From: Varunaivibrio sulfuroxidans | GTDB lineage: Bacteria; Pseudomonadota; Alphaproteobacteria; Rhodospirillales; Magnetovibrionaceae | Direction of reading: 5' to 3' | Assembly: GCF_029318635.1 (NCBI RefSeq) | Contig: NZ_CP119676.1 | Location: 1,301,001 to 1,365,000 of the forward strand | DNA: 64,000 nt | Shown here: in pieces, positions 1 to 64,000 of the stretch | Numbering within the stretch: the first letter of the stretch is position 1 | How the letters are laid out: every line of letters begins with the position of its first letter | The notes under the pieces: model-generated | The model's input: only the letters and a program-made list of their open reading frames with translations | Told to the model about the DNA's origin: nothing | Databases searched by the model: none | Made by a program: the position numbers and the translations under genes

Positions 1-88
1 TATCGCCGCGCGCCCGCGCGCCCACCGCCGCCGCCAGCAGGGCGTTGGCCCCGCCGGGGTCGTGGGCGGCGAAGGCGAAGCGGGCCAT
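1..88 (-). CDS. Partial CDS, N-terminus of possible glycosyltransferase-like protein
   Basis: Only the first 29 codons lie in the window; the gene runs off the left edge. The translation starts MARFAFAAHDPGGANALLAA, a hydrophobic strand followed by a HDPGGAN motif. That pattern suggests the first beta strand and loop of a Rossmann-like or GT-B nucleotide-sugar enzyme. Its ATG lies 3 nt past the stop codon of the upstream aminotransferase gene, so it probably belongs to the same nonulosonate operon. The function cannot be fixed from so short a piece; a PseG-like or epimerase-like enzyme would fit the pathway but is only a guess. Confidence 0.5.
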   Translation of the reverse strand, partial: MARFAFAAHDPGGANALLAAAVGARARGD

Positions 89-91
89 CGC

Positions 92-1417
92 CTAGCCCGC
101 CGCCGCGTCATGCGCGCGCAACTGGTCGCGTGCATCGGCGACTTTGTGAAAGGCATCGGCGACATCGTCCAGATCGCGCCGGGTCATTCCCGGGCGCATC
201 AACTCGTGGGTGATCAAGGTGCGGGCGTGGGCGTCCTCGCACACCGGACACAGCCCCTCGCGATAATCGGCGACGCCGTCGTAATGGGGGCAGGTAAACG
301 GACATCCGCCGCCGCCATAGGCGATCCGTTCGCGAAAGATCGGCTCCAGATAAAGCGGGCGCACGTAGCCCTGGCCGATCAGGGGTCCGTCCTTTTCACG
401 CATCTCGGAGGCCGGCAATTCGGCCTTCACGGCGGCGACGAAGGTCTCGCGCGACACCCCCATGACGTCGGCGTCGTAAAGCAGGGGGTGCACGTAATAG
501 ACATGACGGTCGCCGGGGCGCTCGGCGCACGGCGTCAGGCCGGGAATGCCTTTCAGGCGGCCCTCCAAGTAGGCGACGTTGTCGCGGCGCTGGGCGATCA
601 GGCCCGGCCCCTTGTCCAACTGGCATTGACCGATGGCGGCCTCAAGCTCTCCCAGGCGAAAATTGAAGCCGACCATGTTGACCAAATCGGCGCGCCCCAT
701 ACCCCCGACCACGGCCTCGCCGTGATTGCGGATCAGGCGCACCCGTTCGGCCAGATCGTCGTCGTTGGTGGTCACCACGCCGCCCTCGCCGGTGTGGATG
801 TGCTTGTGATAATTCAAACTGAACACCCCGATGTCGCCGAGGGCGCCGACGGGGCGGCCCTTGTAGGTGGCGAACGGGGCCTGGGCGCAGTCTTCGATGA
901 CTTTCAGTTTATGTGTCTTCGCCAGCGCCATGATCGGGTCCATATCGGCGGCCTGACCGAAAATATGCACGACGACGATCGCCCGGGTGCGCGGCGTGAT
1001 GCGCGCTTCGATCGACGCCGGGTCCAGGGTGAAGGTGTGCGGATCGATATCGGCGAACACGGGAACGGCGTTGAAGATCAGCGCCGCCGTCGCCGACGCG
1101 ATCATGGTGTAGGGGCTGACGATGACCTCGTCGCCGGGCCCGACCGCCGTCGCCCCCACAGCGGCGTACAGGCCGCCGGTCGCGGAATTGACGCTGACGG
1201 CGTGTTTGACGGCGAAGGCCTCGGCCCAGCGTGCCTCGAAGGCGCGGACCTGATCGCCGCCGTAAAAATCGTCGTGCCACGCCCCTAAGAAGCGCGACAG
1301 CACGCCGCCGCGCATCACCGCGTCAACGGCCGCCCGTTCCTCCTCGCCGATCGGACGGTAGGCCGGAAACAGCTTTTCGCGGAGGGGCTTACCCCCCAAC
1401 AAGGCCAACTCGGTCAT
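92..1417 (-). CDS. DegT/DnrJ/EryC1/StrS family sugar aminotransferase with Cys-rich insert
   Basis: This is a PLP-dependent fold-type I aminotransferase of 441 residues that would act on a nucleotide-sugar ketone. Visible family features are the SVNSATGGLYAA cofactor loop, VIEDCAQAPFA with the PLP-binding Asp, and the Schiff-base Lys in SLNYHKHIHTGEGG, followed by VVTTNDDDLAERVR. Near the C-terminus it carries an unusual cluster, CPFTCPHYDG followed about ten residues later by CPVCEDAH, which looks like a small metal site not typical of the family. The gene lies downstream of pseB and pseC in a tight operon and lies 18 nt downstream of the dehydrogenase gene. It is the second aminotransferase of the cluster, so it probably modifies the nonulosonate or another sugar. 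The substrate is not known. Confidence 0.85.
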   Translation of the reverse strand: MTELALLGGKPLREKLFPAYRPIGEEERAAVDAVMRGGVLSRFLGAWHDDFYGGDQVRAFEARWAEAFAVKHAVSVNSATGGLYAAVGATAVGPGDEVIVSPYTMIASATAALIFNAVPVFADIDPHTFTLDPASIEARITPRTRAIVVVHIFGQAADMDPIMALAKTHKLKVIEDCAQAPFATYKGRPVGALGDIGVFSLNYHKHIHTGEGGVVTTNDDDLAERVRLIRNHGEAVVGGMGRADLVNMVGFNFRLGELEAAIGQCQLDKGPGLIAQRRDNVAYLEGRLKGIPGLTPCAERPGDRHVYYVHPLLYDADVMGVSRETFVAAVKAELPASEMREKDGPLIGQGYVRPLYLEPIFRERIAYGGGGCPFTCPHYDGVADYREGLCPVCEDAHARTLITHELMRPGMTRRDLDDVADAFHKVADARDQLRAHDAAAG

Positions 1418-1435
1418 GGCGTTACGTTTCCTTTC

Positions 1436-2491
1436 TCATGCCCGATTTCCAGGCCCGATTTCCAGGCCCGATATTTTGTCGCCGCGCGCCATGGCGATCA
1501 AGCGGTGGCACACCGTTTCCGCATCGAGCGCCGCCGCGCCGTCGCACGCCACCGGCGCGGCGGCGCGCACATGGCGGTACAGATTATCGACCGTGCGCGC
1601 CATCGCCTCGCCGAGGCCGGTTTCGCGCCACGCGCCGCGTTGCAACGTCCGCCTTTGGGGGAACTCGCGGTCCTCGCTTAAGGTTCGCACCCGGACCGCG
1701 CGGCCCAGGTCCTCGAACGCGACGCGACCGTTTTCGAAGGTCAGTTCCAGCTCGAAGGTGAAAAAATACCGATGATCGCTGCCGATCAAATAGACCGGCG
1801 CGCCGCCCGGCGCATCGAGGCGGGCGTCCAGGGTCGGGTCGTGGGGACCGAGTCCCGCGCGCGCGCGCAGGACGGCGCGCGGCGTCATCGGCCCGATTAA
1901 AAAGTGGAGAAGATCGATCATGTGCGATCCGCAGTTGAGGATTCCCTTATTGTAACTGCCCACCGCATTTTGCAATGCGCCCCAGCGCCCGGCGACGATT
2001 TCTTTTTTCAAGTCCACGATGCCGGGCGTCCAACGGCGCAGGTAATTCACCAGCAGACCGACCCCGGCGTCCCGGTAGGCGTCCACGACCCGCCGCGAGT
2101 CCGCAATGTCCGCGCAAAGGGGTTTTTCGCAAAGCACCGCCGTCACCCCGATATCGAGAAGCCCCATCAGCATCGATTCGTGCAGCGCGGTGGGCGCGCA
2201 CACGCTGGCGACATCGGCGCGCACGGCGCTTTGGGCATAGTCGTCCAGGGTGGCGAACCCGTGGGGCACCGCCCAATAGTCCATGAACGCCCGGCGGCGG
2301 GCGGAATCCGGCTCGACGCAGGCCACCACATCAAACTCCGGATGGGCGCGATAGGCTCCGGCATGGGTGAGAATCCCGCCGTCCGACGGGCCGTCTTCGT
2401 CATAGCCTCCGGCAACCGCCCCGCAGCCGACGATCAACGCCCTGAGCACGGGCGGTTTATCACCGCCGGATGTGGCGTCACTCCCGGACAT
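1436..2491 (-). CDS. Gfo/Idh/MocA family NAD(P)-dependent oxidoreductase
   Basis: The 351-residue product begins with a Rossmann motif, ALIVGCGAVAGGYDE, followed by the family hallmark CEKPL (as LCEKPLCADIADSRRVVDAY), where the Lys takes part in catalysis. It also has the NCGSHMIDLLHFLIG motif, with the His/Asp pair of the active site. Enzymes of this family oxidise or reduce sugar hydroxyl and keto groups. The ATG overlaps the end of the upstream cytidylyltransferase gene by 14 nt, indicating translational coupling. In nonulosonate clusters such dehydrogenases are associated with variant acids or with precursor supply. The exact reaction is not deducible. Confidence 0.85.
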   Translation of the reverse strand: MSGSDATSGGDKPPVLRALIVGCGAVAGGYDEDGPSDGGILTHAGAYRAHPEFDVVACVEPDSARRRAFMDYWAVPHGFATLDDYAQSAVRADVASVCAPTALHESMLMGLLDIGVTAVLCEKPLCADIADSRRVVDAYRDAGVGLLVNYLRRWTPGIVDLKKEIVAGRWGALQNAVGSYNKGILNCGSHMIDLLHFLIGPMTPRAVLRARAGLGPHDPTLDARLDAPGGAPVYLIGSDHRYFFTFELELTFENGRVAFEDLGRAVRVRTLSEDREFPQRRTLQRGAWRETGLGEAMARTVDNLYRHVRAAAPVACDGAAALDAETVCHRLIAMARGDKISGLEIGPGNRA

Positions 2492-3215
2492 GGCGGTTGA
2501 TCTCTCTAAGTTCGGGTTTGCGCGCCAGCAGCCGGAGAATATCGTCCAGGCGGAAGTCGGGATTTTCGGGATACAAAGCCTCGAACACCGCCGCGATCAG
2601 GGCCAAATCCTCCGCCGTGTCCAAGGTCAGGGCGAGATTGGGATCGCGCAGGGCGGGCGGGGCCGCGACGTTTTGCAGGCGGTAGCGTTCGGGGTGATTG
2701 TAGATATACAAACTGACGTGCTCGCGGTCGCGGGGATCGTCCGTGCGCGCCGCGGCGTCGGCTAGAATATCGGCGGCGAAAACCTGGGTATCCATGCCGA
2801 TCGGATAGCTTCGGGTCAGCACATTGGATAGGTAATCGACATCCGCCGCCGCGTAAGCCTCGACACAGCGCTGGACGATGGCGGGGTCGATCAACGGGCA
2901 GTCGCCGGTGGTTTCGACGATGACGTCGGCGCCATGGGCGCGCGCCGCCCCCAGGACCCGCCCCATAACGTCGTCCTCACTGCCGCGAAAAACGCCGACC
3001 CCCAGATTTTCGGCAAGATCGACCAGTGGATCGTCGGTCGCGTTCACCGTGGTCGCGATGACGATGCCGTCCAACGCCGAGACCCGGCGCAGACGTTCGA
3101 CCATCAACGCCAGCATCGGTCGCCCCAACACGGGCTTCAAGACTTTTCCGGGCAACCGCGACGAGGTCATGCGCGCCTCGATAGTGGCCAGGGTGCGGGG
3201 GGATTTTAGGGTCAT
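2478..3215 (-). CDS. SpsF-like cytidylyltransferase (first copy)
   Basis: The 245-residue product is a nucleotidyltransferase of the SpsF/NeuA-related group, which joins CMP to an acidic sugar. The N-terminus has the diagnostic nucleotide loop RMTSSRLPGKVLKPVLGRPML, then FRGSEDDVMGRVLGAARAHGAD and ETTGDCPLIDP, where the Asp residues bind metal. The chosen ATG (MTLKSP) removes an 11-residue extension that has no family similarity and lies in a run shared with the upstream gap. The gene lies between the synthase gene and the Gfo/Idh gene. A second homologue at 4319-5104 shares the same motifs, so the operon has two activating enzymes. Confidence 0.85.
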   Translation of the reverse strand: MTLKSPRTLATIEARMTSSRLPGKVLKPVLGRPMLALMVERLRRVSALDGIVIATTVNATDDPLVDLAENLGVGVFRGSEDDVMGRVLGAARAHGADVIVETTGDCPLIDPAIVQRCVEAYAAADVDYLSNVLTRSYPIGMDTQVFAADILADAAARTDDPRDREHVSLYIYNHPERYRLQNVAAPPALRDPNLALTLDTAEDLALIAAVFEALYPENPDFRLDDILRLLARKPELREINRHVRE

Positions 3216-3269
3216 CGGTTGTTTTCTCCACGGCGCGCGTGCGCCCACGATTCGCGACGGCGACGGGCG

Positions 3270-4322
3270 TTACGGTTCACAATCGTCCGGCGCGATCCCC
3301 TCGCCCTGGGCGATCGCACGGCGGGCGGTATGGCCTTCGATTCGATCGAGGTGGCGCGGATGGCTCCCCAGAATTTGCTTGCCGGGGCGCAGGATGGCGA
3401 AATTCTCGTCTTCTCTCAACCGCTCGCCCGGGGCGATATCACGGATCGCCTGGACGCCTCGGCGGGCATAGGCGGCCAATTCGTCCTCGACGGCGTGCAC
3501 CGCCTTGACGCCGTCACCCAGCGCCCTTTCCACGGCGCGAATGTGATCGACCATTTCCTTCAGTTCGCCGGGCAACAGGGCGAAGGCGTGATCCGGCCCG
3601 GGCAGGCGGTTGTCCACGGTGTAATGCTTTTCGATCACCCGCGCGCCCAACGCCACAGCGGCGGCGGGCGCAATCGCCGGCTCGCGGCTGTGATCGGACA
3701 ATCCGGCCACCACCCCGAAACGATCGCGCAGCCAGGGGATGACGCGCAGGTTGAGGCTGTCCAAGGGCGCGGGATAACGCGACGTGCACTGGAGCAACGC
3801 CAATTCCCCGCCGCCGTGGGCGCGAAAATGCCCGACCGCCCAGGCGATGTCGTCCTCGGTGCTGGCCCCCGTCGATATCACCAACGGCTTGCCCGTTCGC
3901 GCCGCCAATTCGATCAGGCGGATGTGGGAAATCTCGTAGGACGCGATCTTGTGTACCTGCACGAAAGGATCGACGGCGGCGAAATCCGCCGGGGAAAACG
4001 GCGACGACATGAACGCAATGCCCTGCCCTTTGCAATAAGCGGCGAGTTCGCCGATCATCTCGTAAGGCATGGCGAGATCGCTGAAAATATCCTGGATGTC
4101 GTCTTCGATCCCCGAACTGCTCAAATAATCGCTGCTGCCGGCGTTGGCGACGTAGACCGTCTCGGCGCGGTAGGTTTGGAACTTGACCGCGTCGGCGCCG
4201 CCCTCCCGCGCGATGTCGATCAGGGTTTTCGCCATCGCCAGGTCGCGCGCCGCGGTCCCCATGCGCCAGTTCGACCCGGCCTCGGCGATGATGAACGTCC
4301 TGTCGGGATCAAACATCGTCAT
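3270..4322 (-). CDS. N-acetylneuraminate/pseudaminate synthase family (NeuB/PseI/SpsE)
   Basis: The 350-residue product should condense phosphoenolpyruvate with a six-carbon amino sugar to give a nine-carbon nonulosonic acid. The N-terminal TIM barrel starts FIIAEAGSNWRM and continues with ADAVKFQTYRAETVY, KIASYEI, LVISTGAST, LLQCTSRYPAP, GLSDHS and VIEKHYTVD, all family motifs. The C-terminal ~60 residues form the SAF (antifreeze-like) lid, RGVQAIRDIAPGERL. The ATG at 4322 is preceded by GGGAGGA six bases upstream, which rules out a longer N-terminal extension. The gene overlaps the upstream cytidylyltransferase by 4 nt. Whether the product is pseudaminic, legionaminic or another acid cannot be told from sequence alone. 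Confidence 0.9.
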   Translation of the reverse strand: MTMFDPDRTFIIAEAGSNWRMGTAARDLAMAKTLIDIAREGGADAVKFQTYRAETVYVANAGSSDYLSSSGIEDDIQDIFSDLAMPYEMIGELAAYCKGQGIAFMSSPFSPADFAAVDPFVQVHKIASYEISHIRLIELAARTGKPLVISTGASTEDDIAWAVGHFRAHGGGELALLQCTSRYPAPLDSLNLRVIPWLRDRFGVVAGLSDHSREPAIAPAAAVALGARVIEKHYTVDNRLPGPDHAFALLPGELKEMVDHIRAVERALGDGVKAVHAVEDELAAYARRGVQAIRDIAPGERLREDENFAILRPGKQILGSHPRHLDRIEGHTARRAIAQGEGIAPDDCEP

Positions 4323-5104
4323 CGTGGTCCTCCCGTTCCTAAAGGACCTTTTCCGTCCTCGGCGAGCGATTTTTTCAGGCCCGCGTAGCGATCCTGACCG
4401 GCGTTGATCGCCCGTAAGTCGGGATTGGCGTCCACAACGGCCAAAGCGGCGCGATAATCCCAACCTTCCGGGCCGGGCGGAAGTCTTTCGAAAAGGGCGC
4501 ATAAAAAATCGTAATCCCGCGCCGTGTCCAAGGTCCAGCGGTATTCGGCGAGGCCCGCCACCGGGCAGGGATAGTGGGCTTGGCGCACATCGGGATGCCC
4601 ACGCACGTAGGGCGTGACGTGCTCACGCTGGGAAGGCAGCGTGGCCTCGCGGGCGCTGCGTTCGAGCCAGGAAAAGCGCACCGCCTCGCAATCCAATCCA
4701 TGAGGCCAACTGGGCGGCGTGTTGTTGCTGGCGTAATCGGCGTTTCGGTCGATCAGCGCCGCCAGAACCCCGCCGCACACGGCGGGATCGATCGCGGGAC
4801 AGTCGCTGGTCACGCGCATCACGACATCTGCGCTCAGCTCCCGAGCGGCGCGAACATAGCGGTCCAAAACGTCTTTTTCGGAACCGCGAAAGACATGAAC
4901 GCCAAGGCGGCGGGCCTCGTCGGCGACGGGATCGTCCGCGACGCCTTCGGGCACCGCGCAACAAACGACGTCGATGCCGGAGATGGCGCGGGCGCGTTCG
5001 AGCACATGGGCGAGAACGGTACGCCCGGCCAAGGGCTTGAGGACCTTACCGGGAAGCCGGCTCGATCCCAGGCGGGCCTGGATAATGACGGCGCACCCCC
5101 CCAT
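4319..5104 (-). CDS. SpsF-like cytidylyltransferase (second copy)
   Basis: The 261-residue protein opens with AVIIQARLGSSRLPGKVLKP, the CTP-binding loop of SpsF-type transferases. It continues with VFRGSEKDVLDRYVRAAREL and MRVTSDCPAIDP, containing the metal-binding Asp. The ATG at 5104 lies 2 nt after the pseC stop, so an upstream open extension of about 70 codons is an overlap artefact. It is clearly paralogous to the copy at 2478-3215 but diverged, especially in the C-terminal half, which suggests different sugar specificity. One copy probably makes the CMP-activated nonulosonate used by the glycosyltransferases nearby. Confidence 0.85.
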   Translation of the reverse strand: MGGCAVIIQARLGSSRLPGKVLKPLAGRTVLAHVLERARAISGIDVVCCAVPEGVADDPVADEARRLGVHVFRGSEKDVLDRYVRAARELSADVVMRVTSDCPAIDPAVCGGVLAALIDRNADYASNNTPPSWPHGLDCEAVRFSWLERSAREATLPSQREHVTPYVRGHPDVRQAHYPCPVAGLAEYRWTLDTARDYDFLCALFERLPPGPEGWDYRAALAVVDANPDLRAINAGQDRYAGLKKSLAEDGKGPLGTGGPR

Positions 5105-5105
5105 T

Positions 5106-6350
5106 TCACACCCTCTCGACCGTGTCGAGGCCGTCGCCAAGCGCCGCCACGACGCGCAAGACGTCATCGTCATCCATCGCCGGGAACAGCGGTAGGGAAA
5201 GGCAGCGGCTGTAGTAGCGCCACGCCCCCGGCAACGCGAGATCGCCATAGAGCTTTTTGTAATAGGGCTGCATGTGCACCGGCAGATAATGCACCTGAGT
5301 GCCGACGCCCTTTTCACTAAGGGCGTTCATCAGCGCCGCGCGGTCCCCGTCCAGGACGGAAAAATCGACCAGCACGACATATAAGTGCCACGCCGCGCGG
5401 CAATCTGGCCGTCGTTTCAAGAAGTCAAGCGCCGGATGGCCGAGGTCCCCGATCGCCCGGTCGTAAAGCGCGACCAGTTCGCCGCGCCGGGCGACGAAGC
5501 GATCGAGCTTGGCCAACTGGGACGCCCCCAAGGCGCACTGCATGTCGGTGGCGCGGTAATTATAGCCGATGTCGGCCATTTCGTAGTACCACGGGTTGGC
5601 GGCCCCATCCACGCCGAAAGCCAGGCCGCGGTTGACGAAGGCGTCGGCGTCGCGGGTCATGCCGTGACTTCGCGCCCGGCGCAACCGCGCCGCCAGGGCG
5701 TCGTCGTTGGTGGTGACCACGCCGCCCTCGCCCATGGTGATGGTTTTCACCGGATGCAGGGAAAATACGGCCATCGCGCCGTGCGCGCACGCGCCGACGT
5801 TCGTCCAACGTCCCTCCGCCCCCTTCGGATCATCGTTGACAAGGTAAGATCCGCCGATGGCGTGGCAGGCGTCCTCGACCAGCACCGCGCCGTGCCCAGC
5901 CGCGACCGCCGACAAGGCCGCCATGTCGGCGGGCTGACCCGCCAGATGAACCGCCAGCACCGCCTTGACCACGCCGCCCGCCCGGGCGAAGGCGTCCTCC
6001 AGTGTCTGCGGAGTTAACAACCCGTTGTCGGGATCGACGTCGGCGAACACCACATCCGCGCCGACATAACGCGCCGCATTGGCGGTAGCGAGGAAGGTCA
6101 GCGTCGGCGCGATCACCCGATCGCCGTGCCCGATCCCCAAGGCCAGCAAGGCCAGATGCAGCCCCGCCGTACCGTTGGCGCAGGCCACCGCATGACGGGC
6201 CCCGGTTTTTTCCGCGAACGCATTTTCAAATTTCCCGACGGCGGGCCCGGTGGTCAACCAATCGCTTTTCAGGCTGGCCACGACCGCGGCGATGTCATCG
6301 TCATCGACCGCCTGGCGCCCATAGGGCAAAAACGGGCCCGAAGCGCTCAT
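5106..6350 (-). CDS. pseC: UDP-4-keto-6-deoxy-sugar aminotransferase PseC-like
   Basis: This 414-residue PLP enzyme matches the PseC group, which aminates the 4-keto sugar made by PseB using glutamate. Motifs in order are SDWLTTGPAVGKFE near the N-terminus, CANGTAGLHLALLALG (cofactor phosphate loop), VLVEDACHAIGG (PLP-ring Asp) and FSLHPVKTITMGEGG, with the Schiff-base Lys. The C-terminal region has GTQVHYLPVHMQPYY, typical of PseC. The start overlaps the pseB stop by 4 nt, consistent with the PseB-PseC order seen in flagellin glycosylation clusters. Confidence in the subfamily is high because of the order and the motifs. Confidence 0.9.
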   Translation of the reverse strand: MSASGPFLPYGRQAVDDDDIAAVVASLKSDWLTTGPAVGKFENAFAEKTGARHAVACANGTAGLHLALLALGIGHGDRVIAPTLTFLATANAARYVGADVVFADVDPDNGLLTPQTLEDAFARAGGVVKAVLAVHLAGQPADMAALSAVAAGHGAVLVEDACHAIGGSYLVNDDPKGAEGRWTNVGACAHGAMAVFSLHPVKTITMGEGGVVTTNDDALAARLRRARSHGMTRDADAFVNRGLAFGVDGAANPWYYEMADIGYNYRATDMQCALGASQLAKLDRFVARRGELVALYDRAIGDLGHPALDFLKRRPDCRAAWHLYVVLVDFSVLDGDRAALMNALSEKGVGTQVHYLPVHMQPYYKKLYGDLALPGAWRYYSRCLSLPLFPAMDDDDVLRVVAALGDGLDTVERV

Positions 6351-7363
6351 TTTTTATCCAGTTCCATCAACGCCCGCAAACCATCCTGGTCGAGCCACTG
6401 GGGGTTGTTGTCGCTGGAATAGGAAAAATCGTCGCCGACCGGCCTGCCCACACCATTGTCCCCCTGCGACACCAAGCGGTTCAAGATCACGAAGCGGTCG
6501 TCGAATTCCAGGGTATTGGGCGAATGATCGGGGGAAATCAGCATTTCGTGAAGTTTTTCGCCGGGGCGAATGCCGATCACCTTGCGCGAGATCCCCGGTT
6601 TCAGGGCGTCGGCCAAATCGACCACGTGCATGCTCGCCATTTTCGGGGTGAAAACCTCGCCGCCGTTCATCTGCTCGAAACACGACAGCACGAAATCGAC
6701 CCCCTGTTGGATCGTTATCCAAAAACGGGTCATGCGCTCATCGGTGATCGGCAACTCCGTCGCGCCATCCCGAATCAGATTCTGGAATAACGGCACCACG
6801 CTGCCGCGCGAGCCGACGACGTTGCCGTAACGCACGCACGAAAAAATCGCGCCGCCTTTCCCGCTGAGACTGTTGGCGGCGATAAGGATTTTGTCCGACG
6901 CCAACTTGCTCGCGCCATAAAGATTGATCGGGTTAACCGCCTTGTCCGTCGATAACGCCATCACCTTTTTGACCCCGCAGGCGATCGCCGCCATCGCGAT
7001 ATTTTCAGCGCCGGTAATGTTGGTGTGGACACACTCGGTGGGGTTGTATTCGGCCACCGTGACGTGTTTCAGGGCGGCGGCATGAACGACGTATTCGATG
7101 TCCCTGAGCGCCATTTTCAGGCGTTCGAGATCGCGGACGTCACCGATGAAGTAACGCAAGCACGGATAGTCCGCCGGATTGAATTCCTGTTGCATTTCGA
7201 ACTGCTTCAACTCGTCGCGCGAGTAGATCACCAGGCGGCGCGGCGCGAAACGTTCGAGAACCGTCTTAATAAACTGGCGGCCGAACGAACCGGTGCCGCC
7301 GGTGACCAAAATGGATTTTCCATCCAACGAGAAAGACGACGGGTAATGGGGTGTGGAATTCAA
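6347..7363 (-). CDS. pseB: UDP-N-acetylglucosamine 4,6-dehydratase (inverting) PseB
   Basis: This short-chain dehydrogenase/reductase type enzyme starts pseudaminic acid synthesis by converting UDP-GlcNAc to the 4-keto-6-deoxy-L-sugar. Visible features are ILVTGGTGSFG (NAD(P) loop), YSRDELKQFEMQ, HAAALKHVTVAEYNP, STDKAVNPINLYGASKL (the YxxxK-type motif) and RYGNVVGSRGSVVP, all PseB-type rather than GDP-mannose dehydratase. I place the start at a TTG at 7363, which has AAGGAG eight bases upstream; an alternative TTG at 7402 lacks such a site. It is the first recognised gene of the operon that runs leftward to the window edge. Confidence 0.92.
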   Translation of the reverse strand: MNSTPHYPSSFSLDGKSILVTGGTGSFGRQFIKTVLERFAPRRLVIYSRDELKQFEMQQEFNPADYPCLRYFIGDVRDLERLKMALRDIEYVVHAAALKHVTVAEYNPTECVHTNITGAENIAMAAIACGVKKVMALSTDKAVNPINLYGASKLASDKILIAANSLSGKGGAIFSCVRYGNVVGSRGSVVPLFQNLIRDGATELPITDERMTRFWITIQQGVDFVLSCFEQMNGGEVFTPKMASMHVVDLADALKPGISRKVIGIRPGEKLHEMLISPDHSPNTLEFDDRFVILNRLVSQGDNGVGRPVGDDFSYSSDNNPQWLDQDGLRALMELDKK

Positions 7364-7539
7364 GAATAAAACTCCTTCGTTTTGCCCTGTCGGTATATGC
7401 AATGCCGGCTGGCGTTTTTTTCCGAAATGGCGACGGCGGCGGCGGCGATAAAGAAGCGCCGACGGCGAGGCGAAGCGACCGAATTTAGCACTCGGATTTC
7501 GGCGCGCCCCGAGGGGACGACGCCTTGCCGTCCGGCCCT

Positions 7540-7776
7540 TTAATTGGCGCTCGAAAACCCCCCGGCTTCGACATTTTTACGCGACGCCTCCAACATTTCC
7601 GCGGCGGATTGCTCTCCATAAATATCGACCAGCTTACTTACCGAGGCGGACAGAATGACCAAACTCAAACTCTGCGGCGAAACGCCGCGCTTAATGGCTT
7701 CGTCCCACATCGCCGAAAACCATTCGAGCGCGAGATCGGTCTCGTCGTTTTCGCCCAACGGCGCTTGTTCGGACAT
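7540..7776 (-). CDS. Small hypothetical protein between glycan operon and TPR transferase
   Basis: The 78-residue product starts MSEQAPLGENDETDLALEWF and is rich in acidic residues and helix formers; no signal peptide or membrane segment is visible. The ATG at 7776 has a good ribosome site, GGAG, seven bases upstream. An upstream extension of the open frame has no such support. I do not recognise the family. It lies between the TPR-glycosyltransferase and pseB on the same strand, so a role tied to flagellin modification or flagellar assembly is possible but unproven. Confidence 0.6.
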   Translation of the reverse strand: MSEQAPLGENDETDLALEWFSAMWDEAIKRGVSPQSLSLVILSASVSKLVDIYGEQSAAEMLEASRKNVEAGGFSSAN

Positions 7777-7920
7777 GACGCTTCTCCAAAAACGTTGGCC
7801 TTCAGGTTCTTCATATAAAGAACGGCATATCGCTTTTACAGCTAAACTATATTGCAAAAAAGCGGTAAGGATCAGGAGGCTAAGCCTATGACGGACGACA
7901 CCGAGGCGCAACAGTCAAGA

Positions 7921-9687
7921 TTATTCGATTTTTTCACGCAATGCCGCCTCGACGGCATCGAGAACGCCGCCCCAATCTCCGGGGTGAGACTGACGAAAAA
8001 GGCGGATCGTCGGATACCAAACGCTGTCGGCGCGTTCATCCATCCACAAAAAGCCCGTCGGCTGCGCCATCAACGCCCAGGCTTCCTTGCCCAGCGCCCC
8101 TGCCAGATGAAGCACCCCGGTATCCACGCTAATCACCAAATCCAAAGCATCCAACGCCGCCGCGGTATCGGCGAAATCTTCCAGAAAACCGGCAAGATCA
8201 ATGAGGTTCGCGCCTCCCGGGGACGCTTCCGATAGCGCTCTCACGTCGTCCCTGAAGGGGCCGACCTGCAAACTATAAAACGTCGTCCCCGGAACATTCA
8301 ACAAACCCTGCAGCAACGTCGGCGCGCACGAACGCTTGTGATTGTCCCGCCGTGTCGGACTGCCTGCCCATACCAGACCGACTTTCAACCCCGAGACCTC
8401 GAACAGCTCGCGCGGAACGGCGCTTTCGCCGGGCGGCGCGAGGTATGGGGTTTCGGCGGGGACCGTCTCCAAAGTCGTGCCCAGGAGATGAGGCAGGCTC
8501 ATCAGCGGAACTTGGACGTCGAACGGCGGCAGAGGGTCTCCCAGGGTAACGACCTGCGCGACACCGTCGATCCCGGAAAACAGGCGCTCGAGTCCGGCAC
8601 GGCATTCGACGATGACGCGCCCGCCCCGTTCGCGCACCATAGCGACGTAGCGTATAAACTGAATGGCGTCGCCGAAGCCCTGCTCGCCAAGCAACGCGAT
8701 GGTGCGCCCGGCCAAGGGGCCGCCATCCCACTGCGGCGTCGAAAAATTACGTTTGAAGGCCGCGAACGTCGGCGTACGCCAGCGCCATTCGTATTCCTTC
8801 CAACCTTCGCGGTACCGTCCCGCCTGCAACAGCGCCAACGATAAATTCCAGTGCAGGTCCACGCTTTCCGGCTCGAAGGTCAACGCCGTACGCAGGCATT
8901 CGATCGCCGCCGTGCTGTCGCCCTTGGATTGGTGCGCGCTGGCCAAATTGCAATAGGCGTCAACATAATCCTCGCGCAGGGCTATGGCGCGCTCGAACGC
9001 GGTGACGGCGGCGTCGAAGGCGTCTAATTTCAACGACGCCAAAGCGAGGTTATAGTGGGCCGTCTCGTTCCCGCTCTCAAGCGCGGTCGCCTTGGACAAG
9101 GCGTCCCTGGCGTCTTCGTATTGGCCCAAATCCATATGCGTAAGGCCTAAATTGAACCAAGCATTGGCGTTATCGCCGCAGTGGGGCATGACCTTTTCGA
9201 GGGTTTTCAGAGCCTCTTCAGGGCGGTCCAGGCCAAGCAGGGCGTTGGCCATGTTGACCGAAAGGTCGGACAGGCTTTTATCATGGGCCAGCCCCTGGAC
9301 GCAGGCCTCCATCGCTTCTTGATGACGGTCCAGGGCATTCAGACAACTGGCCAGATTGTTATACGCCGGGGCCGCCTCGGGATTGAGTAAAATGGCCCGC
9401 CGAAAGGCGTCGAGCGCCTCATCGAGGCGTCCGGCTTGTTGCAGGACATTGCCCAGGTTGACGAAGGGCGCGAAGTAATCGGGCGCCGCCTCGCCCGCCT
9501 GAGACAGCAATGAAATCGCCGTATCTAGCTCCCCAACGGCCTGGAAAATCAACCCCAGAAGGTTCAAGGCGTCGGCGTTGTTCGGCTCTTCGATGAGAAC
9601 TTTCTCGTAAACCTTCGCCGCCTCGCCCAAACGTCCGGATTGATGTAGGGACAACCCCGACGCCAGAAGATGTTGCAAATCGCTCAC
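7921..9687 (-). CDS. TPR-repeat protein with C-terminal glycosyltransferase domain (FlmG-like architecture)
   Basis: This is a 588-residue protein. Residues 1-290 are at least seven tetratricopeptide repeats, for example GRLGEAAKVYEKVLIEEPNN, GRLDEALDAFRRAILLNPEA and GDSTAAIECLRTALTFEPES. After a linker (GRYREGWKEYEWRWR), residues ~320-588 form a GT-B-like transferase domain with LLGEQGFGDAIQFIRY, LKVGLVWAGSP and LDLVISVDTGVLHLAGALG. This TPR-plus-transferase layout and length resemble Caulobacter FlmG, which transfers pseudaminic acid to flagellin. The gene lies between the nonulosonate operon and the flagellin array, divergent from fla1. The substrate assignment is inference from architecture and position. 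Confidence 0.82.
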   Translation of the reverse strand: MSDLQHLLASGLSLHQSGRLGEAAKVYEKVLIEEPNNADALNLLGLIFQAVGELDTAISLLSQAGEAAPDYFAPFVNLGNVLQQAGRLDEALDAFRRAILLNPEAAPAYNNLASCLNALDRHQEAMEACVQGLAHDKSLSDLSVNMANALLGLDRPEEALKTLEKVMPHCGDNANAWFNLGLTHMDLGQYEDARDALSKATALESGNETAHYNLALASLKLDAFDAAVTAFERAIALREDYVDAYCNLASAHQSKGDSTAAIECLRTALTFEPESVDLHWNLSLALLQAGRYREGWKEYEWRWRTPTFAAFKRNFSTPQWDGGPLAGRTIALLGEQGFGDAIQFIRYVAMVRERGGRVIVECRAGLERLFSGIDGVAQVVTLGDPLPPFDVQVPLMSLPHLLGTTLETVPAETPYLAPPGESAVPRELFEVSGLKVGLVWAGSPTRRDNHKRSCAPTLLQGLLNVPGTTFYSLQVGPFRDDVRALSEASPGGANLIDLAGFLEDFADTAAALDALDLVISVDTGVLHLAGALGKEAWALMAQPTGFLWMDERADSVWYPTIRLFRQSHPGDWGGVLDAVEAALREKIE

Positions 9688-10092
9688 ATCACTCTCCCCG
9701 TTCCCTTTCGTTAAAGGACTCGCTCATAACAAAGGCGGAAAAGAACGCATCCCTTCGAATTTTTAACACATTAAGTTCCAAAATAGAGAGTTTTCCAAGA
9801 CCCGCCCGCCGATGACGGAAACCAGCGAGAATGGGTCTTTCAAATTTAGAATAAATACAAACTAATGCATTGATCTTAAATACTTTTTATCGTTGTGCTT
9901 TCTTATCTTGCGGCGTAAGATCGAGGCCGTTACGTGGTTGCTCCCGGTTGCGGACACGCCGAGAAGGCGTTTTCCGTGGGGGGGGCAGTTCGAAGTGGGG
10001 TCCGCGCCGCGTTTTGCTTTGCCGGACCTCGGCGGTACGCAATTCAGAGAAATGAATTGCCTGTCATACGCTCTAGAACGGAGTAAAAAACG
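9688..10092. promoter_or_regulatory. Divergent intergenic region between TPR-transferase and first flagellin
   Basis: These 405 bases hold no gene I can support. The middle part (9750-9910) is clearly AT-richer than its surroundings, as expected for promoters. A GCCGATGA near 9808 resembles a sigma-28 minus-10 element, but its minus-35 is poor. The 3' end carries the leader hairpin and leader box of fla1, listed separately. Confidence 0.4.
10039..10085 (+). promoter_or_regulatory. fla1 leader: hairpin plus conserved flagellin leader box
   Basis: GCAATTCA (10039-10046) and TGAATTGC (10053-10060) form a perfect 8-bp stem with a 6-nt loop. Ten bases later comes CTCTAGAACGGAGTA (10071-10085), which holds the Shine-Dalgarno GGAG of fla1. 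GCTC at 10070-10073 can pair with GAGT at 10081-10084 and partly hide that site. The same box stands before all four flagellin genes. A translational control element is inferred; FlbT binding to flagellin leaders is known in Caulobacter. Confidence 0.6.
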
Positions 10093-11253
10093 ATGTCCGA
10101 TATTACCCTTTCCGCCTCCGTGCGGCAGAACCTTCTTTCCCTGCAATCCACCACCCAGTTGATCGGCCGCACACAGAACCGGCTGTCCACGGGCCTGCGT
10201 GTCGCCAGCCCGATCGACGACCCGGTGTCCTTCTTCCAGGCCAAAGGCCTGACCGATCGCGCCACCGATTTCAGCGAAAAGAAGGACAACATCGATCAGG
10301 GCGTCAGCTCGCTAACCGCGGCGACCGACGCCGTGACCGCCGTCGAATCCCTGGTTCAACAGCTCAAGGGTCTGGCGACCAACGCCAAGTCCTCGACCAC
10401 CACCACCCAGATCGACAACATCGCCAGCCAGTTCAACGATCTGCGCGCGCAGATCGACAACCTGGTCAACGACGCGTCCTATCAGGGCCTCAACCTGGTC
10501 GCCGGCACCGGCAGCACTCTGACGGTCAACTTCAGTAACGACACCGCCAGCATCCTCAACGTCAAATCCGTCGATATTCGCGCCGGCGGCACCGGCCTCG
10601 ACGTTTCCGTGCTGTCGCGCGGCACCGAGGGGATCAACTTCAACCGCAGCGCCATCTCGGCGGGAACGGTTACCGCCGGCGGTTCGATCGCGGTGACCAT
10701 CGGTGGGCAGTCCGCCAACACCTTGACGGTCGGCGACACCTTCACGCTGACCTACGGCACCCAGACGTTCGCTGTGACTATTTCCTCCACGGCAACGGCG
10801 ACAACAACGAACTTCCTTTCTCAAGGCACCTATTCGGTCGGCGATACGATCTCCTTCACGATCGCTTCCGCCGCCTTATCGACAGGACCGACTAAATTAC
10901 TCAATATCGGCGCCGCCAGCGTTTCGGTTTCCGAGGGTGCGGGCGTGCGTCAGGTCGGCGTCGGCTACGCCACCGACCTCAGCAACGCGATCACCAACCT
11001 GGACAGCGCCTTGACGACGCTGCGCAGCCGGTCGCAGACCCTGGGTTCGAACGTCGCCTTGTTGCAAACCCGTCTCGACTTCACCAAGAACTATGTCAAC
11101 ACCCTGACCTCCGGTTCGGGCAAGTTGACCTTGGCCGACCTCAACCAGGAAGGCGGTAACCTGCTTGCGTTGCAGACCCGCCAGCAGTTGGGTATTCAGG
11201 CCCTGTCGTTCGCCGGGAAGTCCGAACAGGCGATCCTCGGGTTGTTCCGTTAA
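10093..11253 (+). CDS. Flagellin paralogue 1
   Basis: The product is a 386-residue flagellin, the structural subunit of the flagellar filament, exported by the flagellar type III apparatus. The N-terminal D0/D1 segment (about residues 1-140) contains LQSTTQLIGRTQNRLSTGLR and INNPxx-like SPIDDPVSFFQAKGL. The C-terminal D1/D0 segment starts around AITNLDSALTTLRSRSQ and ends QAILGLFR. The middle (~170-300) is Thr/Ser rich and is the likely surface and O-glycosylation region. It differs from copies 2-4 between about residues 220 and 275 (TLTYGTQTFAVTISSTATAT). It is the first of four tandem copies, with its own leader and terminator. Confidence 0.95.
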   Translation: MSDITLSASVRQNLLSLQSTTQLIGRTQNRLSTGLRVASPIDDPVSFFQAKGLTDRATDFSEKKDNIDQGVSSLTAATDAVTAVESLVQQLKGLATNAKSSTTTTQIDNIASQFNDLRAQIDNLVNDASYQGLNLVAGTGSTLTVNFSNDTASILNVKSVDIRAGGTGLDVSVLSRGTEGINFNRSAISAGTVTAGGSIAVTIGGQSANTLTVGDTFTLTYGTQTFAVTISSTATATTTNFLSQGTYSVGDTISFTIASAALSTGPTKLLNIGAASVSVSEGAGVRQVGVGYATDLSNAITNLDSALTTLRSRSQTLGSNVALLQTRLDFTKNYVNTLTSGSGKLTLADLNQEGGNLLALQTRQQLGIQALSFAGKSEQAILGLFR

Positions 11254-11305
11254 TCCCAGCACCTCTCGGCCTAACATCGGTCGGAAAATCTCATTCTATC
11301 CTTCC

Positions 11306-11340
11306 GCCGGACGATGAGTACCCTCATCGCCCGGCTTTCT
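11306..11340 (+). terminator. Rho-independent terminator after fla1
   Basis: GCCGGACGATGAG pairs with CTCATCGCCCGGC (one mismatch) around a TACC loop and is followed by TTTCT. It lies 52 bp after the fla1 stop, making fla1 a separate transcription unit. Confidence 0.8.
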
Positions 11341-11663
11341 CGTTCCGCCTACGCCAACGCCCCTTTATCTTCTTGAATTAAACGTCCACCCACGGGACGT
11401 CATATCTCCCTTAATTTTTTGGCGCATTAGGTTTGAGATAAGACCTTCCAAACTTCTTTCGCCGGGACAACAAATTTTCACTTTAGACTAACTCTAAACG
11501 TGCATATGTCGGCATATTTTTTTTAAAAGTTGCATTTTCATCCCTTCCAGACTAATCTTGCCGGGACTATGTGGCTACCTTGCCTTTGGGGCTACCGTAG
11601 GGCTGGGAGGCCGCCGTAGGGTCGGGGCTTTAGTTTTTCGTCCCGTCAGGCTTCGTTTGTGAG
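11341..11663 (+). promoter_or_regulatory. Intergenic region upstream of fla2
   Basis: No coding sequence is supported. The first two thirds are AT-rich with several T and A runs, typical of a promoter area. I could not find a convincing sigma-28 or sigma-54 match. The 3' end continues into the fla2 leader. Confidence 0.35.
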
Positions 11664-11709
11664 CGATTCGGAGAATCGGATCGCCTTATATGCACTCTAG
11701 AATGGAGTA
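11664..11709 (+). promoter_or_regulatory. fla2 leader: hairpin plus conserved flagellin leader box
   Basis: CGATTC (11664-11669), GGA, GAATCG (11673-11678) gives a 6-bp stem with a 3-nt loop. The leader box CTCTAGAATGGAGTA follows at 11695-11709. ACTC at 11694-11697 can pair with GAGT at 11705-11708, covering the Shine-Dalgarno site. Layout matches the other three flagellin leaders. Confidence 0.55.
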
Positions 11710-11715
11710 CACCCC

Positions 11716-12876
11716 ATGTCCGACATCACCCTTTCCGCCTCCGTGCGGCAGAACCTTCTTTCCCTGCAATCCACCACCCAGTTGATCGGCCGCACACAGA
11801 ACCGGCTGTCCACGGGCCTGCGCGTCGCCAGCCCGATCGACGACCCGGTGTCGTTCTTCCAGGCCAAAGGCCTGACCGATCGCGCCACCGACTTCAACGA
11901 AAAGAAGGACAACATCGATCAGGGCGTCAGCTCGCTGACCGCGGCGACCGACGCCGTGACCGCGATCGAATCCCTGGTTCAACAGCTCAAGGGTCTGGCG
12001 ACCAACGCCAAATCCTCGACCACCACCACTCAGATTAACAATATTGTCAGCCAGTTCAACGATTTGCGCGGGCAAATCGACAATTTGGCCAACGATGCGT
12101 CGTATCAGGGCCTCAACTTGGTCGCCGGCACCGGCAGCACCCTGACGGTCAACTTCAGTAACGACACCGCCAGCATCCTCAACGTTCAATCCGTCGATAT
12201 CCGCGCCGCCAATACGGGCCTAGACATCGCCCAACTCAGCGCCTACAGCGGCGGCGGCATTCCGCTTAACGTCGCCTATCTTTCCGCCGGCGCAGTGACC
12301 GCCGGGGGAAGCGCCACGGTGACCATCGGCGGGCAATCCGCCAGCACCTTGACGGTCGGCGATACCTTCACGCTGTCTTACGGCACCCAGACGTTCACCA
12401 TCACGGTGACCTCCTCGGCGACCGGCTCGGCGGCGAACCTGCTGTCGGCGGGCACCTATTCGGTCGGCGATACGATCACCTTCACCGCCGTTTCGGCGAC
12501 CACCACGACGACCACCAAACTATTGAACCTGGGGGCCAGTTCGGTCACGGTCACCGCGACACTGGCCAAACGCGCGATCGGCGTCGGCTTCGCCACTGAA
12601 CTCAGCTCGCGGATCACCAACCTGGACAGCGCCTTGACGACGCTGCGCAGCCGGTCGCAGACCCTGGGTTCGAACGTCGCCTTGTTGCAAACCCGTCTCG
12701 ACTTCACCAAGAACTACGTCAACACCCTGACCTCCGGTTCGGGCAAGTTGACCTTGGCCGACCTCAACCAGGAAGGCGGTAACCTGCTTGCGTTGCAGAC
12801 CCGCCAGCAGTTGGGTATTCAGGCCCTGTCGTTCGCCGGGAAGTCCGAACAGGCGATCCTCGGGTTGTTCCGTTAA
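11716..12876 (+). CDS. Flagellin paralogue 2 (most diverged centre)
   Basis: A 386-residue flagellin with the same terminal domains as copy 1 but the most distinct middle. From about residue 155 it reads NVQSVDIRAANTGLDIAQLS and AYSGGGIPLNVAYLSAGAVT, where the others share a LSRGTEGINFNR-type stretch. Near residue 290 it has SSVTVTATLAKRAIGVGFAT instead of SVSEGAGVRQVGVGY. From residue ~215 to ~280 it matches copies 3 and 4 closely (TLSYGTQTFTITVTSSATGS). It therefore looks like the donor or relative of a segment now shared with copies 3 and 4. Terminal domains needed for assembly are intact, so it should be a functional minor or alternative filament subunit. Confidence 0.95.
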   Translation: MSDITLSASVRQNLLSLQSTTQLIGRTQNRLSTGLRVASPIDDPVSFFQAKGLTDRATDFNEKKDNIDQGVSSLTAATDAVTAIESLVQQLKGLATNAKSSTTTTQINNIVSQFNDLRGQIDNLANDASYQGLNLVAGTGSTLTVNFSNDTASILNVQSVDIRAANTGLDIAQLSAYSGGGIPLNVAYLSAGAVTAGGSATVTIGGQSASTLTVGDTFTLSYGTQTFTITVTSSATGSAANLLSAGTYSVGDTITFTAVSATTTTTTKLLNLGASSVTVTATLAKRAIGVGFATELSSRITNLDSALTTLRSRSQTLGSNVALLQTRLDFTKNYVNTLTSGSGKLTLADLNQEGGNLLALQTRQQLGIQALSFAGKSEQAILGLFR

Positions 12877-12926
12877 TCCCAGCACCTCTCGGCCCTTTAA
12901 GACCGGGAGTTTCCTTTTGGTGATGA

Positions 12927-12962
12927 GGCCGGGCGATGGAAAACTTCATCGCCCGGCCTTTG
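12927..12962 (+). terminator. Rho-independent terminator after fla2
   Basis: GGCCGGGCGATG and CATCGCCCGGCC form a perfect 12-bp stem with an 8-nt loop, followed by TTT. It lies 50 bp after the fla2 stop. Confidence 0.8.
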
Positions 12963-13290
12963 GCGTTGTCCTCGCCTGAGCACACTCGCTTGAGCACATA
13001 TGTGTTGTTTCCCCCGAGAGTGCGCGGTACCATATCTATATCTATGCGAGTGAACATAATTTCGTTTTCCCGCACGTGTTGCCGTGAGGCATTTTCGCGG
13101 CGTGTCGAACGGAGAGGGGCGCGCCTGCGCGCCAACACGAAGGCATGTGAGCGAATGCCGTATGCCCTTCGTGTTGGTAATGGCGTCTTGGTGACAGCGC
13201 CATCGAAGATGGCGCATACGAGAGAAAATACAGAGGGGCGTAGCCTGATCGACGCACTTGACGTCGGAATCAGCGCTCTAGAATGGAGTA
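12963..13290 (+). promoter_or_regulatory. fla3 upstream region with two hairpins and the leader box
   Basis: No real gene lies here; an open frame that crosses it is only a reading of the leader and of fla3 in the wrong frame. Two strong inverted repeats are present. CCAACACGAAGGCAT (13132-13146) pairs with ATGCCCTTCGTGTTGG (13162-13177) with one bulge. GCGCCATC (13197-13204) pairs perfectly with GATGGCGC (13208-13215). Neither is followed by a T run, so they are unlikely terminators. The leader box CTCTAGAATGGAGTA is at 13276-13290, directly before the fla3 ATG. This leader is longer and more structured than the others. Confidence 0.5.
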
Positions 13291-13296
13291 AAAACC

Positions 13297-14454
13297 ATGT
13301 CCGATATTACCCTTTCCGCCGCCGTGCGGCAGAACCTTCTTTCCCTGCAATCCACCACCCAGTTGATCGGCCGCACACAGAACCGGCTGTCCACCGGTCT
13401 GCGCGTCGCCAGCCCGATCGACGACCCGGTGGCGTTCTTCCAGGCCAAGGGCCTATCCGACCGCGCCGCCGATTTCAGCGAAAAGAAGGACAACATCGAT
13501 CAGGGCGTCAGCTCGCTAACCGCGGCGACCGACGCCGTGACCGCCGTCGAATCCCTGGTTCAGCAGCTCAAGGGTCTGGCGACCAACGCCAAGTCCTCGA
13601 CCACCACCACCCAGATCGACAACATCGCCAGCCAGTTCAACGACTTGCGCGCGCAGATCGACAACCTGGTCAACGACGCGTCCTATCAGGGCCTCAACCT
13701 GGTCGCCGGCACCGGCAGCACCCTGACGGTCAACTTCAGTAACGACACCGCCAGCGTCCTCAACGTCAAATCCGTCGATATTCGCGCCGGCGGCGCCGGC
13801 CTCGACGTTTCCGTGCTGTCGCGCGGCACCGAGGGGATCAACTTCAACCGCGGCGCCATCTCGGCGGGAACGGTTACCGCCGGCGGTTCGATCGCGGTGA
13901 CCATCGGTGGGCAGTCCGCCAACACCTTGACGGTCGGCGATACCTTCACGCTGTCTTACGGCACCCAGACGTTCACCGTCACGGTGACCTCCTCGGCGAC
14001 CGGCTCGGCGGCGAACCTGCTGTCGGCGGGCACCTATTCGGTCGGCGACAGCATCACCTTCACCGCCGTTTCGGCGACCACGACGACGACCACCAAATTG
14101 CTCAATATCGCCGCCAGTTCGGTTTCGGTTTCCGAGGGTGCGGGCGTGCGTCAGGTCGGCGTCGGCTACACCACCGACCTCAGCAACGCGATCACCAACC
14201 TGGATAGCGCCTTGACGACGCTGCGCAGCCGGTCGCAGACCCTGGGTTCGAACGTCGCCTTGTTGCAGACCCGTCTCGACTTCACCAAGAACTACGTCAA
14301 CACCCTGACCTCCGGTTCGGGCAAGTTGACCTTGGCCGACCTCAACCAGGAAGGCGGTAACCTGCTTGCGTTGCAGACCCGCCAGCAGTTGGGTATTCAG
14401 GCCCTGTCGTTCGCCGGGAAGTCCGAACAGGCGATCCTCGGGTTGTTCCGTTAA
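13297..14454 (+). CDS. Flagellin paralogue 3
   Basis: A 385-residue flagellin almost identical to copy 4. Distinguishing residues sit near the N-terminus: SAAVRQNLL, AFFQAKGLSDRAADF. The central part is a mosaic: residues ~150-215 follow copy 1 (GLDVSVLSRGTEGINFNR), residues ~220-280 follow copy 2 (TFTLSYGTQTFTVTVTSSAT), and residues ~285-305 again follow copy 1 (SVSEGAGVRQVGVGY). Both terminal D0 domains are complete. The high identity to neighbours suggests recent duplication or ongoing gene conversion. It has its own leader and a downstream hairpin. Confidence 0.95.
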   Translation: MSDITLSAAVRQNLLSLQSTTQLIGRTQNRLSTGLRVASPIDDPVAFFQAKGLSDRAADFSEKKDNIDQGVSSLTAATDAVTAVESLVQQLKGLATNAKSSTTTTQIDNIASQFNDLRAQIDNLVNDASYQGLNLVAGTGSTLTVNFSNDTASVLNVKSVDIRAGGAGLDVSVLSRGTEGINFNRGAISAGTVTAGGSIAVTIGGQSANTLTVGDTFTLSYGTQTFTVTVTSSATGSAANLLSAGTYSVGDSITFTAVSATTTTTTKLLNIAASSVSVSEGAGVRQVGVGYTTDLSNAITNLDSALTTLRSRSQTLGSNVALLQTRLDFTKNYVNTLTSGSGKLTLADLNQEGGNLLALQTRQQLGIQALSFAGKSEQAILGLFR

Positions 14455-14460
14455 TCCCAA

Positions 14461-14495
14461 CGCCTCCCCGACTTTAAGTTAAGGGCGGGGAGGCG
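14461..14495 (+). terminator. GC-rich hairpin after fla3, possible terminator
   Basis: CGCCTCCCCG and CGGGGAGGCG form a 10-bp stem around a 15-nt loop, starting 6 bases past the fla3 stop. No T run follows, so termination may be weak or Rho-assisted. Confidence 0.5.
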
Positions 14496-14583
14496 CGGCC
14501 CGGCGTCGAATTCGCCGAAATCTTCAAATGAAGCGGCGTGCTGCGATCGCAAAAGAATTTTAAAAACAAGACCGTAACTACAT

Positions 14584-14610
14584 TATAGTAATTTTTATTC
14601 ACGCCGATAC
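14584..14610 (+). promoter_or_regulatory. Candidate sigma-28 (FliA) promoter for fla4
   Basis: TATAGTAA, then 11 bases, then GCCGATAC resembles the enterobacterial FliA consensus TAAAGTTT-N11-GCCGATAA (5 of 8 and 7 of 8 matches). It would give a ~170-nt leader. Comparable sites were not clear upstream of fla1-fla3, and alphaproteobacterial flagellins often use other sigma factors, so this is tentative. Confidence 0.35.
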
Positions 14611-14730
14611 GTTTATTCATTGCCACCCGTGACGTTCATCTCTATATTTGATGGCGTACCTTTCGCTTTCGGGCGCATTAAAAGGTCCAGTTAATTTTTC
14701 CGGTGTGGACTTACCGGGAAAAATTTTGAA

Positions 14731-14779
14731 AACGGCCCATAGAAATGGGCCGTTACAACAAAAACTCTAGAACGGAGTA
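14731..14779 (+). promoter_or_regulatory. fla4 leader: hairpin plus conserved flagellin leader box
   Basis: AACGGCCCAT (14731-14740) and ATGGGCCGTT (14745-14754) make a perfect 10-bp stem with a 4-nt AGAA loop. Exactly ten bases later the leader box CTCTAGAACGGAGTA begins (14765-14779), the same spacing as in fla1. ACTC at 14764-14767 can pair with GAGT at 14775-14778. Confidence 0.6.
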
Positions 14780-14786
14780 AAAAACG

Positions 14787-15944
14787 ATGTCCGATATTAC
14801 CCTTTCCGCCTCCGTGCGGCAGAACCTTCTTTCCCTGCAATCCACCACCCAGTTGATCGGCCGCACACAGAACCGGCTGTCCACGGGCCTGCGCGTCGCC
14901 AGCCCGATCGACGATCCGGTGTCGTTCTTCCAGGCCAAAGGCCTGACCGATCGCGCCACCGATTTCAGCGAAAAGAAGGACAACATCGATCAGGGCGTCA
15001 GCTCGCTAACCGCGGCGACCGACGCCGTGACCGCCGTCGAATCCCTGGTTCAGCAGCTCAAGGGTCTGGCGACCAACGCCAAGTCCTCGACCACCACCAC
15101 CCAGATCGACAACATCGCCAGCCAGTTCAACGATCTGCGCGCGCAGATCGACAACCTAGTCAACGACGCGTCCTATCAGGGCCTCAACCTGGTCGCTGGC
15201 ACCGGCAGCACCCTGACGGTCAACTTCAGTAACGACACCGCCAGCATCCTCAACGTCAAATCCGTCGATATTCGCGCCGGCGGCACCGGCCTCGACGTTT
15301 CCGTGCTGTCGCGCGGCACCGAGGGGATCAACTTCAACCGCGGCGCCATCTCGGCGGGAACGATTACCGCCGGCGGTTCGATCGCGGTGACCATCGGTGG
15401 GCAGTCCGCCAACACCTTGACGGTCGGCGATACCTTCACGCTGTCTTACGGCACCCAGACGTTCACCGTCACGGTGACCTCCTCGGCGACCGGCTCGGCG
15501 GCGAACCTGCTGTCGGCGGGCACCTATTCGATCGGTGACAGCATCACCTTCACCGCCGTTTCGGCGACCACGACGACGACCACCAAATTGCTCAATATCG
15601 CCGCCAGTTCGGTTTCGGTTTCCGAGGGTGCGGGCGTGCGTCAGGTCGGCGTCGGCTACGCCACCGACCTCAGCAACGCGATCACCAACCTGGACAGCGC
15701 CTTGACGACGCTGCGCAGCCGGTCGCAGACCCTGGGTTCGAACGTCGCCTTGTTGCAGACCCGTCTCGACTTCACCAAGAACTACGTCAACACCCTGACC
15801 TCCGGTTCGGGCAAGTTGACCTTGGCCGACCTCAACCAGGAAGGCGGTAACCTGCTTGCGTTGCAGACCCGCCAGCAGTTGGGTATTCAGGCCCTGTCGT
15901 TCGCCGGGAAGTCCGAACAGGCGATCCTCGGGTTGTTCCGTTAA
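14787..15944 (+). CDS. Flagellin paralogue 4
   Basis: A 385-residue flagellin. Its first ~210 residues match copy 1 almost exactly (SASVRQ, VSFFQAKGLTDRATDF), and the rest matches copy 3. A few unique changes occur, such as AGTITAGGS and TYSIGDSITF. The Thr/Ser-rich centre with a run of threonines (SATTTTTTKLLN) offers many candidate O-glycosylation sites. It is the last gene of the array, 187 bp before the Maf gene, and is closed by a strong terminator. Confidence 0.95.
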   Translation: MSDITLSASVRQNLLSLQSTTQLIGRTQNRLSTGLRVASPIDDPVSFFQAKGLTDRATDFSEKKDNIDQGVSSLTAATDAVTAVESLVQQLKGLATNAKSSTTTTQIDNIASQFNDLRAQIDNLVNDASYQGLNLVAGTGSTLTVNFSNDTASILNVKSVDIRAGGTGLDVSVLSRGTEGINFNRGAISAGTITAGGSIAVTIGGQSANTLTVGDTFTLSYGTQTFTVTVTSSATGSAANLLSAGTYSIGDSITFTAVSATTTTTTKLLNIAASSVSVSEGAGVRQVGVGYATDLSNAITNLDSALTTLRSRSQTLGSNVALLQTRLDFTKNYVNTLTSGSGKLTLADLNQEGGNLLALQTRQQLGIQALSFAGKSEQAILGLFR

Positions 15945-16011
15945 TCCCAACGTCTCCTGGACTTTTAAGGTCGGGAGCGCGGGGTTCGAGAAAACTCACC
16001 TGGAAATCAAC

Positions 16012-16044
16012 AAAAGGGGGAAGGCCTTTGGCCTTCCCCCTTTT
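16012..16044 (+). terminator. Rho-independent terminator after fla4
   Basis: AAAAGGGGGAAGGCC and GGCCTTCCCCCTTTT form a perfect 15-bp stem with a TTT loop. The flanking A and T runs allow function on both strands. It separates the flagellin array from the Maf gene. Confidence 0.85.
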
Positions 16045-16131
16045 GCCATGCCCCCCTTTTGATTGTCGTGCGGGCGTTAACGCGGTATTTTCAAGTTTCA
16101 TCCCTTCGTTTCGAGAGGACCCGGACACGAC

Positions 16132-18174
16132 ATGACCGAATCCAAGAAGGCCCTCCGCGCCAAAAAAATAATGCCGGACACCTTTCACGCCGTGCCGGCC
16201 GAGAATCTGAACCGCGCCCTATTCAAAAAAAACCTCGCCGCGATCGCCCGCCGACAACCCGAGATCGCAGACAAACTAAAGGCGCTCAAGGAAACCTACG
16301 CTACGCTTATGGTTAACGACGCGGGCCAGTACGATATCCACTTTCGCGGCGCGGCGCTTCAGGACGCGGGCCACCTGGACTGGGCCGAACAACGAATGGA
16401 TAAGTTTCACGTCCGCGGCGGCCTCAAACGGTTACAAATGGCGCCCATCGACAGCGCGAACCTGGACGACGAATCGAACCTCGCGTCCTATCGCATGATG
16501 AAGCGCGCGGTCGATGCCGATATCCATTTTCTCAACGCACCCAACACGTTGGAAGCCTACCATGTCATCGCTTTCGGGATCGGACTCGGCTTTCACTTGA
16601 ACCGCCTGGCCGAGGTAACGCGTTGCCGCCACCTGTTGCTGGTCGAACCCAATTTGGAGTTTCTGTATTGGTCCTGCTACCTGTTTGACTGGACCGCCTT
16701 TTACCGGGAGGCGCGCCGCCATCACCGCGAGGTCGTCATTATCAACGTGACGGACCCAACCCGGATCATGGAGCTTTGCATCGGGTACGTCCGCCTCGAC
16801 AACCCGGCTTTCGTCGATGGGCTACTTCTGTTTCAAAGCTACCAAAGCTCATTGATGCACGCCGCCCAAGAAAACATCATCAAGAACCGCGACCTGTTCA
16901 ACATCGGCCTTGGCTTTCTCGAAGATGAGATCGACATGATCCGAAACAGTTATCGCAACTTAAAAAACTTCACGGGAAAGTACTACGCAACCCATGAGGA
17001 GGAGCTGATCCCCCATCCGGTTTTCGTTATCGGCTCGGGACCGTCACTGGACAACGACCTGAAATTCATACGCGACAATGCCGACAAGGCGATCGTTGTG
17101 TCCTGCGGAACGGTGCTGCGCGTCCTGCTGCGCAACGGCATTGTCCCCGATTTCCAAATGGAAATGGAAAACGTGCCCGCCGTCACCGAACTGATGCGCG
17201 CCTTAAGCAAGGATTACGACCTGTCGAGCATCAAACTCGTCGCTTCCAACACCGTAGATCCCGGCGTCGCGCCGCACTTTGAACAGGTCGTTTATTACAT
17301 CCGCACGGGAATTTCCAGTTCGCCGATTTTCTCCGTCGCCCCCAAGTGTGGCATTCCCTACAGCACCCCCACGGTAACCAATCTCGGTTTTTCCTTCGCC
17401 CAGGAATTCGGGGCGCGCGAGATTTACCTTTTCGGGGTCGATCTGGGCGCGCGCAACCCGGAGAAACACCATGCCTCCGACGCCCCTTACAATGACGGCG
17501 AATTGGAATTCACCACGACGATCAATGTCCCGACTCCGGGAAATTTCGGTGGCGAGGTCCAAAGCGAAAAAATTTACCTATGGTCCAAAAACACTCTCGA
17601 ACTGGCGATGAAGCGCTTTCCGCTACGCATGTATGTCAACTGTTCCGACGGCGTGCATATCAAAGGCGCGCTGCCCAAGCTGTCGTCCTCGGTCCTGCTG
17701 GGTCCCTCGACCGACAAAAAGGCCACGGTTGACGCGATCTGGTCACGTTTTCCCGCATACACCCCCGAGCTGTTCGAGTGGTCGTGGAACAGATACGACC
17801 TGCGCCGGGAACTCAAAAAGGTCGCCGGAAATATCTTGCGCAAATGTTATAAAAGCACCCTCGCGGCCAGGCGCAATGAAAACACCCACGATCTCGAATT
17901 CACCTTCAAGGTCATCCACACCTTTATCACCGGAGAGGATGGCGAGAGCGCCGAAATCCACTATTTACGCGGATCCGGTCTGATGTTTCTGTCGCTGGTG
18001 ACCTATTACTACAGCCGCGTACCCACCCCGGAAAAACGCGCCGTCTACGCCGAAATCGCCCGCGACGAATTTTCCCATCTGGTGCGTACCATCCGCGACA
18101 CCATGCTGGAATTTTACGATTACCTCGAAGAAAAGATCGAGCAGGATGGAAAATACGAGACCCGCCCTCAATAG
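16132..18174 (+). CDS. Maf-type motility accessory factor, flagellin nonulosonate transferase
   Basis: The 680-residue product belongs to the Maf/DUF115 (MptE-like) family, proposed to transfer CMP-activated nonulosonic acids onto flagellin in the cytoplasm. The N-terminal domain (about 1-270) includes AFGIGLGFHLNRLAEVTRCR and LLLVEPNLEFLYWSCYLFDW. The central domain (~290-500) has the sialyltransferase-like nucleotide motif PVFVIGSGPSLDNDLKFI, then IVVSCGTVLRVLLRNGIVPDF, PTVTNLGFSFA and EIYLFGVDLGAR. A helical C-terminal third follows. Maf is required for flagellum formation in Magnetospirillum magneticum. Its position directly after four flagellins and close to a nonulosonate operon supports this role. 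The target flagellin and sugar are not proven. Confidence 0.9.
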   Translation: MTESKKALRAKKIMPDTFHAVPAENLNRALFKKNLAAIARRQPEIADKLKALKETYATLMVNDAGQYDIHFRGAALQDAGHLDWAEQRMDKFHVRGGLKRLQMAPIDSANLDDESNLASYRMMKRAVDADIHFLNAPNTLEAYHVIAFGIGLGFHLNRLAEVTRCRHLLLVEPNLEFLYWSCYLFDWTAFYREARRHHREVVIINVTDPTRIMELCIGYVRLDNPAFVDGLLLFQSYQSSLMHAAQENIIKNRDLFNIGLGFLEDEIDMIRNSYRNLKNFTGKYYATHEEELIPHPVFVIGSGPSLDNDLKFIRDNADKAIVVSCGTVLRVLLRNGIVPDFQMEMENVPAVTELMRALSKDYDLSSIKLVASNTVDPGVAPHFEQVVYYIRTGISSSPIFSVAPKCGIPYSTPTVTNLGFSFAQEFGAREIYLFGVDLGARNPEKHHASDAPYNDGELEFTTTINVPTPGNFGGEVQSEKIYLWSKNTLELAMKRFPLRMYVNCSDGVHIKGALPKLSSSVLLGPSTDKKATVDAIWSRFPAYTPELFEWSWNRYDLRRELKKVAGNILRKCYKSTLAARRNENTHDLEFTFKVIHTFITGEDGESAEIHYLRGSGLMFLSLVTYYYSRVPTPEKRAVYAEIARDEFSHLVRTIRDTMLEFYDYLEEKIEQDGKYETRPQ

Positions 18175-18248
18175 CGTCCGAAAATAAAGGAACATGTAAG
18201 TAGCGGGGAACGGGAATGGTGTATTCCGCCGATGACAATAAAGCTGAT

Positions 18249-18286
18249 AACAAAGCCCAAATATGTTATGATGGCTTTGTTTTTTA
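18249..18286 (+). terminator. Rho-independent terminator after Maf gene
   Basis: AACAAAGCC and GGCTTTGTT form a 9-bp stem around a 15-nt loop, followed by a run of T. It ends the Maf transcript. Confidence 0.8.
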
Positions 18287-18365
18287 TGGTTCGCGCCCCT
18301 ATATGCCATCTTGTGGGTGTGTATAGGGCATTCTTCTAAACGACGCCGCATCGGAAAAGGCGGAT

Positions 18366-19220
18366 ATGGCTGGCATTGCAGACATTTATTCGGGAGGCGA
18401 TTTTTCCGCCGGATTTGCGCAAACCGCGCAGAGCGCCGTGCGCCCGAATTTGGAGTACCAGGTCAATATCTTGCAGAACGCCGTCATCAAGCGTCTCAAT
18501 GAGAAAATCAGCGCCGTCAACGCCGATAAAGACCTGAAGAACAGCACCCTCGATGCTTATCTCAGCAGCCAAAAGAAAAAGCTCAGCGATTTTTCCTTTC
18601 AAACGGAAAAATACATTTTCGATAATGGTCGCAATATGATCACGGCCGACGCGTTGACGACGAAACTCAACGACTTAAGCGCCGCCCTCGCCGCCAACGA
18701 CACGACGACCTTCAATCAGGTCCTTAAAAGCATCAACCAAGTCACCGACATGATGACCCAGGCCAACGGCATGCCCATCGGCATTGTCGTCGATGACGGC
18801 GTTACCAAGCTTCAAAGTCCCGGATTGGTGCAGTATAACAACGCAGGCACCCAGACCCGGGCCACCCAACGTAGCGATTTCGCCACCGACGCCGACGCCA
18901 CGGCCGCCATCAATCAGGCTTTCAACAATCTCGGCACGACCTCTCAGGTTCTCTCTTTCAATCAGGACGCCGCCGAAAACCTGCGTTCGAAAACCCAAGG
19001 CAAACTCAACGGCACCATTTTGCAGTTGGAGGCCGTGCGCGTCGCCAATGACGCCGAGAAGGCCAACGAAGTCGAAAAACTGCGCCGACAGTACAGCCAG
19101 TTTCTCAATGCGATTTCGTTATCCTATGAAAGCAACGCCGCCTTGACCGAAAAATTGTCGTCGTCGCTTTTCGGCCCCCTCGACATTCAACCCGGGTCGG
19201 TGATGAACCTATTCGCCTAA
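18366..19220 (+). CDS. Unrecognised helical protein of the flagellin locus
   Basis: A 284-residue protein of no family I recognise. It has no signal peptide or membrane segment. The N-terminus, MAGIADIYSGGDFSAGFAQT, is followed by helix-forming and coiled-coil-like stretches (LNEKISAVNADKDLKNSTLD; later EVEKLRRQYSQFLNAI) rich in Asn, Gln, Ala and Ser. A C-terminal hydrophobic end SVMNLFA resembles the ends of secreted axial flagellar proteins. Low Cys/Trp content and this composition suggest export by the flagellar apparatus, as for hook-associated proteins, but this is inference. It lies just after the Maf gene, behind a terminator, with GGCGGAT before the ATG. Confidence 0.7.
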   Translation: MAGIADIYSGGDFSAGFAQTAQSAVRPNLEYQVNILQNAVIKRLNEKISAVNADKDLKNSTLDAYLSSQKKKLSDFSFQTEKYIFDNGRNMITADALTTKLNDLSAALAANDTTTFNQVLKSINQVTDMMTQANGMPIGIVVDDGVTKLQSPGLVQYNNAGTQTRATQRSDFATDADATAAINQAFNNLGTTSQVLSFNQDAAENLRSKTQGKLNGTILQLEAVRVANDAEKANEVEKLRRQYSQFLNAISLSYESNAALTEKLSSSLFGPLDIQPGSVMNLFA

Positions 19221-19274
19221 GTGTGGGTCGCGCTCCAAGCAATCGTAATTTTTTAGACCGTTTGAGGCCGCGGC

Positions 19275-19928
19275 TCACGCCGTTTGCCCGTCGCCGTCGA
19301 TTTGATAGACCCGATGCAACTGTTCGGGGGCGGATATACCGACATTGAGATCGTGTAAGATACCGTCTTGAAGACGATAAACCCAGCCATGGACCATCAC
19401 CTTTTTTCCTCGACGCCAGGCATTTTGTACGATCGGCGTCTTCGCCACATTGTGGACCTGCGCCGCCACGTTCAGCTCGCACAATCGGTCCCTTTGCGCT
19501 TCGGAATTATCGATCATTGCGATCTCATCATAGTGGTGACGATATATTTCCTTGACGTGCGCCAACCAATTGTCGATTTGACCGTGATCGCAATGGTCCA
19601 TCGCCGCCGCGATCCCCCCGCAGCCATAATGGCCCGTGACGATAATATGGCGCACATTGAGAACCTCGACGGCAAACTGGATGACGGCCAGGCAGTTTAA
19701 ATCGCTATGAGGAACGACATTGGCGATGTTCCGGTGAACGAACATCTCACCCGGTTGCAAGCCCACGATTTCGTTGGCCGGAACCCGGCTGTCCGAACAT
19801 CCGATCCACAGATATTCGGGATTTTGAACCCCGCAAAGCCGACTAAAAAACTGCGCGTCCTCACCAATCTTCGCCGAAGCCCACGCCTTATTCCTGTCCA
19901 AAAGATCGCCCGCATGTTTATCGCACAT
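19275..19928 (-). CDS. can: Beta-class carbonic anhydrase
   Basis: The 217-residue enzyme interconverts CO2 and bicarbonate in the cytoplasm. The zinc ligands are visible as WIGCSDSRVP (Cys, with the Asp-Arg dyad) and TGHYGCGGIAAAM (His and second Cys). Other family segments are FVHRNIANVVPHSDLN and VMVHGWVYRLQDGILHDL. Length and motifs are normal for the bacterial clade. It stands alone, convergent with the preceding gene and upstream of an ABC transporter operon on the same strand but 330 bp away. Confidence 0.95.
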   Translation of the reverse strand: MCDKHAGDLLDRNKAWASAKIGEDAQFFSRLCGVQNPEYLWIGCSDSRVPANEIVGLQPGEMFVHRNIANVVPHSDLNCLAVIQFAVEVLNVRHIIVTGHYGCGGIAAAMDHCDHGQIDNWLAHVKEIYRHHYDEIAMIDNSEAQRDRLCELNVAAQVHNVAKTPIVQNAWRRGKKVMVHGWVYRLQDGILHDLNVGISAPEQLHRVYQIDGDGQTA

Positions 19929-20260
19929 CGCCTAACCTTGTTTAAATTTTACCAAACAAAAACACCGCGACGGTATCACCTTCTCGCCAACGGGGAAAAG
20001 CAAACAAACGACGTCCGGCCAAGCGAGGAAAATCCCCCCCCTAGGGTCAGGGCCTCTTTATCTGATGCGTCTGGTTTGTGAAAAATGTCACAAGCCTAGG
20101 AGAAGACTTGCCGGAAGTGCCGTTCACTTTCAAAAGTCTTCGACGACGTTCCTGGGGCATTTTTCACAAATCCCTGCGGGACGGCTTGTTGGAAACGCTT
20201 CTCCCGCCACGAGCCGTGTCGATGTCGCAACCGGATTTCACCATCCATTATCGTCAAAGT
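19929..20260. other. Intergenic region with a CTAGGGTC-type short repeat
   Basis: These 332 bases hold no gene I can support; two short open frames overlap in different phases without recognisable motifs. At 20041-20062 lies CTAGGGTCAGGGCCTCTTTA, which matches 20 of 22 bases of the sequence directly after bioB (46731). A second CCTAGG occurs at 20095. This may be a scar of a mobile element. Confidence 0.4.
20041..20062 (+). repeat. Short dispersed repeat, CTAGGGTCRGG family
   Basis: CTAGGGTCAGGGCCTC plus six more bases recurs with two differences at 46731-46752. Related starts (CTAGGGTC) occur at 25725, and at both ends of the palindrome at 52708-52745. Confidence 0.5.
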
Positions 20261-22927
20261 TCACCTTTCGCGCAACAAATCGGCGGATGAACGCGAGGCG
20301 CGACGGGTCGTGACGACCAGGGCGGCGGCAAGCGACACCGCGGCGAACCCCACGATCGTAACAAGATAGTCCAGAGGCCACGCCAAGACTTCCGGCGGCG
20401 GGTCGAACACCCCGGTCAGCAGTTTGACCAGCATTGCGGCGATAACGACGCCGCCCGCAACCCCGAACAACAGCCCTCCGGCGAGAACGAAGAGACCCTC
20501 ACTCCAAATAAAGACGGCAAGCTGTCGCGGTTTGGAGCCGATCACGTTGAGGACGGCGAACGCTCGGCGTCTCTCGAAAAGACCGAGCAAGAGCAGCAGC
20601 CCCGAGGCGCTCGCCGCCATGATCGCGGCGAAGCTCAGCTCGATTCCCGTCAGCCCACGCAAATCCACGGCGGCAAGGTTGGAACCGATGATGTGCGCGG
20701 CCTGACCGATATCCGTAACCCGCAGCGACGGCGCGTCACGGAGCAGGGATTTAACCCGACCAGCCAACGCGGCGGGGTCGCCCTTGGCTTTCAACAAGAC
20801 GTCCTCGCGGGCGCTTGAGCGGGTCATTTGGGCTAGGTACGCCGCGTTGGCGACCAGAAATGAATCCTTAGGCGCGGTCGGAAATTCCCGGACGACGCCG
20901 ACGAAAACGAAGGGGATCGCCCGATACTGGTGGGTGCGCATGTCCATCAGGCGTAGGTTTAGAGTATCGCCCAGGGTCAACTGAAAATCATGCACGGTTT
21001 CTTGTGAAACCAGCACGCCGTTCGGCGTCCTTTTAAGGATTTCGAGGACTGATTGCGCCGATTGCCCGACAAAATAGGCGTCGGCGAGATGGGTCGCCTT
21101 GGTGATCGTCGCTGGATCGATGCCGTAAATATCCTGCAAATCCGCACCGACATAGGCGAAACGGTGGGCCATGGTGGCCCCGGAGGCGACCCCGGGAAGG
21201 GCTTTGAGACGATTAAAATAGGCCGCCGCAGGCCGATCCGTGCTGCCGAAGACCGTGACGTCGGCCCCGTTGGTCAGTTCGGCATCGACCCGGGCTTGTC
21301 CATTGTAGGTCTTGTTGAAAATCGACGTCGATACGGCGAAGGAAATGGCCAGGGCCAACATGGCGACGCCAAAGGAGAGCCGGAACGACTGGCGCGTCAT
21401 CGCGGCGCTCACCGCCGGGGCAAGGGCGCCCGCCCAGGGCCGCAATGCCGCCGTCAAAACGCCGCCGCCCCGGCGCAGGGCGAGGCGGGTAATCCGTAGG
21501 GAAAAAAGAACGATCCCCAGCCAAAACAGAGCCGGAGAAATAAACGCCTTGTAATCGACGGCGGTCGTTGCGACGCCCTCCGGGGCGAGCACGATCCGAT
21601 ATCCGGTGCTCGCCGATTGCCAAAAAAACAACCCCGCCAGGGCGAGCAACGCCAAGTCGGCATAGGTGCGCGCCCACAAGGGCGTCCCTTGAAGCGGCGC
21701 GGCGGCGCGGCTGGCGGCGATGGTCGTGCTGCGCCCTTCCCTGAGCACGGGCAGGACGAGCGCCAGAAACACCACGCCGAGGGCCAGCGCACACGAGAGC
21801 GCCAACGACAACCCATCGGGCATGACGGGGGCATGGCCGGTCAGGGCGGGAAATCCGACCGTAATCGCCATCCCGATCAGCACCCCGAGGATGCCGCAAA
21901 ATGCCGCTTCACTGGCGGCGAAGATAACAATCTGACGGCGCGACGCCCCACGCGTGCGCAACACCGCACGTTCCCGGCGGCGCTCGCCCGCGTTGGTCGT
22001 GGTGACCGCCATGGTCATGATCGCGGCCAAGGCCACACCGGGCACCCCCAAAAACAAGAAAAGCACGCGAGCATACAGGGAATCGCCGCGTACCGCGTCG
22101 AGACGCGCCCCCAGATTGTCGGATACCAGCGCCTGGCCGGCGACGCGGGCCTCAAGATTGCGCGCCGCGCCGGTGACGAAAACAAAGGCGGCTTCGGGAT
22201 TGGCGGGCAATTGCGCGCGCGCCAGACGGACGTGAAACTGGAGGCGAACGCTACCGGGGCGCACCTGCCGCTGGGGGTCGAAAATTTTCATCCACTGCGC
22301 TTCGGGCAAGATCAAAACATTGTCGGGCGGCGCCTGTGGGGCGGCCTGCTTGGGGAGACCGACACCCTGAAACAAGGCGTCGGCGTCGGGCAAGCCGACG
22401 ACGCCGGAGATCACAACCGACGCCGGAGCAAGACCGACCCGCTTGATGCGCACCGTATCGCCGGGACGGACATGAAGGTTCGCCGCCGTCTGTTGGGCGA
22501 TGAGAACGCCATCCAATTTTCCGGCGAGAAGACGGACTTCCTTGGGAAAATCCTTGGCGTAGCCGGCGTCGAAGGCGATCGCCTTGCCCGGTCCCGTCGT
22601 CTGGGTCGTCTTGCCCGGCGATGCGACCAGCCCCGCGACTTGGGCATAGCGAACCGTATGCAATGCCTGAATTTTCGCCGCCTTTTTTATCGCCGTTTCG
22701 ACCCGGCTCGGACTGGCCGTGGGAACAAGTTCGACCTGCCAGTCGATAGGCACGGCGGAAACGGCCCGCGCGCTCATCGACACGCTGCTGGAAACCACGA
22801 ACGCGCCCAACGCCATAAGCAGGGAAACGGCGAGGGATATGCCCGCGACAACGCCGACGACCCGCACCGCGCGATGAGCGATCAGGCCGCCAAGCCAAAG
22901 TTTGATCAAGGCCATTTTCATCCTCAC
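20261..22927 (-). CDS. ABC transporter permease, FtsX-like, double-domain
   Basis: The 888-residue inner-membrane protein has the FtsX/MacB permease layout twice. An N-terminal membrane helix (VVGVVAGISLAVSLLMALGA) is followed by a large periplasmic domain and a three-helix block (VLFLFLGVPGVALAAIMTMA, then ASEAAFCGILGVLIGMAITV, then LSLALSCALALGVVFLALVL). After two more helices the second unit starts (AAMTRQSFRLSFGVAMLALA) with another periplasmic domain and a final three-helix block (ELSFAAIMAASASGLLLLLG, etc.). It overlaps the upstream ATPase gene by 4 nt. Such permeases export lipids, lipoproteins or peptides, or couple to envelope enzymes. The substrate is unknown. Confidence 0.85.
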   Translation of the reverse strand: MRMKMALIKLWLGGLIAHRAVRVVGVVAGISLAVSLLMALGAFVVSSSVSMSARAVSAVPIDWQVELVPTASPSRVETAIKKAAKIQALHTVRYAQVAGLVASPGKTTQTTGPGKAIAFDAGYAKDFPKEVRLLAGKLDGVLIAQQTAANLHVRPGDTVRIKRVGLAPASVVISGVVGLPDADALFQGVGLPKQAAPQAPPDNVLILPEAQWMKIFDPQRQVRPGSVRLQFHVRLARAQLPANPEAAFVFVTGAARNLEARVAGQALVSDNLGARLDAVRGDSLYARVLFLFLGVPGVALAAIMTMAVTTTNAGERRRERAVLRTRGASRRQIVIFAASEAAFCGILGVLIGMAITVGFPALTGHAPVMPDGLSLALSCALALGVVFLALVLPVLREGRSTTIAASRAAAPLQGTPLWARTYADLALLALAGLFFWQSASTGYRIVLAPEGVATTAVDYKAFISPALFWLGIVLFSLRITRLALRRGGGVLTAALRPWAGALAPAVSAAMTRQSFRLSFGVAMLALAISFAVSTSIFNKTYNGQARVDAELTNGADVTVFGSTDRPAAAYFNRLKALPGVASGATMAHRFAYVGADLQDIYGIDPATITKATHLADAYFVGQSAQSVLEILKRTPNGVLVSQETVHDFQLTLGDTLNLRLMDMRTHQYRAIPFVFVGVVREFPTAPKDSFLVANAAYLAQMTRSSAREDVLLKAKGDPAALAGRVKSLLRDAPSLRVTDIGQAAHIIGSNLAAVDLRGLTGIELSFAAIMAASASGLLLLLGLFERRRAFAVLNVIGSKPRQLAVFIWSEGLFVLAGGLLFGVAGGVVIAAMLVKLLTGVFDPPPEVLAWPLDYLVTIVGFAAVSLAAALVVTTRRASRSSADLLRER

Positions 22928-23580
22928 GATACGTTCAGGTGGCCATGCGCGATGGACCAGTGGGTTGCAAAACGGGCGGCGACGGCGGGGTCGTGCGTCG
23001 CGACAAGAAGCGCGGCATTGGTTTTCTCCAGACCGGCGAGGATAACGTCGATGACGCGCCCTGCCGTTTCCCCGTCAAGCTGCCCCGTCGGTTCGTCGGC
23101 GAGAACCAGGCGGGGAGACAGAATCAACGCCCGGGCGATCGCCACACGCTGCGCCTGACCGCCCGACAAATCATCGGGAAATTTACGCGCCACATCCTCA
23201 AGCCCCAGATCCGCCAGCAGGGCCTCCGCACGCGAACGCGCGTCCTGGGCGCCGTCGAGCATCGCGGGCAGGCAAACATTGTTGAGCACGTCGAGAGCGG
23301 GGAAAAGACTGGGCGATTGAAAGACGAACGCCAGTTGGCGCGGGCGCAAATCGCCGATCCGCCCAAGAGCGGGCCATGAAACATCTCCGCCCGATGGCGC
23401 ATCAAGCCCGCCCAGGATATTCAACAGCGTGGATTTCCCACTTCCAGACGGACCGGACAGCACGATCCGGGCGCCCGGAGCGATCGCACCACTCGCCTTT
23501 TCCAACACCGTGTTAGCCGCGCCATCGCCGGCGACGAACGTCCGCGACACCCCATTAAAAACAACAAAAGGTTCAGACAT
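22924..23580 (-). CDS. ABC transporter ATPase (LolD/MacB type), second in operon
   Basis: The 218-residue ATPase carries Walker A GPSGSGKSTLLNILGG, a Q-loop in AFVFQSPSLFP, the signature DLSGGQAQRVAIARAL, Walker B RLVLADEPTGQLD and the switch His in VATHDPAV. This is the canonical set of the LolD/MacB subfamily, so it should be catalytically competent. The start lies within the preceding ATPase gene by 8 nt, and the end overlaps the permease start by 4 nt, a tightly coupled operon. It probably pairs with one or both halves of the permease at the inner membrane. Confidence 0.9.
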   Translation of the reverse strand: MSEPFVVFNGVSRTFVAGDGAANTVLEKASGAIAPGARIVLSGPSGSGKSTLLNILGGLDAPSGGDVSWPALGRIGDLRPRQLAFVFQSPSLFPALDVLNNVCLPAMLDGAQDARSRAEALLADLGLEDVARKFPDDLSGGQAQRVAIARALILSPRLVLADEPTGQLDGETAGRVIDVILAGLEKTNAALLVATHDPAVAARFATHWSIAHGHLNVS

Positions 23581-24244
23581 TTACCAGTTTCCCATCGTGT
23601 AAACGTAAAATGCGATCGGCATGTTCGGCCAAGGCTTCGCTGTGGGTGGACAACACCGTCGCCAGCCCGGCCCTACGTCGAGCGGCGAAAATCTCAAGGA
23701 TTTGACTCTCGGTGCTCTCATCGACCTCGGCGGTCGGCTCGTCGGCGATAAGAACGGGAGGGGCCGCCGCCATCGCCACCGCCAACCCCGCCCGCGCGGT
23801 TTCCCCGCCGGACAGCTCGCCAGGCAGCGCATCCGCGCGGCGCTCAAGCCCCACCGACCGGATCAGCGCGTCAACATGATCGACGCCGACGCCGGCAATC
23901 GCACATTGCAGGCGGATATTTCCGCGCACGGATAGCTGCCCGATCAAATTTCCCGACTGGGGCAAAATCCCGAACGCACGCGCCCTGATTGCGGACCGCC
24001 GGTTCTCGGGACGCCGACTGATGCGCCGACCATTGACGCACACATACCCGCCATCGGGCTCGTCAAGCCCCGTGAGACAAGACAGCAGCGTCGATTTACC
24101 ACTTCCAGAAGGACCCATGACGGCGACCATCTCATCCCTGACGATAGCCAAACTGACACCGCGCAAAGCGGCGGTTTCATCATCGCCCGTATGATAAAAA
24201 CGATACAGTTCGTGAGCCGTCAGGATATTTTGACGCTCTTTCAT
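23573..24244 (-). CDS. ABC transporter ATPase (LolD/MacB type), first in operon
   Basis: The 223-residue ATPase has Walker A GPSGSGKSTLLSCLTG, a Q-loop region AFGILPQSGNLIG, and the signature ELSGGETARAGLAVAMA, where the usual GGQ is GGE. Walker B is PVLIADEPTAEVDE and the switch His is in LSTHSEALAEHA. The signature and D-loop deviate slightly from the sister ATPase. With a double-length permease, the two ATPases may form a heterodimer. It follows the secreted-protein gene with a 1-nt gap. Confidence 0.88.
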   Translation of the reverse strand: MKERQNILTAHELYRFYHTGDDETAALRGVSLAIVRDEMVAVMGPSGSGKSTLLSCLTGLDEPDGGYVCVNGRRISRRPENRRSAIRARAFGILPQSGNLIGQLSVRGNIRLQCAIAGVGVDHVDALIRSVGLERRADALPGELSGGETARAGLAVAMAAAPPVLIADEPTAEVDESTESQILEIFAARRRAGLATVLSTHSEALAEHADRILRLHDGKLVNV

Positions 24245-24245
24245 A

Positions 24246-24839
24246 TCAAGGCCACCGAAACGATGAAGACATCAAACGCCACTGATCGACGTTATCCGCC
24301 CCGAACGGCGCGTATAAGGTAAGCGTCGCCAGCTTGCCGCTCTTGAAAAAGAGAAAGCGCTCATTTTCCAGGCGAATTTGTTTGCCGGTGACAAGGTTAG
24401 GTTCGGAATTCGAACTGTAAACGATGCGCACGGCGTTTCCCGCGGGCAAGTGAACCACACGCACGGCGGCCACCTTAACCGCCCGTGCCTCTTTTTTCAG
24501 GCGGGGAACCATTATCTCGTTCGCCTCTTTGAGACTTAGCGGATGGGCGGCCGGTTGGACACTCAAGACGACGCCGTCGAATTTATCGACAAAGCTTGCC
24601 CCATCGGGCGCGTCGCTGCGCGCCCATCCCTCGGGGACGCGAAGGCGGGCCCCGCCGGGGGCGGTATAGTCGATGAAGACTTGGCTATCGGGGATATCTC
24701 CCGGGGGGTTTTTCTCCGCGGCGATCGCCTTTTCCACGGTCTGGGCGGCGAATGCGGGAGAAATTGTCGCCATCGGCAACGCCGTCAGGGCGAACAGGGC
24801 GGCGGCAAGGCGTATACGACGATCGGACAGCATGCGCAT
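24246..24839 (-). CDS. Secreted hypothetical protein at head of ABC operon
   Basis: The product of about 197 residues has a Sec signal peptide, LAAALFALTALPMATISPAFA-AQ, so the mature protein is periplasmic. The mature part contains FIDYTAPGGARLRVPEGWAR and ends in SSSFRWP, a layout similar to small periplasmic proteins that describe a 'gene product with PsbP-like or lipoprotein-like beta fold', but I do not recognise a named family. I use the ATG at 24839; ATG 24833 is equally possible because AAGGAAGG lies only 4 bases before the first and 10 before the second. It is co-transcribed with the two ATPases and the permease and may be their periplasmic partner. Confidence 0.72.
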   Translation of the reverse strand: MRMLSDRRIRLAAALFALTALPMATISPAFAAQTVEKAIAAEKNPPGDIPDSQVFIDYTAPGGARLRVPEGWARSDAPDGASFVDKFDGVVLSVQPAAHPLSLKEANEIMVPRLKKEARAVKVAAVRVVHLPAGNAVRIVYSSNSEPNLVTGKQIRLENERFLFFKSGKLATLTLYAPFGADNVDQWRLMSSSFRWP

Positions 24840-24948
24840 GATCCTTCCTTCAGGTGGGGAGTGCCGGGAATACCCGGACGGTTTCCACATGATGGATGAG
24901 TGCGCTTAACGCACGCATGTCTGCGCGATTACAATTCGGTAACCCGCC

Positions 24949-25134
24949 TTAAAAATCCTCGGCGCGGAAAAAACGGTTTTCGATCACCGCCTCGCGCTCG
25001 ACCATCAGGCGTTCGGCCTCGCACATGTGCTCGGACATCACCAAACGGGCGCGGTCGGGATCGCCGACGCGTAGCGCATCCAGCAATTCGATCTGGTAAT
25101 TGCGCCCGCGCCGACGCAATTCCGGTTGCGGCAT
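24949..25134 (-). pseudogene. Remnant of GntR-family regulator (FCD domain C-terminus)
   Basis: The minus strand encodes ~61 residues, including NYQIELLDALRVGDPDRARL and VMSEHMCEAERLM, a typical last helix pair of the FCD ligand-binding domain of GntR regulators. The DNA-binding domain and most of the FCD domain are missing. The remnant ends abruptly at ~25135, where the hydrolase remnant on the other strand begins. Such regulators often lie divergent from an amidohydrolase gene, which fits the next entry. Confidence 0.65.
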
Positions 25135-25142
25135 TTCGTAAA

Positions 25143-25597
25143 TCCGCCGGCATGATCGACGCCGCGCCGGGGGCGATTAACGTGATCCCCGGCGCGGAGG
25201 TCTTCTCTCTCGACGTGCGCGCCCCGGCGGCGGCGCGCAGCAAGGCCATCAAGGCGATCACCGACGCCATCCACGGCATCGCCCGAAAGCGCGGCGTCGC
25301 CGTGCGCATCGAAACGGTGTATGCCGCCGAGGGCTGCGACCTCAGCCCCAAGATCATGGACGCCTTGGAGAATGCGATCGCGGCCCACGGCCTTCGCCCC
25401 CATCGCCTGCCCAGCGCGCGGGCCATGACGCCATGGCGATGATCGACCCTTGCGAAACCGGCATGTTGTTCGTGCGCTGCAAGGACGGCGTCAGCCACCG
25501 CCCCGATGAAAGCATCAGCGCGGTGGACGCCGCCGCCGCCATCGACGTGATCGGCACGTTCATCGAAACCTTCGACGCCGCCGCGTTTCGCCGCTAG
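25143..25597 (+). pseudogene. Remnant of M20-family amidohydrolase (N-carbamoyl amino acid hydrolase type), frameshifted
   Basis: The plus strand encodes the C-terminal part of an M20 amidohydrolase: AAPGAINVIPGAEVFSLDVR and later, in another frame, GHDAMAMIDPCETGMLFVRC, then DGVSHRPDES. The expected SGAGHDA zinc-site motif is broken. At about 25416 one base is missing, so the frame shifts inside the motif. The N-terminal half is absent. Loss of the start and the frameshift make it non-functional. Its stop codon TAG forms the left end of the MITE-like element. Confidence 0.8.
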
Positions 25598-25728
25598 TGG
25601 ATCGACTCCGACGTTTCGCTCCCGCGAACCATCGGGCCGACCACTATCTATCTTTTTGTTGCAGTTTGATTTCTTCACACATTTGTGTCCAATTGCATCG
25701 GACTCAAATGTTAAACTCAAACCACTAG
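25594..25728. repeat. MITE-like 135-bp element, copy 1
   Basis: The element is bounded by CTAGTGG (25594-25600) and its inverted copy CCACTAG (25722-25728). A copy of 134 bp at 52578-52711 is nearly identical, differing at about four positions and one base of length. It has no coding capacity and is AT-rich towards the right. The left end overlaps the stop codon of the hydrolase remnant. Terminal inverted repeats, small size and dispersal suggest a non-autonomous transposable element; CTAG could be a 4-bp target duplication, leaving TGG/CCA as the ends. Confidence 0.7.
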
Positions 25729-25875
25729 GGTCGCGTCCACGCCTCTTTTTATCCCCCAACAAAAGCCCCTTTCCAAGCCGCCCCGCACAATACTATTGTG
25801 AAGGCGGATTTTTCCAACCCAGCGCAAGCGAAAAGGCGACGGGCTTTTTATGCGCATCCACAGCCCAGCGGTCCC

Positions 25876-27288
25876 ATGCCCACAGCAAAAACCTTCCTCA
25901 AAACCGCCCTGTTTATCGCCCTTTTCGTCACGGTGGCGCTGCGCGTCTTTTTGCCCAATACAGCGGTATCCCCGGATTCTCATCGCTATATCGCCATGGG
26001 CCTAAACGTCGCCGAGTACGGTACGCTGTCGAGCCGGGGCTATGCGCCGAACACGCCGCCCAAACCCGGTTTCGGCGCGGGCGGGGCGCTAACCGCCTTC
26101 GAAATCGCCGCCGCCAGCCTTATCGACAAGACGACCCACGACAGCCTGGCGTGCATCGCGACCCACCCCGACGCTTCATCCTGCGCGGTCGATATTCCCG
26201 CCCTGAAGGTCTTCTACACGTTGGAAATTTTCATTTTTCACGTCGCGGTGTTTTTTATTGCCCGCCTGGTTTTCGCTAACGACATCAAGGCGGCATTGGC
26301 GGTGCTGCTGTCCCTGGCGTTCAAGGACACCAGGGCCTACGCCAATACAATTTTATCCGAGCCCGCCTACATGATGACGGCGGCGCTGTTCGTGCTTCTA
26401 TGGCTTTACGCCTGGGTGCGCCCCGAGCGCCTAAAAGCCTGGCTGTGGTGCGGCGCGGCGCTGGGGCTGACCGTTTTGGTGAAACCGGCCTGGGCGGCGC
26501 TACTGCCGGGTCTCGGCGTATTGGCGGGGGTTTCCCTGCTGCGGCCCGCCGCGCGGCGGGCCCGCGCCGTCCGTCCGGCGGCGGTCTTCGTTTTCGGGGC
26601 CGTCCTCGTCCTCGCCCCGCTGTTCGTGCGCAACGTGATCCAACTGAACCATTGGGGTCTGAGCGATCCCTCCTATCTTGGGATTTCGCTCGCCCATCGG
26701 GCCGCTTACAACGCCATGACCTGGGCCGAATGGGCCCGGGGGTGGCTATTTTATCTGCCCGATTTCGGCGACAAGGCGGCCCGCGCCCTATTCGGCCACG
26801 CCGGGGTGGATCGGCTCGCCTGGGGTCCGGACAGCTATTATGTATACGGGCGCGATATCCTGCACCATCACGCCGTCATGGCCAGTTCGCCCGAGGGCGC
26901 GGGCGGCTATTTGCTGCGCCATAATTTCTTCAACGCCCCGTTCAAAAGCGCGGCGGTGACCGCCCTTCTGGCGTGGCGGGGCGTCTTCGTCGGCAACCTG
27001 ATGGGGCTGGTGGGGCTGGTGCTGGCGGGGCCGGTGCTTTATTTCTCGAACGCCCGCGTTCGTCGGCGCATCTTGCTGATCGCCCTCCCCTTGACCTTGA
27101 TGGTCAGCGTGCATGCCCTGGTATCGGTCAGCATCCACCGCTACAACCTCGCCCTCGTCATCCCCTACGCCCTGATCATGGCGCAGTTCTTATACGCCCT
27201 CTTATCCGCCCTGGGGCGGGCGTTCGGCGGGACGCTCCCTCAGCGCTTGACCGCCACGGCGGCGACGTTCTTGCCGAAAAAAGGATGA
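25876..27288 (+). CDS. Polytopic membrane glycosyltransferase-like protein (PMT/ArnT type)
   Basis: A 470-residue integral membrane protein with about ten hydrophobic segments, starting with TFLKTALFIALFVTVALRVF. The first periplasmic loop has the motif VSPDSHRYIAMGLNVAEYGT, whose acidic residue and position resemble the catalytic loop of GT-C mannosyl and arabinosyl transferases. Others include LKVFYTLEIFIFHVAVFFIA and SEPAYMMTAALFVLLWLYAW. The lipid-linked donor fits the GT2 and GtrA genes nearby. The start is uncertain: ATG 25876 or an upstream GTG at 25798; neither has a strong ribosome site. The 3' end overlaps the convergent methyltransferase gene by 49 bp. Confidence 0.75.
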   Translation: MPTAKTFLKTALFIALFVTVALRVFLPNTAVSPDSHRYIAMGLNVAEYGTLSSRGYAPNTPPKPGFGAGGALTAFEIAAASLIDKTTHDSLACIATHPDASSCAVDIPALKVFYTLEIFIFHVAVFFIARLVFANDIKAALAVLLSLAFKDTRAYANTILSEPAYMMTAALFVLLWLYAWVRPERLKAWLWCGAALGLTVLVKPAWAALLPGLGVLAGVSLLRPAARRARAVRPAAVFVFGAVLVLAPLFVRNVIQLNHWGLSDPSYLGISLAHRAAYNAMTWAEWARGWLFYLPDFGDKAARALFGHAGVDRLAWGPDSYYVYGRDILHHHAVMASSPEGAGGYLLRHNFFNAPFKSAAVTALLAWRGVFVGNLMGLVGLVLAGPVLYFSNARVRRRILLIALPLTLMVSVHALVSVSIHRYNLALVIPYALIMAQFLYALLSALGRAFGGTLPQRLTATAATFLPKKG

Positions 27289-27932
27289 GCGATCGCGTCG
27301 AGCGCCCGGCTTAGAGGGAAAATCAGCCGGTCATAGAGCACCAGCCCCCCGGGATTGATCGCCCCGTCGGCATTGCCCAACATTTTAAAGGCGAGGGTGG
27401 CGAAAAAGCCGAGGCTGTCGGCATACCCCGCCCACTGCACGGAAAATCCGGCGCCCTGCAAAAGGTCTTTCAGGCCCGCCTTGGTGTAGCGGCGGAAATG
27501 GCCGACCTTGCTGTCCATCGACGAATATAGGATTTGCAGCGCGGGCACATAGATCAGGCAGCGCCCACCGGGTTTCAGCACCCGCAGCAGCTCGCGCACC
27601 GCCGCGCCGTCGTCTTCGATGTGTTCGAGGACGTTGAGGGAATACACGAAATCATAGCGCCCGTCGGCAATGTCGGCGATATCGGCGAAGGCGGCGTGAC
27701 CGTCCCCGACGAGCCTTTCGCGCAGCGCCGGATCGGGCTCGACGCACGCCACCGTGCGCGACGCCGCGCCGAGGGCGCGGGCGAACGTTCCGGCCCCGGC
27801 GCCGAAGTCCAAAAGCGTCCCTTGCCGGGGGGCGAAGCGATTGACCAAGGCCACCAGATACGCGTTATAACGCCGGGCGTTTTTCATCACCTCGAGATTA
27901 TCGACGCCGGAGTAGGTCCAATTCGAGGGCAT
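27240..27932 (-). CDS. SAM-dependent class I methyltransferase
   Basis: The 230-residue protein has SAM motif I LLDFGAGAGTFARALG, motif II VACVEPDPALRERL, and the post-motif VYSLNVLEHIEDDGAAVREL with LKPGGRCLIYVPAL. This set is typical of Methyltransf_11/23 enzymes. The start MPSNWTYSG at 27932 has AGGA six bases upstream. It lies in the same minus-strand unit as the GtrA and GT2 genes, 28 bp downstream of gtrA, so it may modify a lipid-linked sugar. The substrate is unknown. Confidence 0.85.
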   Translation of the reverse strand: MPSNWTYSGVDNLEVMKNARRYNAYLVALVNRFAPRQGTLLDFGAGAGTFARALGAASRTVACVEPDPALRERLVGDGHAAFADIADIADGRYDFVYSLNVLEHIEDDGAAVRELLRVLKPGGRCLIYVPALQILYSSMDSKVGHFRRYTKAGLKDLLQGAGFSVQWAGYADSLGFFATLAFKMLGNADGAINPGGLVLYDRLIFPLSRALDAIAHPFFGKNVAAVAVKR

Positions 27933-27960
27933 GTTCTGTCCTTTTAGGGTGAGATTTACC

Positions 27961-28356
27961 CTAGGAAACGGGTTGGCGAAAAACGAAAAAACGGGACGCG
28001 CCATAGGTAAACCCCAACGCCGGAACCGCAGCCACCGCCAAGGCCATGATGGGATAGGCCGCCAACGGTTCGCTCAAGCGCACGGCGAGGGCGAACACAC
28101 CCAGGTTGATCAGCGCGCCGATCACCTGAACCGCGACATAAGGCCCATAGCGCCGGCGCGGCGCGATAACGCCACCGCGCCCAAAAGTCCAATGGCGGTT
28201 CAACATCCAGGTCGCGCTGACCGCCGCCGGGAAACTGACCGCGCGCGCCGCCATCGGGGACCACGACCAAAACCCATGCAGCGCCGACATGATGCCGCCG
28301 TCGATCACGAAACCGACGCCGCCGACGACAATGTACATCACCAAGGAAGAGGACAT
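27961..28356 (-). CDS. GtrA-family membrane protein
   Basis: The 131-residue protein has four hydrophobic segments: SLVMYIVVGGVGFVIDGGIM, AARAVSFPAAVSATWMLNRH with the family WxxNRxWTF motif (MLNRHWTFG), GPYVAVQVIGALINLGVFAL and AYPIMALAVAAVPALGFTYG, ending ASRFFVF. GtrA proteins are thought to flip or present polyprenyl-phosphate sugars. Its start codon abuts the stop codon of the GT2 gene (28357), so the pair is translationally coupled. This GT2-GtrA pairing is typical for polyprenyl-phosphate-glucose or similar systems feeding GT-C transferases. Confidence 0.88.
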   Translation of the reverse strand: MSSSLVMYIVVGGVGFVIDGGIMSALHGFWSWSPMAARAVSFPAAVSATWMLNRHWTFGRGGVIAPRRRYGPYVAVQVIGALINLGVFALAVRLSEPLAAYPIMALAVAAVPALGFTYGASRFFVFRQPVS

Positions 28357-29319
28357 TTACGCACCGTCTCCCTTGACGGGTGCCTCTTGCTTCAGTTCAT
28401 AGGGCGAACGATGCGACAGATACATCAGACGTTTGTTGACCGTCGAGGCATAGGTGATGCTGTCCAGAATAATCCCGGTGACGAAACTGATCGCGCTCAA
28501 GATCATCAGGCTGGCGGCGGCGACGGTGCTGGGGATGCGCGGGACGGTATGCGTTTGCAGAAAATAGACGATGACCGGCGCCCCGATCAACAAGGACAGC
28601 CCGGCCAAAACGCCGCCGATCGCCGCGAACATCGCCATCGGGCGGACGTGCTTCATCAACTTGACCATCGTCAGCAAGATGCGCCAACCGTCGCGATAGG
28701 TCTTCAACTTGCTCACCGTGCCCGCCGCCCGATCAAAATAGACCGTCGGCACTTCCCGGCACGGAATGCCCATTTGGATGGCGTGCACGCTCAGTTCGGT
28801 TTCGATCTCGAAGCCGCACGACAGCGCCGGGAAAGTCTTCACGAAGCGGCGGGAAAAAACCCGGTAGCCGGAGAAAATATCGGTGAATTTTTCCCCGAAC
28901 AAAAACCTCAGCACCGCGTTGAATAGGATGTTCCCCCACTGATGGCCACGCCGGTAGGCGTCCTTGCTTTCGGTATGGCGCGTCGCGACGACCATGTCGA
29001 GATGGTTATCGAACATCGTCCGCACCAATTGCGCTGCGCGGGTGTGGTCATAGGTGCCGTCGCCGTCGGCCATGATGTAAACGTCGGCCTCGATCTCGCA
29101 AAAGGCCCGGCGCACGGCGTTGCCTTTGCCCTTCAAGGCCTCGTGCAGCACGATCGCCCCCGCCCGGCGCGCGACATCCGCCGTCTCGTCGGTCGAATTG
29201 TTGTCGATGACATAAACCGTGGCGCCCGGCAGCACTGTCTTGAAATCGCACACCACGTTCGCGATCACGGCGGCCTCGTTAAAACACGGCAGAACGACCG
29301 CGATTTTCTTGTTTTCCAA
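28357..29319 (-). CDS. Family 2 glycosyltransferase, polyprenyl-phosphate sugar synthase type
   Basis: A ~320-residue GT-A enzyme. Motifs: IAVVLPCFNEAAVIANVV, VYVIDNNSTDETADVAR, KGKGNAVRRAFCEI, and the DxD-like YIMADGDGTYDH, followed by FTDIFSGYRVFSRRFVKTFP. Two hydrophobic segments lie near the C-terminus (MAMFAAIGGVLAGLSLLIGA, SLMILSAISFVTGIILDSI). It should transfer a sugar from a nucleotide to a polyprenyl phosphate at the inner membrane. The N-terminal ~50 residues of the open frame look non-homologous, so I place the start at a TTG at 29319, though the exact start is uncertain. Confidence 0.85.
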   Translation of the reverse strand: MENKKIAVVLPCFNEAAVIANVVCDFKTVLPGATVYVIDNNSTDETADVARRAGAIVLHEALKGKGNAVRRAFCEIEADVYIMADGDGTYDHTRAAQLVRTMFDNHLDMVVATRHTESKDAYRRGHQWGNILFNAVLRFLFGEKFTDIFSGYRVFSRRFVKTFPALSCGFEIETELSVHAIQMGIPCREVPTVYFDRAAGTVSKLKTYRDGWRILLTMVKLMKHVRPMAMFAAIGGVLAGLSLLIGAPVIVYFLQTHTVPRIPSTVAAASLMILSAISFVTGIILDSITYASTVNKRLMYLSHRSPYELKQEAPVKGDGA

Positions 29320-29717
29320 TACCCTTATACCCCGTCGTCTCTTGCCATTAAAGGATCCAGCCCCAACCCCGCTGTCCTCGCGTATATGACATGATCGACG
29401 GGTCTGGCGCAACAGCGAGGTCACCGATGGAGCATGCCTGAATATATCGAGATGGTCGACAAGGTGGGCAAGCACGCCAACAACGAAATGGCATCATTAC
29501 ACCGAGTTCGAACGGTGGCGAAAAGTGGAATAGCCTAGGCATCCAACGAATTAAAAGCGCTTCATGATAAGAGTGAACAGCTAGGTAACCTATTATTCAC
29601 GTTAGTCACGATATCGTGTATGAAATTGGTATAAAGGATGGACACGATTTGATTGATATGTCACCTTGACGAACAAGAACAAAACTAGAACATACATCGA
29701 AGGCCAGGAGAGATATT
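29320..29717. other. Intergenic region before the restriction-modification islet
   Basis: No gene is supported. A 34-codon frame beginning at 29434 (MPEYIEMVDKVGKHANNEMA) has no recognisable family and may be a fragment. From about 29550 the sequence is distinctly AT-richer than upstream, in keeping with the transferred gene block that follows. No promoter could be named with confidence. Confidence 0.35.
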
Positions 29718-30860
29718 GTGCGAGGATTTTATGAATTTTTCGCAGGTGGCGGCATGGCGCGTGCGGGCCTCGGCGCCAATTGGAACTGCATGTTTGCGAA
29801 CGATTTCGACCCTAAGAAAGCGTCGACCTACTCGGCTAACTGGGGCGGCGATCCTCTCTTGGTCGCCGACGTCGCCGACGTCACGTCCGATCAACTTCCC
29901 GGCCACGCTGATTTGACGTGGGCTTCCTTCCCTTGCCAAGACCTGTCTTTGGCGGGTGATTATGTAGGTCTCGACGGAAAACGGAGCGGTACGTTTTGGC
30001 CGTTTTGGCATCTTATGAAGAACCTTATGGCGGAGGGTCGTGGACCGCGTGCAATCGTTCTGGAAAACGTCAACGGCGCCATCACGAGCAATCAAGGTGA
30101 AGATTTCAGGGCGATCGCTTCGGCGCTGTCCGGCGCCAAATATAACTTTGGCGCCATCGTCATAGACGCCCGACATTGGGTCCCACAAAGCCGCCCGAGA
30201 TTATTCTTTGTCGGTTTTCGTAGCGATATTCATATTCCTACCGAATTCAGCGGCGTAGCTACCGACACATGGCATCCGGAATCTCTAGTGGACGCTACGA
30301 GCGAAATGTCTCAAGCGTGCAAAAAGCATTGGATGTGGTGGAATTTGCCGATCCCACCCGACCGCAAAGAACACCTGATTGACCTGATAGAAGACAAACC
30401 CACCGGCTGCGATTGGCACTCTCCGAAAGAAACGAAATACCTCGTCTCTTTGATGGCTCCGCACAACCGTCAAAAGCTTAATGATGCGATCGCGACGACA
30501 AAGGCCAACAAATCACGAATGGTCGGGGGGGTCTACCGCCGCACCCGAAACGGACAACAAAGGGCGGAGATCAGATTCGATAATATTGCGGGTTGCCTCC
30601 GGACACCTTCCGGCGGATCGTCACGCCAAACGATCATACACGTCGAGAATGGCGCCGTTCGTAGCCGCCTTCTATCTCCCCGTGAGGCTGCCCGCTTGAT
30701 GGGGCTTTCGGACAATTACATCCTGCCTAAAAACTACAACGAGGCTTACCACATCTGCGGCGACGGCGTAGCCGTGCCGGCTGTGCGACATCTGATCCAA
30801 AATTTGATCGAACCGGTTCTGGACGCCTCCGATCGGATCATGTTGGCTGCGGCAGAATAG
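29718..30860 (+). CDS. DNA (cytosine-5) methyltransferase
   Basis: The 380-residue enzyme methylates cytosine C5 in a specific DNA sequence. Canonical motifs appear in order: I FYEFFAGGGMARAGLG, IV WASFPCQDLSLAG with the catalytic Cys, VI IVLENVNG, VIII WVPQSRPRLFFVGF, IX LLSPREAARLMGLSDNY and X CGDGVAVPAVRHL. The target recognition region spans about residues 190-300. The start codon is GTG at 29718. It is followed by a GIY-YIG nuclease and Vsr on the same strand, forming an apparent type II restriction-modification set. Codon use and base composition are visibly AT-richer than in flanking genes, suggesting transfer. The recognition sequence is unknown. Confidence 0.95.
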   Translation: MRGFYEFFAGGGMARAGLGANWNCMFANDFDPKKASTYSANWGGDPLLVADVADVTSDQLPGHADLTWASFPCQDLSLAGDYVGLDGKRSGTFWPFWHLMKNLMAEGRGPRAIVLENVNGAITSNQGEDFRAIASALSGAKYNFGAIVIDARHWVPQSRPRLFFVGFRSDIHIPTEFSGVATDTWHPESLVDATSEMSQACKKHWMWWNLPIPPDRKEHLIDLIEDKPTGCDWHSPKETKYLVSLMAPHNRQKLNDAIATTKANKSRMVGGVYRRTRNGQQRAEIRFDNIAGCLRTPSGGSSRQTIIHVENGAVRSRLLSPREAARLMGLSDNYILPKNYNEAYHICGDGVAVPAVRHLIQNLIEPVLDASDRIMLAAAE

Positions 30861-30935
30861 ACCAGCTCGACAATACTTCATGCATATGATCCACTGGTTC
30901 TCACATTTATTGTGGCGTATTGTGGAGTTGGTATC

Positions 30936-31694
30936 GTGTCAAGGAAACACGTTTCGTACTCGGTAAAAACACCCCCCTTTGAAACTAAGGAACTAAGACG
31001 GAAACTCACTGAGTTTCTGGACGAACCGTTCTCTGACCCTGAGACTGGCGTCGCCAGAAAGGTCGGTGACTTTAAATGGGGCGTCTACGCCTTTTACGAC
31101 TATGAGGGGGAACCCATCTATGTCGGGCAGACGAACGAAAAGCTGAGAGTCCGCATTAGACGCCATCTAACGAACCAACGTACGGACGCCGTCGCCATGT
31201 CGGTATTGGACCCTTTCGAAGTACTTGAGATTGAAGTATGGCCGTTGCCTCAGTTCGAGAATGTTTCCTGCAAGGGGAGAAAATCCGAAGAATGCACCGC
31301 CGCGAGGGCTCATCTGAACGCTCTCGAACGACTTATTTATGAAAGCTCGCTTTCTGAAAGCCTATTTAAGGCAATACTGAATGAAAAAGACCCGCCCACC
31401 GCTGTTGTGGACGTCAGCATACCTCCTTCGCTCCGTATGAGTATTGTGAGTAAAGAGGTTCATGGCCTAAGGTCTCATCCCGACACGCGTATCGCTAGAC
31501 GAGCGTTGACGATGAGCAAACTCTCGCAAGTGATCTCAGAACGTAAAGTTCAAGGCGGCCTTCGCAGGGTGCTGTTGACGCAAGCGACCCGTCTTCAATG
31601 GCTGGCGGAACGAAGATATACGGCACTGGGCGGCGCCGACACGGTAGAAGTTGAAAATGGCCCCGAAAATGGGAACAACGAAGACCGACCCTGA
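30936..31694 (+). CDS. GIY-YIG nuclease, probable type II restriction endonuclease
   Basis: A 252-residue protein. From about residue 45 it shows the GIY-YIG pattern: KWGVYAFYDYEGEPIYVGQT, then LRVRIRRHLTNQ with the conserved Arg, and a later Glu in LNALERLIYESSL that could be the metal-binding residue. The remainder is not familiar. GIY-YIG restriction enzymes such as Eco29kI are known partners of C5 methyltransferases. Position between such a methyltransferase and vsr strongly supports a restriction role, though the specificity is unknown. The start is GTG 30936, with TGGAG eight bases upstream; an earlier GTG at 30912 lacks a site. The end overlaps vsr. Confidence 0.8.
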   Translation: MSRKHVSYSVKTPPFETKELRRKLTEFLDEPFSDPETGVARKVGDFKWGVYAFYDYEGEPIYVGQTNEKLRVRIRRHLTNQRTDAVAMSVLDPFEVLEIEVWPLPQFENVSCKGRKSEECTAARAHLNALERLIYESSLSESLFKAILNEKDPPTAVVDVSIPPSLRMSIVSKEVHGLRSHPDTRIARRALTMSKLSQVISERKVQGGLRRVLLTQATRLQWLAERRYTALGGADTVEVENGPENGNNEDRP

Positions 31695-32085
31695 CCGGTC
31701 ACGCATTATGCGGGCGGTGAAGTCGTCCGATACGGGGCCGGAAATGACTGTTCGGCGCCTTATATATTCTCTCGGCTATCGTTACAGACTTCACCGAAAA
31801 GACCTCCCCGGCACGCCCGACTTAGTCTTCCCCGGACGCAGGGCGGTGATATTCGTGCATGGCTGCTTCTGGCATGGGCACGACTGTAAGCGCGGCGCCA
31901 GAACACCCAAGTCGAACACGGGTTACTGGAAAGTAAAGATCGCCCGGAATGTGGAACGAGACGCCAAGACCATCGACGACCTCGAGCGGAACGCTTGGCG
32001 AGTGCTCGTTGTTTGGGAATGCGAATTGAAAGACGCCGGGACACTTCACGACAAGCTCGATGCATTCCTTACGTCTCGTCCTTAA
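31657..32085 (+). CDS. vsr: Very short patch repair endonuclease
   Basis: The ~142-residue nuclease nicks next to T:G mismatches that arise when 5-methylcytosine deaminates, and so protects sites of the partner methyltransferase. Family motifs are SRIMRAVKSSDTGPEMTVRR, YRYRLHRKDLPGTPDLVFPG with the catalytic Asp, and AVIFVHGCFWHGHDCKRGA with the Cys/His zinc site, then NTGYWKVKIARNVERD. The gene overlaps the nuclease gene by 38 nt, so the three genes form one unit. The start is ATG 31657 or ATG 31669. Confidence 0.95.
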   Translation: MAPKMGTTKTDPDRSRIMRAVKSSDTGPEMTVRRLIYSLGYRYRLHRKDLPGTPDLVFPGRRAVIFVHGCFWHGHDCKRGARTPKSNTGYWKVKIARNVERDAKTIDDLERNAWRVLVVWECELKDAGTLHDKLDAFLTSRP

Positions 32086-32181
32086 AACTCGCGGCCCCGC
32101 CTATGTGTTCTACCGTTGCTCGGCGAATAGTGACGTAAGTGCAATAAGAACCCGCAACATCTTGACATACCGTCACTTTTT

Positions 32182-32255
32182 TGGCTGGGGGACCTGGACT
32201 CGAACCAGGACTAGCGGAGTCAGAGTCCGCGGTTCTACCATTAAACTATCCCCCA
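32182..32255 (-). tRNA. tRNA-Gln (CTG anticodon)
   Basis: The minus strand folds as a tRNA: acceptor TGGGGGA paired with TCCCCCA, discriminator G, and an encoded CCA. The anticodon arm is GCGGA-CTCTGAC-TCCGC, giving anticodon CTG for glutamine codon CAG, and the T arm contains GGTTCGAGTCC. It marks the right edge of the restriction-modification islet, on the opposite strand. Confidence 0.93.
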
Positions 32256-32589
32256 CCGGGATATGCCGACCGAGACAAAGGAAGTTTCCCTCCCGGAGGC
32301 AATGGCGCGACGCTGTCGGGCGGCGTTGGTGCGTCACTGTATAAAACGCCGCCGCGATCTTGTCGAGGGCTATCTATCACATCATCGGCGACGTGGGTAG
32401 CCCGTTCCGGGGCTTTTTTTCTTTCTTTTTTTCTTCCGTTTTTCGAACCAAAAAACGCCGCAGAACCCTTCTAGGAAGATTGAAAGTGGTATATCCTGGC
32501 GCTCAAGCGTCGGGGATTCGCGCGCACCTGAACGGGCGCGCCCCGGATGAAAAACCAAAAAACCAAAAAGAAAGGCTCTGACCTTCGTC
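32256..32589. other. Intergenic region between tRNA-Gln and ppx/gppA
   Basis: No coding sequence is supported. It contains a plus-strand terminator-like hairpin with a long T run (32399-32421) although no plus-strand gene ends nearby, which leaves room for a small RNA. After it the sequence is rich in A and T tracts up to the ppx start. Confidence 0.4.
32399..32421 (+). terminator. Orphan Rho-independent terminator-like hairpin
   Basis: AGCCC and GGGCT form a short stem, followed by seven T and then a long pyrimidine tract. The nearest upstream gene on this strand is vsr, more than 300 bp away, with an antisense tRNA between. Confidence 0.5.
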
Positions 32590-33642
32590 GTGCACACGCC
32601 CTATACCCGCCGTAGACGACGCCCTTTCAAAGGAACTTTCGCGACGCCGCCCCGCGGGGAGGGGGGACGGACCTACGCGGCGATCGACCTGGGCACCAAC
32701 AATTGCCGGATGTTGATCGCCAAGGCCAAGGGCGGCGGGTTCACGGTCGTCGATTCTTTTTCCCGAATCGTGCGTCTGGGCGAAGGGGTGTCGGCGTCCG
32801 GTCGTTTGGCCCCCGACGCCATCGCGCGCACCATCGACGCCTTGAAGGTGTGCGCCGGAAAAATCAGCACCTGGAAAGTTCGCCGCTTACGCAATGTCGC
32901 CACCGAGGCGTGTCGGCGCGCGGAAAACGCGGCGGATTTTTACGATCAGGTCGAAGCCCGCACCGGCTTGAAGCTGGAAACCATCTCCGCCCAGGAGGAA
33001 GCCGGCCTGACCCTGGCGGGCTGCCGCCCCTTGTTCGCATCCACCGCGCGTCACGCCCTGGTGTTCGATATCGGCGGAGGAAGCACGGAAATCGCGTGGG
33101 TCGCCCTCGACCCTGGCGAAGCCCCACGAACCATCGAGGTCATATCGCTGCCCTACGGCGTGGTCACCGCCGCCGAGGAATTTCGCCACATGCCCGCCCC
33201 CGAGGCCGCCTTCGACGCCATCGTCGCGCGAATCGACAGCCAGCTCGACGCTTTCGAACGCCGCCACCGGATCGCGCGCGTCATCGACGACGACACGTTT
33301 CAAATGCTTGGGACATCGGGCACGGTGACCACCCTGGGGGGTATCCATCTGGGCCTTCGGCGCTATGACCGCAAAAAAGTGGATGGCCTGTCCCTGCCCC
33401 TTGAGGCCATCGTCGATATTTCCGGGCGCATTCTGGCGATGAGCGCCGCGGAACGCGCCAACCATCCTTGTATCGGCCGGCAGCGTGGCGACCTGATGAT
33501 CCCCGGTTGCGCCATCCTTGGGGCGATCAGCCGACGATGGCCCGCCCCCAAATTATCCATCGCCGATCGCGGTATTCGCGAAGGGCTTCTTCTCGCCATG
33601 ATCCACCGCGATCGCCCGCCACTTATGGGCGGTATATCCTGA
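32590..33642 (+). CDS. Ppx/GppA family exopolyphosphatase / pppGpp phosphohydrolase
   Basis: The 350-residue protein belongs to the actin-like ASKHA fold. The phosphate-1 loop is AAIDLGTNNCRMLIAK, the phosphate-2 loop is LVFDIGGGSTEIAWV, and EAGLTLAG carries the conserved Glu region. The N-terminal ~25 residues are Arg-rich and may be an overextended start; GTG 32590 has only a weak ribosome site. It lies 10 bp before rlmE in the same direction, an order common in alphaproteobacteria. Exopolyphosphatase and pppGpp hydrolase activities cannot be told apart by sequence at this length, which lacks the C-terminal domain of the long Ppx form. Confidence 0.88.
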   Translation: MHTPYTRRRRRPFKGTFATPPRGEGGRTYAAIDLGTNNCRMLIAKAKGGGFTVVDSFSRIVRLGEGVSASGRLAPDAIARTIDALKVCAGKISTWKVRRLRNVATEACRRAENAADFYDQVEARTGLKLETISAQEEAGLTLAGCRPLFASTARHALVFDIGGGSTEIAWVALDPGEAPRTIEVISLPYGVVTAAEEFRHMPAPEAAFDAIVARIDSQLDAFERRHRIARVIDDDTFQMLGTSGTVTTLGGIHLGLRRYDRKKVDGLSLPLEAIVDISGRILAMSAAERANHPCIGRQRGDLMIPGCAILGAISRRWPAPKLSIADRGIREGLLLAMIHRDRPPLMGGIS

Positions 33643-33652
33643 AAGTCGCGCT

Positions 33653-34402
33653 ATGAGCAAAAAACCTTCCCAAGGAAGAAAATCCGCCGGCGGTTCCGCG
33701 GCGCAAAGCGGCGGGGCCGGACGCGATATCACCCACCGGGTGAAAAGCGCGAAGGGACGCAAGACGTCGTCCACCCGCTGGCTGCAACGCCAATTGAACG
33801 ACCCCTACGTGCACGAGGCGAAACGCCGGGGCTATCGCTCGCGCGCCGCGTTCAAGTTGATCGAATTGGACGACCGGTTTAAATTTCTAAAACCGGGAAG
33901 CCGCGTCCTCGACCTGGGCGCGGCCCCGGGCGGTTGGACCCAGGTTGCGATCGAAAGGATCAAACCCTCCCCGTCCGGATACGGCGGCGGCAAGGTCGTC
34001 GCCATCGACATTCAGGAAATGGACCCGCTGCCCGGGGCCGACTGCCTGCATATGGATTTTATGGACGACGACGCCCCGGAACGCCTGAAAACCGCCCTCG
34101 GTGGGGCCGCCGACGTCGTTATGAGCGACATGGCCGCCCCCGCCACCGGCCATCCCGGGACCGATCACCTGCGCATCATGGCGCTGTGCGAGACCGCCCT
34201 CGATTTCGCCCTGCAGGTGCTCGCCCCGGAGGGAGTTTTCCTGGCCAAGGTATTCCAGGGGGGAAGCGAGCAAACGCTGCTCGCCCAATTGAAGAAAGAC
34301 TTTAAAACCGTCAAGCACGCCAAGCCCCCGGCGAGCCGTTCGGGCTCGGCGGAGATGTACGTGATCGCCCTGGGCTTTCGCGGGATAGCTCCGGAAAAAT
34401 AG
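33653..34402 (+). CDS. rlmE: 23S rRNA (uridine-2'-O)-methyltransferase
   Basis: A 249-residue RrmJ/FtsJ enzyme that methylates U2552 of 23S rRNA late in 50S assembly. Visible features are the K-D-K-E-type tetrad: KRRGYRSRAAFKLIELDDRF (Lys), SAM motif VLDLGAAPGGWTQVA, DVVMSDMAAPATGHPGTDH (Asp), LAKVFQGG (Lys) and SGSAEMYVIALGF (Glu). An N-terminal basic extension of about 45 residues (HRVKSAKGRKTSSTRWLQRQ) is usual in alphaproteobacteria. It probably shares a transcript with the ppx/gppA gene. Confidence 0.95.
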   Translation: MSKKPSQGRKSAGGSAAQSGGAGRDITHRVKSAKGRKTSSTRWLQRQLNDPYVHEAKRRGYRSRAAFKLIELDDRFKFLKPGSRVLDLGAAPGGWTQVAIERIKPSPSGYGGGKVVAIDIQEMDPLPGADCLHMDFMDDDAPERLKTALGGAADVVMSDMAAPATGHPGTDHLRIMALCETALDFALQVLAPEGVFLAKVFQGGSEQTLLAQLKKDFKTVKHAKPPASRSGSAEMYVIALGFRGIAPEK

Positions 34403-34424
34403 CCCCCCCGCGTTTGGATCGGCC

Positions 34425-35246
34425 TTATTTCGATGGCGCGGCGGTTTTCGATGGCGCGGCGGCTTGCGCGGGCGCGGCGATTTTCGGCGGCGTGACGGGG
34501 TCGCCGTGCTTGATCCAATCGGCGATGCCATGCTCGACGTTATAAATCTTGGTGTACCCCAGCTGCGTGCTCAGGGCGTCGGCCAGCAAGCGGGAACGAT
34601 GCCCGCTTCGACAAATCAAAATCACCTCGTCCCCGGCGCCCGCCACCTTGGCGAAACTTTCGCGGAAATGCGGGTTGAAGCCTTTCGGGGTAAACGATTC
34701 GATCAATTTGCTGCCCTTGATCACGCCGGTCTCTTTCCATTCCGGCGCGGTGCGCACGTCAACCACGGGAACCCCGCGCGCGATCAACTTTTTCAACGTG
34801 TCGGCGTCGATATTGGTATAGGCGGGAGGTTTCACGCCAAGCAATTCGACTTCGAACTTCAGTGTCGCGTCCGGCGGGATCGCCCCCGGAACGCCACGCG
34901 CGCCGTAGGCCAGATCGGGAGGAATAATCAGTTCGCGCTTGCCCCCGACCTTCATTCCCGCAACACCTTGATCCCATCCGGGAATGACCTGTCCGCCCCC
35001 CAGGGCGAAGGTAAACGGCCGTCCACGGTCGTGACTGGAATCAAATTTCGTGCCGTCCATCAGCCACCCGGTATAATGCACGGTGACCTGGGTGCCCGGC
35101 TTGGCCTCGGCGCCCGTGCCGACAACGACGTCTTTCATGATCATCTTTCCCGGCGCGCCCGCATGGGCGTTTGGGAAAGACACGGATACGGCAAACATCA
35201 ACGGCGTCAGCACCGTCAGGAACAAACGCAGGAAACGGGGCTTCAT
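34425..35246 (-). CDS. FKBP-type peptidyl-prolyl isomerase fused to a rhodanese domain, exported
   Basis: The ~273-residue protein has a Sec signal peptide ([20 protein letters not shown]... NAHA). Residues ~35-140 form an FKBP domain: [40 protein letters not shown] and [20 protein letters not shown]. Residues ~145-255 form a rhodanese domain: [20 protein letters not shown] and the active loop [19 protein letters not shown], with the catalytic Cys. An Ala/Pro/Lys tail ends the protein. The fusion implies a periplasmic protein combining proline isomerisation with sulfur or thiol chemistry. ATG 35258 is an alternative start. It is convergent with rlmE. Confidence 0.9.
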
Positions 35247-37032
<1,786 letters not shown>

Positions 37033-37303
37033 CGCGCCCCGAAGGCGGCGGTCGCCATCCTCCGCCTTCCCCTGGCCCGCCCGCCCGGCACGTTACGGGA
37101 CGCAAGATAAACGAGGCTTATCTTTTTCCCAAGCCCCGCTTCGAGCTCTAGCGGTTTGACCGAGACAAAAGAGTCCGCCGGCAGGCGGGTGGCTTTGTCG
37201 AAGAAAAGCAAACCATATCAAAAAGGAAACCCGGTGGAGCGGCCCGACGTTTCGAGATCGAAAAGTCGGGGTCAATTCACTAGAAACCCCCGGAATCCAA
37301 GTC

Positions 37304-38611
37304 ATGACCCCAGCCGCCCGCATCGAGGCCGCCATCACGCTTTTGACGCTTTGCGAGGAAACTCGACGCCCCGCCGATCGGGTCGTGCGCGATTTTTTTA
37401 AAGCCCGACGCTATGCCGGATCGAAGGATCGGCGCGCCGTTATCGGACGTTTTTACGCCGTCGTCCGTCACCGGGCGCGCCTGCAATGGTGGGTCGAACG
37501 CGCCGCGCCCGACCTCGCCGTTACGCCGCGCCATTGGGTCATCGCCGATCTGGTCCTAGGTGATAACGCCCAGCCCGCCGCCGACATCGAGGCCCTGTTC
37601 GACGGTGGCAAGTTCTCCGCCGCCGCCCTGACGGCGGAAGACCGTGCTTTGGTCGCACATCTTGAGGGGCAATCCCTCGACCATCCCGATCAGCCGCGTT
37701 TCGTGCGCCTGGAGCTTCCTTTGGCATTGTCGCGGGTCATCGGCGATAGCTTGGGCGCGGATATCGTACGCCAGATGGCGGCGCTCAACACCGACGCCCC
37801 CGTAGACCTGCGCGTCAATTCCCTGAAGACCACCCGCGAAGCGGCGCGCGCCCTACTCGGGGCGGCGGACATCGAGGCCGCGCCGACGCCGCTTTCGCCG
37901 CTGGGGCTGCGCCTCGCCGCGCGCCCGCGCCTAGACGATCTTCCCGCCTATCGTGACGGCCTGATCGAAGTGCAGGACGAGGGCGCACAAGTCACCGCCC
38001 TGCTGACGGACGCCCGTCCGGGCATGACGGTCATCGACTACTGCGCCGGGGCGGGGGGGAAAACCCTCGCCCTTGGGGCCGAAATGCGCGCCCAGGGCCG
38101 CCTGATCGCCTGCGACATCGACGCCGAGCGCTTGAAACGCATGGCTCCCCGATTGAAACGCGCCGGTCTTGACGGTATCGAAGGCGTCGATCTCGGCCCC
38201 GGCCCCGAGGCGATCGCCGGCCTCGATGGTCAGGCCGACCGGGTCTTGGTCGATGCGCCGTGCACCGGCACCGGGGTCTGGCGGCGCGCCCCCGAAGCAC
38301 GCTGGCGCTTGCGCTCCGAAGACATCGCCCGCGCCCTCGAACGCCAACGCGCGGTGCTGGACGCCGCCCAGGCGCTGGTCAAACCGGGCGGACGGCTGAT
38401 CTACGTCACCTGCTCGCTGCTCAAATCGGAAAACGAAGATCAGGTGATGGCGTTCCTCGATCGCCACGACGATTTTATTTTACTGCCCATCGCCAACGTC
38501 TGGCGCGAGGTCTTCGACACGCCGTGTCCGACCAACGTCTACACCCTGCGCCTGAACTCCGCCGATCACGGCACCGACGGCTTTTACTGCGCCGTTCTGC
38601 AGCGCGATTAG
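37304..38611 (+). CDS. RsmB/NOP-family rRNA m5C methyltransferase
   Basis: The 435-residue enzyme methylates a cytosine C5 in 16S rRNA. The N-terminal ~140 residues are helical and NusB-like (RIEAAITLLTLCEETRRPAD). The catalytic part starts at ~170 with APVDLRVNSLKTTREAARAL, followed by GLIEVQDEGAQVTALLTDAR, SAM motif VIDYCAGAGGKTLALGAEM, motif IV VDAPCTGTGVWRRAPEARWR and motif VI LIYVTCSLLKSENEDQV. The two catalytic Cys (in APCTG and TCSL) are both present. guaB lies 270 bp upstream; the gap between holds no gene. Confidence 0.9.
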   Translation: MTPAARIEAAITLLTLCEETRRPADRVVRDFFKARRYAGSKDRRAVIGRFYAVVRHRARLQWWVERAAPDLAVTPRHWVIADLVLGDNAQPAADIEALFDGGKFSAAALTAEDRALVAHLEGQSLDHPDQPRFVRLELPLALSRVIGDSLGADIVRQMAALNTDAPVDLRVNSLKTTREAARALLGAADIEAAPTPLSPLGLRLAARPRLDDLPAYRDGLIEVQDEGAQVTALLTDARPGMTVIDYCAGAGGKTLALGAEMRAQGRLIACDIDAERLKRMAPRLKRAGLDGIEGVDLGPGPEAIAGLDGQADRVLVDAPCTGTGVWRRAPEARWRLRSEDIARALERQRAVLDAAQALVKPGGRLIYVTCSLLKSENEDQVMAFLDRHDDFILLPIANVWREVFDTPCPTNVYTLRLNSADHGTDGFYCAVLQRD

Positions 38612-38640
38612 GGCCGAGACCGAGCCGTTTGGGGCGGGAC

Positions 38641-39705
38641 CTAAACCGGACGACCGAAGGTCTGGATAATCCGGGAAATCTCGTCCTCGACCGCTTGGCC
38701 CAGAATTTTTTGATCGGCTTGCGCCTGGGGGTCGGCTTCTTCGAGATCGCCGATGACCAGGATGTTCTCGTCGTTGAGAAGGTTCGCCGGACCGGTATAA
38801 TTGAAACTTCCGGCGATAATCAACGCTCCGTCGATCACCATCAATTTGTGATGCAGCTTGTTCAAGCCATGGCCCCTGGGGGCGGTGTACAACTCCGCGC
38901 CGGCCCTGGCCAAGGGCTGGGTCGCCGCCCATTTTTGCACGCCCTGCCCGTGATCGAAAATTCCCCGCACAACAATCCCCGAGCGCACCAGCACCATCAT
39001 CGCATCGTCGATCCCCGACGAGCGCGAGAAGGTGAAAATGGCGAAGTCGATCCGCCGTTTGGCTTTTAACATCTGCTTCATGATTTCCATTTCCGGGGCG
39101 TGATCGGGGGCGAACAGGGGTTTCACACGCACCCCCGAGACCGAAATTTCCGACGGACGCGGATCGTGGCGCAAGCGTTTGTCTCCGAAGGTGCCGCCCC
39201 AAATCTCGGCGAACTCGGCAACGTACTGGGCCGCGACGCGGGCACTGCGCACAATGACGATGTGGTTAAGATTGGCGTGAAGGCCCGTCGGCGTAAAATT
39301 GGTCGATCCCGTCAGTACCGCGCGCGTCCTGTAACCATAATCGCGAGCGATAAATTTCTGATGAAAAATCTTGGGGTTGTAATCGGTGCGCACATCACAG
39401 CGCGCACGCAAAAGCGCCATGAACAATTCCCGGTTGGCTTCGTTCATCGCCCCCGGCAAAAAGGGGTCGGCGGGCGCCTTTGTCGTGGTCAGGTAATCGC
39501 CCTCCAGAACCATGCGCACGCGAACGCCGCGCCGACGCGCGCGCGCGAACGCGTGGGCGATGGGGACCGATTCCAACTCCTGCACCGCAACATCGAGCGT
39601 CTTGCGCGCAGCGTCGATAAAACCGACCAAGACCGCCTCCAGGTCGTCGCCGCCGAGGTCCCGCGGCCCCATGTAAATTTCGATATTCCCCAACACCTGG
39701 ACCAT
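38641..39705 (-). CDS. Phospholipase D-family protein
   Basis: The 354-residue protein carries two HKD motifs: HQKFIARDYGYRTRAVLTGS and HHKLMVIDGALIIAGSFNYT, the second exact and the first slightly relaxed. Both lie in the order expected for a pseudo-dimeric PLD fold. No signal peptide is visible from the chosen start MVQVLGNIEIYMGP. PLD proteins include cardiolipin synthases, lipases and nucleases; the absence of membrane segments and the FIDAARKTLDVAVQELES region fit a soluble nuclease- or lipase-like member. It is convergent with the rsmB-like gene and divergent from thiC. Confidence 0.82.
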   Translation of the reverse strand: MVQVLGNIEIYMGPRDLGGDDLEAVLVGFIDAARKTLDVAVQELESVPIAHAFARARRRGVRVRMVLEGDYLTTTKAPADPFLPGAMNEANRELFMALLRARCDVRTDYNPKIFHQKFIARDYGYRTRAVLTGSTNFTPTGLHANLNHIVIVRSARVAAQYVAEFAEIWGGTFGDKRLRHDPRPSEISVSGVRVKPLFAPDHAPEMEIMKQMLKAKRRIDFAIFTFSRSSGIDDAMMVLVRSGIVVRGIFDHGQGVQKWAATQPLARAGAELYTAPRGHGLNKLHHKLMVIDGALIIAGSFNYTGPANLLNDENILVIGDLEEADPQAQADQKILGQAVEDEISRIIQTFGRPV

Positions 39706-39855
39706 GACGCTCCTCCTCGATCGACGCACTCTTTCGCGTGCAGAGAATAACACATCGCCACCAAAGCGTGCACCATTGCGTTCCCGCGTTCTCCCCATGG
39801 CGGCGAAGATGTTGATCCTTGACCTTTGCCCGCCTCCGGTTCACCATGGGTGCGT

Positions 39856-41854
<1,999 letters not shown>

Positions 41855-41895
41855 GCCTCCGTTATTGTCGATCTTTCCCTGTTTCGCGCCATTTC

Positions 41896-41928
41896 AAGGC
41901 CCTTTTGAGAAAAACTCAAAAGGGCCTT
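41896..41928 (+). terminator. Terminator after thiC
   Basis: AAGGCCCTTTTGAG and CTCAAAAGGGCCTT form a perfect 14-bp stem with an AAAAA loop. Its 3' end touches the minus-35 of the mer promoter. There is no T run, but stability is high. Confidence 0.75.
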
Positions 41929-41957
41929 GAACCTGTAGCCGCTACAGGTTTTATGCT
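41927..41957 (+). promoter_or_regulatory. MerR-type promoter/operator of the merTPA operon
   Basis: TTGAAC (41927-41932) and TATGCT (41952-41957) are separated by 19 bp, the over-long spacer that MerR-family activators need. The dyad AACCTGTAG-CCG-CTACAGGTT fills the spacer. The same TTGAAC-N19-TATGCT layout stands before the P-type ATPase gene (55301-55331). No merR gene lies nearby, so control in trans is likely. Confidence 0.75.
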
Positions 41958-42043
41958 GTCTCCAATCAAATCACCGCCCCTGTATCGCCCCTAAATCACC
42001 CATGGGGGCCGCTCCGGGGCCGCCCTGGAATGGAGAGACCGCG

Positions 42044-42490
42044 ATGCCCGACACCGTAACCGATGGACACATGGCCGCGTCCACCCTGCCCTCCACGACC
42101 CCCGATGTGAGCGGCGCGCAGCCGTCCGAGGAAGATTCTTCACGATCCAAGGACCGCCTGCTCGCCACCGGCGGTATTCTCGGCGCGCTGGCGGCGTCCT
42201 CGTGCTGCGTCCTTCCTCTCGTGCTGTTTTCCCTGGGCATCAGCGGGGCGTGGATCGGTAATCTGACCGCGCTTTATCCCTATAAACCGATTTTCGTCAC
42301 CATCACCGCCCTGTTCCTGGCCGGCGGCTTTTACAGCGCCTACCGCAAGCCGAAGACGGCGTGCGTGGCGGGCAGCTATTGCGCCTCGCCAACCTCCAAG
42401 CGGGTCCTGAAGATCGCCCTTTGGGGTTCGACGGCGCTGGTCATCCTCGCTCTCGTTTTTCCCTCTCTCGTCCCCTATCTGATGAAATAA
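42044..42490 (+). CDS. merT: MerT-like mercuric ion transport protein
   Basis: The 148-residue inner-membrane protein imports Hg(II) to the cytoplasmic reductase. The first hydrophobic segment has the hallmark Cys pair: LAASSCCVLPLVLFSLGISG, followed by the conserved WIGNLTALYPYKPIF. The second Cys pair is in the loop ACVAGSYCAS, and the last helix is LKIALWGSTALVILALVF. An N-terminal soluble stretch of ~45 residues is longer than usual for MerT. ATG 42044 has GGAGAG six bases upstream. It is the first gene of the mer operon. Confidence 0.92.
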   Translation: MPDTVTDGHMAASTLPSTTPDVSGAQPSEEDSSRSKDRLLATGGILGALAASSCCVLPLVLFSLGISGAWIGNLTALYPYKPIFVTITALFLAGGFYSAYRKPKTACVAGSYCASPTSKRVLKIALWGSTALVILALVFPSLVPYLMK

Positions 42491-42516
42491 ATCTTGCCCG
42501 AAAGGTTTTCCCGCAG

Positions 42517-42801
42517 ATGAAACGTACTTTCCCTCTGATCGCCATTCTTTTTCTCGCGTTGAGCACCACCACCGCCCTCGCCGCCCAACAAACGGTGACG
42601 CTCGCGGTGCAAAACATGTACTGCCCATCGTGCCCCTATATCGTGCAGAAAAGTTTGCTGAACGTACCCGGAGTCACCAAGGCGAAGGTCTCGTCGGAAA
42701 AAAAGACCGCCGTGGTCACATTCGACGACGCCAAAACCTCCGTGGCCGCCCTGACCCACGCCACCACTCAAGCGGGCTACCCATCGTCCCCGAAAAAATA
42801 G
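42517..42801 (+). CDS. merP: MerP-like periplasmic mercury-binding protein
   Basis: The 94-residue protein has a signal peptide (LIAILFLALSTTTALA-AQ) and one heavy-metal-associated domain. The metal site is NMYCPSCPYIVQKSLLNVPG, with CxxC where most MerP have GMTCxxC. The tail ends TTQAGYPSSPKK. MerP captures Hg(II) in the periplasm and hands it to MerT. It lies 26 bp after merT, and the small gap supports co-transcription. Confidence 0.93.
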   Translation: MKRTFPLIAILFLALSTTTALAAQQTVTLAVQNMYCPSCPYIVQKSLLNVPGVTKAKVSSEKKTAVVTFDDAKTSVAALTHATTQAGYPSSPKK

Positions 42802-42845
42802 CCTCCCTGCTTGAGTCCCGAGAACCTGAGAAAGAACGCCCGAAA

Positions 42846-44318
42846 ATGCCCCAATTAACGTGTGATTGCCCCCCCACCCAAGGCCCGAAAAACGACCCGA
42901 ATGAGAAAGTCCCCACGGAAGGAAAGCCGTTCGACGTCGCCGTGATCGGCGCCGGGTCGGCGGGATTTTCCGCCGCGATCACCGCCGCCGAAGCGGGCGC
43001 ACGGGTCGCGCTGATCGGCGCGGGAACCATTGGCGGGACTTGCGTCAACGTCGGTTGCGTGCCCTCCAAGGCGATGATTCGCGCCGTCGAAACCCAATAT
43101 CAGGCGCGCGCGGCGCGGCGCTTCGACGGCATCGAGGCCGATGCGCGGATCATCGATTGGGCGGCGACGGTGGCGCAGAAAGACACGCTCGTCGCCCAAT
43201 TGCGCCAAGCGAAATACATAGACCTGTTGCCCTCGTACGACAACGTGACCTACATCGAAGGCCGCGCGCGCCTTGGCGAAGGCGTGGTGATCGTCGATGG
43301 GGAGGCGATCGAAGCGGGTAAAATCATTATCGCCACCGGGTCGTCTTCCGCCGTCCCCGACATTCCGGGCATCGACGGCGTGCCCTACCTGACCAGCACC
43401 GAAGCCCTGGATCTGAAAACATTGCCGACCTCCCTGATCGTCGTCGGCGGTGGCTACATCGGCTGCGAGATGGCGCAGATGTTCGCCCGCGCCGGGGTCC
43501 GGGTCACCCTGGTCTGCCGTTCGCGCCTCCTGCCCGCGGCCGAACCGGAAATCAGCGCCGCGCTGAGCGAATACCTGCGTGATGAGGGCGTCGATGTACG
43601 CGGCGGACTGTCCTACCACGAGATCATGCAAACCCCCGATGGGATTACCCTTGAGATCGACAAGAACGACGCTCGGGAACGCCTTAACGCCGAGAAGGTC
43701 CTTGTCTGCACCGGGCGGCGCGCCAATACCGACGGGTTGGGGTTGGCGGAAATCGGCGTCGCCCTGTCCCCGGGCGGCGCAATCGTCGTGGACGCCCACA
43801 TGCGCACCACAAAACCCGACATCTACGGCGCGGGCGATGTCACCGGACGCGATCAATTCGTGTACATGGCGGCCTATGGGGCCAAACTCGCCGCCAAAAA
43901 CGCGATGACGGACGATCACTTGACCTATGACAATTCGGCGATGCCCTGGATCGTTTTCACCGATCCTCAGGTCGCCGGCGTCGGATTGAGCGCGGCCCAG
44001 GCGAAAGCGAACGGCCTGGACGTCAAAACGTCGGTGCTCGATCTCAAGTATGTTCCCCGCGCCCTCGCCGCCCGGGATACGCGCGGGTTGATTAAACTGG
44101 TCGCCGAGCGGCAAAGCGGTGTCCTGCTCGGGGCGCAGATCCTGGCCCCCGAAGGGGCCGATACCATCCAGACCGTCGCCATGGCGATTAAGGGTGGATT
44201 GACCGCAAGCGATTTGGCCGACACTATTTTTCCCTATTTGACCACGGTCGAAGGATTGAAGCTGGCGGCCCAGACCTTCGATAAAGACGTCGCCAAGCTG
44301 TCGTGCTGCGCCGGGTGA
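42846..44318 (+). CDS. merA: Mercuric reductase
   Basis: The 490-residue flavoprotein disulfide reductase reduces Hg(II) to Hg(0) with NADPH. The FAD motif is VAVIGAGSAGFSAAITAAEA, the redox pair is GGTCVNVGCVPSKAMIRA, the NADPH motif is LIVVGGGYIGCEMAQMF, and the second FAD motif is DIYGAGDVTGRDQFVYMA. The C-terminal mercury-binding Cys pair is present in LSCCAG. The N-terminal MerP-like domain of long MerA is absent, as in short forms; instead the protein starts MPQLTCDCPP. It ends the merTPA operon. Confidence 0.96.
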   Translation: MPQLTCDCPPTQGPKNDPNEKVPTEGKPFDVAVIGAGSAGFSAAITAAEAGARVALIGAGTIGGTCVNVGCVPSKAMIRAVETQYQARAARRFDGIEADARIIDWAATVAQKDTLVAQLRQAKYIDLLPSYDNVTYIEGRARLGEGVVIVDGEAIEAGKIIIATGSSSAVPDIPGIDGVPYLTSTEALDLKTLPTSLIVVGGGYIGCEMAQMFARAGVRVTLVCRSRLLPAAEPEISAALSEYLRDEGVDVRGGLSYHEIMQTPDGITLEIDKNDARERLNAEKVLVCTGRRANTDGLGLAEIGVALSPGGAIVVDAHMRTTKPDIYGAGDVTGRDQFVYMAAYGAKLAAKNAMTDDHLTYDNSAMPWIVFTDPQVAGVGLSAAQAKANGLDVKTSVLDLKYVPRALAARDTRGLIKLVAERQSGVLLGAQILAPEGADTIQTVAMAIKGGLTASDLADTIFPYLTTVEGLKLAAQTFDKDVAKLSCCAG

Positions 44319-44549
44319 CGGCCCGCCACCGGCTAGGAAACCGGAGAAGCTTTGAAAGCACAGCTTCGCGGCCCACTCAGGGCAAAAGCACACCGCGCGC
44401 ATACGATCCCGAAATCCATAATCTTGACGATATCTTTGTCGGCCTAGATTGCCTATAATCGTGACCGGCTTGGCGGAAGGAACCACCAAAAAAATCTACT
44501 GCCGAGAACCGACCCAAAGCCCCTCAAGGAGGGAGATCAAGGAGGCGAC

Positions 44550-44903
44550 ATGAAGCGTTTGCCCTTGCGTCCATTGATTGCCGTTTTCACCCTCGTCGCG
44601 ATTTTTCCGGTGTCGGCCTGGGCCTATGGCGCGGGCGGGGCCGGTATGATGGATGGTTGCTGGGGGCGGGGCGGGGCGTTTTTCAGCTCTTTGTCGATGA
44701 TCATCGTTCCCGTGCTGTTCATCATCGCCATCGTCGCCATCGTGCGCTGGTTGACCGGCCGCGGGAGGTGCGCCCATTTTTCATCGTCCACGCCACACGA
44801 CGGGCGGGGCGCGTCTCCTATGGATATCCTGAACGAACGTTTCGCCAAGGGTGAGATCGACGCCGAGGAATATAAAGAACGCAAACGCATTCTGGACGCG
44901 TGA
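44550..44903 (+). CDS. SHOCT-domain small membrane protein
   Basis: The 117-residue protein has a signal-like first segment (LIAVFTLVAIFPVSAWA), a Gly/Met/Trp-rich linker (GGAGMMDGCWGRGG) and a membrane helix (SMIIVPVLFIIAIVAIVRWL). The C-terminus is a short SHOCT motif: DILNERFAKGEIDAEEYKER. Such proteins often follow metal-resistance genes, consistent with its position after merA. A strong ribosome site, AAGGAGG, precedes the ATG. The specific role is unknown. Confidence 0.85.
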   Translation: MKRLPLRPLIAVFTLVAIFPVSAWAYGAGGAGMMDGCWGRGGAFFSSLSMIIVPVLFIIAIVAIVRWLTGRGRCAHFSSSTPHDGRGASPMDILNERFAKGEIDAEEYKERKRILDA

Positions 44904-45122
44904 GCCGCCCATACCATCCAAAATGCGCCTCCTTCCCCGCCATCGCGTCCCCCCGCGCGGAAAAGCGCGCCATGCGACCATGAAGCCGTGGCCCTTTCGC
45001 GTCCCTGCGGCGGACAAAATTCTCCCTGGTCTTGCGTCTCGCCAACGGGTAAAAAAGATGTTCACGCTTCGCCGATCGAAGCGCGTTCGCCATATCGCGT
45101 CCCCCATCGAGGATCATCCATC

Positions 45123-45728
45123 ATGACCAATACCACCGCCCGGCATCCCCTTATCCATACCGCGATCCCCGCCCTGAATGGATCGCCCGCGCGCCGGATG
45201 GCGCTGCACTGTGGATTGGCCCTTGTGGGCACGCTTTTCATTGCCCTGTCGTCCCGGATCGAGGTGCCGTTCTATCCGGTGCCGATGACCCTGCAGACCC
45301 TGGCCGTGATGGTCATCGCGGCGGTTTACGGGGGACGTTTGGGTTTCGCCACGCTGGCGCTGTATCTGATGGAAGGCGCCTTGGGGCTGCCGGTGTTTTC
45401 CGGCACGCCGGAACGGGGCGTCGGCCTTGTCTACATGACGGGGCCCACCGGGGGCTACCTGCTGGGTTTCCTCCTCGCCGCCGGTTTGGTCGGCTGGTTC
45501 GCCGAAAGGCGCGCGGGCAAATCGCTTCTCCCTCTCGCCGGAATGATGGCCGCCGGATTGCTCGTCGTTTATGCTTTCGGTGCGACGTGGCTGGCGACCT
45601 TCACCGGATGGGACAAGGCGTTTACCCTGGGCGTCGCGCCGTTCATCCTCGGCGATGTGCTGAAAATCGCCCTCGCCGCCGCCCTGGTGAAGGCGTCGTG
45701 GAGCCGCCTTTCAAAACGCGCCTCCTAG
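45123..45728 (+). CDS. bioY: Biotin transporter BioY (ECF S component)
   Basis: The 201-residue membrane protein is the substrate-binding unit for biotin uptake. Typical features are [26 protein letters not shown]-like [57 protein letters not shown] and the closing [15 protein letters not shown]. Many alphaproteobacteria have BioY without a dedicated energising module. Start ATG 45123 has GAGGA upstream. It lies 20 bp before bioB, so import and synthesis of biotin are linked. Confidence 0.95.
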
Positions 45729-45747
45729 AATCATGCCTCCTAGAATC

Positions 45748-46734
45748 ATGAACGTATCCACGCTGGAACGCCCCATACCCGACGCGGGCGACGCCATCCG
45801 CCATGATTGGGCCCGCGATGAGATCGAGGATCTCTACCGTCTGCCCCTGCTCGACCTGGTCTGGCGGGCCCATGGCGTGCACCGCGCCTTTCAGGACCCC
45901 CATGACATTCAACATGCCGGCCTGCTTAGCATCAAGACCGGCGGCTGCCCGGAGGACTGCGCCTATTGCCCGCAATCGGCGCATCACAAGGAAGTGCGCA
46001 TCGACCGCGACGGCCTGATGGCGGTGGACGCGGTCCTGGAAATGGCCGAGCGCGCCAAAAACGACGGCGCCAGCCGTTTTTGCATGGGCGCGGCCTGGCG
46101 CCAAGTACGCGACGGCCAAGCCTTCGACGACGTCCTAGCCATGGTGCGCGGCGTGCGGGCCCTGGATATGGAAGCCTGCGTCACCCTGGGCATGCTCGAC
46201 GAAAATCAGGCCCACAGGCTCGCCGAAGCGGGGTTAACCGCCTACAACCACAACCTGGACACCGGCCCGGAATATTATCCGTCGATCGTCACCACCCGTA
46301 CCTACCAGGACCGCCTGGAGACACTGAAACACGCCCGCGCCGCGGGGCTAGAGTTGTGTTGCGGCGGCATCATCGGCATGGGCGAGAGCATCGCCGACCG
46401 CGCCGCGATGCTTCAGGTCTTGGCCAACATGAACCCGCACCCCGAAAGCGTGCCGATCAATGTTCTGGTTCCCGTGGACGGCACCCCATTGGAAAACGCG
46501 CCGCCCGTCCACCCCCTCGATCTGGTGCGGATGATCGCCACCGCGCGGATCGTGACGCCCGCCTCCCGGGTGCGCCTGTCGGCGGGGCGGCGGGATCTCA
46601 GCCCCGAGGCGCAGGCCTTTTGCTTCATGGCCGGGGCCAATTCCATTTTCCACGGCGACAGCCTGTTGACCACGGCGAACGCGCAAAGGGACAGCGACGC
46701 GGCGCTGATGTGCATGATCGGCCCGCAAGACTAG
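45748..46734 (+). CDS. bioB: Biotin synthase
   Basis: A 328-residue radical SAM enzyme that inserts sulfur into dethiobiotin. The FeS motif is [16 protein letters not shown]; other conserved parts are [52 protein letters not shown] and [21 protein letters not shown] 15-bp duplication (GCCTCCTAGAATCAT twice) sits at the bioY-bioB joint and creates two tandem ATG starts (45733, 45748). No good Shine-Dalgarno is present there, so translation may depend on bioY. The stop codon TAG overlaps a dispersed CTAGGGTC repeat. Confidence 0.95.
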
Positions 46735-46752
46735 GGTCAGGACCTCTTCATC
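46731..46752 (+). repeat. Short dispersed repeat, CTAGGGTCRGG family, at bioB stop
   Basis: CTAGGGTCAGGACCTC and the next six bases match 20 of 22 bases at 20041. The CTAG contains the stop codon of bioB, as the MITE ends also do at 25594 and 52578. Confidence 0.5.
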
Positions 46753-46832
46753 GCTACCGACTTTGATAATTGTGGAACCCGCCGCGGCGATCGGGTACTG
46801 TCCGGTCTTTATTTTCATAGGAAACGGTAAGT

Positions 46833-48383
46833 ATGAGCGAACGCATCCTCATCGTCGATTTTGGCTCTCAGGTGACGCAGCTGATCGCCCGAAGGGTGCG
46901 CGAAAGCGGCGTCTATTGCGAGGTTCACCCCTTCAACAAGGTCACGGTTGAAAGCATCAAAGCCTTCGCCCCCAAAGGCGTGATCCTATCGGGCGGCCCC
47001 GCGTCCGTCACCGGCGCGGATACGCCGCGCGCCCCCCAAGGCCTGTTCGAGATGGGGCTTCCCGTGTTCGGCATTTGCTACGGCGAACAGACCATGTGCG
47101 CCCAGCTCGGCGGCAAGGTCGAACAATCCGACCACCAGGAATTCGGCCGCGCCTATGTCGATGTCGTCGAGGATTGCGGTCTCTTTCATGGCGTCTGGGA
47201 CAAAGGCGGCAAGGAACAAGTCTGGATGAGCCACGGCGACAAGATCGACGCCATCCCGGACGGCTTTCGCGTCGTCGCCACCTCGCCCAGTTCACCCTAC
47301 GCCGCCATCGCCAACGACAAAAAACGTTTTTACGGGGTCCAGTTCCACCCCGAGGTCGTCCATACCCCGCACGGCGCCGCACTGTTGAGAAATTTCACCC
47401 ATGACGTTTGCGGGTGCTCCGGCTCGTGGACCATGGCCGCTTTCCGGGCTCAGGAAATCGCCAAGGTCCGCGCCCAGGTCGGCGACGGAAAAGTGATCTG
47501 CGGCCTGTCGGGGGGGGTCGATTCCTCGGTGGTCGCAGTGCTGCTGCACGAGGCGATCGGCGATCGGTTGCAGTGCGTCTTCGTCGATACCGGCCTGATG
47601 CGCAAAGGCGAGGCCGACGAGGTGGTCGGCCTGTTCCGCGATCACTACAACATCCCCCTGATCCACCGCGATGCGTCGGACCTGTTCCTCGGCAAGCTGG
47701 ACGGCGTCGCCGACCCCGAACGCAAGCGCAAGATCATCGGCGCGACCTTCATCGACGTGTTCGAGGAAGAAGCGCAGAAAATCGGCGGCGCGGATTTCCT
47801 CGCCCAGGGGACGCTCTATCCCGACGTCATCGAATCGGTGTCGTTCACCGGCGGCCCGTCGGTCACGATCAAATCCCACCACAACGTCGGCGGCCTTCCC
47901 GAACGGATGAACATGCAGTTGGTCGAACCGCTGCGCGAACTGTTCAAGGACGAAGTGCGCGCCTTGGGCCGCGAACTGGGGCTGCCGGAAAGCTTCGTCG
48001 GGCGCCACCCGTTCCCCGGACCGGGCCTGGCGATTCGCCTTCCCGGCGGCATTTCCAAGGAAAAACTGGAAATCCTGCGCAACGCCGACGCCGTCTACCT
48101 GGAGGAAATTCGAAACGCCGGCCTGTACGACGCCATCTGGCAGGCCTTCGCCGTGCTGCTGCCGGTGCAGAGCGTCGGCGTGATGGGCGACGCGCGCACC
48201 TACGATTACGTCTGCGCCCTGCGCGCCGTCAATTCGACCGACGGCATGACCGCCGATTACTATCCCTTCGATCACGAGTTCCTGTCCCGCGTTTCGAGCC
48301 GCATCATCAACGAGGTCCGCGGCATTAATCGGGTGGTCTACGACATCACCAGCAAACCGCCGGGAACGATCGAGTGGGAATAG
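46833..48383 (+). CDS. guaA: GMP synthase (glutamine-hydrolysing)
   Basis: The 516-residue enzyme converts XMP to GMP. The N-terminal class I amidotransferase has [20 protein letters not shown] and [12 protein letters not shown] with the catalytic Cys, then [11 protein letters not shown]. The central ATP-pyrophosphatase has [20 protein letters not shown]. The C-terminal dimerisation domain has [19 protein letters not shown] and [16 protein letters not shown] and ends GTIEWE. The last ~15 bases are repeated downstream at 50673, where an inserted element ends; the guaA frame itself is intact. Confidence 0.97.
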
Positions 48384-48384
48384 A

Positions 48385-48658
48385 CCGCAAAAGTCCAACG
48401 CCGGCACGGGTTTTCTGGTGACCGCAAGTGTCAATACCGTAAAAAATACAATAATCGATAAGCATAGGGCAAAGAGGGCGGGAAGAACGAACGCCCTTTT
48501 TTCCCAGGTCCAACGGTAGTTTGCGATCGGAGGCCCGCCCCTTCGCCACCCTATCGCCTTAAATTCACCCTGAATTCCATGCCTATCGGCTAACAAGCTC
48601 CCCGTTTTTTCTCCAGTCGCGGCCCCAGCCCGACCATCCGTCAAGCCTTGTCCCCGCC
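48385..48658 (+). repeat. Left terminal inverted repeat of the guaA islet
   Basis: It pairs with 50389-50662 on the other strand: 266 of 274 bases match. It contains an inward-reading hairpin with a T run (48471-48502). Confidence 0.95.
48471..48502 (+). terminator. Inward-facing terminator in left inverted repeat
   Basis: AGGGCG and CGCCCT form the stem with an 11-nt loop, followed by TTTTTT. It would stop transcription coming from guaA about 90 bp past its stop codon. Confidence 0.7.
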
Positions 48659-48913
48659 GCGTGATCCGGCGCAGCCTCTTGAGTCAAACGGTCGGTTTTG
48701 GGCGCCCGGCTCTCTCAGGCAAGGGGCCGGTTTCGTTCGACTGTTTGATTCTGCCCCATGCTACGAAAACATATTCTTGTTCGGTGTCGCAGCCGTAACC
48801 GACCCTGTTGTTCTTTATCGCCGCGATAATCGTCGAGCCGACTGCAATCGAGAAAAACGGGACCGTGTGAACAAATCCTTGCTCCCCAACCACGGGCCAC
48901 GCCCCCGGAGTGG
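48659..48913 (-). other. Islet sequence between left inverted repeat and S41 gene
   Basis: No gene is firmly supported. A minus-strand frame of 77 codons (48684-48917, TTG start) overlaps the S41 stop codon and reads WPVVGEQGFVHTVPFFSIAV and on, without recognisable family features. It could be a small coupled gene or chance. Confidence 0.35.
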
Positions 48914-50323
48914 TCAACGAACGTCCGCACTTGCTTGCTCTCTTTTCTTCTTCGTTAGCGCCGTTGCCGCCGCAAGTAAGTCGTCATAACGCCTTGTGCG
49001 AGCCTTTTTCATAATGGCAAGGGCCAGCTTGAAGACCTCTTCGTCTTTCGTTGCCTTTCCCACTTCAACATCCGGAACAATGCCGTTTTTATCAAGTGGT
49101 TCGCCATTGGGCTTCAGGATCATCGCGCTGGTGATTTTTAAGCCGCCGCCGTTTGACAGTGGAACGATTGTCTGAATGGCGCCCATTCCGTGGGTGTGAG
49201 TCCCAAGGATGAGAGCCCTTTTGTGGCCTTGCAGGGCCGCCGCCAAGATTTCCGCACCGCTTGCCGTGTTTTCGTTGACAAGCACGATTACGGCGAAATC
49301 ATCGGGATGTTCTTCATTGTCATGCGCCTTAAAAATCATGTTCTGATTTTTTACACGTGCCTTTGTCGAGACAATGACGCCTTTTGCAAGAAAAAGATCG
49401 GCAATTCTAACAGGGTTATCGAACAGGCCGCCTTGATTGTTCCTCAAATCGATAAGAAGCCCCTTAAGGGTCTCTTGCGCCGTAAAGCCGTCCAGAGCCT
49501 TTTTGAAATCTCCGAACGAACCGGAATTTAAATTTCGTAATTGGATATAGGCATATCCCGGCTCAAGCTTTTTACTCCAAACACTGGTTTTAGGAAGGAT
49601 ATCCCTGACGATGCTGATGTTTTTTAAACGGGGCATTCCTTCTCGTTCCACCGATAAGGTTACACGCGAGCCTTTTTTCCCTCTCAACCTTTCCAGAACC
49701 TCTTCCGAGTTCATGTCTTGTGTCGGTTCGTTATCGATCGAAACTATTTTGTCCGCGGCCAGTAAGCCGCTTTTTGCGGCCGGCGCTCCTTCAATGGTCG
49801 ATAGGACTCTCAAAGAGCCCTCTTTCTTTTTGAACGCGATCCCTATCCCGGCCGCCCCATCGCGCTTGGCGCTTAATTTTTCGAGGAATCCGGGTTCTAA
49901 ATATCGGGAACGGCGATCGAGCTTCGCCATTATTCCCTTAATGGCGACGGTTACAATGGATTCAAAGTTTTTGGCGGGAAGGCGGCGATCCACGAAAGAC
50001 AGGGTGTCGGCCAATTTCTTTATGCAATTCTCATTTTTGCCGAATATTTTTTGGGGTTCAAGACCGGCGGCGGTTGCGGGTGCTTGTTCTTTTTGAAAGG
50101 CGAGTATGTTGTCCATGGCGCCGCTGACGAGTTCGCACCGGTCTGGTTGTTTCACATACCTTCTTTCAACGGCAAACAAAACTTCGGTCAGAATCCTTAA
50201 CTGCCGCCTTTTTTCTATGGGAACCTGGGTTTGTTTTATGGGGGCCTGAGCCGAAGCACATGCCGAGAAGAAAACAATAACGAAAAGCGATATGCAAAAA
50301 TCCCTAAAAGTGTTTTTCATCAT
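48914..50323 (-). CDS. S41 (CtpA-like) processing protease homologue, lipoprotein, catalytic Lys replaced
   Basis: The ~469-residue product has a lipoprotein signal, FRDFCISLFVIVFFSAC, with the lipid-anchoring Cys, so it is tethered in the periplasm. A PDZ domain lies at about 150-235 (GAAGIGIAFKKKEGSLRVLS, GAPAAKSGLLAADKIVSID). The S41 domain follows: YAYIQLRNLNSGSFGDFKKA, GLLIDLRNNQGGLFDNPVRI and NENTASGAEILAAAL with the nucleophilic Ser (codon 49259-49261). The Lys expected 25 residues later is Met (GTHTHGMGAIQ, codon 49184-49186). The protein may thus be inactive or use another base. Base composition is AT-richer than its neighbours. Start ATG 50323; GTG 50332 is possible. Confidence 0.9.
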   Translation of the reverse strand: MMKNTFRDFCISLFVIVFFSACASAQAPIKQTQVPIEKRRQLRILTEVLFAVERRYVKQPDRCELVSGAMDNILAFQKEQAPATAAGLEPQKIFGKNENCIKKLADTLSFVDRRLPAKNFESIVTVAIKGIMAKLDRRSRYLEPGFLEKLSAKRDGAAGIGIAFKKKEGSLRVLSTIEGAPAAKSGLLAADKIVSIDNEPTQDMNSEEVLERLRGKKGSRVTLSVEREGMPRLKNISIVRDILPKTSVWSKKLEPGYAYIQLRNLNSGSFGDFKKALDGFTAQETLKGLLIDLRNNQGGLFDNPVRIADLFLAKGVIVSTKARVKNQNMIFKAHDNEEHPDDFAVIVLVNENTASGAEILAAALQGHKRALILGTHTHGMGAIQTIVPLSNGGGLKITSAMILKPNGEPLDKNGIVPDVEVGKATKDEEVFKLALAIMKKARTRRYDDLLAAATALTKKKREQASADVR

Positions 50324-50388
50324 GCTGCGCACCGTTCGTATGCTTATACGCCCCTTTTTAGGGGTTCATAAAAGTAGAATGGTTATGT

Positions 50389-50662
50389 GGCGGGGACAAG
50401 GCTTGACGGATGGTCGGGCTGGGGCCGCGACTGGAGAAAAAACGGGGAGCTAGTTAGCCGATAGGCGTGGAATTCAGGGTGAATTTAAGGCGATAGGGTG
50501 GCGAAGGGGTGGGCCTCCGATCGCAAACTACCGTTGGACCTGGGCAAAAAGGGCGTTCGTTCTTCCCGCCCTCTTTGCCCTATGCTTATCGATTATTGTA
50601 TTGTTCGCGGTATTGGCACTTGCGGTCACCAGAAAACCCGTGCCGGCGTTGGACTTTTGCGG
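50389..50662 (-). repeat. Right terminal inverted repeat of the guaA islet
   Basis: Inverted copy of 48385-48658 with eight substitutions, three of them clustered near the outer end (50605-50612). Confidence 0.95.
50545..50576 (-). terminator. Inward-facing terminator in right inverted repeat
   Basis: The minus-strand reading has the same AGGGCG/CGCCCT stem followed by TTTTT. It would block leftward transcription entering from the LysR remnant. Confidence 0.65.
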
Positions 50663-50798
50663 GCGATTTACAATCGAGTGGGAATAGACCGACATGTTCA
50701 AGCCGTCCCGGCCCGCGGCGCGGCGTCGGGCGTCGGCGTCTCAGATCGAAGTTCGGCGCCGCCCCAGGGAACGCCCTCGCCCGAGACATGCCCGATTT

Positions 50799-51337
50799 TT
50801 ACGATGAGCCGACGGTCGGCGGGCAGCCTCCTCCGATTTTCTCGACAAGAAAATCGATCGCCGCACGGATGGCGGACGATCGCCGAAGATCAGGGCGGGT
50901 GACGAGCCACACGTCGCGCTCGGGGGAGGGGTTCGTGTCGGAACCCTGACAAGCGAGGGGTCGGGATCGCCCATGAAATGGGGGAGGACAACGGCGCCGA
51001 GTCCGGCGCGCGCGGCTTCTTGCTGTCCAAAGAGGTCGCTGGCTTGAAAAACGATCGACCGCCCATCCAATAGGCTTCGCAGCCAGGCCTGCTGCGTCAC
51101 ATGTTCCAGGTCCGGAGAATAACCGACGAAGGTCCATTGCGCCTCGGGAGTCTTCGCCAATAGCGGTGTGGCGTAGAGTGCAAAACGCATAATACCGATA
51201 CGCCGCACGATCAAATCCGCTTCCTCGGGACGGCTAAGGCGAACGGCGATATCCGCTTCACCGCGATTGAGATCGGCGTTCCCCGGCGTGCCAAGGAGGA
51301 TGATTTTGATCCCGGGGCGCCGATTGCGATACGTCGA
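50799..51337 (-). pseudogene. LysR-family regulator remnant (effector-binding domain only), frameshifted
   Basis: The minus strand encodes RRPGIKIILLGTPGNADLNR, then GEADIAVRLSRPEEADLIVR, FALYATPLLAKTPEAQWTFV, FGQQEAARAGLGAVVLPHFM and, in another frame, PERDVWLVTRPDLRRSSAIR. This is the LysR substrate-binding domain. The DNA-binding domain is missing, and a frameshift occurs near 50940. The remnant begins at ~51337, directly against the divergent oxidoreductase remnant, as if a deletion had removed both 5' halves and the shared promoter. Confidence 0.8.
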
Positions 51338-51500
51338 TGCCCCCCTCCTGTACCGAAGGGGGGCGAAGGATTTGTTCCAGGCGCTTCAAGAGGGACTGAA
51401 AAATCCTATCGGCGCCGAGTATCCCTTGCACAAGGCCAGTGCGGCGCACGCAGACCTTGAGGCGGGACGCACCACGGGCAGCGTTATTCTGACCATCTGA
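51333..51500 (+). pseudogene. C-terminal remnant of quinone oxidoreductase / zinc-type alcohol dehydrogenase
   Basis: The plus strand reads VDAPLLYRRGAKDLFQALQE, then GAEYPLHKASAAHADLEAGR and TTGSVILTI, the conserved end of NADPH:quinone reductases (typical 'YPLxxAxxAHxDLExxxTTGSxxL'). About 80% of the gene, including the nucleotide-binding domain, is missing. It lies head to head with the LysR remnant. Confidence 0.8.
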
Positions 51501-51894
51501 TAATGACGACCCGTCCGCTCCTAAAGGCAACCGTCGGCGCGCCGCGCCGCTGCGCCGGGATTGTGCACGGCGCAAGCATCCCGAACGCGGCCGCGCGGCC
51601 AGCGGTGCGCCGGATCGCCGTCTAATCGCGGGTGCCAGAACAATGAAACCGTAATTTCCGCCATGGCGAAGGGAAGGGCAAAGCTGTGCATTGCGGCGCG
51701 CAGGTTAAGGTCGGGTTTCGACATCCATCGAACATAGCACAGTTTTATTTTGTGCATGGCGTTAAACGCTTTAATAAAATGCAAGTGCTGCGTCTTTCGC
51801 CATATCTGTGAATGGGTTACTTTTCACACCCTCCGCTTCACGTCTCGTCGGGGAACGGAGTTCGTATTGAACCCACCGGTCACAGGAGCACGCC
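51501..51894. other. Intergenic region with a second LysR fragment
   Basis: This 394-bp gap has no intact gene. It contains a short LysR C-terminal fragment on the minus strand (next entry) and an AT-rich stretch at 51740-51800, probably the promoter of the methyltransferase that follows. Confidence 0.45.
51572..51700 (-). pseudogene. LysR-family C-terminal fragment
   Basis: The minus strand encodes ALPFAMAEITVSLFWHPRLD followed by GDPAHRWPRGRVRDAC. The WHxRxDxDPAHRWLR pattern is the usual C-terminal end of a NodD-like LysR subgroup. Nothing else of that gene remains. It differs from the remnant at 50799, so two LysR genes have decayed here. Confidence 0.65.
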
Positions 51895-52581
51895 ATGACT
51901 ACGGAACAAGACAAGACTGAACCCGAAAACGCGAAACGGACACCCGCCGCCGGGACCACGCCCGCGGCCCCGGCCATGGACCGCGAGGGATGGAACCGGC
52001 GCTACGCCACCAAGGAGCTGATCTGGACGGGCGCGGCGAACCGCTTCTTGGAAGCCGAGGCCGCCGACCTGCCGCCGGGGCGCGCGTTGGACCTTGCCGC
52101 CGGGGAAGGGCGCAACGCCATATGGCTGGCGGAGCGCGGCTGGACCGTGAGCGCCGTGGATTTCTCCGACGTCGCGATTAAAAAAGCCGAAAAATTGGCC
52201 GCCGAGCGCAAGGTTGCGGATAAGATCGCGTTTCAAGCCGCCGATCTGCGCTCCTATACGTTCGAGAAAAATCATTTTGATCTGGTTGCGCTGATTTACC
52301 TACAGATCCCCCAAGAAGAACTGATCCCCATACTCGAACGCGCCGTGCAAGCGGTGACTCCGGGCGGCGTGTTTCTCGTCATCGCCCATGACTCGGAAAA
52401 TCTAAAGCACGGCTACGGCGGCCCCCAAAATCCGGACATGCTCTACACCGCGCAACAGGTCGCCACCGCCGTGGACGGCGCCGTGCGTATCGAAAAGGCG
52501 CAACGCGTCGAACGCCCGGTCGAAACCGACGACGGCGTCAAAATCGCCATCGATTGCCTGGTGCGCGGCATACGGCTCTAG
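51895..52581 (+). CDS. SAM-dependent class I methyltransferase (TehB/thiol-methyltransferase-like)
   Basis: A 228-residue protein. After a low-complexity N-terminus (~30 residues), GWNRRYATKELIWTGAANRF leads into SAM motif I ALDLAAGEGRNAIWLAERGW, motif II VSAVDFSDVAIKKAEKL and FDLVALIYLQIPQEELIPIL, with TPGGVFLVIAHDSEN. This layout is typical of the tellurite-resistance/thiopurine-type subgroup. The ATG has AGGAG seven bases upstream. Its TAG stop codon forms the left end of the MITE-like element. The substrate is unknown. Confidence 0.88.
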   Translation: MTTEQDKTEPENAKRTPAAGTTPAAPAMDREGWNRRYATKELIWTGAANRFLEAEAADLPPGRALDLAAGEGRNAIWLAERGWTVSAVDFSDVAIKKAEKLAAERKVADKIAFQAADLRSYTFEKNHFDLVALIYLQIPQEELIPILERAVQAVTPGGVFLVIAHDSENLKHGYGGPQNPDMLYTAQQVATAVDGAVRIEKAQRVERPVETDDGVKIAIDCLVRGIRL

Positions 52582-52711
52582 TGGATCGGGCCGACGTTTC
52601 GCTCCCGCGAACCATCGGGCCGACCACTATCTATCTTTTTGTTGCTGTTTGATTTCTTCACACATTTGTGTCCAATTGCATCGGACTCAAATGTTAAACT
52701 CAAACCACTAG
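52578..52711. repeat. MITE-like 134-bp element, copy 2
   Basis: Bounded by CTAGTGG (52578-52584) and CCACTAG (52705-52711). It is nearly identical to 25594-25728; the differences are ACTCC versus GGCC near the left end and one A/T change in the middle. Its left end overlaps the stop codon of the methyltransferase gene, as copy 1 does with the hydrolase remnant. Confidence 0.72.
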
Positions 52712-52745
52712 GGTCGGGACCTATTCGAATAGGTCCCGACCCTAG
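52708..52745. terminator. 38-bp perfect palindrome at the MITE right end
   Basis: CTAGGGTCGGGACCTATTC followed by its exact reverse complement gives a 19-bp stem with no loop. It lies between the methyltransferase and the P-type ATPase genes, which are convergent, and could act as a bidirectional terminator. Both arms start with the dispersed CTAGGGTC motif, so it may also be a transposition scar. Confidence 0.7.
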
Positions 52746-52863
52746 CACCCCCCCGCACATCGAAATGGCGTAACCGGAAGGGGAGGAGGCATTTTCCGAC
52801 ACGCGCGCCTCCCCCACCCGCGCACAGGAACAGGAACAGGCACAAGCGATTTTCTTTTTCGCC

Positions 52864-55161
52864 TCAACGCGTTCTTAAAAGGCGCAACGCGTTCGCCACG
52901 ACGAGAAGAGACACCCCGACATCCGCGGCGATCGCACTCCACAACGTGGCGAATCCGGTGAAGGCCAGGACGACGAAGACCACCTTGACGCCCAGCGAGA
53001 AGCCGATGTTCTCGCGGATGATGGCGATCGTCCGCCTGGAATGGCGGACGAGCCACGGCAATTTTGACAAATCGTCGGTCATAAGCGCGATGTCGGCGGT
53101 CTCGATAGCCGCGTCGCTGCCGATGGCGCCCATGGCGATCCCGAAGCTCGCCCGCGCCATCGCCGGGGCGTCGTTGACGCCGTCCCCAACCATGGCGACC
53201 GCGCCGTATTTCGAGACGAGATCTTCCACAACCGCGACCTTGTCCTCGGGAAGCAGTTCGGCGCGGACCTCGTCGAGGCCGACTTCGCGCGCGATCGCGT
53301 CGGCGGTTGCGCGATTGTCTCCGGTCAACATGATCAGGTGAGCAATCCCACAGTTTCTAAGCGCCTCGATCGCATCGCGGGCGACCGGACGGAGCGTATC
53401 GGCGATGGCGATCAAGCCGCAGACATGCGCCTCATTACCGATCGCCACGACCGTGCGTCCCGCACGCGCGAGCGTTTTGGCCCGCTCGCCGACCCCTGCC
53501 GTCGCCTGGCCGCGCTCGAGAAGATAGCGGTGTGAACCAAGCCAGAACGCCTCGTCCCCAATTCGACCGGTGAGCCCCTTGCCGAGCAAGACTTGAACCC
53601 TCTCGGCGGGATTCGCCTCTACCCCGATTTTTTCGGCGTAATCGACAATCGCCCGCGCCAGCGGGTGCGTACTGCGCGCCTCCAGAGCGGCGGCCCGCTC
53701 CAGAAGCTCCCGCTCCGTATGCCCGTTAAACGGAACCACGCCGACCACCGCCGGCTGCCCGCGCGTCAGCGTGCCGGTCTTATCGAAGGCGATGGCCTTG
53801 AGGTGAGCCGGTTGTTCGATGTAGGCGCCGCCTTTGATGAGTACGCCCTGGCGCGCGGAGGCCGCCAGCGCCGAGACGATGCTGACCGGCGTGGAGATCA
53901 CCAGGGCGCAGGGGCAGGCGATCACGAGCAGGACAAGCGCGCGGTAAAACCAGTCGTTCCACGCGCCGCCGAACACGAGAGGCGGGATCAAAAACACAGC
54001 GACCGCCAGTACGATGACCGTGGGCGTGTAGATCCGGGCGAATTTCTCGACCCATTGCTCGGCACTGGCGCGGCGGCTATGGGCCTCCTCGATGAGGCGG
54101 ATGATGCGCGCCAGCGTCGTGTCCTCGGCGGCCTTGGTGCTCTCGGCCTCCAGCGCCCCCTCGCCGTTGATCGTACCGGCAAAGATTTCTCCGCCAGGCT
54201 CCTTGAGAACCGGGACGCTTTCCCCCGTGATCGGCGCCTGGTTAACGGTACTCACGCCCGAGACGATCCGACCGTCAAGGGCGATCCTCTCGCCCGGCTT
54301 GACGATGAAGCGCGATCCGACCGGCGCCTCGGCCGCCGGGACCTCTCTCTCCTCGCCGGCGCCGAGATTCAAACGCACGACCGGCGGTGCAAGGTCGAGA
54401 AGCCCAGCGATGGCGCGCCGGGCGCGAGCCACGCTCCAGCTCTCCAAGAGCAGTGACAGGGCGAATAGAAAACTGACGGTCGCCGCCTCGAACCACTCAC
54501 CGATCCCGGCCGCGCCCATGACCGCGATCACCATCAGCAGGTTCATGTCCGGCCGCAGCGCCCGGGCCGCATACCAGGCCTTCACGACCACGTAGCGCGC
54601 GCCGAAGATGATGGCGAGGGCGTAGGCGACGACCTCGGGCAGCGGCATCGCCTGCCCGTCGTGATCGGCGAAGAGCCGCAGGGCTTCCGCAAAACCACCG
54701 GCCAGCCAGACATGCAGGCCCAGCCCGGCGAGTACCGAGAGTCCACTAAGTCCCGTGAACCAAGATTGCATGCGATGACGCCGTTCGCTCGCCCGCTTAG
54801 TTTCTTCGTCGTCCCCGCGCCACTCCACGGCGCTCATGCCGGTCTTGCGCACGGCTTCGCGGACCTCTTCGGCGGACACCGGCTTTGCAGCTTCAAGCAG
54901 CATCATGCGCCCGTTCAGGACGTCGAAGGCGAGCCGGTCGTCCCCGCCGACAAGCGGGCCGACCACGCGGCGCAGGGCCGCGACCTCCTCGGCGCAGTCC
55001 AAACCTTGCACCTTGAACGCGTGGCGGTAGCGGGGCGCGTCGGCCGGTCCATCCGTTCTGCAATCGCCCGCCGATCCGCCGCCGCAACAGGCGGCTCCAC
55101 TTAGGGGGGCGGGGATAGGTGGGTGTGTATGATCGGTGTGTTCTACGGCGCGCTGAGACAT
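52864..55161 (-). CDS. Heavy-metal translocating P1B-type ATPase (Zn/Cd/Pb type)
   Basis: The 765-residue pump exports divalent soft metals across the inner membrane. The N-terminus is His- and Cys-rich (EHTDHTHP, AACCGGGSAGDC), followed by a HMA-like domain (FKVQGLDCAEEVAALRRVVG). Core motifs are VNQAPITGESVPVLKEPGGE (actuator), VIACPCALVISTPVSIVSAL (CPC metal site), AFDKTGTLTRG (phosphorylated Asp), STHPLA (HP locus) and VAMVGDGVNDAPAMARASFG. CPC with an Asp in the last helix (SAIAADVGVSLLVVANALRL) indicates the ZntA/CadA group. The ATG 55161 drops an unlikely 53-residue extension. The regulator gene is divergent. Confidence 0.94.
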   Translation of the reverse strand: MSQRAVEHTDHTHPPIPAPLSGAACCGGGSAGDCRTDGPADAPRYRHAFKVQGLDCAEEVAALRRVVGPLVGGDDRLAFDVLNGRMMLLEAAKPVSAEEVREAVRKTGMSAVEWRGDDEETKRASERRHRMQSWFTGLSGLSVLAGLGLHVWLAGGFAEALRLFADHDGQAMPLPEVVAYALAIIFGARYVVVKAWYAARALRPDMNLLMVIAVMGAAGIGEWFEAATVSFLFALSLLLESWSVARARRAIAGLLDLAPPVVRLNLGAGEEREVPAAEAPVGSRFIVKPGERIALDGRIVSGVSTVNQAPITGESVPVLKEPGGEIFAGTINGEGALEAESTKAAEDTTLARIIRLIEEAHSRRASAEQWVEKFARIYTPTVIVLAVAVFLIPPLVFGGAWNDWFYRALVLLVIACPCALVISTPVSIVSALAASARQGVLIKGGAYIEQPAHLKAIAFDKTGTLTRGQPAVVGVVPFNGHTERELLERAAALEARSTHPLARAIVDYAEKIGVEANPAERVQVLLGKGLTGRIGDEAFWLGSHRYLLERGQATAGVGERAKTLARAGRTVVAIGNEAHVCGLIAIADTLRPVARDAIEALRNCGIAHLIMLTGDNRATADAIAREVGLDEVRAELLPEDKVAVVEDLVSKYGAVAMVGDGVNDAPAMARASFGIAMGAIGSDAAIETADIALMTDDLSKLPWLVRHSRRTIAIIRENIGFSLGVKVVFVVLAFTGFATLWSAIAADVGVSLLVVANALRLLRTR

Positions 55162-55300
55162 GGAATTTGCAACCTTCCGGCAAGAACATGCATAAACATT
55201 CGACTTCCCGCTTTCCGCCTCTCGCTTCTCGCCTCTCGCTTTCAACGGAAAATCAAGAAAGAACCTCACCTGGAATAGGCCGGATGAGCGTGCTATCTCT

Positions 55301-55331
55301 AGCATAGAAGCTATAGCCACTAGAAGTTCAA
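55301..55331 (-). promoter_or_regulatory. MerR-type promoter/operator of the P-type ATPase gene
   Basis: On the minus strand TTGAAC (55331-55326) and TATGCT (55306-55301) are 19 bp apart, with the imperfect dyad CTAGTGGCTATAG between them, close to known CadR/PbrR operators. The regulator's own ATG lies 13 bp beyond on the other strand, so binding may also control the regulator. Confidence 0.82.
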
Positions 55332-55343
55332 GGGGAAATTTCG

Positions 55344-55784
55344 ATGCTGAACGACGACATGACGATCGGGCGCTTGGCGCGTGAAACGGGCTGCAAGGCG
55401 CCGACTATCCGCTATTACGAAGAAATCGGCTTGATGCCCCAGCCGTTTCGTACGGACGGAAACCAGAGGCGTTACGGATCACGTCACTTGGGGCGGTTGA
55501 CCTTCATACGGCATGGCCGGGAGCTGGGCTTCTCATTGGATGCGATCAGAGAGTTCCTCAGCCTCGCGGACAATCCGGAGCAGCCCTGCGAGGCGGCGGA
55601 CCGAATCGCGCGCGCGCAGCTTGAGGCCGTCGAGAGCCGAATCGCCCGGTTAAATGCGCTGAAGGTTGAACTCAAACGGATGATCGCGCAGTGCAAAGGA
55701 AAACGCATCTCCGAATGTCGTATCATAGAGGTCCTGGCCGACCATGGCGAATGCCTGCACGAAGACCATGCCAAATCCGTGTGA
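55344..55784 (+). CDS. MerR-family heavy-metal regulator (CadR/PbrR/ZntR-like)
   Basis: A 146-residue dimeric activator. The N-terminal winged helix is TIGRLARETGCKAPTIRYYE and EIGLMPQPFRTDGNQRRYG; the long dimerisation helix is AADRIARAQLEAVESRIARL. Metal-binding residues are Cys in NPEQPCEAAD and the C-terminal cluster CKGKRISECRIIEV with GECLHEDH. This pattern fits the Cd/Pb/Zn-responsive branch. It is divergent from the P-type ATPase and shares a MerR-type operator. It is the only MerR-family gene in the window and may also act on the merTPA promoter. Confidence 0.92.
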   Translation: MLNDDMTIGRLARETGCKAPTIRYYEEIGLMPQPFRTDGNQRRYGSRHLGRLTFIRHGRELGFSLDAIREFLSLADNPEQPCEAADRIARAQLEAVESRIARLNALKVELKRMIAQCKGKRISECRIIEVLADHGECLHEDHAKSV

Positions 55785-55866
55785 CAAAATCCATGCGACC
55801 GGGTCCAACAGGGTTCATGTGAGCGACGCCAACCCCATCCTCCCGAAGAACGGAAAGATATCGCTC

Positions 55867-56640
55867 TTATTTCAGGTTTTCCTCGAAAAACGCCGTGGTG
55901 CGCCGCCAAGCCAGGGCGGCGGGGCCGGCGGCGTAGCTGTTGCCGGTAGGATTGGCGAAGGCGTGGTTGGCGTCGTACCAATAATCGGTGTAGGGTTTGC
56001 CCACCTCTTTCATCGTCGCCTCGAACTTGCCGACCATTTCGGCGTTGATCCACTTGTCCTGCTTGGCGAAGTGGCCGAGCACGGGGCCTTTCAGGCGCGC
56101 CAGTTGCTCCGCCGGGCGATCGACCTTGCCGTAATAGACCACCGTGGCGTCCACCGGACGCAGGATCGAGGCCATCAGCGACCATCCCCCGCCCAGGCAC
56201 CAGCCCACCGTGCCGATCTTGCCGTTGCTTTGCGGGGCTTCCCCACTCAACCACGTCGTCCAGGCGGCGACGGTGTCCTTGGCGTCGTCCTCGTTAAGCG
56301 CCTGCATCGCGGCGCGCGCCTCGTCGGGCGTCGTCGCCACGACACCGCCATACAGATCCAGCGCCAGCGCGACGTAGCCCAAGTTGGCCAATTCGCGGGC
56401 CACCGATTTAATCTGATCGTTCAGCCCCCACCATTCGTGCACCAACAACACCGCCGGGGCGCGGGACGCCGAGGGAAGCGCCAACGCGCCCTTGACGCGC
56501 CGCCCACGCACCGTGGTGACGGCGACGCTCTCAAGGCTCTCGCCCGCCGCCTTGGCCAACAGGGGATCGGAGAGCACCGCCGCCAGCGGCATCCCGGCGG
56601 CCAATCCTTGAACCACACGGCGTCGTGTCACATCACGCAT
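55867..56640 (-). CDS. Dienelactone hydrolase family protein, Tat-exported
   Basis: The 257-residue alpha/beta hydrolase has a twin-arginine signal: DVTRRRVVQGLAAGMPLAAV. The nucleophile motif is GTVGWCLGGGWSLMASIL, with Cys in place of Ser as in dienelactone hydrolases. PAVLLVHEWWGLNDQIKSVA precedes it, and FAKQDKWINAEMVGKFEATM (Asp) and NHAFANPTG (His) complete the triad. It should be a periplasmic ester or lactone hydrolase. The substrate is unknown. It is convergent with the MerR gene. Confidence 0.9.
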   Translation of the reverse strand: MRDVTRRRVVQGLAAGMPLAAVLSDPLLAKAAGESLESVAVTTVRGRRVKGALALPSASRAPAVLLVHEWWGLNDQIKSVARELANLGYVALALDLYGGVVATTPDEARAAMQALNEDDAKDTVAAWTTWLSGEAPQSNGKIGTVGWCLGGGWSLMASILRPVDATVVYYGKVDRPAEQLARLKGPVLGHFAKQDKWINAEMVGKFEATMKEVGKPYTDYWYDANHAFANPTGNSYAAGPAALAWRRTTAFFEENLK

Positions 56641-56783
56641 TGCATCGCCTCCACCTTGAAACCATCGCCCACCCTTGCGGTGGGTGCGGATCTCGTTTCA
56701 CCTTTGTTATTATCGTAATTCCAGAACAAAACAAACGCAACACGATCATTCGATAACGCTAAAACAACCGTAACAGGAAACAC

Positions 56784-56817
56784 AAAAAGGCCCGAACCAT
56801 TCGGTCCGGGCCTTTTA
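56784..56817 (-). terminator. Rho-independent terminator of rpmB
   Basis: AAAAGGCCCGGACC pairs with GGTTCGGGCCTTTTT (minus-strand reading, with a GAAT loop) and ends in a T run. It lies just after the rpmB stop. Confidence 0.85.
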
Positions 56818-56836
56818 AAACGGAAGAACGCAGAAT

Positions 56837-57130
56837 TTACGCGGCGGCCTTGACTTGCGCCCGCTTGATCCGCCGTTTGATTTTAAGCGCTTCGTCGCTC
56901 AATTTCAGGTTGGACGTTCCCAACAAATAGCCGTCCAGCCCGCCATTGTGTTCGATGCTGCGCAAGGTGTGCGCACACAGACGAAGACGCACCGTCGCAC
57001 CGAGGCTTTCGCTCATCAGCGAGGAGACTTGCAAATTGGGCAGGAAACGGCGACGGGTCCTGTTGTGAGCGTGGCTCACGTTGTTACCCGTCTGAACGCC
57101 TTTGCCGGTCAGGGCGCAACGTCTTGCCAT
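56837..57130 (-). CDS. rpmB: 50S ribosomal protein L28
   Basis: The 97-residue protein begins [20 protein letters not shown] and continues [14 protein letters not shown], the L28 hallmark. The C-terminal region has [11 protein letters not shown]-like [20 protein letters not shown]. Start ATG 57130 is chosen by comparison with L28; an upstream extension has no support. L28 is part of the large subunit near the E site. The gene forms a single transcript closed by a strong terminator. Confidence 0.96.
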
Positions 57131-57305
57131 TTTACGTATCCTTATTTCTAAAAACTGTTCAGGGCCTCCGTACGACACGGCGGCGGCCCCAATTGGGCGG
57201 TTTTGTACGGGACCCAGCCGCCCACGTCAAGAGGGAATGGCGCGTGCGCGGAAACTTTCCACACCACCCCAACCGCAAAGACGCGAGCGGCGGTAACAAC
57301 CAGCC

Positions 57306-58520
57306 CTACTTCATTTCCTTTTGCAGGTTCTCGTCGAGTTTGGCGAGGAACTGCTGGGTCGTCATCCAGTGTTGGTCGGGACCGATCAAAAGCGCCAAGT
57401 CCTTGGTCATGCAACCCGCTTCGACGGTTTGAACACAAACCTTTTCCAACGCCTCGGCGAAATCGACGACATCCTGCGTACCGTCGAAACGGCCGCGATA
57501 GGCCAACCCCTGGGTCCAGGCGAAGATCGAGGCGATCGGATTGGTCGAGGTTTCCTTGCCTTGCTGGTGCTGGCGATAATGGCGGGTCACGGTGCCGTGG
57601 GCGGCTTCCGCCTCGACCGTTTCACCGTCGGGCGTGAGCAGAACCGAGGTCATCAGCCCCAACGAGCCGAAGCCCTGGGCCACCGTGTCGGATTGAACGT
57701 CACCGTCGTAATTCTTGCACGCCCAGACGAAACCGCCATCCCACTTCAGCGCCGAGGCCACCATGTCGTCGATCAAACGGTGTTCGTAAACGATGCCCTT
57801 GGCCGCGAAACGATCCTTGAATTCCGCGTCGAAGACCTCTTGGAACAGGTCCTTGAAGCGACCATCGTAAGCCTTGAGGATGGTGTTCTTGGTCGAAAGA
57901 TAGACCGACCAACCGACGCTGAGGCCGTAATTCAGGCACGAGCGCGCGAAGCCGCGAATACTTTCATCCAAGTTGTACATCGCCATCGCGACGCCGCCGC
58001 CCGGAAAATCGAAAACTTCACGTTCGATCGCCTCGCCGCCGTCCTCGGGAACGAACTTCAAGGTGAGTTTCCCCTTGCCGGGAACGACGAAGTCGGTGGC
58101 GCGGTACTGATCGCCAAAAGCGTGGCGACCGATCACGATCGGCTTGGTCCAGCCCGGCACCAAACGCGGCACGTTCTTGCAGATGATCGGCTTGCGAAAC
58201 ACGGTGCCGCCGATGATGTTGCGTATCGTCCCGTTGGGCGAACGCCACATGCTTTTCAGGCCGAATTCATCGACCCGCGCCTCGTCGGGAGTAATCGTCG
58301 CGCATTTCACGCCGACACGATATTTTTTAATCGCCTCGGCGGCGTCGATGGTGATCCGGTCGTCCGTCTTGTCGCGACTTTCGATGCCGAGGTCGTAATA
58401 TTTCAAATCAATATCGAGATAGGGCAGGATCAACTTGTCTTTGATGAACGCCCAAATAATCCGAGTCATTTCGTCGCCGTCAAGCTCGACGACGGGATTG
58501 GCAACCTTAATTTTGGCCAT
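57306..58520 (-). CDS. icd: NADP-dependent isocitrate dehydrogenase
   Basis: The 404-residue enzyme belongs to the homodimeric type found in alphaproteobacteria and eukaryotes. It oxidises isocitrate to 2-oxoglutarate in the TCA cycle. Conserved parts are [40 protein letters not shown] with [19 protein letters not shown] (substrate site), [40 protein letters not shown] and [20 protein letters not shown] (NADP site). The start MAKIKV is chosen over an in-frame codon 4 positions earlier. Length matches the family. Confidence 0.97.
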
Positions 58521-58789
58521 CGTATTTCTCACTCCCGGAAGGGGTTGCTATGGACGTCCGCCGGGGTGCGCCCCGGAGCGCCGTCATTCATCATCGTGAT
58601 GAGAGCATGAACACTGCGCCCCAACCACTGCGCCTTGCGCGTATGAAACAGATTCCCGCGTCTGCGGGCCGGCGAAAACTGCCTTCGGACGGCGCAAACA
58701 TACCGATTCACGCCCGAATTGGCAAGAACACAGCGGCCAAGGTGGAAAATTCATGCCGCGACGAAGAGCTAAGCGGCGAAGGAACCCGC

Positions 58790-59374
58790 TCAAAGATGGT
58801 CGGTGAGAACGATTTTTTTCGGCTCGGGCTGGCGCGCCATAACGTCGAAAATATCGTCCACCCCATCGACGATGCTGATCAATTCTTTCGCCGCGGGATG
58901 GGCGAAGCCGGCGTCGATGATGGCGTCGATCATCGACGCAAAAGGATCCCAATAACCCTCCACGTTGACCAGGACGATCGGCTTTTTATGCAGTTGCAGT
59001 TGTTTCCACGTCAAAATTTCGAACGTTTCGTCCAACGTGCCCAAACCGCCCGGCATGATGACGAAGCCGTCGGCGCGCTCGAACATGGTGCGTTTTCTCT
59101 CGTGCATGCTTTCGACGACAATCAATTCATCGACATCGGGGTTGCCGACCTCGTACTGCAACAAGAATTCGGGGATGACTCCGGTCACCTTACCGCCGCC
59201 TTGCAAGACCGCCGCGGTCAAACACCCCATGATGCCAATTCCGCCGCCGCCATAAACCAGACGCACGCCGCGCGCGCACAGCATCGCCGCCAATTTTTCG
59301 GCGGCCAGCGCGTAAGCTGGGTTTTGTCCCGTCTTCGATCCACAAAAAACACATAGCGATGATATCGTCGTCAT
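58790..59374 (-). CDS. LOG-family protein (TIGR00730 lysine decarboxylase-like)
   Basis: The 194-residue protein has the family motifs VCVFCGSKTG-like LCVFCGSKTGQNPAY, YGGGGIGIMGCLTAAVLQGG, ESMHERKRTMFERADGFVIM and PGGLGTLDETFEILTW. These match cytokinin riboside monophosphate phosphoribohydrolases of the LOG type. Bacterial members hydrolyse nucleoside monophosphates such as AMP. The true substrate here is unknown. It stands alone between icd and cytochrome genes. Confidence 0.93.
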   Translation of the reverse strand: MTTISSLCVFCGSKTGQNPAYALAAEKLAAMLCARGVRLVYGGGGIGIMGCLTAAVLQGGGKVTGVIPEFLLQYEVGNPDVDELIVVESMHERKRTMFERADGFVIMPGGLGTLDETFEILTWKQLQLHKKPIVLVNVEGYWDPFASMIDAIIDAGFAHPAAKELISIVDGVDDIFDVMARQPEPKKIVLTDHL

Positions 59375-59668
59375 GAAGAGCCTTCCTCATCCTTCCCCGC
59401 CTCTCGCGCCGAGCCTGCGCGGCGGACCCCGTTGCTGCGATCACGATAATGTGATTGCGATTGTGCGGTTCCTATCGTATTTCGCGTGACTTTAAGGTGT
59501 ATTGCAATTTACTGATACACGGGTCAGATTGGTTTCGTTCCAATTCTTGGTAACGCCGGTTCACTGTACCGCCGGTTCGTCGTCGCGCCCATCATATTTT
59601 GGCTGAAACGCCCAAAGGCGCGCCACGGTGGACAGGCATCCGTTCGAGCATAGGGAGTCCCATACGTC

Positions 59669-60127
59669 ATGAAAATACGCATCGTCACCTTCGCCATTCT
59701 CGCCGTATCCGCCCTCAGCATCGGCGCGGCGACCTTCGCCCGGGCCGACGACGCCGGAGAAATCGCATATCGCAAAGCCGTCATGTCATCCATCGGAGGG
59801 CATATGGCGGCGATGGCGACGATCATCAAAAAAGCCGGAGGCCAACCCGCCGACCTCGCGGTACACGCCGACGGCATCGCCGCGCTGTCGAAAATCGCCG
59901 GGCACATTTTTCCCGAAGGCTCCGAGTTTGGCGACACCGCCGCCCTGCCCGCGATCTGGGACAAGCCCGATGAATTCAAAAAGGCCCTGAGCGCCTTCCA
60001 GACCGCCGCCGCCCATCTGTCGAAAGTCGCCGACGGTGGCGATATGCAAGCTTTCGGCCCCGCTTTCGGCGGTCTGGCCAAAGCCTGTAAGGGATGCCAC
60101 GAAAACTTCCGCGAGAAGAAGCAATAA
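59669..60127 (+). CDS. Class II cytochrome c (c'/c556 type)
   Basis: The 152-residue protein has a Sec signal (VTFAILAVSALSIGAATFARA-DD) and a four-helix-bundle c' layout. The haem motif is near the C-terminus, ACKGCHENFR, as in cytochromes c' and c556. GEIAYRKAVMSSIGGHMAAM is the first helix, whose Met could be the sixth ligand in c556 forms. It acts in the periplasm. It is followed 32 bp later by a dihaem cytochrome gene, so they probably form an operon and a redox pair. Confidence 0.93.
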   Translation: MKIRIVTFAILAVSALSIGAATFARADDAGEIAYRKAVMSSIGGHMAAMATIIKKAGGQPADLAVHADGIAALSKIAGHIFPEGSEFGDTAALPAIWDKPDEFKKALSAFQTAAAHLSKVADGGDMQAFGPAFGGLAKACKGCHENFREKKQ

Positions 60128-60159
60128 CGCATCTCACCATCCCCGATAGAGGGTAGCCC

Positions 60160-61149
60160 ATGCGCGTTTTTCCTCGCGCCGCTCGGCGGCGGACAGTGGT
60201 TTCCCGTGTGGCCGGAATTTTTATTTTGGCCGCGTCCACCTATGGCCTTGTTCTTGACGCGGTCGCCCAAGACCCCGAGCCGGCCTTTGCCGGCGCGCCG
60301 GGGGCGACGGCCGCGGCGCGCGGGCGCTATCTCGCCGCCGCCGCGGGCTGCGAAGGCTGTCACACCGACAAGGCCTCCCATGGGGCGCCCTTTGCCGGGG
60401 GGCGCGCCTTTAAGACGCCCTACGGAACGTTTTACAGCCCCAACATCACCCCGGACCCCGCGCACGGCATCGGCGCCTGGTCGCAAACCGATCTTGTTCG
60501 CGCTCTACGCCAGGGGATCGGCCCGAAGGGTCGGCATTTCTATCCGGTGTTCCCCTACCCCGCGTTCACCTTGATGACGACGCGAGACATGGCCGATATC
60601 TACGCTTACCTGCGCAGCCTCGCCCCGCAACCGCGAAAAAACCGTCCCCACGATCTCAAATTCCTCTACACCTTCCGCTCGGCGATGTTTTTTTGGAACG
60701 CCTTATACCTACACAAAGGCCCGATGGCGGCCGACCCCGGCCATGACGCCCGCTGGAATCGCGGCGCGTACCTCGCCCGCGCCCTCGGCCATTGCGACGC
60801 GTGCCACACCCCCAGAAACGCCCTCGGCGGCAAGAACGAGGCGATGGCCTACGCCGGGACGAAAAGCAATCCCGAGGGCGTCGCCGTGCCCAATATCACC
60901 AGCGACCACAAAACGGGCATCGGCAAATGGAGCGCCGGCGACCTAAAGATGCTGTTCCAAATCGGCATGTTGCCCGACGGCGACTTCGTCGGCGGCGTGA
61001 TGGCGGAAGTCGTCACCCGCGAAACATCGAAGTTGAGCGGCCCCGATCTTGACGCCCTGATCGCCTATGTAAAGAGCATTCCGGCGATTAAAAACACCAT
61101 TTCCAAGACGAAAAAACCGTCCGCCGACAGCGCAAATTCCTGGCAATAG
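60160..61149 (+). CDS. Dihaem class I cytochrome c
   Basis: The 329-residue periplasmic protein has a signal peptide (VAGIFILAASTYGLVLDAVA) and two CxxCH haem sites: AAAGCEGCHTDKASHG and LGHCDACHTPRNALGG. Conserved stretches such as YSPNITPDPAHGIGAWSQTD and VPNITSDHKTGIGKWSAGDL each carry the family GIGxWS motif, which marks a cytochrome subunit of a membrane dehydrogenase such as an alcohol or gluconate dehydrogenase. Here it pairs with a c556-type cytochrome instead of a dehydrogenase. It may pass electrons to an oxidase or reductase. Confidence 0.92.
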   Translation: MRVFPRAARRRTVVSRVAGIFILAASTYGLVLDAVAQDPEPAFAGAPGATAAARGRYLAAAAGCEGCHTDKASHGAPFAGGRAFKTPYGTFYSPNITPDPAHGIGAWSQTDLVRALRQGIGPKGRHFYPVFPYPAFTLMTTRDMADIYAYLRSLAPQPRKNRPHDLKFLYTFRSAMFFWNALYLHKGPMAADPGHDARWNRGAYLARALGHCDACHTPRNALGGKNEAMAYAGTKSNPEGVAVPNITSDHKTGIGKWSAGDLKMLFQIGMLPDGDFVGGVMAEVVTRETSKLSGPDLDALIAYVKSIPAIKNTISKTKKPSADSANSWQ

Positions 61150-61309
61150 CGAAGCCCTCCCCCGTAGGCTTCGTCGTTGCATCCCTCGATGCGGCGTATT
61201 AGTGTTAGGGACATTTTAAACGCGCGCCCGGAACGGTCGCGCCTTGGGGCGTCGCCATGGCGCTTTTTCCGGCTTCGAACCTGTTTTTCGCTTTGGAATT
61301 GGGGGCACC

Positions 61310-62353
61310 TTGAATAAACCTTTGTGGGTCGCAGTCGCGGGCGTCACCGTGATCGCCATCGCAATCGGCATCAATTTCGCCCTTTGGCGGGCCGAACAGT
61401 CCGATGTCGTCCCTCCCCGCGCCCCAGACCAACAAACGTCAAGCGCCACGACGACCCCCCAGGTCCGCGTGCACGGGCCGACCTTCGATGTCGTGCGGGT
61501 CAACCCCAAGGGCGACGCGGTGATCGCCGGACGCGCGGCGCCCGGATCGACGGTAGTCATCCTCGACGGAAACACGGAAATCGGACGCGTCGTCGCCGAC
61601 GACCACGGCGAATGGGTCTACGTTCCCGGCAAACCGCTGTCTCCCGGCAAGCGCGAATTGGGCTTACGCATGGAAATCCCAGGCAAGAAGCCCGTGCTCT
61701 CCGACCAGGTCGTGATGTTGATGGTGCCCGAACGCAGCAAAGATCTGGCGGGAAAGGACGCCCGTGGATCGCAGGCCCTGGCCCTGATGATGCCCAGAAA
61801 CGGTCAAGGACCCAGCACAATTTTGCAAAAACCCGTGGGGCCGGCGGCGATCCCCTCACCCTTGGGCCTGGACGCGGTGGAATACGCCGACAAGGGAACG
61901 GATAAAACGATTGCGCTCAGCGGCGTCGGCGACACCCCGGGAAACGACATCGTCATTACCGGACACGCCCCCGCAAACGCCACGGTCAATGTCTATCTGG
62001 ACAATACCTTTATCGGTCAGGTTCATGCCGACGCCAACGGCGTTTGGCGCCTTAAACCCACGAAACCTGTCAAGCCGGGGATGTACACGCTGCGCATCGA
62101 TCAGGTCGACGCCAAAGGCAAGGTCCTGGCGCGGATGGAATTTCCGTTTTCGCGCACCCAGACCGACACCCGTGCGTTGAAGCCCGGATCGTTCGTCGTC
62201 GTCCAGCCGGGCAACAGCCTATGGCGGTTGGCGCGCAGAACCTATGGCGAGGGCGTTTTGTATTCGACGATTTATCAGGCCAACACCGATCAAATCAAGG
62301 ACCCGAACCTGATTTACCCCGGCCAGGTTTTCACTTTGCCTGAAACCCGGTAG
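61310..62353 (+). CDS. LysM-domain envelope protein with Ig-like repeats
   Basis: The ~347-residue protein has one N-terminal membrane segment (LWVAVAGVTVIAIAIGINFA). Two Ig-like repeats follow: RVNPKGDAVIAGRAAPGSTV and ITGHAPANATVNVYLDNTFI with QVHADANGVWRLKP. A C-terminal LysM domain covers about residues 295-347, VVQPGNSLWRLARRTYGEGV, YSTIYQANTDQIKDPNLIYP. The domain binds peptidoglycan, so the protein is anchored in the inner membrane facing the cell wall. The TTG at 61310 has GGGGG five bases upstream; an upstream ATG frame has no homology. This type is conserved in alphaproteobacteria. Confidence 0.85.
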   Translation: MNKPLWVAVAGVTVIAIAIGINFALWRAEQSDVVPPRAPDQQTSSATTTPQVRVHGPTFDVVRVNPKGDAVIAGRAAPGSTVVILDGNTEIGRVVADDHGEWVYVPGKPLSPGKRELGLRMEIPGKKPVLSDQVVMLMVPERSKDLAGKDARGSQALALMMPRNGQGPSTILQKPVGPAAIPSPLGLDAVEYADKGTDKTIALSGVGDTPGNDIVITGHAPANATVNVYLDNTFIGQVHADANGVWRLKPTKPVKPGMYTLRIDQVDAKGKVLARMEFPFSRTQTDTRALKPGSFVVVQPGNSLWRLARRTYGEGVLYSTIYQANTDQIKDPNLIYPGQVFTLPETR

Positions 62354-62403
62354 AACGGCGCGGTCGGGCGTCCCCCGGGACGCGTTTTGAACCCAAATGA
62401 AGC

Positions 62404-63132
62404 ATGATACATGATAAAGGAACCGAACACGTGATTCCCGGCGACCCCCTCAGGAGTGTTCTTATCCCAATCAACCGGGAAGGTTGGCCCTTCATCCTTC
62501 TTTTCGCCGTTATTTCGCTTGGGCTTGGCTTGATCGCCGCTCCGCTCGGATGGTTGGGCGCGATCTTGACCCTGTGGTGCGTATATTTTTTTCGCGATCC
62601 CGAGCGGGTCACCCCGATTCGCGACGGTCTGATCATCTCACCCGCCGACGGCGTCGTTCAGTTGATCGACGTGGCCACGCCGCCGCCGGAATTGGAAGTG
62701 GGCGACAGCCCCCGACCACGGGTTTGCATTTTCATGAATGTCTTTAACGTCCACGTCAACCGCGCCCCGGCGGGGGGCGTCATCACCAAGATCGCCTATC
62801 GGCCGGGAAAATTTCTCAACGCCTCGTTCGACAAGGCCAGCGTCGATAACGAACGGCAAAGCCTGGCGATGCGCACCGACGATGGCGCCGACATTATCTT
62901 TGTTCAAATTGCCGGCCTTGTCGCCCGGCGCATTGTTTGTCAGGTCGAAGAAGGTCAAAGCATCAAAGCCGGACAACGTTTCGGACTGATCCGATTCGGC
63001 TCGCGGGTTGACGTCTATCTCCCCGAAGGGACCTCGCCGATGGTCTGCCCGGGTCAAATCGCCGTCGCCGGAGAAACCATCATCGCCGATTTGACCACAA
63101 GCGAAGCACCCCGCGAAGGCGACGTGCGATAA
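62404..63132 (+). CDS. psd: Phosphatidylserine decarboxylase (short type)
   Basis: The 242-residue membrane-associated proenzyme makes phosphatidylethanolamine. An N-terminal hydrophobic part ([20 protein letters not shown]) precedes [20 protein letters not shown] and PADGVVQ. Other conserved parts are [40 protein letters not shown] and the self-cleavage site [12 protein letters not shown], where Ser200 should become the pyruvoyl group. This short form is usual in alphaproteobacteria. It lies 24 bp before pssA. Confidence 0.95.
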
Positions 63133-63156
63133 TTTTAAGTACAGGATCCCTCTTTC

Positions 63157-63963
63157 GTGCAAAGACCACGCCGCGCCCGCCTCTCTCTTAATAAAATGAT
63201 CCCCAACATGCTGACGCTGATCGCGCTCAGTTCCGGGCTGACCGCGATCCGCTTCGCCTACGAGGCGCGTTGGGAACACGCCGTGCTGGCGATCCTCGTC
63301 GCCGCCGTCCTGGACGGCCTGGACGGGCGCATCGCGCGCCTGATGAAAGGCACCAGCCGGTTCGGCGCGGAGCTCGATTCGTTGTCGGATTTTGTCTGTT
63401 TCGGAGTCGCGCCGCCGTTCATGCTCTATTTCTGGACCCTAGACGCCCTGGGCCGCTTCGGCTGGCTGTTGGTGCTGGCCTACGCCGTCAGCATGGTGCT
63501 GCGGCTGGCCCGTTTCAACACCGCGATCGACGACGCCGAAGCGCCGGCCTGGGCGACCGCATTTTTTACCGGCGTCCCCGCTCCGGCGGGCGCGGGTTTG
63601 ATTCTGTTGCCGATGATCCTGTCGTTCCAGGTCGGCGAAACGGTGATGCGAAACCCCGAATTCGTGGCCGCCTTCGTCGTCGTCGTGGCCGCCTTGCTGG
63701 TGAGCCGTCTGCCGACCTATTCACTAAAAAAAGTCAAGCTGACGCCGTCGATGATCCTTCCCGTCATGCTCGGCGTCGGCATTACCATCGCGTCGCTGAT
63801 GAGCGTACCCTGGCTCACGCTTTCGATCATCCTGTTCGCTTATCTGATCAGCTTCCCTTTCAGCTATCGCACGTACCGGGCGATGGAGCGCCGCCTTGGC
63901 GCACGCGCGCGAACGGGCGACGCGCCGAATGAAGGCGATGACGAGGACGCGAACGACGACTGA
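63157..63963 (+). CDS. pssA: CDP-diacylglycerol-serine O-phosphatidyltransferase
   Basis: The 268-residue integral membrane enzyme makes phosphatidylserine, the substrate of Psd. The CDP-alcohol phosphatidyltransferase motif is DGLDGRIARLMKGTSRFGAE, continuing LDSLSDFVCFGVAP, with all four metal-binding Asp. About eight membrane segments follow, for example WLLVLAYAVSMVLRLARFNT. The start is GTG 63157. A charged C-terminal tail ends the protein (NEGDDEDANDD). psd and pssA form the phosphatidylethanolamine operon. Confidence 0.95.
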   Translation: MQRPRRARLSLNKMIPNMLTLIALSSGLTAIRFAYEARWEHAVLAILVAAVLDGLDGRIARLMKGTSRFGAELDSLSDFVCFGVAPPFMLYFWTLDALGRFGWLLVLAYAVSMVLRLARFNTAIDDAEAPAWATAFFTGVPAPAGAGLILLPMILSFQVGETVMRNPEFVAAFVVVVAALLVSRLPTYSLKKVKLTPSMILPVMLGVGITIASLMSVPWLTLSIILFAYLISFPFSYRTYRAMERRLGARARTGDAPNEGDDEDANDD

Positions 63964-64000
63964 TCCGAGGCGCGCCGATTACGGCGTTGGGGTCCCGCGG

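Follow-up and report, generated by a model that had tools for sequence, protein, structure and literature searches.

A TPR glycosyltransferase of FlmG-like layout but outside the FlmG clade and a Maf protein flank one flagellin array in Varunaivibrio sulfuroxidans

Two different candidate flagellin glycosyltransferases flank a single flagellin array in V. sulfuroxidans, and the one that resembles FlmG of Caulobacter in layout is, judged by its sequence, an architectural analogue of FlmG and not its orthologue. The window analysed here is the whole 64,000-nucleotide stretch at positions 1301001-1365000 of the one-contig 3.07 Mb genome. Within it, four flagellin genes (10093-15944, plus strand) lie between a divergent gene for a TPR-plus-glycosyltransferase protein (TPR-GT; left, minus strand) and maf (right, plus strand), as the initial annotation had noted, and both transferase genes are intact. 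We favour, with a probability of about 45%, a model in which two non-redundant cytoplasmic glycosyltransferases serve the array, Maf adding a nonulosonate and the TPR-GT adding a further sugar, from an NDP donor, either to flagellin itself or to the glycan begun by Maf. This model draws on the observed genes, their linkage, the clade and donor motif of the TPR-GT, its predicted fold and the presence of a single NeuB. The features concerned are as follows.

92-1417, minus strand: second DegT-family aminotransferase
1436-2491, minus strand: Gfo/Idh/MocA oxidoreductase
2478-3248, minus strand: SpsF-like cytidylyltransferase 2
3270-4502, minus strand: NeuB/PseI-type synthase, the sole NeuB of the genome
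4319-5317, minus strand: SpsF-like cytidylyltransferase 1
5106-6350, minus strand: PseC (TIGR03588 above cut-off)
6347-7402, minus strand: PseB (TIGR03589 above cut-off)
7540-7911, minus strand: small ORF with no family found, 9 bp after the TPR-GT gene; likely start an internal Met (about 78 aa)
7921-9687, minus strand: TPR plus GT-B glycosyltransferase, GT9-type and outside the FlmG clade, 588 aa; heads the nonulosonate operon and is transcribed away from flagellin 1
10093-11253, plus strand: flagellin 1
11716-12876, plus strand: flagellin 2, which diverges most from the others (84-88% identity)
13297-14454, plus strand: flagellin 3
14787-15944, plus strand: flagellin 4
16011-16046 (give or take a few bases), plus strand: strong hairpin AAAAGGGGGAAGGCC-TTTG-GCCTTCCCCCTTTTG
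16132-18174, plus strand: Maf, candidate nonulosonate transferase, 680 aa

Pairwise identity among the four flagellins is 84-98%, with the same Ser/Thr-rich middle in each, and because they are so alike the earlier suggestion that each transferase serves different flagellins is unlikely. The hairpin in the gap between flagellin 4 and maf was read from the sequence and is absent from the matches of a consensus scan; it appears terminator-like, and maf may have its own promoter, with the hairpin separating it from flagellin 4. Genes for FlaF, FlbT and FlgE/I/K/L-like proteins lie directly upstream of the window, the Flg names having been given by reading the sequence. Downstream of maf, a 284-aa ORF (18366-19220) has no Pfam or NCBIfam match but homologues at 7 of the order's 20 fetched Maf neighbourhoods (L312, L318, L323-L326, L328), and a carbonic anhydrase gene (19275-19928; Pro_CA, PF00484) adjoins the flagellin locus.

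The protein on the right is the only Maf of the genome, and its gene is linked to flagellin and nonulosonate genes. It matches the PF20157 N-terminal domain (E 2e-56) and the MptE-like family (E 1.5e-29), with a weak Maf_C match below cut-off, and no TPR was found in it. Its closest PDB relative, aligned over residues 23-670 (E 2.7e-112), is 5mu5, a structure entered under the title 'Uncharacterized protein' which we take to be the Maf of Magnetospirillum magneticum. The minus-strand operon on the other side of the array runs in the order TPR-GT, small ORF, PseB, PseC, SpsF, NeuB, SpsF, Gfo/Idh and second DegT aminotransferase. Both of the SpsF enzymes originally noted in it are present (2478-3248 and 4319-5317), but the accompanying idea that two different nonulosonates are added is unlikely, since a genome search returned a single NeuB. 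No PseG was found in the genome and PseH gave only weak matches far from the locus, so that the nonulosonate pathway looks non-standard. The module of second DegT aminotransferase, Gfo/Idh oxidoreductase and second SpsF (92-3248) recurs beside Maf at loci L317 (74/55/60% identity) and L074 (50/26/49%).

The TPR-GT consists of TPRs over approximately residues 1-275 (PF00515, E 1.7e-48) followed by a GT-B domain at approximately residues 285-588. The latter passes the Pfam GT9 cut-off (24.2 bits against 22), and in isolation gave no Pfam GT41 match at E up to 1; a PDB sequence search with the entire protein returned TPR proteins only. Its donor-site region reads SVDTGVLHLAG, with WAG, and keeps the GT9 motif D-T-G-x-x-H. 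The profile of its clade aligns at the expected place, weakly (E 0.63), with D261-T262-G263-H266 of WaaC, whose residues 261-266 presumably contact the nucleotide sugar. The AlphaFold2 model (pLDDT 87) predicts a TPR superhelix followed by a GT9-like GT-B domain, an arrangement as in OGT; OGT and SPINDLY are the top whole-chain Foldseek matches, and the modelled GT domain (322-588) superposes on the GT9 structure 3tov with Z 18.9 and an rmsd of 2.9 over 250 residues. A paralogue at 1.84 Mb of the same genome, in an apparent polysaccharide locus, shares 37% identity with it across the GT domain.

FlmG is the cytoplasmic flagellin O-glycosyltransferase of Caulobacter (PMC7591256). The C. crescentus protein has 596 aa, with TPR at 1-313 and GT at 309-596, in a genome without Maf, and flagellin binding by the TPR and nonulosonate-dependent transfer have been demonstrated in C. 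crescentus alone (PMC7591256). The FlmG layout originally ascribed to the window protein, N-terminal TPR and C-terminal GT-B in about 600 aa, holds, but placement within the FlmG lineage is rejected by tree, topology test, donor motif and Pfam GT9 assignment alike. Our FlmG reference set came from a contig scan using TPR-GTs adjoining flbT, whose matches include many Caulobacter; the reference protein is that of C. vibrioides OR37 (L234, 598 aa), in the gene order three flagellins, flbT, flmG, spsF. The GT domain of the window TPR-GT is 26% identical to this FlmG and up to 60% identical to TPR-GTs of its own order. In a tree of 46 GT domains FlmG forms a separate clade (100/99). A 100/100 split divides it from the window TPR-GT, which belongs to an 11-member clade specific to the order (96/96) and groups there with the flagellin-linked G463 and G474 (95/56). 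When the window protein is constrained into the FlmG clade the penalty is 170 log units (AU test, p = 2e-72), and tree and AU test together rule out FlmG orthology. The donor-site region of FlmG reads GFSNATINLAG, with WKS, and this FlmG-type motif (W-K/R-S, no His) is missing from the window protein. The FlmG GT domain has no Pfam match, GT9 included, yet its predicted model is also a TPR superhelix with a GT9-like GT-B domain (Z 18.3 to 3tov), and therefore fold alone leaves the donor undecided. The two proteins are best regarded as different enzymes that share a layout and deep common ancestry.

The initial annotation held that FlmG and Maf each normally serve alone, and our genome survey for their joint occurrence bears this out for FlmG proper, within the flanks fetched, but not for Maf in this order. 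A TPR-GT match is present in 110 of the 120 order genomes surveyed, many of which have several copies, and Maf in 55; 52 of these 55 have both. A TPR-GT lies within about 10 kb of maf in 14 of the 20 Maf neighbourhoods fetched for the order, against about 0.5-1.3 expected from gene density; the pairing is thus common among relatives, and the linkage is not due to chance. FlmG-type loci have flagellar genes in 71 of 80 cases and maf in none of the 80 (fetched flanks). Across a sample of 385 genomes of the class, any TPR-GT occurs in 142, Maf in 26 and both in 12; FlmG-type proteins occur in 10, for which sharing with Maf would be expected about 0.7 times and is seen at most once, in G238, a weak partial Maf match in a contaminated genome. 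Among the flagellar loci examined, each of the 19 TPR-GTs counted beside Maf is GT9-type and none is FlmG-type, and where Maf is missing 47 of 64 are FlmG-like, without the motif His. This association (Fisher's test, p 3e-9 by rows and 3e-5 by families) amounts to about one deep phylogenetic split among loci sampled non-randomly; it lacks phylogenetically independent support, since a comparison of independent pairs on the tree has no power. It hints that FlmG would replace Maf and that the GT9-type TPR-GT would accompany it. The component parts are of known kinds, and the pairing of Maf with TPR transferases is undescribed in the literature that we searched, in which subscription sources were thinly covered. 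Two genomes of another family (L074 and L076) repeat the association: flagellin, Maf, PseB, FlbT and FlaF share one block with a GT41-like TPR protein and with a GT9-type TPR-GT that is short (417 aa).

It is rather unlikely that the TPR-GT acts on another flagellar or surface protein and owes its position next to flagellin to the history of the operon, although several observations would fit. The family is large and, across the 110 of 120 order genomes that carry it, mostly not flagellum-linked; the linked copy in sister genomes adjoins the hook genes flgE, flgD and fliK; and part of the window protein's own clade is not visibly flagellum-linked. Three of its ten other members are linked to flagellin or Maf (G463, G474, G399) and G401 lies near a PseH-like gene and flagellar-like sequence, while the short flanks of the remaining six hold no flagellin- or Maf-type genes and some of these adjoin housekeeping genes such as rmuC. 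Against this stand the linkage to Maf, far above chance, and a position at the head of the nonulosonate operon with transcription away from flagellin 1. The same observations bear on the possibility, raised originally, that the TPR protein is a general GT41/GT9-like protein unrelated to flagella: it is indeed GT9-like, but it heads this operon, and linkage to flagellin or Maf is seen for some of its closest relatives. Maf-linked TPR transferases span several lineages of the family, and their functions may therefore differ.

We consider it unlikely that the TPR-GT has a FlmG-like function and transfers nonulosonate too, at sites other than those of Maf. Its FlmG-like layout and length and its place as first gene of the nonulosonate operon are consistent with such a role, as is its orthologue in G401, which adjoins a PseH-like gene in a genome where Maf was not found, and so are GT9-type TPR-GTs at L120 and L131, beside flagellins and nonulosonate genes in genomes where Maf was not detected. 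Its separate clade and its donor motif, unlike that of FlmG, argue otherwise. Most Maf-less cases checked also have a nearby FlmG-type or FlmG-profile-matching TPR-GT (G014, G370; G175, G271), and the GT9-type protein therefore need not be the nonulosonate transferase there. At Maf-less flagellar loci generally, GT9-type TPR-GTs tend to neighbour FlmG-type or FlmG-profile-matching ones (L095, L097; G175, G271). At L256 (1300-4737), in a genome where Maf was not detected, an orthologue of the window protein has a PseH-like acetyltransferase on one side and, on the other, a FlgE-like reading frame with an apparent frameshift.

In relatives maf is abutted by a gene for a TPR protein (about 640 aa) that matches Pfam GT41 in its C-terminal half, weakly in some cases; examples lie at L321 (7932-9869), L315 (11092-13029) and L327 (7980-9974), the last scoring in the TPR part alone. 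A profile search places such a protein at or near maf in all 33 flagellar Maf loci examined, comprising 20 of the order (one at a contig end with the gene cut) and 13 further loci of the class; the gene mostly abuts maf on the same strand and in a few cases lies 1-5 kb away. None was found in the window and 14 kb upstream, 78 kb in all, and within this span the locus is unusual in being without the partner gene that nearly always stands beside maf. Absence from the whole genome is plausible, though the TPR-based search made of it would catch only about 35 of 64 GT41-like TPR proteins. That the TPR-GT stands in for this partner, a different history compatible with the two-transferase model, is improbable: the partner's presence at 33 of 33 other loci and its absence here would suit substitution, but many relatives carry both kinds of TPR protein, which are therefore not simple alternatives, and the own-genome search has the limited reach just given. 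A wider reading, which we hold only tentatively as somewhat doubtful, is that alphaproteobacterial Maf belongs to a conserved team with TPR transferases, a GT41-like one abutting maf and often a GT9-type one besides, which would recruit flagellin for Maf or co-modify it, the window being a reduced version with the GT9-type partner only.

In the two-transferase model that we prefer, Maf would move the nonulosonate of the adjoining operon from its CMP donor onto Ser/Thr of flagellin. The TPR-GT would be an OGT-like enzyme whose TPR superhelix holds the acceptor, most likely flagellin, and whose GT9-type domain may transfer a different NDP-activated sugar onto flagellin or onto the nonulosonate added by Maf. 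Activity, flagellin as acceptor, donor class and order of action are what we infer here. A second enzyme of this kind has a proven precedent in Aeromonas, where Fgi-1 extends the pseudaminic acid on flagellin by its first additional sugar (PMC7874193).

How flagellin glycosyltransferases locate their acceptor is poorly understood; FlmG has its own TPR binding domain and no TPR was found in the window Maf. At the flagellin loci of Alphaproteobacteria Maf is almost always accompanied by TPR-bearing transferases, which suggests a common principle of acceptor recognition, and flagellin-adjacent TPR-GT genes should not be named FlmG without a tree. The window TPR-GT is like Caulobacter FlmG in length, in having a TPR superhelix at the N-terminus and a GT-B domain with a GT9-like fold at the C-terminus, and in its linkage to flagellin and nonulosonate genes; it is unlike FlmG in its GT domain (26% identity), its clade and its D-T-G-x-x-H motif, which FlmG does not have, and in sharing its locus with Maf, which is absent from FlmG loci. 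With the GT9 heptosyltransferases (WaaC; 3tov) it shares the GT fold and donor motif, and it differs from them in its TPR domain, its linkage to flagellin and its acceptor, presumably a protein or a protein-bound glycan. Like OGT and SPINDLY of GT41 it has a TPR superhelix followed by GT-B, but its GT domain matches Pfam GT9 and not GT41. The window Maf resembles 5mu5 in full-length homology, domains and proximity to flagellin; unlike the other flagellar Maf loci examined, its own has no TPR/GT41-like neighbour. The Aeromonas system of Maf and Fgi-1 is comparable in function, in that one more glycosyltransferase works alongside the enzyme that puts pseudaminic acid on flagellin, with the difference that Fgi-1 begins the extension of a heterogeneous glycan (PMC7874193).
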